From the IMG/VR virus record IMGVR_UViG_3300046819_000086, positions 1 to 39,396 of that record: 39,396 nucleotides of DNA; one strand, 5' to 3'. Below, piece after piece: positions 1-39,396 of the stretch (positions are counted from its first letter, which is position 1; each line of letters begins with the position of its first letter). The notes under the pieces are model-generated. The model had not been told where the DNA came from. It worked only from the letters and a program-made list of their open reading frames with translations, and searched no databases. Made by a program: the position numbers and the translations under genes. This DNA comes from a virus.

Positions 1-29
1 TGGACTTTGCAAAGAAAAACTTAAAATAG
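1..29 (+). CDS. 3' end of upstream gene (possibly portal gp20)
   Basis: Only the last eight codons are inside the window. The third frame reads DFAKKNLK and stops at TAG (27-29), which leaves ten bases before the next ATG. In T4-like phages the portal gene 20 lies just upstream of the 67/68/21/22/23 head block, so the portal is the likeliest identity. This rests on gene order alone; the peptide is too short to assign. Confidence 0.3.
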
Positions 30-39
30 GATTTAAAAA

Positions 40-576
40 ATGGCAAACATATTTACATATCAGGTAATCAAAGATACCACAGAACATGCAGTCATTAAAT
101 TGACTGGCAGATTTGATGGTACAAATGGTCAAGAAGATAATGCTTCCCGTATTGCAGCAAACACACTTTATGGTGCTCTAGACGCAAACAGTGTACCATT
201 AAGAACGGCACTTAGTGTTAGTAATACAGCTCTACCATACTATGGCCTGTCGGTCAACAGACTTTGGTACGACACACTAAATTCAACAAACGCAGACGTA
301 GAAGTATTCTGGTCGTCAGCAAACAACGAAACACTCATGCTATTAAGTGGCAATGGCGAATATGATGGTGCAGGCAACTGGGTAACACTTCCTAATAGTG
401 AAGTTGGTACACCAGGTTGTAATGGTAACATTGGTATTCGTACACGTGGTATGGGTGCTAACAATTCATACACTATTGTACTTGAACTTCGCAAAGATAA
501 TCACCATTATCAACGTGGTCAGTTCAATGATCCTGCTGCATTTAACTTTGGTATCTATAGCACAACACCTAGATGA
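40..576 (+). CDS. hypothetical virion-associated protein upstream of the prohead core genes
   Basis: This is a 178-residue protein that I do not recognise. It has no signal peptide, membrane segment or coiled coil. It is rich in Asn, Thr, Gly and Ser with few charged clusters, which suggests a beta-rich structural protein. The ATG follows a weak AGGAT element. The stop codon overlaps the next ATG (ATGA at 573-576), so it is translationally coupled to the gp68-like prohead core gene. T4 has the small acidic core protein gp67 at this place, but this protein is twice as long and not acidic, so it is not a simple gp67 equivalent. A head decoration or neck role is possible but is only inferred from position. 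Confidence 0.6.
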   Translation: MANIFTYQVIKDTTEHAVIKLTGRFDGTNGQEDNASRIAANTLYGALDANSVPLRTALSVSNTALPYYGLSVNRLWYDTLNSTNADVEVFWSSANNETLMLLSGNGEYDGAGNWVTLPNSEVGTPGCNGNIGIRTRGMGANNSYTIVLELRKDNHHYQRGQFNDPAAFNFGIYSTTPR

Positions 577-995
577 ACCAATTTGTAACAAATCTGTTAT
601 TCAATGACCCGGCCGGAGCAACGGCCGTTATTGAATCACGTTTACGAGAATTATTGGAACAAAAACTCCAACAATTAAAAAGTCGTATCGTGGCAGAAAT
701 GTATGAAGAAATTGATTCGGAATTGGAGTTAGTTGAAGCTAATGTTACTAGAATGGGCAGACAGAAGTTAATTCGTGTGCGTATTCGTAACGGTAAAGTT
801 CAACGCAGAAAGAAATTATCTGCTGTGCCTGGTTATACAACCAGAGGCGGCAAACTAGTTCGAATGTCGGCAGCTGAACGCAGACATAGAAAAATGGCAG
901 CTAAACGTTCCAAATTTAAACGCAGAGCCAAATTGAGACAATCTCTAAGAAAAAGAAAAATGGCTTTGAGAAGAAGAAAGGCAATGGGATTATGA
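573..995 (+). CDS. 68: prohead core protein, gp68-like
   Basis: The product has 140 residues, almost exactly the length of T4 gp68 (141). The N-terminal half is an acidic amphipathic helix rich in Glu, Leu and Gln. The C-terminal half (about residue 65 on) is extremely basic, with runs of Arg and Lys through to the last residues. Basic core proteins of this kind pack inside the T4 prohead and are cut by the gp21 protease during maturation. Start and stop overlap the neighbours by ATGA on both sides, which places it in one translational unit with the preceding ORF and the protease. Assignment rests on length, charge pattern and exact gene order rather than on a diagnostic motif. Confidence 0.7.
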   Translation: MNQFVTNLLFNDPAGATAVIESRLRELLEQKLQQLKSRIVAEMYEEIDSELELVEANVTRMGRQKLIRVRIRNGKVQRRKKLSAVPGYTTRGGKLVRMSAAERRHRKMAAKRSKFKRRAKLRQSLRKRKMALRRRKAMGL

Positions 996-1636
996 AACTC
1001 ATTAAAGAAATTACAGAATCAGTAAATTACCTAACAGAAGAAAAGGATGGCAAACAATCTCTTTTCATAGAAGGTCCTTTCCTGGTTTCAGAAAGAACAA
1101 ACCGTAACGGTCGCATGTATAAAGAAGAAACTATGCGTAAAGAAGTTCACCGTTACACAGAACAATACATTAATAAAAATCGTGCCTTCGGTGAGTTGGG
1201 TCACCCAGACACCCCATCAATTAACCTTGACCGTGTATCACACTTAATCGTGTCGTTACGCCAAGAGGGTAATGATTGGATTGGCAAAGCTAAAATTCTT
1301 GATACACCTATGGGTAATATTGCAAGAAACCTTATCGAGGGTGGTGCTCAACTTGGAGTGTCATCACGTGGTATGGGTTCACTAAAGACCGTTAACGGTA
1401 TTAATATTGTTCAAGATGATTTTTATCTAGCCACAGCGGCAGATATTGTAGCAGACCCCTCTGCACCTGGTGCTTTTGTACAAGGCATTATGGAAGGCAA
1501 GGACTGGATGTTAGTAGATGGTGTTTGGACTGAAATGCATTACGATCAGGCCAGATCACAAATTCGCAAGGCAACACCTCAAGAAATTGAAGCGGTCAGT
1601 TTGCAAATCTTCGAAAACTTCCTGAAGAAACTTTAA
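992..1636 (+). CDS. 21: prohead core protease gp21
   Basis: This 214-residue protein matches T4 gp21 (212 residues), the maturation protease that degrades the scaffold and trims the capsid precursor. A His in the GELGHPDTP motif (about residue 71) and the serine motif LGVSSRGMGS (about 121-130) are the expected catalytic elements of the S77/herpesvirus-assemblin-like fold. The N-terminal part carries the RTNRNGRMY motif common in T4-like prohead proteases. It starts within the stop of the gp68-like gene (ATGA) and is followed by a perfect late promoter for gene 22, so scaffold and capsid can be made in excess over the protease. Confidence 0.93.
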   Translation: MKLIKEITESVNYLTEEKDGKQSLFIEGPFLVSERTNRNGRMYKEETMRKEVHRYTEQYINKNRAFGELGHPDTPSINLDRVSHLIVSLRQEGNDWIGKAKILDTPMGNIARNLIEGGAQLGVSSRGMGSLKTVNGINIVQDDFYLATAADIVADPSAPGAFVQGIMEGKDWMLVDGVWTEMHYDQARSQIRKATPQEIEAVSLQIFENFLKKL

Positions 1637-1637
1637 A

Positions 1638-1645
1638 TATAAATA
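1638..1645 (+). promoter_or_regulatory. late promoter TATAAATA upstream of gene 22
   Basis: This is an exact match to the T4 late promoter element TATAAATA, recognised by the gp55 sigma factor that this phage also encodes. It lies one base after the stop codon of gene 21 and about 36 bases before the start of gene 22, with an AAGGAG ribosome site between them. Confidence 0.75.
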
Positions 1646-1673
1646 TACCATATAAATTAAGGAGATTCTCAAA

Positions 1674-2804
1674 ATGGGAAAATTTAACCTGTCTGAAGCC
1701 GCTAAGGAAATCCTTGACGCTACCGTTAACGGAAAGCGTGGCGGTCAAGATGCCCCTAAGAAACTTTCCACTGATGTTGCTTATGGCACTAAAGATGCTG
1801 GCAAAATTGGTGATTCGCCTGAAGACCTGGACGATAAGAATCCAGATTACACCAAAGGCACACCATCTGCAACACCTCCTGGCGCAACACCACCAGTTGG
1901 TTCTGAACCTGCTAAACACTTAGATGGTGACAAAGACCAACAATCTAAGGGTCGTGGTGATCTGACTAACGTTGATCAAGCTGATGCTAATAACTATGAT
2001 CAGATTCGTGATCGTAAGGCATCGACACTTGCTAAACAAACAATGCAAGCAAATCCAGGCGCAACATTCCAATCGTATAGTGAAGATATGGATGCTCTGT
2101 TTGCTGGCGAAACTCTGTCGGAAGAATTCAAGAGCAAAGCAACTACAATTTTTGAAGCTGCTGTTAGTGCTCGTGCAGAAGAAGTTATTGCTGCTACTGA
2201 AGCTCAACTGGTAGAACAGTTTGAAGAAACTGTAGAACAAATCAAAGAAGACCTGGCAGCTAAGGTAGACGATTACCTAAACTACATGGTTGAAGAATGG
2301 ATTAAAGAGAACGAAATCGCTATCGAAAAAGGTCTACGTGCTGAAATCGTGGAAGACTTTATCGATGGTTTACGTAATCTGTTTGTTGAACACTATATCG
2401 ACATTCCTTCGGATAAAGTTGATGTTGTTGAAGAACTGGCTAACAAAGTTGAAGAACTTGAGTCGGCTCTGAACGAACAAATCAACACTTCGGTTGAAAT
2501 GAAGAAAGAGATCAACGAACACAAGAAGATTGAGGCTATCCACGCAGTATGTGAAGGCCTGACGCAGACCCAAGTGGAAAAAATGAAGTCACTCGCAGAG
2601 GGTGTGGAGTTTACCACAGAGGAAGAATTTGCAGACAAACTTGAAACTATTAAAGAATCGTACTTTAAGGCTCAGGTCAAGTCGGCAGACAACTCTGCTT
2701 TAGATGATGAAGTTCAAATTGAAGAAGAAAAGCAAACTACTAAGTCTGCCGATCCAATCATGGAACAATACGTGAAGTCTATTTCACAAACTTTGGTAAA
2801 ATAA
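1674..2804 (+). CDS. 22: prohead core scaffold protein gp22
   Basis: This is a 376-residue, strongly acidic protein with a low-complexity Pro/Asp/Gly-rich segment near residues 45-100 and long heptad-like helices from about residue 130 to 330, as expected for the major T4-type scaffold. T4 gp22 is about 270 residues, so this version is longer, mainly through the N-terminal extension. Position between protease and capsid genes is diagnostic. A strong ribosome site (AAGGAG) and an upstream TATAAATA late element fit high late expression. Glu-rich sites in the helical part are the likely cleavage points for gp21, but I cannot locate them precisely. Confidence 0.9.
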   Translation: MGKFNLSEAAKEILDATVNGKRGGQDAPKKLSTDVAYGTKDAGKIGDSPEDLDDKNPDYTKGTPSATPPGATPPVGSEPAKHLDGDKDQQSKGRGDLTNVDQADANNYDQIRDRKASTLAKQTMQANPGATFQSYSEDMDALFAGETLSEEFKSKATTIFEAAVSARAEEVIAATEAQLVEQFEETVEQIKEDLAAKVDDYLNYMVEEWIKENEIAIEKGLRAEIVEDFIDGLRNLFVEHYIDIPSDKVDVVEELANKVEELESALNEQINTSVEMKKEINEHKKIEAIHAVCEGLTQTQVEKMKSLAEGVEFTTEEEFADKLETIKESYFKAQVKSADNSALDDEVQIEEEKQTTKSADPIMEQYVKSISQTLVK

Positions 2805-2807
2805 ATA
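2800..2807 (+). promoter_or_regulatory. late promoter variant AATAAATA upstream of gene 23
   Basis: The NATAAATA-type element includes the TAA stop codon of gene 22 (2802-2804). It lies 33 bases before the major capsid start, which has an AAGGAG ribosome site. Marine T4-like phages tolerate variation at the first base of the late motif. Its activity here is inferred from position. Confidence 0.55.
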
Positions 2808-2840
2808 ATACCACACTGATACAAAATACAAGGAGATAAC

Positions 2841-4166
2841 ATGTATCTTACAGAAGAACTGCAAAAGAAATGGCAACCAGTTCTGGAACATCCAGAATTA
2901 GATTCCATTAAAGATCCATACAAGCGTGCTGTTACAGCTCTTGTTCTGGAAAACCAACAACAAGCAATGTCGCAAGATCGTCAGTCGCTGAATGAAGCTT
3001 CGGATGGTCCTACAAACGTTACAGGTGGTGTTCAGAACTTTGACCCAATCCTGATTTCGTTAGTACGCCGTGCACTGCCTAACCTGATTGCTTATGACGT
3101 TGCTGGCGTTCAGCCAATGACAGGTCCAACAGGCCTGATCTTCGCAATGCGTGCTAAGTACAACAATCAGACAACTGGTGCAGAAGCTTTCTATAACGAG
3201 GCTAACACAGTATTCTCGGGTACTACATCGGCTGCAAACCCATACGGTTTCCAAGGCACAATCACTACCGATACAGCTAACACATTCTCGAATGTTGTTT
3301 CTGGTGCAACTACATCGGGTATTGGTATCCCAACAGCTAACGCTCAGTTCATGGGTGCTGACGCTGGTGGTCCTGCTTTCCAACAAATGGCATTCTCGAT
3401 TGAGAAGGTTACTGTTACTGCTCAAAGCCGTGCACTGAAGGCTGAGTACTCGCTGGAACTGGCACAAGACCTGAAGGCAATCCATGGTCTTGACGCTGAA
3501 ACAGAACTGTCGAACATTCTTTCGACAGAAATTCTGGCAGAAATCAACCGTGAAGTTATCCGTACAATCTACACAACTGCTGTTGCAGGTGCTCAGTACG
3601 GTACAACAACTGCTGGCGTATTCGACTTAGATACTGACTCGAATGGTCGTTGGTCTGTTGAACGCTTCAAGGGTCTGATCTTCCAAATCGAGCGTGATGC
3701 TAACGTTATTGCTAAGCAAACTCGTCGTGGTAAGGGTAACGTTCTGATCGTTTCTTCAGACGTTGCTTCTGCAATGGCCATGGCTGGTGTTCTGCAATAT
3801 ACACCTGCTCTGAACGCTGACCTGCAAGTTGATGACACTGGTAACACCTTCGCTGGTATGTTACACGGTCGTATCAAGGTCTACATCGACCCATACTTCG
3901 GTGGTTACACATCGAATCAAGAACTGGTAACAGTTGGTTATAAGGGTTCGTCACCTTATGATGCTGGTCTGTTCTACTGCCCATACGTTCCTCTGCAAAT
4001 GGTTCGTGCAGTTGACCAGTACACCTTCCAACCAAAGATCGGCTTCAAGACACGTTACGGCATGGTTGCAAACCCATTCGCCCAAGGTCTGACTGCTGGT
4101 AACGGTGCTCTGAACGCTCGCTCGAACGTTTACTACCGTCTGTTTGGTGTAAATAATCTAATGTAA
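2841..4166 (+). CDS. 23: major capsid protein gp23
   Basis: This 441-residue protein is the T4-type major head subunit (HK97 fold). Typical gp23 stretches are present: the N-terminal propeptide with LLEHPELD-like residues, the region GPTGLIFAMRA near residue 94, and KAEYSLELAQDLKAIHGLDAE near residue 200, followed by the DPYFGGY and PFAQGL segments near the C-terminus. The propeptide is presumably removed by gp21. A strong ribosome site and a near-consensus late element precede it, and a very stable terminator follows 40 bases after the stop. Serine codons are strikingly biased to TCG in this gene. Confidence 0.97.
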   Translation: MYLTEELQKKWQPVLEHPELDSIKDPYKRAVTALVLENQQQAMSQDRQSLNEASDGPTNVTGGVQNFDPILISLVRRALPNLIAYDVAGVQPMTGPTGLIFAMRAKYNNQTTGAEAFYNEANTVFSGTTSAANPYGFQGTITTDTANTFSNVVSGATTSGIGIPTANAQFMGADAGGPAFQQMAFSIEKVTVTAQSRALKAEYSLELAQDLKAIHGLDAETELSNILSTEILAEINREVIRTIYTTAVAGAQYGTTTAGVFDLDTDSNGRWSVERFKGLIFQIERDANVIAKQTRRGKGNVLIVSSDVASAMAMAGVLQYTPALNADLQVDDTGNTFAGMLHGRIKVYIDPYFGGYTSNQELVTVGYKGSSPYDAGLFYCPYVPLQMVRAVDQYTFQPKIGFKTRYGMVANPFAQGLTAGNGALNARSNVYYRLFGVNNLM

Positions 4167-4206
4167 TAGTTAGATGAAAAGAGTCAACATAGATTGACAA
4201 CTTTTA

Positions 4207-4235
4207 AAGAGACCTCTTCGGAGGTCTCTTTTTTT
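4207..4235 (+). terminator. intrinsic terminator after the capsid gene
   Basis: A 10-bp perfect stem (AAGAGACCTC with GAGGTCTCTT) is closed by a TTCG tetraloop and followed by a T run to 4235. It ends the head-gene transcript. The next gene's ATG is the very next base, so a ribosome loading there must use an RNA that either reads through or starts at the following CATAAATA element. Confidence 0.92.
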
Positions 4236-4796
4236 ATGGACATAAATACAAATATGAACGCACTCTCAAGAACCCCAGAAAATACAAATTTACTGCAACC
4301 AACCAAGTTTATATTGACTTTCGATAGACTAGGTTCGGCACAGTTCTTTTGTCAAGGTGTAAATGTACCAGGTCTAAACTTGGGACAGGCACTCATCAAT
4401 TTCCCAGGTCAAGACGTATATGCACCTGGTACAAAAGTAACATTTAACCCACTTGCCATCCATTTTATTCTAGATGAAGAATTGGCATCGTGGCGTGCTA
4501 TCTACAATTGGTTCATGGCTATTGCTGATCCACAAGGAACAGAAGCAGCAATGCAACAATCAGATTTACAGAACAGATTTAAGTTTAATCCAAGATCAGC
4601 ACTAAAGAACTATTCCGATGCAACACTCACTGTTCTCTCGGCATTAAACAATCCATTGTTCAGAATAAAATTCCACAATGTGTTTCCTATCACGTTGTCG
4701 GATATACCGTTGGACACCACACAGTCGGCAGAAGATATATTAACTGGTGATGCCACTTTCGTTTTTGACTACTTTACTTTCGAAGATATAAAATAA
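4236..4796 (+). CDS. tail-tube-fold structural protein (gp19-like)
   Basis: The protein has 186 residues from ATG 4236. The pattern FFCQGVNVPGLNLGQ, then DVYAPGTKVTFNPLAIHFILDEEL, then a late FPITLSDIPLDTT, is the signature of the tube/baseplate-tube protein family found in several copies in aquatic T4-like phages. Proteins of this fold form the tail tube or its adaptors. An upstream TTG at 4194 would force translation through the terminator stem and is unlikely. A second in-frame ATG at 4254 is also possible and lies at the predicted start of a transcript from CATAAATA (4241-4248). No ribosome site precedes either ATG. Confidence 0.65.
   Translation: MDINTNMNALSRTPENTNLLQPTKFILTFDRLGSAQFFCQGVNVPGLNLGQALINFPGQDVYAPGTKVTFNPLAIHFILDEELASWRAIYNWFMAIADPQGTEAAMQQSDLQNRFKFNPRSALKNYSDATLTVLSALNNPLFRIKFHNVFPITLSDIPLDTTQSAEDILTGDATFVFDYFTFEDIK
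4241..4248 (+). promoter_or_regulatory. late-promoter-like CATAAATA
   Basis: This NATAAATA element lies just after the capsid terminator and inside the first codons of the tube-fold gene. A transcript from it would begin close to the in-frame ATG at 4254. It may be a true late promoter or a chance match in AT-rich DNA. Confidence 0.35.
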
Positions 4797-4804
4797 CATT
4801 GCTC

Positions 4805-4833
4805 TTGCACTATAACATTAATTGTGTTATAAT
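4805..4833 (+). promoter_or_regulatory. sigma70-type promoter for uvsY-uvsW
   Basis: TTGCAC (4805-4810) and TATAAT (4828-4833) are separated by exactly 17 bases. The site lies in the short gap between a late structural gene and the recombination genes, where a switch to early or middle expression is expected. The uvsY ATG is 31 bases downstream. Confidence 0.8.
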
Positions 4834-4864
4834 GTGAAATTGACGTTATTATATTGAAAATATT

Positions 4865-5299
4865 ATGGAAACTCTAGAACAAGTATTGAAGTATTGGGAA
4901 AAAGATGCAGTCATTGACAGCACTGAGCCTGGCAAAGAATTGCTTAAAATACCAACACTACATAATAAGTACCTGAACATTTTGACTCAACACCGTATTG
5001 CATCTAAACGGGCACAATCCAATTACATGCGTATGAAGAAGGTTAAGTGGGAATATTTCACAGGTAAGTTATCACAAGAAGAACTTGAAGAACGTGGATG
5101 GGAACCATTCCCCTATGTTCTAAAGACGGATATTGTCACCTATTTGGAATCAGATGATGACCTTATCAAACTTCTTGAAAAGAAAATGTACCATGACGAA
5201 ACAGTTTCGGTAATCGAATCTATCATGAACGAACTGAAACAACGAACATGGCAGTTAAGAGACTTTATAGGTTGGGAAAGGTTTATCGGTGGACAGTGA
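4865..5299 (+). CDS. uvsY: recombination mediator UvsY
   Basis: This 144-residue protein is close in length to T4 UvsY (137). It is a charged helical protein with the conserved opening (LEQVLKYWEKDAVID), a central NYMRMKKVKWEYFTGKLS segment, and a C-terminal helix with QRTWQLRDFIGWERFI typical of the family. UvsY loads the UvsX recombinase on single-stranded DNA coated with gp32. It is the first gene after a good sigma70-type promoter and overlaps the uvsW start, so both are made together. Confidence 0.9.
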   Translation: METLEQVLKYWEKDAVIDSTEPGKELLKIPTLHNKYLNILTQHRIASKRAQSNYMRMKKVKWEYFTGKLSQEELEERGWEPFPYVLKTDIVTYLESDDDLIKLLEKKMYHDETVSVIESIMNELKQRTWQLRDFIGWERFIGGQ

Positions 5300-6785
5300 T
5301 TTAATCGTTTCTAAAAAGGATGAAGTATATGCCAAGATAACTTGTGAAAGACACATAGCACAAGAATTATCGGAATACTTCACCTTCTTTGTTCCTGGTT
5401 ACCAATTTGTACCAGCGTATCGCAATCGTTTGTGGGATGGCAAGATCAGATTATTCTCTCTACAAACGAATTGCCTATATTATGGTTTAATACCATACTT
5501 AAAAACTTTCTGCGAAGAACGTGAATACACGTTAGATTTAAATAATGTGGATGTGGAAGATGAATTCTCAATGTACCACGCAAAGAAGTTTTGTGAAGGT
5601 CTAAATCTACATTCAAAAGGCAAACCCATTACAGTGAACGATCACCAGTTGGAAGCCTTTGTTCACGGTATGCAAAGTAGAAGAATGTTACTGGTATCAC
5701 CAACATCTTCTGGTAAATCTCTTATTGCCTATTTGTTTGTACGTCAGTTGTTAGATTACCAAAATCTTAGAGGTTTAATCATTGTACCGACCACATCTTT
5801 GGTTGAGCAATTATACTCAGACTTTGAAGATTATTCAAGCGAAGATACATTTAAACCTTACATGTATGTACATCGTATATACCAAGGCAAAGAAAAACAA
5901 ACAACTAAACCAATCGTGATATCAACTTGGCAATCATTGTATAAGATGCCGAAAGAATACTTTGAACAATTCGATTATATCATTGGTGATGAAGCACACC
6001 TATTCAAAGCACAATCACTTACCAGTATATTAACATCTTGCATCAATACTAAGTATCGTATTGGTATGACTGGTACACTAGATGGCACAAAGACACATAA
6101 ACTCGTTCTAGAAGGTTTATTTGGTACAGCAAAACAATTCATTACTACCAAAGAACTTATGGACAAAGGCGTAGTATCAGACTTTGAAATTAAATGCCTC
6201 ATTCTGAAACACGATGATGAAACGTGTCAATTGATGAAAGATTGTACTTACCAAGATGAGATAGAATATCTGATTTCCAACGAGCAACGCAATAAATTCA
6301 TTAAAAATCTTGCAGTTAGCTTAGGTACAAATACACTTGTTTTGTTTCAAATGGTTGAAAAACATGGCAAAATACTATATAATTTAATCAAGAACACCAA
6401 GAATATAGGTGATCGAAAAGTGTTTTTTGTCCATGGTGGAACCGATACTTCAGATCGTGAAGAAATCAGAAAAATCATGGAGGAAGAAAATGATGCCATC
6501 GTTGTTGCTTCATTCGGTACTTTCAGTACTGGCATTAATATTAGAAACCTTCATAATATTATATTTGCTTCTCCTAGTAAAAGTCGAGTCCGTAATCTTC
6601 AATCAATTGGTAGAGGATTAAGAAAGTCTGATAAAAAAGATAAAGCATGTTTGTATGATATTGCTGACGACCTAAGACACAAAAAACATATGAACTTCAC
6701 TCTGAAGCATTTCGTGGAACGTGTTAAGATATATACTGATGAGAAGTTCCCATTCAAAATCTATAAAATAGGACTTAAAAAATGA
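5289..6785 (+). CDS. uvsW: DNA/RNA helicase UvsW
   Basis: The product has 498 residues (T4 UvsW: 502). The GTG start overlaps the uvsY stop. An N-terminal DNA-binding region is followed by helicase motifs: Walker A SPTSSGKS near residue 140, a DEAH box (GDEAHLFKA) near residue 233, motif III GMTGTL, and motif VI QSIGRGLRKSDK near residue 440. UvsW unwinds R-loops and branched intermediates and thereby shifts replication from origin-dependent to recombination-dependent initiation. Its neighbours UvsY and gp46/47 belong to the same pathway. Confidence 0.95.
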   Translation: MDSDLIVSKKDEVYAKITCERHIAQELSEYFTFFVPGYQFVPAYRNRLWDGKIRLFSLQTNCLYYGLIPYLKTFCEEREYTLDLNNVDVEDEFSMYHAKKFCEGLNLHSKGKPITVNDHQLEAFVHGMQSRRMLLVSPTSSGKSLIAYLFVRQLLDYQNLRGLIIVPTTSLVEQLYSDFEDYSSEDTFKPYMYVHRIYQGKEKQTTKPIVISTWQSLYKMPKEYFEQFDYIIGDEAHLFKAQSLTSILTSCINTKYRIGMTGTLDGTKTHKLVLEGLFGTAKQFITTKELMDKGVVSDFEIKCLILKHDDETCQLMKDCTYQDEIEYLISNEQRNKFIKNLAVSLGTNTLVLFQMVEKHGKILYNLIKNTKNIGDRKVFFVHGGTDTSDREEIRKIMEEENDAIVVASFGTFSTGINIRNLHNIIFASPSKSRVRNLQSIGRGLRKSDKKDKACLYDIADDLRHKKHMNFTLKHFVERVKIYTDEKFPFKIYKIGLKK

Positions 6786-7147
6786 GCGTTAAAATTTTGA
6801 GATTAAAGAATGGTGATGATATCATCGGTGATATCTACGAAGAAGATATGGTTACGATTTTTTCACCTATGGTCATGTGGATGGATGGACAATCCAAACA
6901 ACAAAGATTGCTCATGGATCATTACTTGCCGGTACAAGTTATCAAAGAGAACATGATTACCATCAAATCGGAAAACATTCTTGGTGTTCTAGAACCATCT
7001 GATGAATTAGTGGAATACTACCACAATTCTATTGATGAATTGAACTCTGTGCTGCACGCTAAAGAAGTTGTTTCACAGATGAGTGATGACGAGATCATTC
7101 AATCGATTGTTGCAATGAGAGAACTTGAAGAAGAAACAATTCATTAA
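6782..7147 (+). CDS. small Sm-like-fold phage protein (paralogue of 24060-24371)
   Basis: This 121-residue protein has unknown function. The opening VKILRLKNGDDIIGDIYEEDMVTIFSP follows the pattern L-x-x-G-x-D-x-x-G-x-(IV) of small beta-barrel (Sm-like) proteins. The same pattern opens the protein encoded just upstream of the DNA polymerase, so the two look like paralogues. The C-terminal 50 residues are acidic and helical. It starts within the uvsW stop (ATGA), so it is co-translated with the helicase. An RNA- or protein-binding adaptor role is conceivable but unproven. Confidence 0.6.
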   Translation: MSVKILRLKNGDDIIGDIYEEDMVTIFSPMVMWMDGQSKQQRLLMDHYLPVQVIKENMITIKSENILGVLEPSDELVEYYHNSIDELNSVLHAKEVVSQMSDDEIIQSIVAMRELEEETIH

Positions 7148-7234
7148 GCTCTTGGTTATGGTTTAAATCATTATCATTGGGAACATAGAGAATCATACAC
7201 ACTTGTCAAGCGAATGTCAATAACTTTAACATGG

Positions 7235-7242
7235 TATAAATG
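7235..7242 (+). promoter_or_regulatory. TATAAATG promoter-like element before gene 55
   Basis: This is a one-base variant of the late motif, and also a fair -10 hexamer (TATAAA). No good -35 hexamer is found at the right spacing. The predicted transcript start is only a few bases before the gene 55 ATG at 7251, and no ribosome site is visible. The upstream gap 7148-7234 holds nothing else I can recognise. Confidence 0.4.
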
Positions 7243-7250
7243 AAAAAAAT

Positions 7251-7787
7251 ATGAATAAACGAGTAAAACACTATATCAACAACCCAGACTTTCTCAAGGC
7301 ACTGGTTGATTACAAAGCTGCCTGTGTTGCAGCACAAGAACAAGATAAACCTAAACCTGCTATTCCTAATTACATAGGTGAATGCTTCATCAAGATTGCA
7401 GAAGGATTATCACATAAGCCAAACTTCATCAATTATACTTACCGAGATGAGATGATGGCAGACGGGATCGAAAACTGCCTGATGTATTTCGAGAACTTCA
7501 ACCCAGACAAGTCTAACAATCCATTTGCATACTTTACACAGATCATATATTATGCCTTCTTACGCAGGATACAGAAGGAGAAGAAACAACTGTATGTAAA
7601 GTACAAAGCCACAGAACAGTTTGGTATTCTTGATGAGTTTGAAATGATGGAATTCGAGGACGGTACCACGGCACAGTTTGAACTGTATGACAATATCACC
7701 GAGTTTATTGGCAACTTTGAAGAAGCAAAGGCCAAAAAGAAAGCGGCAAAGAAACCAAAAGGTATTGAAAAATTCTTGGAAGACTGA
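7251..7787 (+). CDS. 55: late-transcription sigma factor gp55
   Basis: This 178-residue protein is close to T4 gp55 (185). The central part (about residues 65-110: YRDEMMADGIENCLMYFENF, then NPFAYFTQIIYYAFLRRIQKEKK) is the sigma-region-2-like core that binds core RNA polymerase and melts the late promoter. The C-terminus ends in a short hydrophobic/acidic tail (IEKFLED) after a Lys/Ala-rich linker. In T4 such a tail contacts the sliding clamp gp45, also encoded here. Its presence supports the NATAAATA elements in this window as late promoters. Confidence 0.93.
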   Translation: MNKRVKHYINNPDFLKALVDYKAACVAAQEQDKPKPAIPNYIGECFIKIAEGLSHKPNFINYTYRDEMMADGIENCLMYFENFNPDKSNNPFAYFTQIIYYAFLRRIQKEKKQLYVKYKATEQFGILDEFEMMEFEDGTTAQFELYDNITEFIGNFEEAKAKKKAAKKPKGIEKFLED

Positions 7788-7793
7788 TATAAT
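7765..7793 (+). promoter_or_regulatory. sigma70-type promoter inside the end of gene 55, for gene 47
   Basis: TTGAAA (7765-7770) and TATAAT (7788-7793) are separated by 17 bases. The predicted start of transcription falls at 7799-7801, immediately before the gene 47 ATG (7802), with no ribosome site between them. The arrangement predicts a leaderless or nearly leaderless message. Confidence 0.7.
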
Positions 7794-7801
7794 CCTTTGT
7801 T

Positions 7802-8890
7802 ATGAAAATTGCCCTTATTACAGACCAACACTTCGGTGCCAGAAATGACTCCATTCATTTCCTGGATTTCTACGAGAAATTTTACCGAGACACCTTCTTT
7901 CCGAAACTAGAGGAAGAAGGCATTGATACTGTATTGGTATTGGGTGATACATTTGACCGTAGAAAGTATGTGAACTTCTATACATACAAACGCACCCGTG
8001 AAATGTTCTTTGATGTGTTGCAAGATAAAGGCATTAATGTATTCATGTTGGCAGGTAATCATGACACCTACTACAAGAACACTAACGATGTGAATTCAGT
8101 TGATTTGATGTTGCGTGAATATACCAACATTCATGTCTTAGATCAACCATCAGAAATTCGTATTTGTCAAACAGATGATGATCCTCTTGGCACACAAGTC
8201 TGTATGATTCCTTGGATTTGTCCTGAGAACTATAACGATTGTTTAGAATTGATTAACAATACTCAAGCTTCAATCTGTTGTGGTCATTTTGAAATTGCTG
8301 GATTTGCCATGTATCGTGGTCATCCTTGTGAAGAAGGTTTACATCGTGATACTTTTAGGAAATTCGACTTTACTTTTAGTGGACATTATCATCACCGCTC
8401 TAGCGCTGATGGCATATATTATCTGGGTAATCCATATGAACTTACCTGGCAGGATTATAACGACACTAGGGGTTTCCACCTTTTCGATTTGGAATCCCGT
8501 GAACTTACCTTTGTTCCCAATCCTAATGTAATGTTCCATCGAATCATCTATGATGATAAAGAAGAATCAATTACCGAAATTAATGGAAAAGATTTAACCA
8601 ATTATACCAACACATATGTCAAGGTTGTGGTAGTCAACAAAACCAATCCATATCTGTTCGACAAGTTTATGAATAACTTGTATGATGTGAATCCAGTTGA
8701 TGTTACCATTGCCGAGGACTTTACAGACTTGACAGAAGGTGTGGATGATGATATGCTTGATCAAGCTGAGGATACATTGACTATCCTCAATAAGTATGTT
8801 GATTCAATACAAGAAAAAGATATTGATAACAACAAATTAAAATCGCTATTGCGTGAACTTTATGTTGAAGCGTTGAATACTGAACAATGA
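7802..8890 (+). CDS. 47: recombination endonuclease subunit gp47 (Mre11/SbcD-like)
   Basis: This 362-residue protein carries all metallophosphoesterase motifs: DQHFG (residues 8-12), GDTFDRR near residue 48, GNHDTYY near residue 81, and SGHYHHRS near residue 196. These bind the two metal ions of the Mre11/SbcD nuclease family. With gp46 it resects DNA ends for recombination-dependent replication. The stop overlaps the gene 46 start by ATGA, which gives coupled translation of the two subunits. Confidence 0.96.
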   Translation: MKIALITDQHFGARNDSIHFLDFYEKFYRDTFFPKLEEEGIDTVLVLGDTFDRRKYVNFYTYKRTREMFFDVLQDKGINVFMLAGNHDTYYKNTNDVNSVDLMLREYTNIHVLDQPSEIRICQTDDDPLGTQVCMIPWICPENYNDCLELINNTQASICCGHFEIAGFAMYRGHPCEEGLHRDTFRKFDFTFSGHYHHRSSADGIYYLGNPYELTWQDYNDTRGFHLFDLESRELTFVPNPNVMFHRIIYDDKEESITEINGKDLTNYTNTYVKVVVVNKTNPYLFDKFMNNLYDVNPVDVTIAEDFTDLTEGVDDDMLDQAEDTLTILNKYVDSIQEKDIDNNKLKSLLRELYVEALNTEQ

Positions 8891-10602
8891 TATTATTTCA
8901 AACCATTCGTTGGAAAAACATTCTTTCCACCGGCAATGTCTTTACTGAAGTAAAGCTTAACCGATCACCAAACACACTCATCATTGGCCACAATGGTGCA
9001 GGTAAGTCCACTATTCTGGACGCATTGTGTTTTGGTCTGTTTGGTAAACCGTTTCGTAAAATCAATAAACCCAATCTGATCAACTCAATCAACAACAAAG
9101 ATGGTCTGGTTGAAATTGAATTCAATATTGGCCAGAAACGATATAAGATTGTTCGTGGTATTAAACCGAACATCTTTGAAATCTATTGTAATGATGTTCT
9201 GGTAAACCAAGATGCAAAAGCAAAAGATTACCAAGAACACCTAGAAAAACAAATTCTCAAACTGAATTACAAATCATTCACACAGGTTGTTATTCTTGGC
9301 AGTGCCTCGTTTGTTCCGTTCATGCAATTGACACCTGCTGATCGTAGAGCAATTATCGAGGACTTACTGGACATCCAAATCTTTTCTTCTATGAACACCA
9401 TAGTGAAAGATAAAATGTCCGAGATTAAAGATAAGAATTTAAAAACTTCTTATGATGTTAAATTGACGGAAGAAAAGATTGAACTACAACGACAGAACAT
9501 CGAGGATCACCGTAAGCACAGCGAGAAGGAAATCGAACGCAAAAAAGAGGAAATTGCTAACTCGCAGGGACAGATTCAATCTCTTGAAAACGATATACAA
9601 AAGATCCAAAAACATATCGTGGTATTACAGGGGAGAATACAGGATCATCCATCGATTGGTAAAAAGTCAAAAAGTCTATTACAAATAGAAGCTAAAATCG
9701 AAAGTAATATAAAGAAGATCGAAAAGGATATCCTATTCTATGAACAGAACGATAATTGTCCCACTTGCCGACAAACACTCACAGACAGTTTTAAAGACGA
9801 TCAGATCCGTGAAAGGAATGGTAAGAGGGAACAACTGGCCAACGGTATTGAAGAAATCGGTAGAGAAATTGCCAAAGTAAATGAACGTATTGAAGAAATC
9901 AATAAGATTCAACGGCACATTACCGAACACAACAACGAGGTTGTGAAACACAATTCGACCATCTCTGCTGTAAATAAGTATATTCTGAAACTAAATCAAG
10001 AAATACAACTGCTGGCCAACAGGACAGATAACCTGGTAGAAGAAAATACGAAACTGAAAGAATTGGTAAAACAACTTGATTCATTGTTGAAAGTCCAAGA
10101 AGAATTGTCTGTGAGTAAACAGTATTATGAATATGCTGCAACGCTTCTCAAAGATACCGGCATTAAGACTAAGATCATCAAACAATATCTGCCGATCATG
10201 AACAAACTTATCAATAAGTATTTATCGGCAATGGACTTTTTTGTGAATTTCAACATCGATGAAAACTTTAATGAAACTATTAAGAGTCGGCATCGTGATG
10301 AGTTTTCTTATGCTAACTTCTCCGAAGGAGAGAAGCTGCGTATTGACCTGGCATTACTATTCACGTGGAGACAGGTTGCAAAGTTGAAGAACAGTACCAA
10401 TACCAATCTATTGATTCTTGATGAAGTATTTGATTCATCATTAGATACAGTTGGTACAGAAGAATTCCTAAAGTTGATTCAAGATATGGGTCAAGATACC
10501 AACGTGTTTGTTATTAGTCACAAAGGTGATCTACTGTTTGACAAGTTTAGGTCCGTAATTAAGTTTGAAAAGAAAAACAATTTTTCGAGGATTGCAAAAT
10601 GA
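8887..10602 (+). CDS. 46: recombination endonuclease subunit gp46 (Rad50/SbcC-like)
   Basis: This 571-residue protein matches T4 gp46 (560). It has Walker A (GHNGAGKST) near residue 34, long coiled-coil arms from about 170 to 430 interrupted by the zinc hook CPTC near residue 290, the ABC signature FSEGEKLRIDLAL near residue 478, and Walker B LLILDEVFDSSLD near residue 507. It is the ATPase partner of gp47. It overlaps both neighbours, which places recombination and deformylase genes in one operon. Confidence 0.96.
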   Translation: MILFQTIRWKNILSTGNVFTEVKLNRSPNTLIIGHNGAGKSTILDALCFGLFGKPFRKINKPNLINSINNKDGLVEIEFNIGQKRYKIVRGIKPNIFEIYCNDVLVNQDAKAKDYQEHLEKQILKLNYKSFTQVVILGSASFVPFMQLTPADRRAIIEDLLDIQIFSSMNTIVKDKMSEIKDKNLKTSYDVKLTEEKIELQRQNIEDHRKHSEKEIERKKEEIANSQGQIQSLENDIQKIQKHIVVLQGRIQDHPSIGKKSKSLLQIEAKIESNIKKIEKDILFYEQNDNCPTCRQTLTDSFKDDQIRERNGKREQLANGIEEIGREIAKVNERIEEINKIQRHITEHNNEVVKHNSTISAVNKYILKLNQEIQLLANRTDNLVEENTKLKELVKQLDSLLKVQEELSVSKQYYEYAATLLKDTGIKTKIIKQYLPIMNKLINKYLSAMDFFVNFNIDENFNETIKSRHRDEFSYANFSEGEKLRIDLALLFTWRQVAKLKNSTNTNLLILDEVFDSSLDTVGTEEFLKLIQDMGQDTNVFVISHKGDLLFDKFRSVIKFEKKNNFSRIAK

Positions 10603-11168
10603 GTGATGAAATTATTAAAATTGACACCGGTGTACAAGCACAAACCGGATTACCTGCACCAAAAGTATTTCGTTTGGTACATGAAACTTCGCCTAATCTA
10701 AAAATACCATTAGATGAGTTTGACTTTTCTAATCCTCCTGTAAACCCAAATGAGTTTGCATCGACACTAGTTGAAACATGTAAGTTGCACAAAGGATATG
10801 GCCTGTCTGCAAACCAATGTGGTTTTCCTTATAGAGTCTTTGTGATGGGTGCAGATGATAATTTTGTGGCTTTCTTTAATCCAAAGATCACTCGGTATTC
10901 GGAAGAAACTAAACATATGGTGGAAGGTTGCCTATCTTTCCCATTCCTTGGATTATCCATTACCCGACCTTCAGAGATTGAGGTAGAATACCAAGATTTC
11001 AACGGAGAAACCAGAACGTCAAGATTTACTGGTATATCTGCACGTTGTTTCCAACATGAGCTTGACCACATGAACGGTATCGTATATACTGAAAGATCGA
11101 AACCTCTAGCACTACAACAGGGGTTAAAGAAGCGAACAAAACTTTTAAAGAAATTGAAAATTGCATAA
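10599..11168 (+). CDS. def: peptide deformylase
   Basis: This is a 189-residue enzyme that removes the formyl group from N-terminal formyl-methionine of nascent proteins. The three PDF motifs are visible: GYGLSANQCG near residue 66, EGCLSFP near residue 108 and QHELDHMNG near residue 151, which provide the metal ligands Cys, His, His and the catalytic Glu. Motif 1 has Ser-Ala-Asn in place of the usual Ala-Ala-Pro, as in other phage PDFs. It overlaps gene 46 by ATGA and the following DruA-like gene by one base. The phage also carries an apparent initiator tRNA, so it supplies two steps of the formyl-methionine cycle. Confidence 0.95.
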   Translation: MSDEIIKIDTGVQAQTGLPAPKVFRLVHETSPNLKIPLDEFDFSNPPVNPNEFASTLVETCKLHKGYGLSANQCGFPYRVFVMGADDNFVAFFNPKITRYSEETKHMVEGCLSFPFLGLSITRPSEIEVEYQDFNGETRTSRFTGISARCFQHELDHMNGIVYTERSKPLALQQGLKKRTKLLKKLKIA

Positions 11169-12433
11169 TGGCTACTCCTTTAGAATTTGTAGAAAAACAA
11201 TGGGACGAATGGCAGGCTAACAATCCTGCCGATTCGTTTCCGCATATTGACACTGATAACTTAAAAGAGTTATTGATTAAAGATTTGTCATATGCCTCAC
11301 AGATGGATGTTCGTGAATATACTTTATACCAAAAATGGTGTGAAGTAAAGGAACGATATCCTGTACAGAATGTAAGCACCCTATGGGGTGAAGAATTGCA
11401 GATGGTTAATCCAGAGCAACAAAAAATCATCGAACAAGTAAAGACCAACTTCTGGGTTCCAGAATACGATGATGATTTTCTAAATCTGAAACCGGTTATG
11501 AAACTGTACAATGGTGAATTGGCAGAAACGTGGAATGCCATTCGTACATTTTCTTCTACCATGAAAAACAATTCTAACATTGGTAGAAACTTGTTCTATA
11601 CATTGACTGATGAAAACACCGGCAAGTATCTTGGTGTTATTTGTATTTCATCAGACTTTTTGGATCTCACACCACGAGATTCTTTTATTGGTTGGCCACG
11701 TGATGTTAAGACACAACAGGGCATGATCAACCACACAGCAATCGGTTCTACTATTGTTCCATTACAACCACTCGGTTTCAATTATATGGGTGGAAAACTT
11801 TTAGCATTGATGTGTCTGTCAGATACAGTCCAGAAGGATTGGAAGCATAAGTATGGAGATACTCTGGTCGGTGTGACAACGACTTCTCTTTACGGTATGA
11901 CTAAATCTGGAGGTTTATCTCAATATGACGGGTTGGAACACTGGCAGAAGATGGGTTTCTCAAGCGGCAGCGTTGCGTTCGAGCCAACAAAGGCGACGAG
12001 TAGAATGGTATATGAGTGGATCAGAGAAAACTATCCAAGAAAATACTTCGAATGGTGGGAAGCAACAAACGAAGCAGGAATGCCCCTCAAACGAGATCAC
12101 AAAAACCGATCACTAAACTTTGCATATAGTAAACTTGGTATTCCTAAGGAACTAATCCGTACCGAACATCAGCGTGGGATTTATTTTTCTCCGTTGTATG
12201 ATAATACACCGGATTACCTACGCAAAGAAATTGGTGATGAACAACTTGTTAAGTCTTTTGACACAAGTGAAGATTCCTTGGCAAACATTTGGAAAACAAA
12301 ATATGCCAAAGGCAGAATCCGTCAATTACAAAAGAAGAATAATGTTTCCAAAGAAACCCTGTTCTACGATGATTTGATTTATCTGTCCTGGCAAGAAACC
12401 AAGGACAAATATTTGCCACAAGTTGGTAGATAA
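11168..12433 (+). CDS. DUF4338/DruA-like protein, copy 1
   Basis: This 421-residue protein shows the DUF4338 pattern that is shared with DruA of the Druantia defence system. The visible elements are GKYLGVICISSDFLDL, PRDSFIGW near residue 170, PLGFNYMGGKLLALM near residue 200, DWKHKYG, and TTTSLYG with SQYDG near residues 235-250. The second copy at 29913-31019 repeats GYNYIGGKLLA, KYG, TTSLYG and SQYDG. The N-terminal 110 residues are unique to this copy. It is translationally coupled to peptide deformylase. Biochemical activity is unknown. The phage version sits with replication genes, so it may act in DNA or RNA metabolism or counter host defence; neither is shown. Confidence 0.65.
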   Translation: MATPLEFVEKQWDEWQANNPADSFPHIDTDNLKELLIKDLSYASQMDVREYTLYQKWCEVKERYPVQNVSTLWGEELQMVNPEQQKIIEQVKTNFWVPEYDDDFLNLKPVMKLYNGELAETWNAIRTFSSTMKNNSNIGRNLFYTLTDENTGKYLGVICISSDFLDLTPRDSFIGWPRDVKTQQGMINHTAIGSTIVPLQPLGFNYMGGKLLALMCLSDTVQKDWKHKYGDTLVGVTTTSLYGMTKSGGLSQYDGLEHWQKMGFSSGSVAFEPTKATSRMVYEWIRENYPRKYFEWWEATNEAGMPLKRDHKNRSLNFAYSKLGIPKELIRTEHQRGIYFSPLYDNTPDYLRKEIGDEQLVKSFDTSEDSLANIWKTKYAKGRIRQLQKKNNVSKETLFYDDLIYLSWQETKDKYLPQVGR

Positions 12434-12435
12434 TA

Positions 12436-12456
12436 AAGTATACCGCAAGGATACTT
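12436..12456 (+). other. hairpin with GCAA tetraloop overlapping a -35 box
   Basis: An 8-bp stem with one bulged A is closed by GCAA. The last two bases of its 3' arm are the first two bases of TTGACT (12455-12460), the -35 hexamer of the next promoter. It follows the DruA-like gene and could be a weak terminator, but there is no proper T run. Confidence 0.45.
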
Positions 12457-12484
12457 GACTTTTACACCTACATAATGATATGAT
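12455..12484 (+). promoter_or_regulatory. sigma70-type promoter for the HTH gene
   Basis: TTGACT (12455-12460) and TATGAT (12479-12484) are 18 bases apart. The leader (about 12491-12542) contains a short CTCG/CGAG hairpin followed by TTTTT, then an AGGAG ribosome site before ATG 12543. Confidence 0.65.
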
Positions 12485-12542
12485 GTGTGTACTCGTTGAT
12501 GCGAGATGTTTTTAAATTATTATTTTATTATAGGAGTTTGAT

Positions 12543-12797
12543 ATGAGCGCAAAGCAAAAGATGATTGATTATCTGAACAAGACCGAGGGTTACAACACTT
12601 TCTCGACCGCACAAGCACAGAAGCTGTTTGGTATTTCCAATGTAGCTGCACGTATTGATGAACTGCGTAAAGAAGGTCACTGCATCTACACTAACACAAA
12701 GACACGCCGTGATGGCACTAAGGTAAATGTATATCGCCTTGGCACCCCAACCAAGTCGATGGTACAATTTGCAGTTGCCTGCGGTTACAAGTTTTAA
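12543..12797 (+). CDS. small winged-helix DNA-binding protein
   Basis: This 84-residue basic protein has the pattern of phage helix-turn-helix domains: a first helix (KQKMIDYLNKTEGY), a turn and recognition helix (FSTAQAQKLFGISNVAARIDELRKEG), and a wing (CIYTNTKTRRDGTKVNVYRL). It has its own promoter and a strong terminator on either side, so it forms a single-gene unit. A regulator of early or middle transcription is likely from the fold. No target is identified, but the dyads over nearby -35 boxes would be candidates. Confidence 0.75.
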   Translation: MSAKQKMIDYLNKTEGYNTFSTAQAQKLFGISNVAARIDELRKEGHCIYTNTKTRRDGTKVNVYRLGTPTKSMVQFAVACGYKF

Positions 12798-12813
12798 TAG
12801 TATGTAACGTATA

Positions 12814-12847
12814 AGAGGTAACCGCACGGTGTGGTTGCCTCTTTTTT
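12814..12847 (+). terminator. intrinsic terminator after the HTH gene
   Basis: A 10-bp stem (AGAGGTAACC with GGTTGCCTCT, one G-T pair) continues into a weaker inner stem and is followed by six T residues (12842-12847). It separates the HTH gene from the glycosyltransferase, whose ribosome site (GGAG) begins five bases later. Confidence 0.9.
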
Positions 12848-12860
12848 ATTTGGAGAAAAA

Positions 12861-13679
12861 ATGGAAATCTCAATCACTAAAGAGGACTTACAAAAGAAAA
12901 GTCTTTTTATCGCTACACCAATGTATGGTGGAGTGAATCATGGTCTATACATGAAGGCCTGTCTTGATCTCCAAGGTTTACTGTTCCATTATGGTGTTGA
13001 AGTAAAGTTTTCGTTCCTGTTTAACGAATCACTGATTACTCGTGCAAGAAACTACCTTGTTGATGAATTCTTGCATCGTTCTAACTGCACACATTTCCTG
13101 TTTATTGATTCGGATATCAATTTCAATCCACAGGATGTAGTCGCACTTCTGGCAATGGACAAAGATGTTTCTGGTGGTCCGTATCCTAAGAAAGCAATCA
13201 AATGGAAGTCCGTAAAGACTGCCGTTGCTAAGAACCCAGATATTGAACCACAACTTCTTGAACGTGTTGTTGGTGATTATGTTTTCAATCCCGTTAAAGG
13301 CACCTCGCAATTCTCAGTTTCCGAACCACTTGAAGTATTAGAAATTGGTACCGGATTCATGATGGTTAAGCGTGAAGTCTTTACAAAGATGGAAGAAGCA
13401 TACCCAATGATCCGTTACAAACCAGACCATGTTGGTCAGGCACACTTTGATGGTACACGTTACATTCATGCCTTCTTTGATACTGTAATCGACACTAAAG
13501 AAAGTATTACTGGCGGCGGATCAGATCGTTATCTATCGGAAGATTATATGTTCTGTCAGATGTGGCGTAAGATTGGTGGTCAAATTCACATGTGTCCTTG
13601 GATGCGTACAGAACATATCGGCACTTACCACTTTAAGGGAGATATGCCTGCTGTCGCAAATTATGTTGGAGAGATGTGA
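12861..13679 (+). CDS. GT-A fold glycosyltransferase
   Basis: The protein has 272 residues from ATG 12861, which has a GGAG ribosome site; the upstream in-frame GTG lies in the terminator and is rejected. An N-terminal Rossmann-like part leads to THFLFIDSDINF near residue 83, where DSD is the metal- and nucleotide-sugar-binding DxD motif. SGGPYPKKAIKW follows, and a later EDYMFC could supply the catalytic acidic residue. This resembles Anp1-like and phage glycosyltransferases. The acceptor is unknown. It stands apart from the large sugar locus at 32.7-38.6 kb. Confidence 0.8.
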   Translation: MEISITKEDLQKKSLFIATPMYGGVNHGLYMKACLDLQGLLFHYGVEVKFSFLFNESLITRARNYLVDEFLHRSNCTHFLFIDSDINFNPQDVVALLAMDKDVSGGPYPKKAIKWKSVKTAVAKNPDIEPQLLERVVGDYVFNPVKGTSQFSVSEPLEVLEIGTGFMMVKREVFTKMEEAYPMIRYKPDHVGQAHFDGTRYIHAFFDTVIDTKESITGGGSDRYLSEDYMFCQMWRKIGGQIHMCPWMRTEHIGTYHFKGDMPAVANYVGEM

Positions 13680-14023
13680 TGGATGATGTTGTTACTGCTT
13701 CACAAACAGCAACAACTGGTGGTCGCAAATTCGATGGAGGTAAACTAGAATTCGGTTTACTTCCGCCGAATGCTCTAGAAGCTACGGTTGATATACTCAC
13801 ATTCGGTGCTCAAAAATATGAAAGAGATAACTGGAAAAGAGTACCTGATGCGAAACGTAGATACTTCGATGCCATGCAAAGACACCTTTGGGCGTGGAAA
13901 AAGGGTGAACAAAATGACCAAGAAACTGGTAAGAATCACCTTGCCCATGCACTATGTTGCTTGATGTTTCTGTATGAACATGATACAATAGATTTTTCTA
14001 ATAATGATAAGGATGTGAAATGA
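13679..14023 (+). CDS. dATP/dGTP pyrophosphohydrolase-type protein (DUF5664, MazG-like)
   Basis: This 114-residue protein has the DUF5664 pattern: GGRKFDGGKLEFGLLPPNAL, then FGAQKYERDNWK, then the helix YFDAMQRHLWAWKKGE and HLAHALCCLMFLYE. This all-alpha NTP pyrophosphatase group includes phage enzymes that hydrolyse dATP or dGTP. ATG 13679 overlaps the glycosyltransferase stop by one base; the GTG at 13676 is less likely. No PurZ homologue is in this window, so the modified Z-genome pathway cannot be inferred. A role in adjusting nucleotide pools beside the replisome genes fits the location. Confidence 0.75.
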   Translation: MDDVVTASQTATTGGRKFDGGKLEFGLLPPNALEATVDILTFGAQKYERDNWKRVPDAKRRYFDAMQRHLWAWKKGEQNDQETGKNHLAHALCCLMFLYEHDTIDFSNNDKDVK

Positions 14024-14697
14024 AGCTTTCAAATGATACACTAACCGTACTTAAGAATTTTTCTACGATCAATTCTGGAATTTTCTTCAAGCAGGGAAAC
14101 AAACTGTCAACAGTTTCTCCCTCTAAAACCATTCTAGCAGAAGTCACTTTGTCGGAAGAATTTCCTCAGGACTTTGGCATCTATGATCTGAACCAATTCC
14201 TTTCGGTTCTATCCATTTACAAAAATGATGCTGAACTGGAATTTGATCCAGTAAACGTAACCATCAAGTCTGGTCGCAATAAGACCAAGTATCGTTTGAC
14301 CGATAAGACCATGATTGTTACTCCACCAGATAAGACCTTGACACTTCCTTCTGAAGATGTTAGCATTAATCTTAGTGCTCAGGATCTCGACTGGGTTATC
14401 AAAACATCTAATGTTGTACAATCACCTAACGTTGCTGTAGAATCGGACGGAGATTCCGTCAAACTTGTTATGTTCGATTCGTCTAATGATTCGGCACACA
14501 TCAGTTCTATCGATCTGGATGAACAAGGTGTTGGCAAACGATACAAGATGGTATTCAAGACAGAAAACCTGAAACTCATTCCTGGTGCGTATGAAGTAAA
14601 GATTTCTTCAAAGGGTATCGCAAGTTTCAAAAACGAAAAGGCCAATCTACAATATTGGATCGCAACCGAAGCAGCTGCTTCAAAATATGAGGGTTAA
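14020..14697 (+). CDS. 45: sliding clamp gp45
   Basis: This 225-residue protein matches T4 gp45 (228) and begins with the typical KLSNDTLTVLKNFSTINSGIFFKQGN. Other family features are DFGIYDLNQFLSVLS near residue 55 and the C-terminal SFKNEKANLQYWIA. The trimeric ring tethers polymerase gp43 to DNA and also activates late transcription with gp55. It overlaps the preceding gene by ATGA and heads the gp45-gp44-gp62-RegA block in T4 order. Confidence 0.96.
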   Translation: MKLSNDTLTVLKNFSTINSGIFFKQGNKLSTVSPSKTILAEVTLSEEFPQDFGIYDLNQFLSVLSIYKNDAELEFDPVNVTIKSGRNKTKYRLTDKTMIVTPPDKTLTLPSEDVSINLSAQDLDWVIKTSNVVQSPNVAVESDGDSVKLVMFDSSNDSAHISSIDLDEQGVGKRYKMVFKTENLKLIPGAYEVKISSKGIASFKNEKANLQYWIATEAAASKYEG

Positions 14698-14699
14698 TT

Positions 14700-14885
14700 A
14701 TGTTAGTTTATTTTACCGATGCAAAAACAAGTCAGTCTATCGCTGTAAATCCTAGTCAAGTTGTTGTTGTATTTGTCGCTGAAGAAGAAGGCAAAACATA
14801 CACTGTAATCAACACCACTACAGGTAATGTTGCAACAGAAACACCACAACTGGATGTCGTTGCACAAATCAATGGAGCATTTTAA
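14700..14885 (+). CDS. small conserved hypothetical, beta-rich
   Basis: This is a 61-residue protein. The layout (VNPSQVVVV, then a Thr/Val-rich strand, then a short helix at the C-terminus) resembles the small one-domain SwrD/FlbD-type barrels found in several phages. No functional residues are evident. It is wedged between the clamp gene and the DsbA-like gene, two bases after the first and overlapping the second by one base. Confidence 0.6.
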   Translation: MLVYFTDAKTSQSIAVNPSQVVVVFVAEEEGKTYTVINTTTGNVATETPQLDVVAQINGAF

Positions 14886-15157
14886 TGACCACGATTCAAA
14901 CGCTTTTCGGAACGTTTAATGAGGAACAACTCAAGGCACTCAAGGGTGCCCTTGATGAAATGAATGAAGTGATGTTCAAGCAGGAACAACTGTCCACATC
15001 GATGAAGGACATCCTTTCTGCTGCACACGATTCACTCAAGGTTCCCAAGAAGATTCTTCGCAAGATGGCACGAGTTCAGTACAAACAAAACTTTGAAACT
15101 GAAGTTGCTGAAAGCAAGGAATTTGAAGCACTGTTTGAAGGTATTACCAATCTGTGA
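14885..15157 (+). CDS. dsbA: DsbA-like double-stranded DNA-binding protein
   Basis: This 90-residue protein has the same length as T4 DsbA (89). Its second half (ILSAAHDSLKVPKKILRKMA, then YKQNFETEVAESKEFEALFEGI) follows the DsbA pattern of a helix with a 'delGV..k.f..l' motif, then a helix ending in acidic residues and 'eLyd.if'. T4 DsbA binds late promoter DNA and is encoded beside the clamp genes. Identification is by pattern and length, not by an invariant residue. Confidence 0.55.
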   Translation: MTTIQTLFGTFNEEQLKALKGALDEMNEVMFKQEQLSTSMKDILSAAHDSLKVPKKILRKMARVQYKQNFETEVAESKEFEALFEGITNL

Positions 15158-15504
15158 TGTATCAACAAGAGATTAAATTCTTTTGGCCTCTCACGGAGCA
15201 AATCCGATTAGATTTGGATTATACTCCGTGTGAGGAGTTTTATAGACAGAAAAACACCATATCAAGTACCGGTATAACTAGTGGTTCTTATTTGGCGAGC
15301 ACCAGTGGTGACGTATCTTGGGCTACAACGGTTACTACCAATAAAATTGATACTAGTGAATTTGTCTTTAGACCAAAAACTGAAAATGTAGGTAAGTGGG
15401 AAATCACAGATAATATGTTTGTGTATAGACCCACAAAACCAAATGTGATAATCCGTTTTTTCGCCAAGAAGCTTCTTGGTTTTAAATGGTACGATGAAGT
15501 TTAA
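15157..15504 (+). CDS. conserved hypothetical between clamp and clamp loader
   Basis: This 115-residue protein starts at ATG 15157, which overlaps the preceding stop by one base. It opens with YQQEIKFFWPLTEQIRLDL and ends with an aromatic/basic segment (FFAKKLLGFKW). A Ser/Thr-rich middle section suggests a flexible loop. I associate the opening motif with small proteins at this place in aquatic T4-like phages, but no function is known. Expression with the clamp and clamp loader suggests a replisome accessory. Confidence 0.6.
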   Translation: MYQQEIKFFWPLTEQIRLDLDYTPCEEFYRQKNTISSTGITSGSYLASTSGDVSWATTVTTNKIDTSEFVFRPKTENVGKWEITDNMFVYRPTKPNVIIRFFAKKLLGFKWYDEV

Positions 15505-15524
15505 TTATATTATGGAGTTTGTGA

Positions 15525-16460
15525 ATGTCGGAACATATGTTATGGGTAGAAAAGTATCGTCCTCAAACCGTTGAAGATTGTATTCTTCCTGATGGTATCA
15601 AAACAACTTTCCAGGAATTCGTAAATCGTAAAGAGATTCCAAACCTGCTTCTATCTGGTACCGCAGGTGTCGGTAAGACCACAATTGCAAAGGCTCTTTG
15701 TAATGAGATTGGTTGTGACTTCATCGTTATCAACGGTTCAGACGAATCAGGTATTGATGTTCTTCGCAACAAGATTAAGAATTATGCCTCGTCCGTTTCA
15801 CTTGCTGGTGGACGCAAGGTAATCATCATTGATGAGGCAGACTATCTAAATCCAAATTCTACTCAACCTGCACTTCGTGGTGCAATCGAGGAGTTTGCTT
15901 CCAACTGTTCGTTTATCTTTACATGTAATTTCAAGAACCGTATTATTGATCCGATTCACAGTCGTTGTACCTGTATCGATTTCAAACTGAATGGTTCTAA
16001 GCAGAAGATGGCAGCACAATTCTTCAAGCGCATGGAATGGATGTTGGACCAAGAAGGTGTGAAATATGAAAAAGAAGTCATTGCTGCAATCGTTACTAAA
16101 CACTTTCCTGATAACCGTAGAATTATTAATGAGCTTCAGCGCTATGGTGTTGGAGGTACTATTGATAAAGGTATTCTCGCTTCTGTTAGCGATATTCAGA
16201 CTTCTGAACTTATCAAAGCTCTTAAAGAAAAAGACTTCTCATCGGCCAGAAAATGGGTAACCAATAATCTGGACAATGATGCCTCACGCATCTTCCGTAA
16301 TCTGTATGATTCGTTGTATGAAGTATTGAAACCACAATCGGTTCCACAACTTGTACTCATTCTAGCTAAGTATCAATATCAGGCTGCCTTTGTTGCAGAC
16401 CATGAAATTAATATGATTGCCTGTTTGACCGAGATTATGGTGGATTGTGAGTTCAAGTAA
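15525..16460 (+). CDS. 44: clamp loader large subunit gp44
   Basis: This 311-residue AAA+ ATPase (T4 gp44: 319) opens with MLWVEKYRPQTVEDC, the clamp-loader signature. Walker A is GTAGVGKTT near residue 45, Walker B is VIIIDEADYLN near residue 102, and the SRC sensor/arginine-finger motif (IHSRCTCIDF) is near residue 145. It loads the gp45 ring with gp62. It is preceded by a GGAG ribosome site and overlaps the gene 62 start by one base. Confidence 0.96.
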   Translation: MSEHMLWVEKYRPQTVEDCILPDGIKTTFQEFVNRKEIPNLLLSGTAGVGKTTIAKALCNEIGCDFIVINGSDESGIDVLRNKIKNYASSVSLAGGRKVIIIDEADYLNPNSTQPALRGAIEEFASNCSFIFTCNFKNRIIDPIHSRCTCIDFKLNGSKQKMAAQFFKRMEWMLDQEGVKYEKEVIAAIVTKHFPDNRRIINELQRYGVGGTIDKGILASVSDIQTSELIKALKEKDFSSARKWVTNNLDNDASRIFRNLYDSLYEVLKPQSVPQLVLILAKYQYQAAFVADHEINMIACLTEIMVDCEFK

Positions 16461-16840
16461 TGCCTAATCTATTCAAAGAAATCATTCCGTCTATTCTTCA
16501 GACAAAAAAATGTGTTATCAATGATGATATTGACGCAAAGGATTATACTCCTTTCGTAGTAAATCGTGCCTTGTCCTATCATATGGACTGTGTTCTTTAT
16601 GCAAATGAGATGAACATAAACAATATGTTAGATAAGGATATGCAATACCAATATCTTCTAAATACAATAAGACCTATGAAACGAAAGTTTCAGCCTTGGC
16701 AAAAGGCAGAGGTTGATAACAATATAGAGTGCGTAAAAGTATTTTTTGGTTATTCTGACCAGAAGGCCAAAGAAGCTTTACGCATTTTGTCTGATGAACA
16801 AATCGCTGAAATAAAAGCAAAAACAAATAAAGGCGGATAA
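16460..16840 (+). CDS. 62: clamp loader small subunit gp62
   Basis: This 126-residue protein lies in the gene 62 position, with a start overlapping the gene 44 stop. Typical features are NLFKEIIPSILQTKK and YTPFVVNRALSYHMDCVLYANEMN, close to the T4 family pattern (PFxVNRxLS). It is much shorter than T4 gp62 (187 residues), as is usual in aquatic relatives. Confidence 0.9.
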   Translation: MPNLFKEIIPSILQTKKCVINDDIDAKDYTPFVVNRALSYHMDCVLYANEMNINNMLDKDMQYQYLLNTIRPMKRKFQPWQKAEVDNNIECVKVFFGYSDQKAKEALRILSDEQIAEIKAKTNKGG

Positions 16841-16843
16841 GTA

Positions 16844-17251
16844 ATGATTTCAATCAATGATCTGGTTGAAGTGACATTAGAAGAAAAAGATGATTTCTTG
16901 AAAGTCAGAGAAACGCTTACACGAATCGGTGTCGCTTCTAAAAAGGACAGAATTTTATACCAATCTTGTCATATTCTACATAAGCAAGGTCGGTACTATA
17001 TCGTACACTTTAAAGAACTGTTTGCTCTAGATGGTAAAGAAACAGACCTTTCAGACAACGACCTATCTCGTAGAAATGCTATTGCAAACCTACTAGAAGA
17101 TTGGGGTCTAGTTAAATTGGTGGACGTTAGTTCAACTGAAACACCAGAACCAATCTTTCTGTCGCAGGTTAAGATTCTTTCTCATAAAGAAAAGAAAGAT
17201 TGGCAATTAGTTCCGAAGTACAATATCGGAAATAAGATAAGAAAAGATTAA
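16844..17251 (+). CDS. regA: translational repressor RegA
   Basis: This 135-residue protein (T4: 122) contains the RegA pattern DFLKVRETLTRIGVASKKDRILYQSCHILHK split by short loops, followed by YYIVHFKELFALDGK and RRNAIANLLEDWGLV. RegA binds ribosome-initiation regions of early mRNAs and blocks translation, in T4 including gene 44 and its own. Its position after gene 62 is as in T4. A structured leader/intergenic segment follows. Confidence 0.95.
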   Translation: MISINDLVEVTLEEKDDFLKVRETLTRIGVASKKDRILYQSCHILHKQGRYYIVHFKELFALDGKETDLSDNDLSRRNAIANLLEDWGLVKLVDVSSTETPEPIFLSQVKILSHKEKKDWQLVPKYNIGNKIRKD

Positions 17252-17340
17252 CGCATTGATCCACCTTAGGATCGTCTTGCCGCAAGAGCGTATGCTTGCC
17301 CCGGATCGGTAACCGGGAACCCATTATTACCACAAAAAAA
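17252..17340 (+). ncRNA. structured intergenic segment downstream of regA
   Basis: Three consecutive hairpins occupy this gap: GATCC (17258-17262) with GGATC (17269-17273), CTTG (17276-17279) with CAAG (17283-17286), and CCCGG (17300-17304) with CCGGG (17313-17317). An alternative pairing of GGTAA (17309 on) with TTACC near 17330 is mutually exclusive with the third hairpin. No T run follows. It could stabilise or process the 3' end of the regA message, or form a small RNA. No family is recognised. Confidence 0.45.
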
Positions 17341-17372
17341 ATTGACTTTTATAGTCAATTGGTGTATAAATA
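17341..17372 (+). promoter_or_regulatory. dual early/late promoter with a dyad over the -35 box
   Basis: TTGACT (17342-17347) and TATAAA (17365-17370) are 17 bases apart, and the -10 extends to an exact late motif TATAAATA (17365-17372). A perfect inverted repeat, AATTGACT-N5-AGTCAATT (17340-17360), covers the -35 hexamer and looks like an operator. The predicted transcript starts within the terminator stem that follows, which would weaken that hairpin for transcripts from this promoter. Confidence 0.6.
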
Positions 17373-17374
17373 TG

Positions 17375-17405
17375 GATGTGATGCCTTCGGGGTCACATCT
17401 TTTTT
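17375..17405 (+). terminator. intrinsic terminator upstream of hsp20
   Basis: The stem GATGTGA (17375-17381) with TCACATC (17393-17399) encloses CC-TTCG-GG and is followed by a T run. It would stop transcripts coming from regA. It lies between the preceding promoter and the Hsp20 start, so transcripts that begin at about 17378 lose part of the 5' arm and should escape it. Confidence 0.8.
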
Positions 17406-17440
17406 ATTTTAATAAACTCGCTTAATACAAGGAGCATTAT

Positions 17441-17881
17441 ATGAACTGGTTAGTAAACCAATCCTCGCCTTTTTCCAAAAACTTTGACGCTTTCACCGTA
17501 GGATTTGACAAGTTAGTGGAAGAAATTCGTGACGCATCGGAAAAGGCAAAGAAGTCTGTAACATACCCACCATACAATATCAAGCAGGTTGACGAAAACA
17601 ACTACGTTATCGAAATGGCCGTTGCTGGCTTCGGTAAGACAGATATTGATATTTCGCTGGATAACAACAAACTGACTGTTAGTGGTCATGTTGAAAACAG
17701 TGAACAAGAAGAAGGTTCATACCTTTGGAAGGGTATCGCTCAGCGTGCATTTCAACGTTCATTTACTCTGGCAGACACCATTGAGGTTCAATCGGCAGAA
17801 ATGGTAAATGGTATGTTGAAACTTGGCCTACAAAACATCGTTAAGGCCAACGATGCAATCAAGAAGATTGCCATTAAGTAA
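17441..17881 (+). CDS. small heat shock protein Hsp20
   Basis: This 146-residue protein has the alpha-crystallin domain (about residues 45-135): PPYNIKQVDENNYVIEMAVAGF, then DISLDNNKLTVSG, and later RSFTLADTIEV and MLKLGL. The C-terminus ends in KKIAIK, an IxI motif that docks into neighbouring dimers. Phage Hsp20 proteins are common in aquatic T4-like viruses and are thought to assist head-protein folding. A good AAGGAG site precedes ATG 17441. The promoter with a late motif upstream allows late expression. Confidence 0.93.
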   Translation: MNWLVNQSSPFSKNFDAFTVGFDKLVEEIRDASEKAKKSVTYPPYNIKQVDENNYVIEMAVAGFGKTDIDISLDNNKLTVSGHVENSEQEEGSYLWKGIAQRAFQRSFTLADTIEVQSAEMVNGMLKLGLQNIVKANDAIKKIAIK

Positions 17882-17891
17882 AAGGTAATCC

Positions 17892-17912
17892 GGGAGGAGC
17901 TTGACTCCTCCC
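17892..17912 (+). terminator. GC-rich hairpin after hsp20 (probable terminator)
   Basis: A perfect 8-bp stem, GGGAGGAG with CTCCTCCC, has a five-base loop and is followed by five A residues, not T. It may block 3' exonucleases or act as a weak terminator. The next promoter's -35 box lies in the loop and 3' arm. Confidence 0.5.
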
Positions 17913-17928
17913 AAAAATTCTGTATAAT
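17901..17928 (+). promoter_or_regulatory. sigma70-type promoter for the small ORF and tRNA-Ile2
   Basis: TTGACT (17901-17906) and TATAAT (17923-17928) are 16 bases apart. The predicted start is about 17935, four bases before the ATG at 17939, so the message would have almost no leader. Confidence 0.75.
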
Positions 17929-17938
17929 GGTCTCTATC

Positions 17939-18121
17939 ATGACAAACAAAGTAAAAAAACTTAGAAATAAAGTGACGAAGGACGAATACTTCACTTATGA
18001 ATCTTGGGATAGTAAAGAGATTGATAATGTTGTATTTGTACCAGTCGTGAAAAAGTTAGATCCAAGTCTAACTCAAGTTGTACTTTGGATGAAAAAAGAA
18101 TCATTAGAAACAGTAAAATGA
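17939..18121 (+). CDS. small basic hypothetical protein
   Basis: This is a 60-residue ORF from ATG 17939. An ATG at 17927 is in frame but overlaps the -10 box and would be upstream of the transcript start. The N-terminus is lysine-rich (TNKVKKLRNKVTKDEYFTYESWD) and the rest has alternating strands (VVFVPVVKK, TQVVLWMKK). No family is recognised. The start codon seems to sit at the 5' end of the mRNA. The stop is one base before tRNA-Ile2. Confidence 0.55.
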   Translation: MTNKVKKLRNKVTKDEYFTYESWDSKEIDNVVFVPVVKKLDPSLTQVVLWMKKESLETVK

Positions 18122-18122
18122 T

Positions 18123-18199
18123 GGGGCTTTAGCTCAGTTGGTTAGAGCAAACGACTCATAATCGTTAGGTCCTGGGTTCAAGCCCCAGAGGCCCCACCA
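18123..18199 (+). tRNA. tRNA with CAT anticodon, tRNA-Ile2 type
   Basis: The canonical cloverleaf has acceptor GGGGCTT with AGGCCCC, D arm GCTC/GAGC, and anticodon stem AACGA/TCGTT with CAT at 18157-18159. T arm and encoded CCA are present. The anticodon arm and the T-arm sequence GGTTCAAG resemble E. coli tRNA-Ile2, in which C34 is changed to lysidine so that AUA is read. Elongator Met is the alternative. It stands alone, about 1 kb before the main array. Confidence 0.9.
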
Positions 18200-18205
18200 G
18201 ACACC

Positions 18206-18234
18206 TTGACAAATCTGCGGAAAATAAATATAAT
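18206..18234 (+). promoter_or_regulatory. perfect consensus sigma70 promoter
   Basis: TTGACA (18206-18211), exactly 17 bases, then TATAAT (18229-18234): all twelve consensus positions match. It drives the metallopeptidase. The 40-base leader can pair TTAAC with GTTAA around a loop, and it contains an AAGGA ribosome site. Confidence 0.9.
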
Positions 18235-18282
18235 TGGTGAAGAATTAACTGTAAGATGATAACGCACGGTTAAGGATTACCA

Positions 18283-18801
18283 ATGAAGTTGCGAATATTA
18301 AATTGTCCAGACAAGGAGTTTAAACCGTACTTATATCGTGCGGCAGATTTTTTCGCACGAGAGTTAATAACCAAAACAAGAATCAGAAACAACTGTGTAA
18401 TCACTATAAGGTTTGTATCTGATCTGGAAGTTTTTGGTGCTGCTGAGATCGTTGGGTATAACACCAGAAAACAAGCAAGAGAGTTTTTGGTTGAAATACA
18501 TCCTGGTTTAGGTGCAAGAACCATATTCGAAACACTAGCACATGAGTTTGTGCATGTGAAACAATATGCGTATAACGAATTGGATGATTGCCTTTCTGTT
18601 TGGAAAGGAACACCAGTAGATTCTGATACAGTTGATTATTGGAATCATCCTTGGGAAATAGAAGCACATGGCCACGAAACTGGTCTAGTAACAAAGTTTG
18701 CAATAAGAGAAAAGTTGTGGGAAGTATTCACAGAATTTAAGAACCCAAGTAGAGTGATAGAAAATTTACCTTTAGGTTGGAAACCAAAAATAAATCTATA
18801 A
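18283..18801 (+). CDS. HExxH zinc metallopeptidase-like protein
   Basis: This 172-residue protein has the zinc-binding motif LAHEFVHVKQY (HEFVH at about residues 87-91) and a downstream WEIEAHGHE (about 124-131) that can supply the third ligand, as in compact SprT-like and gluzincin proteases. Upstream strands (VITIRFVSDLEVFGAAEI) fit the usual edge strand that binds substrate. There is no signal peptide, so it acts in the cytoplasm. It sits behind the only perfect sigma70 promoter in the window, which suggests strong early expression. The target may be a host protein, but no evidence identifies it. Confidence 0.75.
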   Translation: MKLRILNCPDKEFKPYLYRAADFFARELITKTRIRNNCVITIRFVSDLEVFGAAEIVGYNTRKQAREFLVEIHPGLGARTIFETLAHEFVHVKQYAYNELDDCLSVWKGTPVDSDTVDYWNHPWEIEAHGHETGLVTKFAIREKLWEVFTEFKNPSRVIENLPLGWKPKINL

Positions 18802-18807
18802 AAACGC

Positions 18808-18836
18808 TTGATTTACGAAAAAAATACCTATATAAT
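18808..18836 (+). promoter_or_regulatory. sigma70-type promoter for a 46-codon unit
   Basis: TTGATT (18808-18813) and TATAAT (18831-18836) are 17 bases apart. The predicted start is 18842-18844 and the ATG is 18846, so the message is almost leaderless, or the product is a small RNA. Confidence 0.75.
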
Positions 18837-18845
18837 CCTACTATT

Positions 18846-18986
18846 ATGAAAAACTTACTCAAACCCTCCTCGATACAACCGACCATGCATCAGACATGGG
18901 CGGGAGAGTGCCGACTATCATTTAATTATGATAGCATTAGAGCACATGGGGTTTCTGAAGGATGGGATGGAATAACAAAAGTTTAA
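18846..18986 (+). CDS. 46-residue ORF or small RNA unit
   Basis: This short ORF (MKNLLKPSSIQPTMHQTWAG at the start, ending DGITKV) fills a unit with its own promoter and terminator. A perfect 7-bp hairpin, CTATCAT with ATGATAG (18915-18934), lies inside. The length (about 190 bases from start to terminator), near-absence of a leader and internal structure make a regulatory small RNA as plausible as a peptide. The ORF has no ribosome site. A longer reading from 18777 would overlap the promoter and the metallopeptidase gene and is rejected. Confidence 0.45.
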   Translation: MKNLLKPSSIQPTMHQTWAGECRLSFNYDSIRAHGVSEGWDGITKV

Positions 18987-19005
18987 CATCCAAAAAGAAT
19001 CAAAG

Positions 19006-19040
19006 AAACCCCAGAAACCGTAAAGGATCTGGGGTTTTTT
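19006..19040 (+). terminator. intrinsic terminator before the tRNA array
   Basis: The stem AAACCCCAGA (19006-19015) with TCTGGGGTTT (19028-19037) is followed by a T run to 19040. It closes the 46-codon unit and isolates it from the tRNA-array promoter 50 bases downstream. Confidence 0.9.
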
Positions 19041-19091
19041 ATTAGGTGTTGTAAAAATACAACACTTTGGCAGTAAGAAGTAAAATTTGTG

Positions 19092-19119
19092 TTGACATGG
19101 ACGTTGGTTCGTGTATAAT
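19092..19119 (+). promoter_or_regulatory. consensus promoter of the tRNA array
   Basis: TTGACA (19092-19097) and TATAAT (19114-19119) are perfect hexamers with a 16-base spacer. Transcription should start at about 19126, 33 bases before the first tRNA of the array. Confidence 0.88.
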
Positions 19120-19158
19120 ACGAATCTTGTTGTAGTTCTTTAACAATTCGGATTCAGT

Positions 19159-19232
19159 TGAGGTATGGTGTAATGGTAGCACAACGGATTTTGATTCCGT
19201 TAGTCTAGGTTCGAGCCCTAGTACCTCATCCA
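19159..19232 (+). tRNA. tRNA-Gln (anticodon TTG)
   Basis: Acceptor TGAGGTA pairs with TACCTCA. The anticodon stem is ACGGA/TCCGT with TTG at 19191-19193. The CCA is encoded. This CCA and the next four bases also form the 5' arm of a long stem with 19323-19329, so the 3' end of this tRNA may be sequestered until processing. Confidence 0.93.
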
Positions 19233-19329
19233 AACAAAAGCACATTCGGTGAGGCTAACGGTAAGCCTGAGCGGAGTCCGTCTCCAATCGATGCAGGTTC
19301 GAGTCCTGTTCTAGTGTGCTTCTGTTTGG
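19230..19329 (+). ncRNA. tRNA-like structured RNA with a long closing stem
   Basis: CCAAACA (19230-19236) pairs perfectly with TGTTTGG (19323-19329), and AGCACA (19239-19244) with TGTGCT (19315-19320). Together they form a 13-bp stem with a 2x2 internal loop. Inside are a D-arm-like hairpin (AGGCT/AGCCT, loop with GG), a short GGAG/CTCC hairpin where an anticodon arm would be, and a genuine T arm with loop TTCGAGT. No CCA is encoded, and four extra bases separate the T arm from the acceptor strand, so it is not a normal tRNA. It may be a degenerate tRNA or a distinct RNA. Confidence 0.6.
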
Positions 19330-19350
19330 GTCATAACTTAGGAGTTAACA

Positions 19351-19497
19351 ATGAGCGAAAAGCAAAAGTTGTTGGCTGAGATATTAAAATTAAAAATGTA
19401 TTTGGTGAGAAAGGTATCCAGTCATACATTAAGAGTAGAAACACAAGAAGTCCTCGATAGACTTAATGAAATCATTGAGAATATTGAGAAGATGTAA
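19351..19497 (+). CDS. 48-residue helical protein in the tRNA array
   Basis: ATG 19351 follows a TAGGAG ribosome site at ideal distance. The product (starting MSEKQKLLAEILKLKMYLVR, ending NIEKM) is a continuous amphipathic helix with leucine/isoleucine heptads, probably a small coiled coil. The stop is eight bases before tRNA-Ser. No homologue is recognised. Confidence 0.6.
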   Translation: MSEKQKLLAEILKLKMYLVRKVSSHTLRVETQEVLDRLNEIIENIEKM

Positions 19498-19504
19498 AGT
19501 TTAT

Positions 19505-19594
19505 GGAAGCGTGGCAGAGCCCGGTTTATTGCACCTGTCTTGAAAACAGACGATCAGAAATGGTCCGTGAGTTCGAATCTCACCGCTTCCGCCA
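19505..19594 (+). tRNA. tRNA-Ser (anticodon TGA)
   Basis: This class II tRNA has acceptor GGAAGCG with CGCTTCC, TGA at 19541-19543 in loop CTTGAAA, a long variable arm, discriminator G and encoded CCA. It should read all UCN codons, including the TCG codon that dominates in the capsid gene. Confidence 0.95.
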
Positions 19595-19680
19595 ATTACC
19601 GGTCTGGGTTCGCAACCCAGCGTAAACGTCAACGACAGGCGTGACGACCAGTGAGAGAACTGGGCCAATTTAAAGGAGAT
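19595..19680 (+). ncRNA. three-hairpin spacer RNA
   Basis: Consecutive stems are CTGGGTT/AACCCAG (19604-19610 with 19614-19620), CGTCA/TGACG (19627-19631 with 19642-19646) and CCAGT/ACTGG (19648-19652 with 19659-19663). The segment ends with a strong ribosome site (AAAGGAGA) for the mini-ORF that follows. It does not fold as a tRNA. Confidence 0.5.
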
Positions 19681-19684
19681 TAAC

Positions 19685-19732
19685 ATGGACGTAGCAGACT
19701 ATTGGAAGTGGATTCACGATAATGTTCAGTAA
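19685..19732 (+). CDS. 15-codon mini-ORF with strong ribosome site
   Basis: MDVADYWKWIHDNVQ is encoded after AAAGGAGAT at optimal spacing. The TAA stop ends one base before tRNA-Ser(GCT). It may be a real micropeptide, or a translated leader that influences folding or processing of the adjoining tRNA. The product is aromatic-rich and acidic. Confidence 0.4.
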   Translation: MDVADYWKWIHDNVQ

Positions 19733-19733
19733 T

Positions 19734-19823
19734 GGAAAGTGGGCAGGATGGTAATGCAGCGGATTGCTAATCCGTAGAACGTGTAAAAACGTTCACTGGG
19801 TTCGACTCCCAGACTTTCCGCCA
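19734..19823 (+). tRNA. tRNA-Ser (anticodon GCT)
   Basis: This class II tRNA has acceptor GGAAAGT with ACTTTCC, GCT at 19766-19768, a variable arm AACGTG-N-AACGTT, discriminator G and encoded CCA. It reads AGC/AGU. Confidence 0.95.
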
Positions 19824-19825
19824 AT

Positions 19826-19920
19826 GGTAGATAGCACTGGTGTGCGGCGGGATCTTATAAGTCCTGGAGACTGGTCAGATGGGCTGGAACGGTAGGGTTC
19901 GAATCCCTAATCTACTACCA
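19826..19920 (+). tRNA. atypical tRNA-like gene (apparent anticodon TAT)
   Basis: The 95-base element has a 7-bp acceptor (GGTAGAT with ATCTACT, first pair G-T), a perfect T arm (TAGGG/CCCTA) and encoded CCA. Its D region is a 4-bp hairpin GCAC-TGGT-GTGC with no normal D loop. The anticodon stem contains G-T pairs, with TAT at 19856-19858. The variable region is about 27 bases. TAT would be Ile(AUA), but an isoleucine tRNA should not have a long variable arm. It may be a divergent functional tRNA or an RNA that mimics one. Confidence 0.55.
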
Positions 19921-19926
19921 AATAAT

Positions 19927-20001
19927 GTGAGTGTGGCAGAACGGCGATGCAACGGATTGCAAATCCGTATCATGTAGGTTCGAATCCTATCATTCACTCC
20001 A
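19927..20001 (+). tRNA. tRNA-Cys (anticodon GCA)
   Basis: Acceptor GTGAGTG pairs with CATTCAC (one G-T). The anticodon stem is ACGGA/TCCGT with GCA at 19959-19961. The discriminator is T, as in other Cys tRNAs, and CCA is encoded. Confidence 0.95.
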
Positions 20002-20004
20002 AAT

Positions 20005-20081
20005 GCCTCGATGACGGAATTGGTATACGTGTCAGTCTTAGAAACTGAATTCTGAGGGTTCGAGTCCCTCTTGAGGCACCA
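20005..20081 (+). tRNA. tRNA-Leu (anticodon TAG) with a short variable loop
   Basis: Acceptor GCCTCGA pairs with TTGAGGC, and TAG is at 20039-20041. The D arm (GACGGAATTGGTATACGT) is of Leu type. Only five bases (ATTCT) separate the anticodon and T stems, whereas bacterial Leu tRNAs normally have a long variable arm. CCA is encoded. Confidence 0.9.
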
Positions 20082-20088
20082 GTTTAAT

Positions 20089-20164
20089 GCGGAATTAGCT
20101 CAGTTGGTAGAGCACTGTCTTGATAAGGCATAGGTCACTGGTTCAAGTCCAGTATTCCGTACCA
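20089..20164 (+). tRNA. tRNA-Ile (anticodon GAT)
   Basis: Acceptor GCGGAAT pairs with ATTCCGT. GAT is at 20122-20124, with a C-T mismatch at the top of the anticodon stem. D and T arms are normal and CCA is encoded. Confidence 0.93.
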
Positions 20165-20166
20165 AT

Positions 20167-20243
20167 GCGAGTGTAACTCAGTTGGCTAGAGTATCTGACT
20201 TTTAATCAGAGAGTCGTGGGTTCGAGTCCCACCACTCGTACCA
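20167..20243 (+). tRNA. tRNA-Lys (anticodon TTT)
   Basis: Acceptor GCGAGTG pairs with CACTCGT. The anticodon stem is CTGA/TCAG with TTT at 20201-20203. CCA is encoded. It lies two bases after tRNA-Ile. Confidence 0.95.
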
Positions 20244-20249
20244 ATTTAT

Positions 20250-20325
20250 GCTCCCATCGTCTAGAGGCCTAGGACACCAGGTTTTCATCCTGGGTACAGG
20301 AGTTCGAATCTCCTTGGGAGTACCA
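20250..20325 (+). tRNA. tRNA-Glu (anticodon TTC)
   Basis: Acceptor GCTCCCA pairs with TGGGAGT. The anticodon stem is CCAGG/CCTGG with TTC at 20284-20286. CCA is encoded. Confidence 0.95.
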
Positions 20326-20335
20326 TGTTTTAAAT

Positions 20336-20419
20336 GGGGCAGAAGCATCAATGGTGATGCAGTGGATTGTAAATCCGCCGTCTCTGACACGACTGGTTCG
20401 ATTCCAGTATGCCCCACCA
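20336..20419 (+). tRNA. tRNA-Tyr (anticodon GTA)
   Basis: This class II tRNA has acceptor GGGGCAG with ATGCCCC (last pair mismatched), GTA at 20369-20371, a variable arm CGTCTCTGACACG, and encoded CCA. Confidence 0.94.
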
Positions 20420-20423
20420 GTTT

Positions 20424-20500
20424 CACGATCAGACCATGGAGGGGGTGTGGTGTTTACCATCATTCTAGATATCTTGAGGTTCGAGTCCTCTGCTGATCAC
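20424..20500 (+). ncRNA. tRNA-like element without CCA
   Basis: GATCAG (20427-20432) pairs with CTGATC (20493-20498) as an acceptor-like stem, and a T arm (GAGG-TTCGAGT-CCTC) is intact. The middle lacks a normal D arm and has a hairpin GTGGT/ACCAT with a four-base loop in place of the anticodon arm. No CCA follows; the next bases are ACTTTTT. It looks like a second member of the tRNA-like group seen at 19230-19329, or a decayed tRNA. Confidence 0.5.
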
Positions 20501-20507
20501 TTTTTAT

Positions 20508-20584
<77 letters not shown>

Positions 20585-20810
20585 GAATTCTGCTGGAAAC
20601 AGAATGGGTTTGCTCAGACCCTTAGGTGAGAGTCGGTTATCTGTCCGTTAACATGGTGGTTTTCTATGTCCTGGATCCTTAAACGTAGACTTGTTTGGTG
20701 TGCTAAGTTCAGAACACTGGTTCGTGGGGTTACTCTTATATTCCACCTGTCTCGCTTTAGACTGTCTTCCCGCAAGGAAGAAGGTATTTCCAGTACCATA
20801 GCACTATTTT
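20585..20810 (+). ncRNA. 226-nt structured RNA between tRNA-Asp and tRNA-Ala
   Basis: No ORF with a ribosome site is present. Stems visible by eye: ATTCTG/CAGAAT (20587-20592 with 20600-20605), directly stacked on GGGTTT/AGACCC (20606-20611 with 20616-20621); ACATGG/CTATGT with a 7-base loop (20651-20669); TCTTCC/GGAAGA (20765-20770 with 20776-20781); GGTA/TACC (about 20783-20797). A long-range stem GTGCTA (20700-20705) with TAGCAC (20799-20804) closes the second half. The element fills the whole space between two tRNAs, so tRNA processing would release it. T4 has RNAs C and D in its tRNA cluster in a similar setting; no sequence match is claimed. Confidence 0.65.
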
Positions 20811-20884
20811 GGGCTGTTAGTTAAATGGGATAACATCGGCTTTGCAAGCCGAGATTGAGAGTTCGATTCTCTCACGGTCCACCA
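20811..20884 (+). tRNA. tRNA-Ala (anticodon TGC)
   Basis: Acceptor GGGCTGT pairs with ACGGTCC (two G-T pairs). The anticodon stem is TCGGC/GCCGA with TGC at 20843-20845. CCA is encoded. Confidence 0.93.
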
Positions 20885-20892
20885 GTTTTAAT

Positions 20893-20969
20893 CTCTGATT
20901 AGCTCAAGCAGGTAGAGCACGTGGTTTGGGACCACGAGGTTGCAGGTTCGAGGCCTGTGTCAGAGACCA
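20893..20969 (+). tRNA. tRNA-Pro (anticodon TGG)
   Basis: Acceptor CTCTGAT pairs with GTCAGAG, with C1-G72 as expected for bacterial Pro. TGG is at 20927-20929. CCA is encoded. Confidence 0.94.
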
Positions 20970-20974
20970 CTTTC

Positions 20975-21049
20975 GGTAATGTAGCATAATGGCAGTGCGC
21001 CTCCTTCATACGGAGTAAAGTGTTAGTTCGACTCTAACCATTACCACCA
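20975..21049 (+). tRNA. tRNA-Met elongator type (anticodon CAT)
   Basis: Acceptor GGTAATG pairs fully with CATTACC, so position 1-72 is a normal pair. The D stem has C11-G24. The anticodon stem CTCC/GGAG carries CAT at 21007-21009. These traits exclude an initiator and separate it from the Ile2-like tRNA at 18123. CCA is encoded. Confidence 0.88.
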
Positions 21050-21193
21050 ATCTCATTCTCACTTACAGGGGAATTAAAATACTTTCTGTAGGCGATTGGT
21101 TATCGAAATTAACCCGCAATAGTACCTCGTTAAGGAAACTCGGCAGGTGGAGTCGTTAGGTCTTGAAGGTGAGATTTCAAGATTATACACCAT
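21050..21193 (+). ncRNA. 144-nt structured RNA between tRNA-Met and tRNA-Arg
   Basis: An 8-bp closing stem TCTCACTT (21057-21064) with AGGTGAGA (21167-21174) encloses about 100 bases. Inside are ACAG/CTGT (21065-21068 with 21086-21089), a compound hairpin GCG-ATT-GGTTA with TAACC-CGC (21092-21117), and ACCT/AGGT enclosing GTTAAGGAAACTCGG. This is a compact multibranch fold. No ORF is present. It is released if RNase P cuts before tRNA-Arg and 3' processing follows tRNA-Met. Confidence 0.65.
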
Positions 21194-21273
21194 ACCTCGT
21201 TAGCTCCAATTGGACTTAGAGCGAGCGGCTACGGACCGCAAGGTTGGGAGTTCGAATCTCTCACGGGGTGCCA
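21194..21273 (+). tRNA. tRNA-Arg (anticodon ACG)
   Basis: Acceptor ACCTCGT pairs with ACGGGGT. The anticodon stem is GCGG/CCGC with ACG at 21231-21233, which needs host TadA to make inosine. The D loop is large. Discriminator G and CCA are encoded. Confidence 0.92.
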
Positions 21274-21278
21274 GTAAT

Positions 21279-21352
21279 TTCCCAGTGGTGTAATGGCAGC
21301 ATACGGGTCTCCAAAACCCTTGGTCGCAGTTCGAGTCTGTGCTGGGAAGCCA
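21279..21352 (+). tRNA. tRNA-Trp (anticodon CCA)
   Basis: Acceptor TTCCCAG pairs with CTGGGAA. The anticodon stem is GGGT/ACCC with CCA at 21311-21313. Discriminator G and 3' CCA are encoded. Trp tRNAs are uncommon in phages. Confidence 0.94.
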
Positions 21353-21375
21353 ATTATTATAACAAGGAGTATGAA

Positions 21376-21849
21376 ATGCGTAAAGCAATTAATATCGATG
21401 AAGTGAAAGCATACATCGAATCGCAAGGCCCGAATACAAAGATTTATATCGGTGGTGATTCGGAACGCTTTGCTATCGGTAAAGATTGGTATGCAGATTA
21501 TACTCTTTGTGTAGTTGTTCACAAAGATGGAAATAACGGATGTAAGATTTTTGGTGAAGTTCAGAGAGAAAGAGTATTTGATACGAAGAAAGATAAACCT
21601 CGTATGCGGTTAATGACCGAAGTCTATAAAATCGCTGAACTATATCTTAAACTTGCAGAAGTGTTGGAAGACCGTGAAGTACAAGTTCACTTGGATATTA
21701 ACCCCAATGAAATGCACGGTTCGAGTTGCGTTATTAACGAAGCGGTTGGATATATTAGAGGTATGTGTAATGTAATACCGCTTGTTAAACCTAACGCATT
21801 TGCTGCCTCTTATGCCGCAGATAGATTGAAGGAAGTATTGGCAGCGTAG
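21376..21849 (+). CDS. YkuK-type RNase H-fold protein
   Basis: The protein has 157 residues from ATG 21376, preceded by AAGGAG; upstream in-frame codons lie inside tRNA-Arg/Trp and are rejected. IYIGGDSER (about residues 23-31) contains the first catalytic-type Asp of the RNase H fold. HLDINPNEMHGSSCVINEA then leads to KPNAFAASYAADR near the C-terminus, matching the YkuK (DUF458) pattern. The family is predicted to cleave nucleic acid, but substrates are unknown. It is encoded inside the tRNA array, so a role in maturing or trimming these RNAs is attractive but only inferred. Confidence 0.75.
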   Translation: MRKAINIDEVKAYIESQGPNTKIYIGGDSERFAIGKDWYADYTLCVVVHKDGNNGCKIFGEVQRERVFDTKKDKPRMRLMTEVYKIAELYLKLAEVLEDREVQVHLDINPNEMHGSSCVINEAVGYIRGMCNVIPLVKPNAFAASYAADRLKEVLAA

Positions 21850-21951
21850 TACAGACCCCCATGGGACACAAAGCATGGTGAAACAAAAGAGTGCGAGAAA
21901 GTAGAATGGCCAGTTCGAAAAGTTGGCGCCGGAAACATAACCGGCATTGAT
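21850..21951 (+). ncRNA. about 100-nt structured spacer RNA
   Basis: Two adjacent hairpins fill the 3' half: GCCAGTT/AGTTGGC with loop CGAAA (21909-21927) and GCCGG/CCGGC (21928-21932 with 21941-21945). Upstream, CATG repeats (about 21860 and 21875) can pair. There is no ORF. The element ends a few bases before tRNA-His. Confidence 0.5.
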
Positions 21952-22026
21952 GGAGTCGGTAGTTCAATGGTAGAACGGCGGATTGTGATTCCGTATATGA
22001 GGGTTCGATTCCCTTCCTTCTCCCCA
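21952..22026 (+). tRNA. tRNA-His (anticodon GTG)
   Basis: GTG is at 21985-21987 and the anticodon stem is GCGGA/TCCGT. The extra 5' G (21952) faces C73, the bacterial His identity pair. Two acceptor positions (T4-T69, C5-T68) are mismatched, which is unusual for a functional tRNA. CCA is encoded. Confidence 0.87.
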
Positions 22027-22028
22027 TC

Positions 22029-22102
22029 GGGTCTTTAGTTTAATGGTAGAACACCACTCTTACAAAGTGGATACGATAGTTCGATTCTATCAAGACCCAC
22101 CA
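22029..22102 (+). tRNA. tRNA-Val (anticodon TAC)
   Basis: Acceptor GGGTCTT pairs with AAGACCC. The anticodon stem is CCACT/AGTGG with TAC at 22061-22063. The encoded ACCA (22099-22102) is also the start of a perfect 19-bp stem with 22227-22245. Confidence 0.95.
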
Positions 22103-22245
22103 TAGGGAAGTGCATTACTGAATATACTTGGTTCAACTAGTCATTGTACCAACTACGTTCAAGTAGGGTAAAAATATGTAAGCACACCGTCAATTCGGTG
22201 GTTACATCTGCTGACTACAGTTCCTATAATGCACTTCCCTATGGT
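22099..22245 (+). ncRNA. structured RNA closed by a perfect 19-bp stem
   Basis: Bases 22099-22117 and 22227-22245 are exact reverse complements over 19 positions. The loop region folds further: TTGGT/ACCAA (22128-22132 with 22148-22152), CTAC/GTAG with a GTTCAA loop (near 22154-22167), and a tall hairpin ATGTAA-CACCG with CGGTG-TTACAT (22176-22207). The stem begins at the ACCA tail of tRNA-Val, so the tRNA 3' end and this RNA compete for the same bases. No protein-coding signal is visible. Confidence 0.75.
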
Positions 22246-22393
22246 AGGAGCAGAGTCCAGTGGGACGGACAACCAGAGATTAGTAGCGAAACACCGACCA
22301 TCAATCGGCGAGTAACGAAACATCTTTTTGGTAAACGGAGTGGCGGGACGGGGTGATGCCCAGATGTGTCCACACCGGCCATAACAATTTAAT
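22246..22393 (+). ncRNA. second structured segment before tRNA-Phe
   Basis: Smaller stems are GTCC/GGAC (22256-22267), CCGA/TCGG near 22306-22319, and GGTG/CACC enclosing ATGCCC and GTGTCC near 22350-22376. It directly continues the 19-bp hairpin element. Whether the two form one RNA is undecided. The + strand has only a weak ORF here, without a ribosome site. Confidence 0.4.
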
Positions 22394-22469
22394 GCAACTG
22401 TAGCTGATGTGGTCATAGCAGGCGGCTGAAGACCGTCGGAAGTTGGTTCGATTCCAACCGGTTGCACCA
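22394..22469 (+). tRNA. tRNA-Phe (anticodon GAA)
   Basis: Acceptor GCAACTG pairs with CGGTTGC. The anticodon stem is GGCGG/CCGTC with GAA at 22428-22430. CCA is encoded. Confidence 0.94.
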
Positions 22470-22470
22470 T

Positions 22471-22545
22471 GCTCCCATAGTTTGAACGGCAAAACAAATC
22501 CATGGTAAGGATTAGACGATGGTTCGACTCCACCTAGGAGCACCA
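22471..22545 (+). tRNA. tRNA-Thr (anticodon GGT)
   Basis: Acceptor GCTCCCA pairs with TAGGAGC (one C-A mismatch). The anticodon stem is AATCC/GGATT with GGT at 22504-22506. CCA is encoded. It lies one base after tRNA-Phe. Confidence 0.92.
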
Positions 22546-22546
22546 C

Positions 22547-22575
22547 TTGACATTATATAAGTGTTGTGTTAGTAT
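22547..22575 (+). promoter_or_regulatory. possible internal promoter of the tRNA array
   Basis: TTGACA (22547-22552) is a perfect -35. At 17 bases the -10 is only TAGTAT, and TATTAT lies three bases further on. It would reinforce transcription of tRNA-Arg(TCT) and what follows. This is a weak to moderate call. Confidence 0.45.
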
Positions 22576-22584
22576 TATATCTTT

Positions 22585-22661
<77 letters not shown>

Positions 22662-22664
22662 AAT

Positions 22665-22749
22665 GCGAGTGTGGTGAAATAGGTAAACACAAGAGACTTA
22701 AAATCTCTCGGCGAAGGCCTTGTCGGTTCGATTCCGACCACTCGCACCA
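22665..22749 (+). tRNA. tRNA-Leu (anticodon TAA)
   Basis: This class II tRNA has acceptor GCGAGTG with CACTCGC, TAA at 22699-22701, a normal long variable arm (CGGCGAAGGCCTT), and encoded CCA. It contrasts with the short-armed Leu(TAG) of the same array. Confidence 0.95.
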
Positions 22750-22766
22750 ATTTCTAGGAGAACAGT

Positions 22767-22895
22767 ATGCATGGTTTCATTGTTGGTTTGTTCGGTGGCA
22801 TGTTAATCACATACGCCTTCCTCCATCCAGAAACAGTAAAAATGTTATATGGTAAATTAGTGGTACAAGTAAAAAAATTATTCGGTAAGAAATAA
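22767..22895 (+). CDS. 42-residue single-pass membrane protein
   Basis: ATG 22767 follows TAGGAGAA. Residues 3-19 (GFIVGLFGGMLITYAFL) form one hydrophobic segment, followed by a short linker and a basic amphipathic helix (VKKLFGKK at the end). The basic tail suggests the C-terminus faces the cytoplasm. No family is recognised. Confidence 0.65.
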   Translation: MHGFIVGLFGGMLITYAFLHPETVKMLYGKLVVQVKKLFGKK

Positions 22896-22904
22896 CAAAA
22901 CGTA

Positions 22905-22933
22905 TTGACTCTAGCATACATATAGTGTACAAT
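22905..22933 (+). promoter_or_regulatory. sigma70-type promoter inside the tRNA array
   Basis: TTGACT (22905-22910) and TACAAT (22928-22933) are 17 bases apart. The predicted start is a few bases before tRNA-Gly (22948). It provides a second transcription entry for the distal array, which includes GroES and the initiator-like tRNA. Confidence 0.7.
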
Positions 22934-22947
22934 ATGTTTTTTTAAAT

Positions 22948-23021
22948 GCGGAAATAGTTTAGTGGTAAAATGAAACCTTGCCAAGGTTTAGTTGAGAGTT
23001 CGATTCTCTCTTTCCGCTCCA
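22948..23021 (+). tRNA. tRNA-Gly (anticodon GCC)
   Basis: Acceptor GCGGAAA pairs with TTTCCGC. The anticodon stem is AAACC/GGTTT with GCC at 22980-22982. CCA is encoded. Confidence 0.95.
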
Positions 23022-23038
23022 AGTTTCGGAGTTTTTTG

Positions 23039-23230
23039 ATGGTGAAATCTAAAAAGAAAAAAGAAGGAGTTGAAACTGTGTTGAAAGGTAATCATTTAAC
23101 AGTTACAACTAAACCTAACGGTTCCGTAAATCTTTCTTGGGATTGGGATGCTTTGTTAAAAGAAGTTGTGCAAGCAACCGCAGTCGGTCAACCGGTCAAA
23201 AAAGAAACAAAGAAAAAAACAAAGAAGTAA
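23039..23230 (+). CDS. small lysine-rich hypothetical protein
   Basis: The protein has 63 residues from ATG 23039 with a GGAG site; the longer reading would start inside tRNA-Gly. Lysine clusters at both ends (VKSKKKKEG and KKETKKKTKK) flank a short central domain (GNHLTVTTKPNGSVNLSWDW, then a helix LLKEVVQATAV). Nucleic-acid binding is plausible from charge. The stop is one base before tRNA-Thr. Confidence 0.6.
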   Translation: MVKSKKKKEGVETVLKGNHLTVTTKPNGSVNLSWDWDALLKEVVQATAVGQPVKKETKKKTKK

Positions 23231-23231
23231 C

Positions 23232-23307
23232 GCTGCTTTAGCTCAGTTGGTAGAGCAACTGATTTGTAATCAGTAGGTCGTCAGTTCGAATCCGACAAGC
23301 AGCACCA
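23232..23307 (+). tRNA. tRNA-Thr (anticodon TGT)
   Basis: Acceptor GCTGCTT pairs with AAGCAGC. The anticodon stem is ACTGA/TCAGT with TGT at 23265-23267. CCA is encoded. A structured RNA starts at the very next base. Confidence 0.95.
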
Positions 23308-23547
23308 AACCGATCATCCTGGTTATGGGGTGGTAGAATGTGCAGAGTTTCGTGTTCTTTGCATATTTGACTGTGAATTAACACAGCCTGTTACATGATA
23401 GTACCTAACTGCCCATCGGTTAGGATTACGAAACAATATCCTGTGGGGGTTCTTGCTAGATATAGGGTGGGCCGATTCAATGCGGTGGTTTCTAACAGAG
23501 TGGATGTCCAATTCACTTCCTAGTGGGAATCTAGGTCACCGCTCCAT
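23308..23547 (+). ncRNA. 240-nt two-domain structured RNA between tRNA-Thr and tRNA-Asn
   Basis: Domain 1 is closed by AACCGAT (23308-23314) with ATCGGTT (23415-23421). It holds CATCC/GGGTG, TGCAGAG/CTTTGCA and CTGTG/CACAG hairpins. A linker hairpin AGGAT/ATCCT follows (about 23422-23442). Domain 2 is closed by GCGGTG (23482-23487) with CACCGC (23537-23542) and contains CCTAG/CTAGG (23519-23523 with 23531-23535). The RNA abuts tRNA-Thr and ends five bases before tRNA-Asn, so processing of both tRNAs would release it. No known RNA family is recognised. Confidence 0.7.
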
Positions 23548-23622
23548 TCCCCAGTAGCTCAGCGGTAGAGTAGTTGACTGTTAATCAATTGGTCCGTGGT
23601 TCGATCCCACGCTGGGGAGCCA
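23548..23622 (+). tRNA. tRNA-Asn (anticodon GTT)
   Basis: Acceptor TCCCCAG pairs with CTGGGGA. The anticodon stem is GTTGA/TCAAT with GTT at 23580-23582. Discriminator G and CCA are encoded. Confidence 0.95.
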
Positions 23623-23641
23623 AACAACTAGAAAGGTAATT

Positions 23642-23884
23642 ATGATTCGCCCATTGAGTAATAAGGTTATTGTTGAACGTATTGCATCAGAAAAAGAATC
23701 TTCAGGCGGTATCATCCTGAAATACACAGATGGTCCAGACAAAGCAAAGATTATTGCAATTGGTCCTGATGTGACAGAAGTTGCTGTTGGTGAAATTGCT
23801 CTTATCAATTGGAACAAAGCAAGTAAAGCTGAAGGCGAAACATATGTAGTATCTGTAGAAGAAATTGTTTTCATCTACGAATGA
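23642..23884 (+). CDS. groES: GroES-like co-chaperonin
   Basis: This 80-residue protein opens with IRPLSNKVIVERI, the Cpn10 start. The mobile loop EKESSGGIILKY (about residues 17-28) carries GGIIL, the tripeptide region that docks to GroEL. It lacks part of the roof hairpin and is shorter than E. coli GroES (97) and T4 gp31 (111). In T4 the phage co-chaperonin is needed for folding gp23. It is encoded inside the tRNA array and ends five bases before the initiator-like tRNA. Confidence 0.9.
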   Translation: MIRPLSNKVIVERIASEKESSGGIILKYTDGPDKAKIIAIGPDVTEVAVGEIALINWNKASKAEGETYVVSVEEIVFIYE

Positions 23885-23889
23885 TTGAT

Positions 23890-23963
23890 AGCGGGTTAGA
23901 TTAAAGGTAAATCACTGGACTCATAATCCAGAGCTGTTGGTTCGACTCCTTCACCCGCAACCA
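23890..23963 (+). tRNA. initiator-like tRNA-fMet (anticodon CAT)
   Basis: CAT is at 23922-23924. Position 1-72 is a mismatch (A-A), the D stem has A11-T24, and the anticodon stem is CTGGA/TCCAG with two of the three G-C pairs. The 3' end CCGCAACCA is like E. coli tRNA-fMet. The first two traits are hallmarks of bacterial initiators. The T stem has two T-T mismatches, which may make automatic callers miss or down-score it. Confidence 0.82.
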
Positions 23964-23969
23964 AACAAA

Positions 23970-24043
23970 GCGGCGGTAGTTTAATGGTAAAACTGAAGAT
24001 TTCCAATCTTCTGTCCTGAGTTCGATTCTCAGTCGCCGCTCCA
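23970..24043 (+). tRNA. tRNA-Gly (anticodon TCC)
   Basis: Acceptor GCGGCGG pairs with TCGCCGC. The anticodon stem is GAAGA/TCTTC with TCC at 24002-24004. CCA is encoded. It is the last tRNA of the array. Confidence 0.95.
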
Positions 24044-24059
24044 CTTACCTGGAGATATT

Positions 24060-24371
24060 ATGGAAATTATTGCACTTAAGTTAGTCACCGGCGAAGATGT
24101 ATTAGGTGAAGTAGAATCACAATCTGAATCCGAATTTGTTATCGTAAACCCAGTTGGTATTGCAATCGTAAGAGACAAAAATGGCAATCCAAATGTAGGT
24201 TTCGCACCATTCCCAATTCACGCAGAACAAAAAACGGATGCAACCGTAGTGCTTGCAAAAAAACACGTGGTGTATTATTATACCCCTGCTGAAGATTTCA
24301 TTACAAACTACAATCAAATCTTTGGTTCGGGCATCGTTCTTCCACCAGAAAAGAAACTTATCACAGGATAA
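24060..24371 (+). CDS. small Sm-like-fold protein upstream of DNA polymerase
   Basis: This 103-residue protein follows a GGAG site. It opens with EIIALKLVTGEDVLGEVESQ, the same L-x-x-G-x-D-x-x-G-x-V pattern as the protein at 6782-7147. A Pro-rich middle (NPNVGFAPFPIHA) and a C-terminal helical tail (EDFITNYNQIFGSG) follow. The function is unknown. Location three bases before the polymerase start suggests co-expression with the replication genes. Confidence 0.6.
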   Translation: MEIIALKLVTGEDVLGEVESQSESEFVIVNPVGIAIVRDKNGNPNVGFAPFPIHAEQKTDATVVLAKKHVVYYYTPAEDFITNYNQIFGSGIVLPPEKKLITG

Positions 24372-24374
24372 ATC

Positions 24375-26933
24375 TTGAGCAATTTCTACACTAATGTACA
24401 AACCTACGGTAGTAACATTCTCTACCGTGGGATTATGAACGGCAAAAGAGTAAAAGAGAAGGTCGAATATTCACCTTCTCTTTTCATTCCAGCAAAGCGT
24501 ATCACCAATGTAACATCTCTTGATGGTGATTATCTGGAAGAAAAGACATTCGGTAATATCCGAGAAGCACGAGACTATATCAAGAAGTTTGACGGCATTT
24601 CTAATGCCACCAAAATCTATGGACAAACTCGTTTCGAATATGCTTTCATTGCAGACCAACACAAAGGTATGGTTGAATGGGATCAAGATAAGATCCTGAT
24701 TGCAAATATCGATATCGAAGTTGGTTCAGAAAATGGTTTCCCTGACCCATATCAAGCAAATGAGCCTATCACCGCAATTGGTGTGAAGTATTTTGGTGGC
24801 AAAATGTTTGTGTTTGGTTGTGGTGACTATGACCACAAACTTGATGAAAGCAATGCCGGTGTTGATGTAACGTATGTGAAATGCAAAGATGAATGGACTC
24901 TTTGCAAACGATTCATGGAACTCTGGACCAAAAAGTGTCCAGATGTTATCACTGGTTGGAACACCAAGTTCTTCGATATTCCCTATTTGATTAATCGTTT
25001 TCGCCGTATTCTCGGTGAACCTGATATGAAGAAACTTTCGCCGTGGAATAATATCGGTGAACGTAAGACTACAATCAATGGTCGAGAAATGATTGCATAT
25101 TCCATTCTCGGTGTTGAATCGTTAGACTATATCGAATTATACAAATGGTACGCACCTGGTGGTAAGTCACAAGAATCATATCGCCTTGATAATATCGCCA
25201 ATGTAGAAATTGGTGAGAACAAACTATCATATGATGAATTCGACAACTTACACCAATTGTATCGGTTGAATCACCAAAAGTTTATTGAGTATAATATCAA
25301 GGACGTTTTGCTTGTTGAACGACTTGAAGATAAACTGAAGTTGGTTGAATTGGCTCTGACTCTCGCCTACGACACAAAGTGCAATTATGAAGATGTGTTT
25401 GCACAAACTCGTATGTGGGATTCGATGACCTATGCGTATCTGTTGGAACGTAACATCATCGTTCCTCCACGTGAAGTCAAAGATAAAGATGCAGCATTCG
25501 AAGGTGCATATGTCAAAGAACCACAAGTTGGTTTGCATCCGTGGGTTGCATCGTTTGACTTGAACAGTCTGTATCCTCACTTGATGATGCAATATAATAT
25601 CAGTCCAGAAACATTGATCGAACCACAAAATTACACACCAGAAATGCGTGAGATTATTTCACAAGGTGTTTCTGTTGATGGCATGTTGGCAAAACAAGTT
25701 GATACTTCTAAACTGGTTAATGCCACAATGACACCTAACGGTCAATTCTTCCGTACGGACATCCAAGGTTTCTTGCCTAAGATGTTGGAAGATATGTATG
25801 AAGATCGTAAGAAGTTCAAGAAGATGATGCTTAATGCAAAACAGGAATACGAAAATGAAACCGATGAAAGTAAGAAGTATGATATTGAGAAGAAGATCGC
25901 TAGATTTGACAATCTGCAGCTTGCTAAAAAAGTTTCTCTCAATTCTGCTTATGGTGCTCTTGGCTCCCAGTATTTTCGTTTTTATGATTTACGTATGGCT
26001 CTTGGTGTTACTACGGCTGGTCAACTCTCTATTCGATGGATCGAAGCAAAAATCAACCAATGGATGAATAAACTCATTGGTGGTGATGTAAAAGATTATG
26101 TCATTGCCTCTGATACCGATTCGATTTACCTACGCATGGGTGAATTGGTGGATAAGTTTATCAAAGACCAATCAGACAAAAACAAAGTCATTGCTCTCAT
26201 GGATAAAATCTGTGAAGAAAAGATCCAGCCATACATTGATAAATCATATCAAGAATTGGCAGATTATGTTCACGCATATGACCAAAAGATGCAGATGAAA
26301 CGTGAGGGTCTTTCCGACAAAGGTATCTGGACTGCGAAGAAGCGTTACATTCTCAATGTGTATAACAATGAGGGTGTTCAATATGCCGAACCAAAACTCA
26401 AGGTCATGGGTCTTGAAATGGTTAAATCTTCCACTCCGTCTTTCATTCGTACCAAGATGAAAGAAACTATCAATCTGATGGTTACCGCAACAGAAGATGA
26501 CATCCATACGTTTATTGCCAATTTGAGAGAAGAATTCAATAAGTTGCCACCAGAAGAAATATCGTTTCCTCGTGGTTGTAATGGCTTGAAAAACTATGCC
26601 GACTCTGTTACACTATACAAAAAAGGTACACCGATTCATGTTCGTGGTGCGATTCTATATAATCATAATCTGAAGCAAATGGGTCTGGATAAAAAATATC
26701 CGATGATTCAAGAAGGCGAGAAGTTGAAATTCTCTTACCTGAAGATGCCAAACCCATTTAAAGACGATGTGATTTCATATCCGTCTCGTTTACCACCAGA
26801 GTTTGGTTTACAAGAATATATTGATTATGATACACAATTTGAAAAGACTTATCTTGAACCAATCAAAACAATCCTAGATTGCATCAATTGGAAACACGAA
26901 AAGACAAGTTCGTTATTGGATTTTTTTAATTAA
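24375..26933 (+). CDS. 43: DNA polymerase gp43 (family B)
   Basis: This is an 852-residue enzyme (T4: 898). The TTG start at 24375 is chosen because the conserved N-terminus NFYTNVQTYGSNILYRG begins there. The exonuclease domain has DIEVGS near residue 113, NTKFFDIPYL near 197 and YNIKDVLLVE near 310. The polymerase domain has motif A DLNSLYPHL near 394, motif B KKVSLNSAYG near 517, motif C ASDTDS near 577, and KKRY near 655. The end SLLDFFN is a clamp-binding tail for gp45. No intein or split is present. Confidence 0.97.
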   Translation: MSNFYTNVQTYGSNILYRGIMNGKRVKEKVEYSPSLFIPAKRITNVTSLDGDYLEEKTFGNIREARDYIKKFDGISNATKIYGQTRFEYAFIADQHKGMVEWDQDKILIANIDIEVGSENGFPDPYQANEPITAIGVKYFGGKMFVFGCGDYDHKLDESNAGVDVTYVKCKDEWTLCKRFMELWTKKCPDVITGWNTKFFDIPYLINRFRRILGEPDMKKLSPWNNIGERKTTINGREMIAYSILGVESLDYIELYKWYAPGGKSQESYRLDNIANVEIGENKLSYDEFDNLHQLYRLNHQKFIEYNIKDVLLVERLEDKLKLVELALTLAYDTKCNYEDVFAQTRMWDSMTYAYLLERNIIVPPREVKDKDAAFEGAYVKEPQVGLHPWVASFDLNSLYPHLMMQYNISPETLIEPQNYTPEMREIISQGVSVDGMLAKQVDTSKLVNATMTPNGQFFRTDIQGFLPKMLEDMYEDRKKFKKMMLNAKQEYENETDESKKYDIEKKIARFDNLQLAKKVSLNSAYGALGSQYFRFYDLRMALGVTTAGQLSIRWIEAKINQWMNKLIGGDVKDYVIASDTDSIYLRMGELVDKFIKDQSDKNKVIALMDKICEEKIQPYIDKSYQELADYVHAYDQKMQMKREGLSDKGIWTAKKRYILNVYNNEGVQYAEPKLKVMGLEMVKSSTPSFIRTKMKETINLMVTATEDDIHTFIANLREEFNKLPPEEISFPRGCNGLKNYADSVTLYKKGTPIHVRGAILYNHNLKQMGLDKKYPMIQEGEKLKFSYLKMPNPFKDDVISYPSRLPPEFGLQEYIDYDTQFEKTYLEPIKTILDCINWKHEKTSSLLDFFN

Positions 26934-26942
26934 GGAGTTAAC

Positions 26943-27194
26943 ATGAAAGTTCTAAAATTCTCAGCTGCGTGGTGTGGTCCTTGTAAAGCTCTCAGTCAAA
27001 CTATTGAAAAGTATTACAAGGGAGAAGTTCCTATTGAAGAAATTGATATTGACCAAGATCGCCAACGTGCCACTGATATGGGTGTGCGTGGTGTTCCAAC
27101 TTGTGTGCTTCTTGATGATAATGGTGTAGAGATTAACCGCAAAGTCGGTATGATGATGATTGATGAATTTGATAAATTCGTAAAGGGTGAGTAA
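26943..27194 (+). CDS. thioredoxin-like protein
   Basis: This 83-residue protein has AAWCGPCKAL with the redox-active CGPC (about residues 11-14) and the cis-proline segment GVRGVPTCV. It is shorter than E. coli thioredoxin but keeps the core. It may supply electrons to a phage ribonucleotide reductase not in this window. The ribosome site AAGGAG precedes it, and it overlaps the uvsX start by one base. Confidence 0.9.
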   Translation: MKVLKFSAAWCGPCKALSQTIEKYYKGEVPIEEIDIDQDRQRATDMGVRGVPTCVLLDDNGVEINRKVGMMMIDEFDKFVKGE

Positions 27195-28237
27195 TGAGTA
27201 TCTTAGAAAAAATTAAAAAGAATAGTAGTATCAAAGAATCTGCTATTCTAGCCAAATCCAAATTCTTCACTGATAAGGACATGATTCCTACATCGGTGCC
27301 TATTGTTAATGTTGCTTTATCTGGTCGCCTTGATGGCGGCCTAACACCAGGACTGACAATGTGGGCAGGTCCAAGTAAACACTTCAAGACTGCCTTCAGT
27401 CTGTTAATGGCTAAATCTTATCTGGACAAATATCCTGATGCTGCACTTCTTTTTTATGATTCTGAGTTTGGAACTCCTCAGTCATATTTCGATTCTTTTG
27501 GTATTGATACTGAGCGGGTACTTCATACTCCGCTCACGGACATCGAACAACTAAAATTCGATATCATGCAACAATTGACCAGTCTTGAACGTGATGATCG
27601 TTTGATTATCATTATCGATTCGATTGGTAACTTGGCTTCGAAGAAAGAAGTTGATGATGCTCTGGAAGGCAAGTCTGTTGCTGATATGTCTCGTGCTAAA
27701 CAAGTCAAGAGTTTGTTCCGTATGGTGACACCACACCTGTCGTTGAAGAATATTCCTATGATTGTTGTCAATCATACATACAAAGAAATTGGAATGTTCC
27801 CTAAAGATATTGTTGGTGGTGGCACAGGTTCATACTATTCTGCCGACAACATTTTTATTCTAGGTCGTCAGCAAGAAAAGGAAGGTACAGAAATTGTTGG
27901 ATACAATTTTATCATTAATGTCGAGAAGTCTAGATACGTTAGAGAGAAGTCTAAGATTCCTGTATCAGTCTCTTTTGACGGTGGCATTAGTAAGTGGTCT
28001 GGGCTTATGGATCTTGCTTTGGATTCTGGCCACGTTATTAAGCCTTCCAATGGTTGGTATTCTAAAGTTAATACAGAAACCGGTGAAGTAGATGAAAAGA
28101 AGTATCGTCTTAAAGAAACGGACACGAAAGACTTTTGGTTACCGATTGTTTCTAGTCAATCTTTCCAGGATTTTGTCAAAAACAAATACCAAGTGGCTTC
28201 GGGAAGTATTATGTCAACTGAAGATGTTGAGGAATGA
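27194..28237 (+). CDS. uvsX: RecA-like recombinase UvsX
   Basis: This 347-residue protein (T4: 391) has Walker A AGPSKHFKT near residue 57 and Walker B LIIIIDSIGN near residue 140. The following VADMSRAKQVKSLFRM and PMIVVNHTY segments are typical of phage UvsX. It forms the presynaptic filament with UvsY help. The C-terminus is shorter than in T4. It follows thioredoxin with an ATGA-type overlap. Confidence 0.95.
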   Translation: MSILEKIKKNSSIKESAILAKSKFFTDKDMIPTSVPIVNVALSGRLDGGLTPGLTMWAGPSKHFKTAFSLLMAKSYLDKYPDAALLFYDSEFGTPQSYFDSFGIDTERVLHTPLTDIEQLKFDIMQQLTSLERDDRLIIIIDSIGNLASKKEVDDALEGKSVADMSRAKQVKSLFRMVTPHLSLKNIPMIVVNHTYKEIGMFPKDIVGGGTGSYYSADNIFILGRQQEKEGTEIVGYNFIINVEKSRYVREKSKIPVSVSFDGGISKWSGLMDLALDSGHVIKPSNGWYSKVNTETGEVDEKKYRLKETDTKDFWLPIVSSQSFQDFVKNKYQVASGSIMSTEDVEE

Positions 28238-28241
28238 AAAA

Positions 28242-28565
28242 ATGATTGAAGGATTAGATTACTGCTACATATATCCTAAGGATGATGGTTCTGCGGTACA
28301 CATTAAACTACTTGAAGGACCGTATAAGGACACAATATTCAAATATGGCAAAGTTAAGTTTAAAGAAGAAAACAATCAGGTCTATTTACTTTTCGCATAT
28401 GATGTGTTAGAATCCAAAGTCTCTAAACCTAAAAAGTTAGAAAAAGACGAAACATTTAAAAATTATATCGGTGATCTATTGGTAGAAATCATGTCATCGA
28501 ATATTGAACAGGAAGTTGTAGATGAGACTGGAACAAACCATACTGAAGAATCTGATCCACAATGA
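28242..28565 (+). CDS. conserved hypothetical between uvsX and gene 41
   Basis: The protein has 107 residues from ATG 28242; the longer in-frame reading would run inside uvsX. The N-terminal 70 residues form a small beta domain (YCYIYPKDDGSAVHIKLLEG, YKDTIFKYGKVKF), and the C-terminal 30 are acidic. Its last 44 bases overlap the helicase gene. Similar small ORFs occupy this slot in aquatic T4-like phages. The function is unknown. Confidence 0.65.
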   Translation: MIEGLDYCYIYPKDDGSAVHIKLLEGPYKDTIFKYGKVKFKEENNQVYLLFAYDVLESKVSKPKKLEKDETFKNYIGDLLVEIMSSNIEQEVVDETGTNHTEESDPQ

Positions 28566-29916
28566 GGATTATCTACGCAAGGTAATCCCATTTCTGTCGC
28601 CAGATTATTTTAGTGATAGTGTAGAAAGAACAATTTTCAATGAGATTGTCCAATTCACGGAAACTTACAATAACCCGCCAACGACTGAAGCGGTTGGATT
28701 GGCCGTCAAAGAAAAGAGAAATCTCACTGCTGAAGAAGTGCAGAAGTGTGAAAGTTATCTACAGGAAATTGGAGATTCTTCATACGAAAAACCCCAAATT
28801 CAATGGATTGTTGACAAGACCGAAAAGTTTTGCCAAGAGAAAGCCATCTATAACGCTGTATTGGGGTCTATTTCTATCCTTGACGGGAAAGACAAAACAC
28901 ACGACAAAGGTTCTATTCCCAAGATACTATCAGACGCCTTAGCAATTTCTTTTGATAGTTCTGTTGGCCACGATTATCTGGACAATTCAGATTCTCGTTA
29001 TGAGTTTTATCATCGTAAAGAAGAACGTATCCCGTTTGATATTGACCTATTGAATAAGATCACCAAGGGTGGTCTTCCAAACAAAACTCTAAACATTGCA
29101 CTTGCCGGCACCGGTGTCGGTAAGTCTTTGTTCATGTGCCATGTTGCCGCATCTTGTTTGGTGCAAGGCAAGAATGTACTATATATTACCTTGGAAATGG
29201 CGGAAGAAAAAATCGCCGAACGAATTGATGCGAATTTGTTGAATGTAACAGTTGACGAACTTATAGAATTACCTAAGGATCTTTATGATAAGAAGGTAGC
29301 TAGGGTGCGTGAAAAGACAACAGGTAAGTTGATCATCAAAGAGTACCCTACTGCATCGGCTTCAACGATACACTTTAGGACTCTATTAAATGAGCTTAAT
29401 CTCAAGAGGAACTTTGTTCCTGATATTATCTTTATCGATTATCTTAACATATGTTGTTCTAGCCGTCTCAAAACTGGCGCTAATGTTAATTCCTATACAT
29501 ATGTTAAAGCCATTGCGGAAGAACTTCGTGGTCTGGCGGTGGAGCAGTCAGTACCTATTGTTAGTGCTACCCAAACTACTCGGTCAGGATATACAAGTAG
29601 TGATCCCGGTCTTGAAGATACTTCAGAATCATTTGGTCTACCTGCAACAGCAGATTTCATGTTCGCACTTGTTAGTTCCGAAGAATTGGAAGAACTAGGT
29701 CAGATAATGATCAAGCAGTTGAAGAATCGTTATAATGATCCAACGTTCCACAAACGATTCACAATTGGCATTGATCGATCAAAGATGCGTTTATTTGATA
29801 TTGAGCAATCAGCACAAATTGGACTTGCGGATGCAGGACATTCAGATAAACCTCTGAACACATTTGGTACACGAGAAAAATCTGAGAAAAAGAACTTTGG
29901 TGGATTTAAAGTATGA
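28522..29916 (+). CDS. 41: replicative helicase gp41 (DnaB-like)
   Basis: This 464-residue protein (T4: 475) has an N-terminal helical domain, then the RecA-type ATPase with Walker A AGTGVGKSLF near residue 195, TLEMAEEKIAERIDA near 225, and Walker B DIIFIDYLNICCSSR near 310. It unwinds the lagging strand template and partners with primase gp61 (not in the window). It overlaps the preceding ORF by 44 bases and the DruA-like gene by ATGA. Confidence 0.95.
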   Translation: MRLEQTILKNLIHNEDYLRKVIPFLSPDYFSDSVERTIFNEIVQFTETYNNPPTTEAVGLAVKEKRNLTAEEVQKCESYLQEIGDSSYEKPQIQWIVDKTEKFCQEKAIYNAVLGSISILDGKDKTHDKGSIPKILSDALAISFDSSVGHDYLDNSDSRYEFYHRKEERIPFDIDLLNKITKGGLPNKTLNIALAGTGVGKSLFMCHVAASCLVQGKNVLYITLEMAEEKIAERIDANLLNVTVDELIELPKDLYDKKVARVREKTTGKLIIKEYPTASASTIHFRTLLNELNLKRNFVPDIIFIDYLNICCSSRLKTGANVNSYTYVKAIAEELRGLAVEQSVPIVSATQTTRSGYTSSDPGLEDTSESFGLPATADFMFALVSSEELEELGQIMIKQLKNRYNDPTFHKRFTIGIDRSKMRLFDIEQSAQIGLADAGHSDKPLNTFGTREKSEKKNFGGFKV

Positions 29917-31019
29917 GTTTGACTTATGATGATGCACTCCATTGTGCAAAGGTATTTGAAGATTACTTTGGTAATTTTGAACGTATCGACCAATACATGA
30001 AGGATCAAAAGTTGGCATCCCTTTCTGAGATGCCTTCTAATCCTTTGTTTGCACCAGAAGATGATTTGTTCTCAGATTTCTCCATGCATCCGAATGACAT
30101 GGACATTGAAGTATTGGAGATTCCAACAGAAACTTGGGAAACACTCCTTAACATAACATCATCACATATTAACATTGCACCAGTTGGTCGTAATGTGAAA
30201 TTGGCTGTTCGTGAGAAGAAAACGGAAAAGTTTTTAGGTTTCATTCGACTTGGTTCTCCTGTTATCAATTGTAAACCCCGCAATGAAATGCTGGGTCAAG
30301 TATTCACACAAGACCTGGCCTTGGCTCAAAGATTCAACAACTCGGCAATGATGGGTTTTGTAATTGTACCATCACAACCATTTGGTTACAACTATATCGG
30401 TGGAAAACTGCTTGCTGCAATTTGTTGTTCCCATACCGTTCGTGAGATAGTCAATAAGAAGTATGGTATGAATATGTGTCTGTTTGAAACCACCAGTCTC
30501 TATGGCAGTTCCAAACAAGTATCACAGTATGATGGCATGAAACCATACATTCGCTACAAGGGACTCACCGAAAGTGACTTCCTACCGATGATGCATGGCA
30601 AACCATACTCCGACCTTCGTGACTTTGTACAAAGCAAAGTCGGACCTTTGGTTGAAGAAACTGCTTCCAGTAAAAAGTTGAAGATTTCAATGAAGATCAT
30701 TTCTTTGACAAAGGCTGCACTTAAAGGTACCGATGCAGGTATCAAGTTCAATGAAACCATAGAAAATGCCAAGAAACTGACTGAACAGAAACGTTATTAC
30801 ATTTCAAACTATGGTTTTAAGAACTATATTGATTATGTTAATGGCAAGACTGATGTTTTGGTACCAGATGAAAACTATGAGAAGTTTGAATTGAGTAATA
30901 TTATCGAATGGTGGAAGAAGAAAGCAACCAATCGTTATGAAACATTAAAATCTGAAGGCAGACTCCGCACAGAACTTGAGGTTTGGACATCCGGTAAAGA
31001 CATAGATATTATCAGATAA
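29913..31019 (+). CDS. DUF4338/DruA-like protein, copy 2
   Basis: This 368-residue protein is paralogous to 11168-12433. The shared core runs from TEKFLGFIRLGSPVINCKPRNE (about residue 105), through PFGYNYIGGKLLAAICCSHTV near 155, KKYG and ETTSLYG near 192, to SQYDGMK. The N-terminal 90 residues are acidic and unlike those of copy 1, and the C-terminal third is lysine-rich. Translation is coupled to helicase gp41 by an ATGA overlap. The invariant RD/IGW motif of copy 1 is degenerate here, so the activities may differ. Confidence 0.62.
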   Translation: MSLTYDDALHCAKVFEDYFGNFERIDQYMKDQKLASLSEMPSNPLFAPEDDLFSDFSMHPNDMDIEVLEIPTETWETLLNITSSHINIAPVGRNVKLAVREKKTEKFLGFIRLGSPVINCKPRNEMLGQVFTQDLALAQRFNNSAMMGFVIVPSQPFGYNYIGGKLLAAICCSHTVREIVNKKYGMNMCLFETTSLYGSSKQVSQYDGMKPYIRYKGLTESDFLPMMHGKPYSDLRDFVQSKVGPLVEETASSKKLKISMKIISLTKAALKGTDAGIKFNETIENAKKLTEQKRYYISNYGFKNYIDYVNGKTDVLVPDENYEKFELSNIIEWWKKKATNRYETLKSEGRLRTELEVWTSGKDIDIIR

Positions 31020-31022
31020 ATA
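31015..31022 (+). promoter_or_regulatory. late-promoter-like GATAAATA with embedded stop codon
   Basis: This NATAAATA element contains the TAA stop (31017-31019) of the DruA-like gene. It lies 20 bases before the start of the next gene, which could therefore be expressed late. Confidence 0.45.
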
Positions 31023-31042
31023 CTTTTATTTGAGACCATAAA

Positions 31043-32308
31043 ATGGCATATGAAGCATCAGAAATAATGCTCGCTGCAGCACTATTGTATCCTACCAAAG
31101 AATTGGAAGCACAATCCAAAGACCTTTCTTCGTTGCGTGGATTGATGGTTGATGCTAAAAACAAAGTCAAGAATAGTGGAATAGTAAAATTTGGTAATTC
31201 TTCCATAGAAAAGGGTTTCGTTGATTTAATGAATGAACAGAACTCTGAAGCCTTAAAAGACTTGGCTGGAGGAATATCTGCTGCAATTGGATTAAGAAAA
31301 GAAACAGGTATGTCAAAGATACCTGTAGCGATATACATGACAGGTAATGTTTGGCCAAAAGAAGTTGAAAAGTTTAGAATCAGTGCTTATGGTTTTGAAG
31401 ATTACAACTCTGCGGACGTTATTGTATCACCAAACAAAAAGACATTCTATGGCGTTTCACTTAAAAAGAAACGTACTGCTACAGGCGGAGAACCAACATT
31501 AATCAATAAGGCTTTCGATACAGTATTGAATGGTGATGAATTTGATAGTGTCAAAGATCAATTGGCCAATGTTCGTATGGAGTATTTTTCCAATTTGGTT
31601 ATCGATGCTGTAAAACTTGGATTGATCAGAAAGGCTGATATTGCTGGTTTCGACCAATTGAAGAAAACCACCGCAGGAAGAAAAGAGTTGTTTGAAGCCA
31701 AAAAACGAGACAAGAAATTATTTGATCGTTCTTATATTGATACAAAAGGTTCCGCTTTTCTGCCAAAAGGTTATAAAGATGATGATACAAGAAATCCAAA
31801 ATCTATGCGTTTCTTTGTCAACAAAAGTTTAGCTGAGAAAGATAATGTTTTGTGGGATCAATTTGTTTCGATTATGAATGACCATGCGGATCTTTTTGCT
31901 GATTCTCTGATAAACATCATATTAAAAACTAAGTTATTTGAAGAACTTGAAGCCAAAGACGTAAAAGAAAACGAATTCAATTTTTATTTAATTACTGGTG
32001 TCGGAGATGTTTCCACTAAAGGTGTTGTGACTGTTGGTCATGCTACAGTCTTACCTTTAAAAACTACACTATGTGGTTTAACTCGGTTAGAGAAGAAAAA
32101 TAAGACGAATAAGTATAAGATCGTATTAGATAATACTAAAAAAGGTAAATCTGATGCCGCAAAAATCTTCCTACAACTGAAACGAGGAACAGTAACTCTT
32201 TTAGATTTAGAGATTCGTTACAAGGGTGCCTTTACACCTCAACCCCAATTTCAAGGAACACTAAACGACCAGTTTAAACAACTGTTAGTTAAAGAATGTG
32301 GTTTGTGA
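31043..32308 (+). CDS. hypothetical protein, possible PD-(D/E)xK-like nuclease
   Basis: This 421-residue protein has unknown function. A segment near residues 125-150 (YNSADVIVSPNKKTFYGVSLKKK) has the look of a nuclease core: an Asp, a strand, then a Ser-Leu-Lys-Lys. It is followed by EPTLINKAF. The C-terminus ends with LDLEIRYKGAFTPQPQFQGT, a motif I associate with conserved aquatic-phage proteins. The N-terminal helices contain no signal peptide. A weak late element precedes it. The nuclease idea rests on a local pattern only. Confidence 0.5.
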   Translation: MAYEASEIMLAAALLYPTKELEAQSKDLSSLRGLMVDAKNKVKNSGIVKFGNSSIEKGFVDLMNEQNSEALKDLAGGISAAIGLRKETGMSKIPVAIYMTGNVWPKEVEKFRISAYGFEDYNSADVIVSPNKKTFYGVSLKKKRTATGGEPTLINKAFDTVLNGDEFDSVKDQLANVRMEYFSNLVIDAVKLGLIRKADIAGFDQLKKTTAGRKELFEAKKRDKKLFDRSYIDTKGSAFLPKGYKDDDTRNPKSMRFFVNKSLAEKDNVLWDQFVSIMNDHADLFADSLINIILKTKLFEELEAKDVKENEFNFYLITGVGDVSTKGVVTVGHATVLPLKTTLCGLTRLEKKNKTNKYKIVLDNTKKGKSDAAKIFLQLKRGTVTLLDLEIRYKGAFTPQPQFQGTLNDQFKQLLVKECGL

Positions 32309-32314
32309 TAATAT

Positions 32315-32725
32315 ATGGAATATAATGAAGATAATTTGAAATTGGTGAGCGATCTTATTGTCAAAAACTTGACACCGGATCTTTTACCAAAGAGATGGAT
32401 ACAAAGAAACTGGACAAACAAAATGTTCGGTCATTGCCACAATGCTTCATGTTGTTTGCGTAAAGTGTTTGGTTCAGAGAATATAAAGTTGTATCGAGCT
32501 CTAGATGATGAAGATATATATCATTGGTGGGCTGTTGATTTGAATGGTAAATTGATTGATCTTACTATTGATCAATACCTATCAAAAGGAAGAACACCTC
32601 CACACGATAAAGGTGAACCTGCATCACCACTGGGTTTCGAATACAAAAAACGAGCAACAAGATTATATGAACGTGTTATGTCTGAACTGAATCCTCCTGA
32701 GATTCGTTCGTTTTTTGAGGATTAA
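32315..32725 (+). CDS. YunG-like cysteine-peptidase-fold protein
   Basis: This 136-residue protein has a GHCHNAS motif (Cys near residue 42), DIYHWWAVD (His near residue 70) and GKLIDLTIDQ (Asp near residue 82). Together these form a Cys-His-Asp arrangement as in papain/NlpC-type or transglutaminase-like folds. YunG-family proteins share this order. The substrate is unknown. It precedes the sugar locus by four bases and may belong to it. Confidence 0.6.
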   Translation: MEYNEDNLKLVSDLIVKNLTPDLLPKRWIQRNWTNKMFGHCHNASCCLRKVFGSENIKLYRALDDEDIYHWWAVDLNGKLIDLTIDQYLSKGRTPPHDKGEPASPLGFEYKKRATRLYERVMSELNPPEIRSFFED

Positions 32726-32729
32726 TATT

Positions 32730-33455
32730 ATGAGTGCTACTGTAATTATACCAACAACCGGTTCTAAAGATTTGCGAAAAGCAATAGAATCGGTTCTAAA
32801 TCAAACTTATGAAACTCAATGTTACGTTGTTGCTGACGGAAAAGAAGCAACAGGTAAAGTGAGTGCAATTGTTAGTGATTATGCAGGCAATAAGAACCTG
32901 CATGTGTGTTACTTGCCAATCAATGTCGGTGCAAACGGATTCTATGGTCACCGTGTTTATGCTGCGTTTACACACCTGGTTAATACCGATTATGTCTTGT
33001 ATCTGGATCAGGACAACTGGTTTGAACCAAATCATGTCAAAGAATGTGTGGAAACAATACAAGATGGTAATTTAGATTGGTGTTATTCTTTGAGAAACAT
33101 ATATGAAGGTGAAGAATTTGCTTGCCAAGATAATTGCGAATCACTAGGCAAATGGCAAACATATCATGGACACAATCATGTTGACACCAACACCTATTGC
33201 TTAAAGACGCAAGTTGCGATAAAATTAGCACAAGCATGGCATGGTGGTTGGGGACAAGACAGAATTTTCTTATCTGCCATTTCACAATACTTTCCTAATT
33301 GGCATTGTAGTGGCAAATATACTGTAAACTACCGTGTTGCTGGTAATGCTGGTTCTGTTACTAAAGAGTTTTTCGAAAATGGTAACAAGATCATGAATGA
33401 ACGATATAATGGAGAATTCCCGTGGGTAAAAAAGACGTTGCAATTGGTTGCATAA
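32730..33455 (+). CDS. family 2 glycosyltransferase
   Basis: The protein has 241 residues from ATG 32730. ATVIIPTTGSKDLRKAIESVLNQTY is the classic GT2 opening. DYVLYLDQDNWF near residue 92 carries the metal-binding acidic residues, and GWGQDRIF near 175 could be the catalytic region. The TTG at 32715 is rejected for lack of a ribosome site. It overlaps the next gene by 34 bases and is the first gene of an eight-gene sugar block. Confidence 0.88.
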   Translation: MSATVIIPTTGSKDLRKAIESVLNQTYETQCYVVADGKEATGKVSAIVSDYAGNKNLHVCYLPINVGANGFYGHRVYAAFTHLVNTDYVLYLDQDNWFEPNHVKECVETIQDGNLDWCYSLRNIYEGEEFACQDNCESLGKWQTYHGHNHVDTNTYCLKTQVAIKLAQAWHGGWGQDRIFLSAISQYFPNWHCSGKYTVNYRVAGNAGSVTKEFFENGNKIMNERYNGEFPWVKKTLQLVA

Positions 33456-34276
33456 CTGGTTATGATTTTGACAAGATTAAACCTTGGGTCAATTCATTAG
33501 ATCGTAGTGGGTTTGATGGTCACAAGATCATGTTCTGTTATAACATTGGTTATGATGTAGCCAATGAACTCATGAAAAGAAACTATGAAGTTATTGGTTT
33601 CGAAAAAGATGACGCAAACAATAGACTGAAATATTCTGATCCAAACCTATCTATTGTATTAGATAGATTCTATCACATTTGGAATTCACTCAAAGATCGA
33701 AAAGGTCAATATAGGTATGTTATTGCTACTGATGTGAAAGACGTTGTATTTCAAACTAATCCTTCAGAATGGTTAGAAAAGAATCTCGGCGACAAGAAGA
33801 TTAATGTTGCGTGTGAGTCTATTCGTTATTGTGATGAACCTTGGGGAGATCACAACCTGTTCAAATCTTTCGGGCCATTGATACATGCACACAATAGAAA
33901 CAACCTAATCTTCAATGCGGGAACATTGTCTGGCGACTTTGATACGATGATTGATTTGTTTTTGAATCTATATCTATCGTGTGGTGGTTCACCTCGTCAT
34001 GTTGAAGGTGGTGGTGGTCCAGACCAAGCTGCATTGAATGTACTTCTCAATCTTAAACCATATAAAGACATTACAAGGTTCACAATGTCTGAAGAAGGTT
34101 GGGCTGCACAACTTGGCACAACAGGACCTCAAGTCAATTTCAATGTAGTTGAACCAAAACCCATAATCAAAGATAGTGGCATAGTCACAACATCGAAAGG
34201 TGTTCCTTTTGTTATGGTTCACCAGTATGACCGAGTTCCTGAATGGAAAAAACTTATTGAACTAATTTATTCTTGA
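33422..34276 (+). CDS. GT-A fold glycosyltransferase
   Basis: This 284-residue protein starts at GTG 33422 inside the previous gene. VIATDVKDVVFQ near residue 100 holds the DxxD-type metal motif, NLIFNAGTLSGDF near 160 is typical of GT8-like enzymes, and GGGGPDQAALN near 195 follows. It likely transfers a hexose from a nucleotide sugar. The acceptor is unknown. Confidence 0.72.
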   Translation: MGKKDVAIGCITGYDFDKIKPWVNSLDRSGFDGHKIMFCYNIGYDVANELMKRNYEVIGFEKDDANNRLKYSDPNLSIVLDRFYHIWNSLKDRKGQYRYVIATDVKDVVFQTNPSEWLEKNLGDKKINVACESIRYCDEPWGDHNLFKSFGPLIHAHNRNNLIFNAGTLSGDFDTMIDLFLNLYLSCGGSPRHVEGGGGPDQAALNVLLNLKPYKDITRFTMSEEGWAAQLGTTGPQVNFNVVEPKPIIKDSGIVTTSKGVPFVMVHQYDRVPEWKKLIELIYS

Positions 34277-34280
34277 TATT

Positions 34281-35057
34281 ATGCTAACTAAACTTTTAGA
34301 AAAACCAAACCTCGTTATTGTTCCTGTTGGATCACCCGTTGATAAGTTTGTTAAACAAGTCAATCATCCTATGCCAATTGAAAATCACTGGCGTTGGACA
34401 AAGAATGACAGAAACTACTCCATTCTTGCCGTACAATACGGAGACTTTGAACCAGAAGAAGGCGCTTATGATGCACTATTAAAGATTTCTGGTTTCAAAT
34501 GGACGATTGCGAAAGAATTGCAAAAACATCTAGATTATACTGATTGGGAATATGTTGGTTTCTATGACGATGATGTAATTCTTGATTATAGTGCCATGAA
34601 TTATAGTTTTGATCTGGCTGCATCAAAAGAGTTTAAGGCATTCCAAATTAGTTTGTCTCCTGGCTCAGAATCACAATACCCTTGTACAAGATACAACCCA
34701 TCGTTGAAGTATTCGTATACCAACTTCATTGAGATTATGTGTCCTGTTTTCCACAAATCTGTCATCAACAAGGCTATGAGACTAGCACACAGTTATGACA
34801 TTTTCTGTGGTTGGGGTTTCGATTATGTCATGGCTGAGTACCTAGATATTAAACCAGCAATTATACATGAAGTGCATATGTTCCATCCACCACGTCCAGA
34901 TACGGGCAGTGGTTACGATAAGACAAAGGCATTTAATGAAATGTATAATCTGTTTGATAACGTATTTCCAAAATTGATGAGTGAAGAAGGCAGAACAGTT
35001 AAGAATAACTATCATGCTTTCCGTCCAGATGAAATTCAAATGGTAATGAATATATGA
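34281..35057 (+). CDS. putative glycosyltransferase
   Basis: This 258-residue protein has YVGFYDDDVIL near residue 95, an acidic DDD cluster suited to metal and nucleotide-sugar binding, and CGWGFDYVMAEYL near 180 with a pattern seen in DUF707-like transferases. There is no signal peptide or membrane segment. It ends with an ATGA overlap to the next gene. Confidence 0.6.
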   Translation: MLTKLLEKPNLVIVPVGSPVDKFVKQVNHPMPIENHWRWTKNDRNYSILAVQYGDFEPEEGAYDALLKISGFKWTIAKELQKHLDYTDWEYVGFYDDDVILDYSAMNYSFDLAASKEFKAFQISLSPGSESQYPCTRYNPSLKYSYTNFIEIMCPVFHKSVINKAMRLAHSYDIFCGWGFDYVMAEYLDIKPAIIHEVHMFHPPRPDTGSGYDKTKAFNEMYNLFDNVFPKLMSEEGRTVKNNYHAFRPDEIQMVMNI

Positions 35058-35770
35058 GTAAGTATAAAGCAGTTCTGTTTATGTGCAATGATGAACCTCG
35101 TGCAGAGTTTGTCATTGAAAATTTCACCAAACATAATCCAGATATACCACTTGTTGTTTATAATGGTGGTCGTTCTGCTCTATATCTAAAAGACAAATAT
35201 AAAATTTCATTGATCGAAGGTAAAAACCTTTGGCACAAGACTACTAGAAATCCACCAGGATCGTTTAGTTACGAATGGTTTGAATACCTGTTCTTTATGG
35301 GTGAAAACATGGAACAGGACTATCTGATCTTTCTAGAAACAGATGTGAAAGTTAATCGACCAATTCAAGGTGAGCCACAATATGACATTAGCGGACCTAC
35401 AACTTTTTGTGGTCCTTTGGATCAAGTCGTTGCTTATGATTTTTGGGGTGGCTACTTAAAAGGAACGATGGATGACCAGACCGATTGGGGACCCAAAATA
35501 CATACTAGCATGGGCGGTACAGTTTTCAAAAAATCATTCTTTAAGGCTTGCAAAGAGAACCTAAAATATGTTAAGATGGCATATGATTTGATTCCATTAA
35601 ATTGCTATCAAGATTTGATGATGACATTGTTAGCCAGATTCTCTGGTTGTACATATGGTGATTGGTCGGAGGCATCAGATACACGAGGTGTATTTCGTCT
35701 GATAAATAATCAATGGTATCACGAACCATGTAATGAAAATTGTGCATTAATTCATAATTATAAAGTATAG
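35054..35770 (+). CDS. putative GT-A fold glycosyltransferase
   Basis: This 238-residue protein opens with KYKAVLFMCNDEPRAEFVIENF. DYLIFLETDVKVNRP near residue 95 has the acidic ExD motif of a GT-A domain, and a later MGGTVFKKSFFKAC helix follows. The assignment comes from motif and context; a close family cannot be named. Confidence 0.58.
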   Translation: MSKYKAVLFMCNDEPRAEFVIENFTKHNPDIPLVVYNGGRSALYLKDKYKISLIEGKNLWHKTTRNPPGSFSYEWFEYLFFMGENMEQDYLIFLETDVKVNRPIQGEPQYDISGPTTFCGPLDQVVAYDFWGGYLKGTMDDQTDWGPKIHTSMGGTVFKKSFFKACKENLKYVKMAYDLIPLNCYQDLMMTLLARFSGCTYGDWSEASDTRGVFRLINNQWYHEPCNENCALIHNYKV

Positions 35771-35780
35771 GGAGTTTGAA

Positions 35781-36677
35781 ATGAGATGTTTAGTAACAGG
35801 TGGCGCTGGTTTTATTGGTTCGCATATTGTTGATAGACTGTATCGAGATGGCCACGAAGTCATTTGTGTTGATAATGAATCAGCAATCGTTCACGAAGAA
35901 TTTTATTGGAACGAAAACGCAAAAAATTTCAAGTTAGATATTTGTGAATACGCATTGATGCGTCCACTATTTGAAGGCGTAGATTGTGTTTTCCATTGTG
36001 CTGCTGAATCCCGTATTCAACCAGCAATCGAAAATCCACTTTTGGCAGTCAGGACAAATACACTAGGCACAGCAACAGTTCTACAATGTGCTCGTGAAGC
36101 TGGTGTCAAGAAAGTCATTTACTCGTCAACTTCTTCCGGTTATGGCCTGAAGAACACACCACCTTTGACCGAAGATATGCCAGATGATTGTCTGAATCCA
36201 TATTCGGTTTCCAAAGTGTCTGGTGAAAAACTGTGTAAGATGTATACCGATCTGTTTGGTCTAAAGACAATTATTTTCCGTTATTTCAATGTCTATGGTC
36301 CAAGAGAACCACTAAAAGGCAACTATGCGCCAATCGTTGGTCTTTTCTTGCGTCAACACAAAGCAGGTCAACAACTGACTATCGTTCCTGATGGCACACA
36401 ACGCCGTGACTTTACACATGTTGAAGATGTTGTTAATGCTAATATGCAAGCAATGAAGGTTGAAGGTCATCATCATTATGGTGAAGTGTTTAATGTTGGT
36501 ACAGGTGTCAATCATTCTGTTCTAGAACTAGCACACATGATTTCAGACAATACAGTTTTCATTGAACCACGTATTGGTGAAGCATACATCACTCTAGCAA
36601 ATAACCTGAAGATGAGAGAAGTTCTTGGCTGGGTTCCAACTAAGAAAATTGAAGATTATATTACTGAGAACCTTTGA
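35781..36677 (+). CDS. NAD-dependent UDP-sugar epimerase/dehydratase
   Basis: This 298-residue extended short-chain dehydrogenase has the nucleotide-binding TGGAGFIGSH at residues 6-15, STSSGYG near residue 115 (the serine of the catalytic triad), and NPYSVSK near 140 (Tyr-x-x-x-Lys). Most likely it is a UDP-glucose/UDP-galactose 4-epimerase type. It could supply UDP-galactose for the mutase at the end of the block. An AGGGAG site precedes it. Confidence 0.88.
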   Translation: MRCLVTGGAGFIGSHIVDRLYRDGHEVICVDNESAIVHEEFYWNENAKNFKLDICEYALMRPLFEGVDCVFHCAAESRIQPAIENPLLAVRTNTLGTATVLQCAREAGVKKVIYSSTSSGYGLKNTPPLTEDMPDDCLNPYSVSKVSGEKLCKMYTDLFGLKTIIFRYFNVYGPREPLKGNYAPIVGLFLRQHKAGQQLTIVPDGTQRRDFTHVEDVVNANMQAMKVEGHHHYGEVFNVGTGVNHSVLELAHMISDNTVFIEPRIGEAYITLANNLKMREVLGWVPTKKIEDYITENL

Positions 36678-36679
36678 TT

Positions 36680-37510
36680 ATGGAAATTCAATATCCATCG
36701 TTTAATGCCCTGTTGGTCACCAAAAGAGATGGCCAACTGGGTTTTAAAGGATTACAAAACTACGAAACCAGAAATGAATCCACTGCAAAGTGTATTGCTG
36801 AAGCAGACAGACTTTACAACTTTAAAGACTTTGACTGGATTCTAATTAACACCGATGACAAGGACCTTGGTAATGAATATCAAGGTCTTAAGATGTTCTC
36901 ATATTCTACTGGAACAGATGATTACAGTCACGTTTGTCCTGATTGGACATTCGACAGTTGGACACAAGTTCAGATTGGTGATTATGAAGAAACAACGCAA
37001 CACATGTCTGGTTTAGGAAACCTTCGTCCTATGTCTGATGTTGTTGGTTGGCGTGGCGCAATTACACATCCAAACAGAAACCACCTATTACGATTCACCG
37101 ATAAAACTCGGTATGACATTGAACCTATCGGATGGGACAGAGCTGATCCAAGCAAACTCACTTGCACCAACTATGTCAGTTTATTGGACACCGTTAAGAA
37201 GTGGCGTTATCTGATTGATGTTGAAGGTAATGGTTTCTCAGCAAGAGTTAAACCTTTCCTATTCAGTAAACGTGTCCTTTTCTTGCAAGATAGACCGTTC
37301 AAAGAATGGTATTACCCTGATCTCAAACCTTGGGTGCATTATGTTCCTGTTGCATGGGATCTATCTGACCTGGATGAAAACCTAGACAAGATTCGTAGTG
37401 ATACTAAACTGGAAGACGAGATTCGTTTTAACGCTCATGAATTTGCTCAAAACAATTTACGCCGTGAACACGCACTCAAGCGTTGGAGAGATTTGATTGA
37501 AACAGTATGA
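36680..37510 (+). CDS. family 90 glycosyltransferase (CAP10-like)
   Basis: The protein has 276 residues from ATG 36680; a TTG two codons upstream lies in the preceding stop overlap and is less likely. The GT90 signature is clear: WRYLIDVEGNGFSARVKPFLF near residue 170 (broken by no gap), then LFLQDRPFKEWYYPDLKPW and a DLSDL helix. Bacterial members add xylose or other sugars to lipopolysaccharide and glycans. It overlaps the mutase gene. Confidence 0.85.
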   Translation: MEIQYPSFNALLVTKRDGQLGFKGLQNYETRNESTAKCIAEADRLYNFKDFDWILINTDDKDLGNEYQGLKMFSYSTGTDDYSHVCPDWTFDSWTQVQIGDYEETTQHMSGLGNLRPMSDVVGWRGAITHPNRNHLLRFTDKTRYDIEPIGWDRADPSKLTCTNYVSLLDTVKKWRYLIDVEGNGFSARVKPFLFSKRVLFLQDRPFKEWYYPDLKPWVHYVPVAWDLSDLDENLDKIRSDTKLEDEIRFNAHEFAQNNLRREHALKRWRDLIETV

Positions 37511-38597
37511 TTATTTGATTATTGGTGCCGGTTTCTTCGGCGCCACTTTTGCTCGTTTAGCAACCGATGCTGGTAAGAAGTGTCTAATCATTGATTCTAG
37601 AAACCATATTGCTGGTAATGCGTATGACGATAAACAAGGAACAACATATGTTCACGTTTACGGTCCACACATCTTTCACACCAACGATAAAGGCATTTGG
37701 GACTTCCTGAATCGGTTTACTGAATTCAATAATTTCATTCTAAGTCCAAAGGCATATAGAAACGGAAGAATGTACTCACTTCCTTTCAATATGAACACCT
37801 TTTATGAAATGTGGGGTTGCACAACACCACAACAAGCAAAGAATATCATAGAATCACAAAAGTTTACTGGCACACCAACGAATCTGGAAGAACAGGCTTT
37901 AAGTCTAGTTGGTAAGGATATCTACGAAACACTTATTCGTGATTATACCGAGAAACAATGGCAAAGAGATCCTAAGGATTTACCTGCCGATATCATTAAA
38001 CGGTTACCGGTTCGTTATATCTACGATAATAATTACTTCAATGATCGTTACCAAGGCATTCCAGTGAATGGCTATACCGAGATGTTTACCAACATGTTGG
38101 AAGGTATTCCTGTCGAATTGGGTGTAAATTACTTTACAAATAAAGAAAAGTATGATACCATTGCCGATAAAATTGTGTTTACTGGTAAAATTGATGAGTA
38201 TTTTGGATATGAATTTGGTGAGTTGGAATATAGGTCATTGGACTTCATCCACGAGACCAAGGACACAGACAACTATCAAGGATGTGCCATCGTCAATTAT
38301 CCAACAACTGATGTTCCATACACCAGAATTGTTGAGCATAAGCACTTTACATTCTCTAAAGATGAGAAAACTATCATCACAAAAGAGATTCCTACAAAAT
38401 GGGATAGAACAAAAACACCATACTATCCAATCAATGATGCAAAAAATAACGAAATCTTTAAGAAATACAGAGATAAAGCAAAGACTGTTCCAAACGTAAT
38501 TTTTGGTGGTCGATTAGCAGAATATCGTTATTATGATATGCACCAAGTTATTGGTTCCGCTATGGCCACATGGAAAAAAGAAAATAAAATTTTATAA
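37497..38597 (+). CDS. glf: UDP-galactopyranose mutase
   Basis: This 366-residue flavoenzyme interconverts UDP-galactopyranose and UDP-galactofuranose. The FAD-binding GAGFFGATFAR begins at residue 10. GNAYDD and VHVYGPHIFHT follow, and the middle YTEKQWQRDPKDLPADIIKR segment is diagnostic. The TTG start is chosen because it gives the normal N-terminus KQYDYLIIGAG; no in-frame ATG is near. The gene makes galactofuranose the likely sugar handled by at least one transferase of this block. Confidence 0.93.
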   Translation: MKQYDYLIIGAGFFGATFARLATDAGKKCLIIDSRNHIAGNAYDDKQGTTYVHVYGPHIFHTNDKGIWDFLNRFTEFNNFILSPKAYRNGRMYSLPFNMNTFYEMWGCTTPQQAKNIIESQKFTGTPTNLEEQALSLVGKDIYETLIRDYTEKQWQRDPKDLPADIIKRLPVRYIYDNNYFNDRYQGIPVNGYTEMFTNMLEGIPVELGVNYFTNKEKYDTIADKIVFTGKIDEYFGYEFGELEYRSLDFIHETKDTDNYQGCAIVNYPTTDVPYTRIVEHKHFTFSKDEKTIITKEIPTKWDRTKTPYYPINDAKNNEIFKKYRDKAKTVPNVIFGGRLAEYRYYDMHQVIGSAMATWKKENKIL

Positions 38598-38600
38598 ATA
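38593..38600 (+). promoter_or_regulatory. late promoter TATAAATA with embedded stop codon
   Basis: This perfect late element contains the TAA stop (38595-38597) of the mutase gene. It drives the ligase-like gene that starts 39 bases later, after an AAGGGA ribosome site. Confidence 0.75.
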
Positions 38601-38638
38601 CACCATCGGCAACCATAGTGTGTTGCATGAAGGGACCC

Positions 38639-39396
38639 ATGAAATCGTTTTTGTATTACCTGAAAGAAGAAACTGAATCTAAACTTAAGCATATTCATCA
38701 TGCTGAAGATCGTCCTTTCCTGCACGGTCAAGAAGGTTTCGAACATACGACCAATGCACTAAATCAAGCGCACGAACATATTAAGTCTGGTGGCCACAGT
38801 TCACATTTAACCATGAAATATGATGGTTCACCAGCAATTGTTTTTGGTCACGATCCGGAGAATGGCAAATTCTTTGTTGCATCCAAGTCGGCCTTTAATA
38901 AAACACCAAAAATCAACTACACCCACGAAGATATTGCCAAGAACCATGGTCATGCACCAGGTCTAATGGACAAACTTCATGGAGCACTGACACACCTGAA
39001 AAAAGTCGCACCAAAGAAAGGTGTCTATCAGGGTGATCTGATGTTCACGGATGAAGATAAGAAAGAGAAGAAGAATGGTGTCTCTTTCACACCAAATACA
39101 ATCACATACACCGCCAAAGGTGATGAGGCACAGAAAGTTAAACGTGCTAAACTCGGTGTAATTGTGCATACGCAATATCACGGAAAAGACCTACAGTCAA
39201 TGTCGGCTGATCCTTTCCCGGATCATCACAACTTTGGCCACCATGAAGATGTATGGCACAAGTCAGCTGAATATGACACCAGACACGTACACTATTCGGA
39301 AGATGCTCAAAAAGAATTCCACAAACACATGGAAGCAGCATCCAAATTGAATAATGAGGGTGGCAAGAAGATGTATAATGCCATTCAACCACATGG
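38639..39396 (+). CDS. nucleotidyltransferase/ligase-like protein (5' part, cut by window end)
   Basis: At least 252 codons are in the window, with no stop. KYDGSPAIVFG (Lys near residue 60) is motif I (KxDG) of the covalent nucleotidyltransferase superfamily, GVYQGDLMF near residue 127 fits motif III, and SFTPNTITY follows. I believe this is the DUF6267-type family of phage proteins with a ligase-like core. It is rich in histidine. A perfect late promoter suggests a late role, such as nick sealing or end repair before packaging, but this is inferred. Confidence 0.7.
   Translation, partial: MKSFLYYLKEETESKLKHIHHAEDRPFLHGQEGFEHTTNALNQAHEHIKSGGHSSHLTMKYDGSPAIVFGHDPENGKFFVASKSAFNKTPKINYTHEDIAKNHGHAPGLMDKLHGALTHLKKVAPKKGVYQGDLMFTDEDKKEKKNGVSFTPNTITYTAKGDEAQKVKRAKLGVIVHTQYHGKDLQSMSADPFPDHHNFGHHEDVWHKSAEYDTRHVHYSEDAQKEFHKHMEAASKLNNEGGKKMYNAIQPH

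What the first reader, a model, noticed from the sequence alone, without database searches (positions are those of the whole stretch)
18123..24043. tRNA set covering all 20 amino acids in about 6 kb
I read 27 canonical tRNAs with assignable anticodons: Ile2, Gln, Ser x2, Cys, Leu x2, Ile, Lys, Glu, Tyr, Asp, Ala, Pro, Met, Arg x2, Trp, His, Val, Phe, Thr x2, Gly x2, Asn and fMet. Every amino acid is represented. Nearly all have encoded CCA. Many phages carry tRNAs, but a complete set with initiator is rare. It would protect translation if host tRNAs are degraded or cleaved during infection.
Basis: partly seen in the sequence, partly recalled or inferred. Interest (0 to 1): 0.88.

Follow-up and report, generated by a model that had tools for sequence, protein, structure and literature searches.

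The report
Complete phage tRNA set, two-armed tRNA

Summary
Confirmed. Window 18123-24043 of a 39.4-kb T4-like phage contig holds 27 tRNA genes above Rfam's cut-off, on one strand, covering all 20 amino acids, with an initiator-like and an Ile2-like CAU tRNA. Wobble rules leave only CGG unread. Two perfect sigma-70 consensus promoters lie in front, so early expression is likely. A complete set is not new: T5 and XacN1 have one, as do at least ten other IMG/VR fragments seen here. The protective role is plausible, with published precedents, but not shown here.

The new part is a 28th gene, 19826-19920: a long-armed tRNA with anticodon UAU (reads AUA). Its relatives are widespread in phages and occur in some bacterial genomes. 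In a scan that left the variable arm free, 98 of 100 long-armed tRNA-Ile(UAU) carry GAU in the middle of the arm's loop, usually CAGAUUA or CAGAUAA; others have CUGAUAA, the anticodon loop of tRNA-Ile(GAU). The stem covaries. Best guess: UAU decodes AUA while the GAU arm attracts isoleucyl-tRNA synthetase, bypassing lysidine. Charging is untested; plain short-armed UAU tRNAs also exist in phages, the window's own copy is atypical, and leucine charging is the main rival.

The parts
18123..18199 (+). tRNA(CAT), Ile2-like
   Evidence: (71.7 bits), 68: anticodon arm CGA-CTCATAA-TCG, G1-C72
18206..18234 (+). sigma-70-like promoter, TTGACA-17-TATAAT, 12 of 12
19092..19119 (+). sigma-70-like promoter, TTGACA-16-TATAAT, 12 of 12, in front of the main tRNA block
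19159..19232 (+). tRNA-Gln(TTG)
19505..19594 (+). tRNA-Ser(TGA)
19734..19823 (+). tRNA-Ser(GCT)
19826..19920 (+). two-armed (class II) tRNA-Ile(UAU): anticodon loop CTTATAA; second arm CTGGT-CAGATGG-GCTGG, then a 5-nt linker (AACGG) and the T arm
   Evidence: Rfam tRNA-Sec only 29.5 bits, below its cut-off of 47
19927..20001 (+). tRNA-Cys(GCA)
20005..20081 (+). tRNA-Leu(TAG)
20089..20164 (+). tRNA-Ile(GAT)
20167..20243 (+). tRNA-Lys(TTT)
20250..20325 (+). tRNA-Glu(TTC)
20336..20419 (+). tRNA-Tyr(GTA), weakest match (37.1 bits)
20508..20584 (+). tRNA-Asp(GTC)
20811..20884 (+). tRNA-Ala(TGC)
20893..20969 (+). tRNA-Pro(TGG)
20975..21049 (+). tRNA-Met(CAT), elongator-like (loop TTCATAC)
21194..21273 (+). 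tRNA-Arg(ACG), missed by ARAGORN
   Evidence: (42.9 bits over 21194-21270)
21279..21352 (+). tRNA-Trp(CCA)
21953..22026 (+). tRNA-His(GTG)
22029..22102 (+). tRNA-Val(TAC)
22394..22469 (+). tRNA-Phe(GAA)
22471..22545 (+). tRNA-Thr(GGT)
22547..22575 (+). promoter-like site (10 of 12, extended -10) before Arg(TCT)
22585..22661 (+). tRNA-Arg(TCT)
22665..22749 (+). tRNA-Leu(TAA)
22905..22933 (+). promoter-like site (10 of 12) before Gly(GCC)
22948..23021 (+). tRNA-Gly(GCC)
23232..23307 (+). tRNA-Thr(TGT)
   Evidence: 74.5 bits
23548..23622 (+). tRNA-Asn(GTT)
23890..23963 (+). tRNA(CAT), initiator-like
   Evidence: A1xA72, G2-C71, C3-G70, A11-U24; identical in L001
23970..24043 (+). tRNA-Gly(TCC)

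Best explanation
The region is an early-transcribed tRNA array of a T4-like phage. It supplies a nearly self-sufficient decoding set, so that phage translation continues when host tRNAs are cut, depleted or badly matched (array role about 0.65). Within it, 19826-19920 is a two-armed tRNA. Its normal anticodon arm (UAU) reads AUA on the ribosome. Its variable arm is a second anticodon-like arm with GAU in a 7-nt loop, which I propose isoleucyl-tRNA synthetase reads as the anticodon of tRNA-Ile(GAU), so that the tRNA is charged with Ile without the lysidine step that tRNA-Ile2(CAU) needs (about 0.45). Shown by sequence: the genes, their coverage, the promoter matches, and the conservation and covariation of the second arm in the family. 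Inferred: expression, charging, decoding and the benefit to the phage.
For: Array: 27 genes above cut-off and all 20 amino acids. Only CGG, 14 of 10,983 codons, is unread under extended wobble. Two 12-of-12 sigma-70 promoter matches in front. Against the close relative L001 (polymerase 92% identical in amino acids), several tRNAs differ much more than their flanks yet keep the anticodon: His 64% identical between flanks of 85% and 98%; Glu 60%, Asp 65%. Published: T5-type tRNAs restore infection against retron-Eco7 and PrrC (PMC11555353). Two-armed tRNA: a scan with the variable region left free gave 100 distinct long-armed tRNA-Ile(UAU); 98 have GAU centred in the arm's loop, two (L333, L403) lack it. 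CAGATWA lies in 88 of 105 Ile(TAT) calls (most of these chosen by that motif) and in only 2 of the other tRNAs tallied in the same loci. Loops are also exactly CTGATAA or CTGATTA, and CTGATAA is the commonest anticodon loop of phage tRNA-Ile(GAT), 47 of 97. The second stem covaries: all 4 pairs change on both sides, 90% of cells paired. Five or six bases follow it in 187 of 201, as in a normal variable loop, against mostly 0-2 in Leu and Ser tRNAs. A73 in 168 of 173; C4-G69 in 109 of 173, both listed Ile determinants (PMC9976931). Window and L001 copies differ by compensatory pairs in acceptor, anticodon and T stems while both keep TTATA and GAT.
Against: No expression, charging or codon-reading data. 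The window's own copy is atypical: loop CAGATGG, only 43.7 bits with the family model R1, inside the range of ordinary tRNAs (25-59), where typical members score 60-94. Its link to the family rests on a small subgroup shared with Roseobacter-type genomes. The same array also has an Ile2-like CAU tRNA, which would read AUA if the host modifies it. Short-armed UAU tRNAs without a second arm occur in other phages, including Synechococcus phage B23 and Gordonia phage Boopy, so the arm is not always needed. Position 37 of the mimic loop is mostly U, whereas t6A37 is a determinant for bacterial IleRS (PMC9976931). How IleRS would reach a variable arm is not modelled. Codon matching and stockpiling are not excluded as the array's role.
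Confidence: 0.5

Rival explanations
1. The long-armed UAU tRNA is charged with leucine (or serine) because of its long variable arm and inserts the wrong residue at AUA, like nematode nev-tRNA-Ile(UAU).
For: nev-tRNA-Ile(UAU) has a V-arm and is charged only with Leu in vitro (PMC4300185). A73 suits LeuRS as well as IleRS.
Against: The arm differs from Leu and Ser arms in loop size (7 against mostly 3-4), in its fixed GAU and in the 5-6-nt linker behind it. AUA is a used codon here (93 of 10,983), so misreading it would be costly.
Confidence: 0.2
2. The second arm is a decoy or a shield: the GAU-like loop titrates a nuclease or enzyme that acts on tRNA-Ile(GAU), and has nothing to do with charging.
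For: Phage tRNAs are known to be shaped by anticodon nucleases (PMC10264068); the loop copies an anticodon loop.
Against: It is found almost only on tRNAs whose real anticodon is UAU; a decoy could sit on any tRNA.
Confidence: 0.15
3. The tRNA array serves codon compensation: it adjusts the tRNA pool to the phage's own codon usage rather than replacing damaged tRNAs.
For: The favoured reading for XacN1 (PMC5852040); rare-codon readers AUA and AGA are included.
Against: Single isoacceptors for abundant codons, an initiator and Trp are included too; completeness is not expected from compensation alone. The host is unknown, so it could not be tested.
Confidence: 0.25
4. The array is largely neutral genetic cargo, tRNA genes gained and lost by mobile elements.
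For: Order is shuffled between window and L001; 40 of 80 related loci show none, though many are short fragments.
Against: Many genes remain full cloverleafs with encoded CCA; compensatory changes; anticodon kept while bodies change.
Confidence: 0.1

Closest known systems
tRNA region of Escherichia phage T5 (AY543070, 28.0-41.6 kb)
   Same: All 20 amino acids, fMet and Ile2 tRNAs, tRNA-like stable RNAs between them, several promoters
   Different: Spread over about 13 kb instead of 6 kb, different phage family, AUA read by Ile2(CAU) only; no long-armed Ile(UAU) annotated
Xanthomonas jumbo phage XacN1 tRNA set
   Same: All 20 amino acids (PMC5852040)
   Different: 26 canonical tRNAs in each terminal repeat, suppressor tRNAs, tRNA-processing enzymes; no two-armed tRNA in the passages read
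nev-tRNA-Ile(UAU) of nematodes
   Same: UAU anticodon on a tRNA with a variable arm
   Different: Nuclear genes of an animal; arm resembles that of tRNA-Leu; charged with Leu in vitro (PMC4300185)
Bacterial tRNA-Ile2(CAU) with lysidine (TilS)
   Same: Reads AUA as Ile
   Different: Short variable loop; C34 must be modified before it is charged with Ile (PMC11938285)
tRNA-Ile(UAU) of lactobacilli and of Mycoplasma mobile
   Same: UAU anticodon read as Ile without lysidine
   Different: To my knowledge short variable loop and an IleRS that accepts UAU; known here only from titles cited in PMC9976931 and PMC11938285

Membership tests
Complete phage tRNA array (T5 type) | tRNAs for all 20 amino acids in one block | tested here: met
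Complete phage tRNA array (T5 type) | Initiator tRNA present | tested here: met
   23890-23963: 1x72 mismatch, G2-C71, C3-G70, A11-U24; but only two G-C pairs at 29-31
Complete phage tRNA array (T5 type) | Strong early promoters | tested here: met
   two 12-of-12 consensus matches; activity not testable
Complete phage tRNA array (T5 type) | Mature, charged tRNAs in infected cells | not testable with these tools
   needs tRNA sequencing
Two-armed class II tRNA-Ile(UAU) (type described here) | Anticodon UAU in a standard 7-nt loop | tested here: met
   CTTATAA at 19826-19920
Two-armed class II tRNA-Ile(UAU) (type described here) | Variable arm with GAU centred in a 7-nt loop, 5-6-nt linker behind | tested here: met
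   CTGGT-CAGATGG-GCTGG then AACGG; same loop in Levilactobacillus phage ENFP1; L001 copy TAGATGG
Two-armed class II tRNA-Ile(UAU) (type described here) | Separates from ordinary tRNAs in the family covariance model R1 | tested here: not met
   window copy 43.7 bits, ordinary tRNAs up to 59; subgroup alignment A3 supports it. R1 is a crude model with 2.96 effective sequences
tRNA-Sec (RF01852) | Score above Rfam's cut-off and UCA anticodon | tested here: not met
   29.5 bits against 47; anticodon UAU
nev-tRNA | Charged with leucine | not testable with these tools
   needs aminoacylation assay
tRNA-Ile2(CAU) | Ile2-type anticodon arm at 18123-18199 | tested here: met
   CGA-CTCATAA-TCG; lysidine itself not testable

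The most novel reading that the evidence does not exclude
A widespread class of phage (and some bacterial) tRNAs has two anticodon arms. One (UAU) is for the ribosome. The other (GAU) is shown to isoleucyl-tRNA synthetase, which separates charging identity from decoding within one tRNA and lets AUA be read as Ile without lysidine.
Probability: 0.4. Interest if true: 0.9.

Novelty: new variant of a known kind. Interest (0 to 1): 0.62.

Why it matters
A complete set makes this T4-like group a good natural case for testing whether phage tRNAs replace damaged host tRNAs. The two-armed tRNA, if charged as proposed, would be a natural split of the two jobs of an anticodon, recognition by the synthetase and reading of the codon, and a second route to AUA decoding besides lysidine or agmatidine. 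It would also give a ready-made design for tRNAs whose codon is chosen freely of their amino acid, and it corrects the reading of genes now annotated plainly as tRNA-Ile(TAT).

Tried and rejected
Chance or pseudogene array: rejected, E-values to 1e-14, encoded CCA, compensatory changes. tRNA-Sec for 19826-19920: below cut-off, wrong anticodon. CAGATWA as a by-product of the search pattern: tested by a scan without it and by the control CTGATWA. RNase P RNA for 22235-22390, suspected from short motifs: no Rfam hit at E up to 10. Host group as the reason for plain or two-armed UAU: hosts overlap (Synechococcus phages have both), so not supported. Covariance model R1 to prove the window copy: does not separate it. 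Literature searches for such a tRNA found only nev-tRNAs; the library lacks most subscription papers, so absence is weak evidence.
Full report
Observation. The window is a linear IMG/VR virus record of 39,396 bases. It is from a T4-like phage: major head protein, polymerase, clamp, UvsX-like recombinase, replicative helicase and late sigma factor match their PHROG families strongly. Rfam's tRNA model finds 27 genes above cut-off between 18123 and 24043; ARAGORN also finds 27. They share 26. All 20 amino acids are covered and all genes carry CCA. The three CAT genes look like Ile2, elongator Met and initiator.

Decoding reach. With the usual bacterial wobble rules and U34 reading whole four-codon boxes, only CGG (14 of 10,983 codons) has no reader; with strict wobble 87% of codons are read. 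This is a rule-based estimate, not a measurement.

Expression. Two perfect sigma-70 consensus promoters lie at 18206-18234 and 19092-19119, with weaker ones before Arg(TCT) and Gly(GCC). The region has 25 promoter-like sites where shuffles give 14.9 +/- 3.8. Early transcription by host polymerase is inferred.

How unusual. T5 has all 20 amino acids with fMet and Ile2; XacN1 has all 20 (PMC5852040). Among loci fetched here at least ten other IMG/VR fragments have all 20, though many of those were found by a tRNA pattern and so favour tRNA-rich phages. Within the polymerase relatives of the window numbers run from 0 to 29; long contigs such as G013 (167 kb) and G008 (164 kb) have 29 and 25, and G009 (106 kb) has 1. 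The complete set is therefore a new member of a known kind.

Turnover. L001 is the nearest relative (polymerase 92% identical in amino acids). Ile(GAT), Ala, initiator and Gly(TCC) are identical in both, whereas His, Glu, Asp, Phe, Leu(TAG) and Thr(TGT) are 60-69% identical, for His inside flanks that are 85-98% identical. Gene order is shuffled. The anticodon set is kept while bodies are replaced or diversified. This fits, but does not prove, selection by tRNA-attacking defences (PMC10264068, PMC11555353).

The 28th gene. 19826-19920 folds as a long-armed tRNA with anticodon UAU. Six distinct homologues in seven related loci carry CAGATTA or CAGATAA as the loop of the variable arm. A scan of IMG/VR with that loop gave 120 hits, 82 of them called tRNA-Ile(TAT). 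Because that scan chose the loop, two checks followed. A control with the exact tRNA-Ile(GAU) loop, CTGATWA, also returned 15 long-armed tRNA-Ile(TAT). A scan fixing only a D arm, TTATA and a T arm gave 103 distinct tRNAs: 100 long-armed, of which 84 have CAGAT[T/A]A, one CTGATGA, and thirteen mostly TAGAT-type loops that keep GAU in the middle; only L333 and L403 lack it. The count of thirteen was read by eye from the printed sequences. A second D-arm type gave 86 short-armed and 2 long-armed tRNA-Ile(UAU) among 91 distinct hits, so two kinds of UAU tRNA exist in phages.

Architecture. In 50 diverse members all four pairs of the second stem change on both sides and 90% of cells are paired. 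Where GAU is centred, C32 (161 of 171) and A38 (164 of 171) are kept, as in tRNA-Ile(GAU), whereas position 33, which is U in a decoding loop, is A in 158 (many of these sequences were selected by the loop motif, so the fractions lean towards it). The linker to the T stem is 5-6 nt in 187 of 201; in Leu and Ser tRNAs it is mostly 0-2 (for the Ile set the 7-nt loop was assumed in that script). One long-armed tRNA, L285, matches ordinary tRNA-Ile(GAT) genes of phages by its second arm, linker and T arm. The picture is of an isoleucine tRNA with an extra anticodon arm placed before its own; that origin is an inference.

Spread. Isolates with it are phages Thalassa (Vibrio), Phosso (Sinorhizobium), S-SRM01 and S-SKS1 (Synechococcus), DLP_6 (Stenotrophomonas), LpeD, Lpa804 and ENFP1 (lactobacilli); phage 3-521 has the arm without GAU. 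One scan of bacterial genomes gave 55 places, nearly all such tRNAs, in Roseobacter-type bacteria, Acidobacteria tRNA arrays, Nostoc and others.

The window copy. Its loop is CAGATGG and its arm CTGGT/GCTGG. It aligns with a subgroup with a short D arm from Ruegeria, Roseovarius, Sulfitobacter and virus L138, in which the TTATA anticodon loop and GAT are shared. The L001 copy keeps GAT and shows compensatory changes in three stems. But the general model R1 gives it only 43.7 bits, among ordinary tRNAs. I take it as a divergent, probably functional member.

Mechanism. Bacteria read AUA with tRNA-Ile2(CAU), whose C34 must become lysidine before it is charged with Ile (PMC11938285). IleRS determinants include A73, the anticodon with its position 34, and in E. 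coli C4-G69 (PMC9976931). A UAU tRNA should therefore be a poor substrate for such an enzyme. I propose that the second arm supplies G34-A35-U36 to IleRS while the first arm reads AUA. Not shown: charging, decoding, geometry. Leucine charging is the main rival because nematode V-arm tRNA-Ile(UAU) is leucylated in vitro (PMC4300185). Short-armed UAU tRNAs in Synechococcus phage B23 and Gordonia phage Boopy show that the arm is not always needed.

Verdict. The reported finding is real and of known kind; its protective role is plausible and unproved. The two-armed tRNA is the part worth following.

Noticed in passing
window 22096-22248: A 153-nt hairpin that begins in the 3' end of tRNA-Val, with a 16-bp perfect closing stem; -58.4 kcal/mol, z -6.9.
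   Followed up: partly
window 22235-22390; L001 1864-2011: Conserved non-tRNA element (79% identical) at different places in the two arrays, apparently covarying stems; resembles RNase P RNA in short motifs but no Rfam hit.
   Followed up: partly
window 19233-19330; L104 14060-14131: tRNA-like RNA with acceptor, D and T arms but no normal anticodon arm, shared with another phage; T5 has similar tRNA-like RNAs.
   Followed up: partly
window 21125-21190; L357 5538-5605: Short conserved element in the spacer before Arg(ACG), 81% identical in another phage contig.
   Followed up: no
window 19596-19669, 20420-20505, 21863-21946: Spacers conserved at 84-87% in L001 without any known family.
   Followed up: no
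window 21367-21849 and 23642-23884: RNase H-like protein and a GroES-like co-chaperonin encoded between the tRNA genes; peptide deformylase at 10599-11168.
   Followed up: partly
window 11168-12433 and 29913-31019: Two proteins matching Pfam DruA (Druantia) in a phage genome.
   Followed up: no
L001 783-877; L543 683-758; L552 297-370: Phage tRNAs whose T loop reads ATCGT instead of TTCRA, T54 and A58 seemingly swapped.
   Followed up: no
L588, L592, L593: Acidobacterial genomes (Acidobacteriaceae, Terriglobia, Pyrinomonadaceae) with 24-25 tRNAs within 8 kb that include the long-armed tRNA-Ile(UAU).
   Followed up: no
L550 38-111; L611 195-268; L609 194-268: Short-armed tRNA-Ile(UAU) in Gordonia, Synechococcus and crAss-like phages.
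   Followed up: partly
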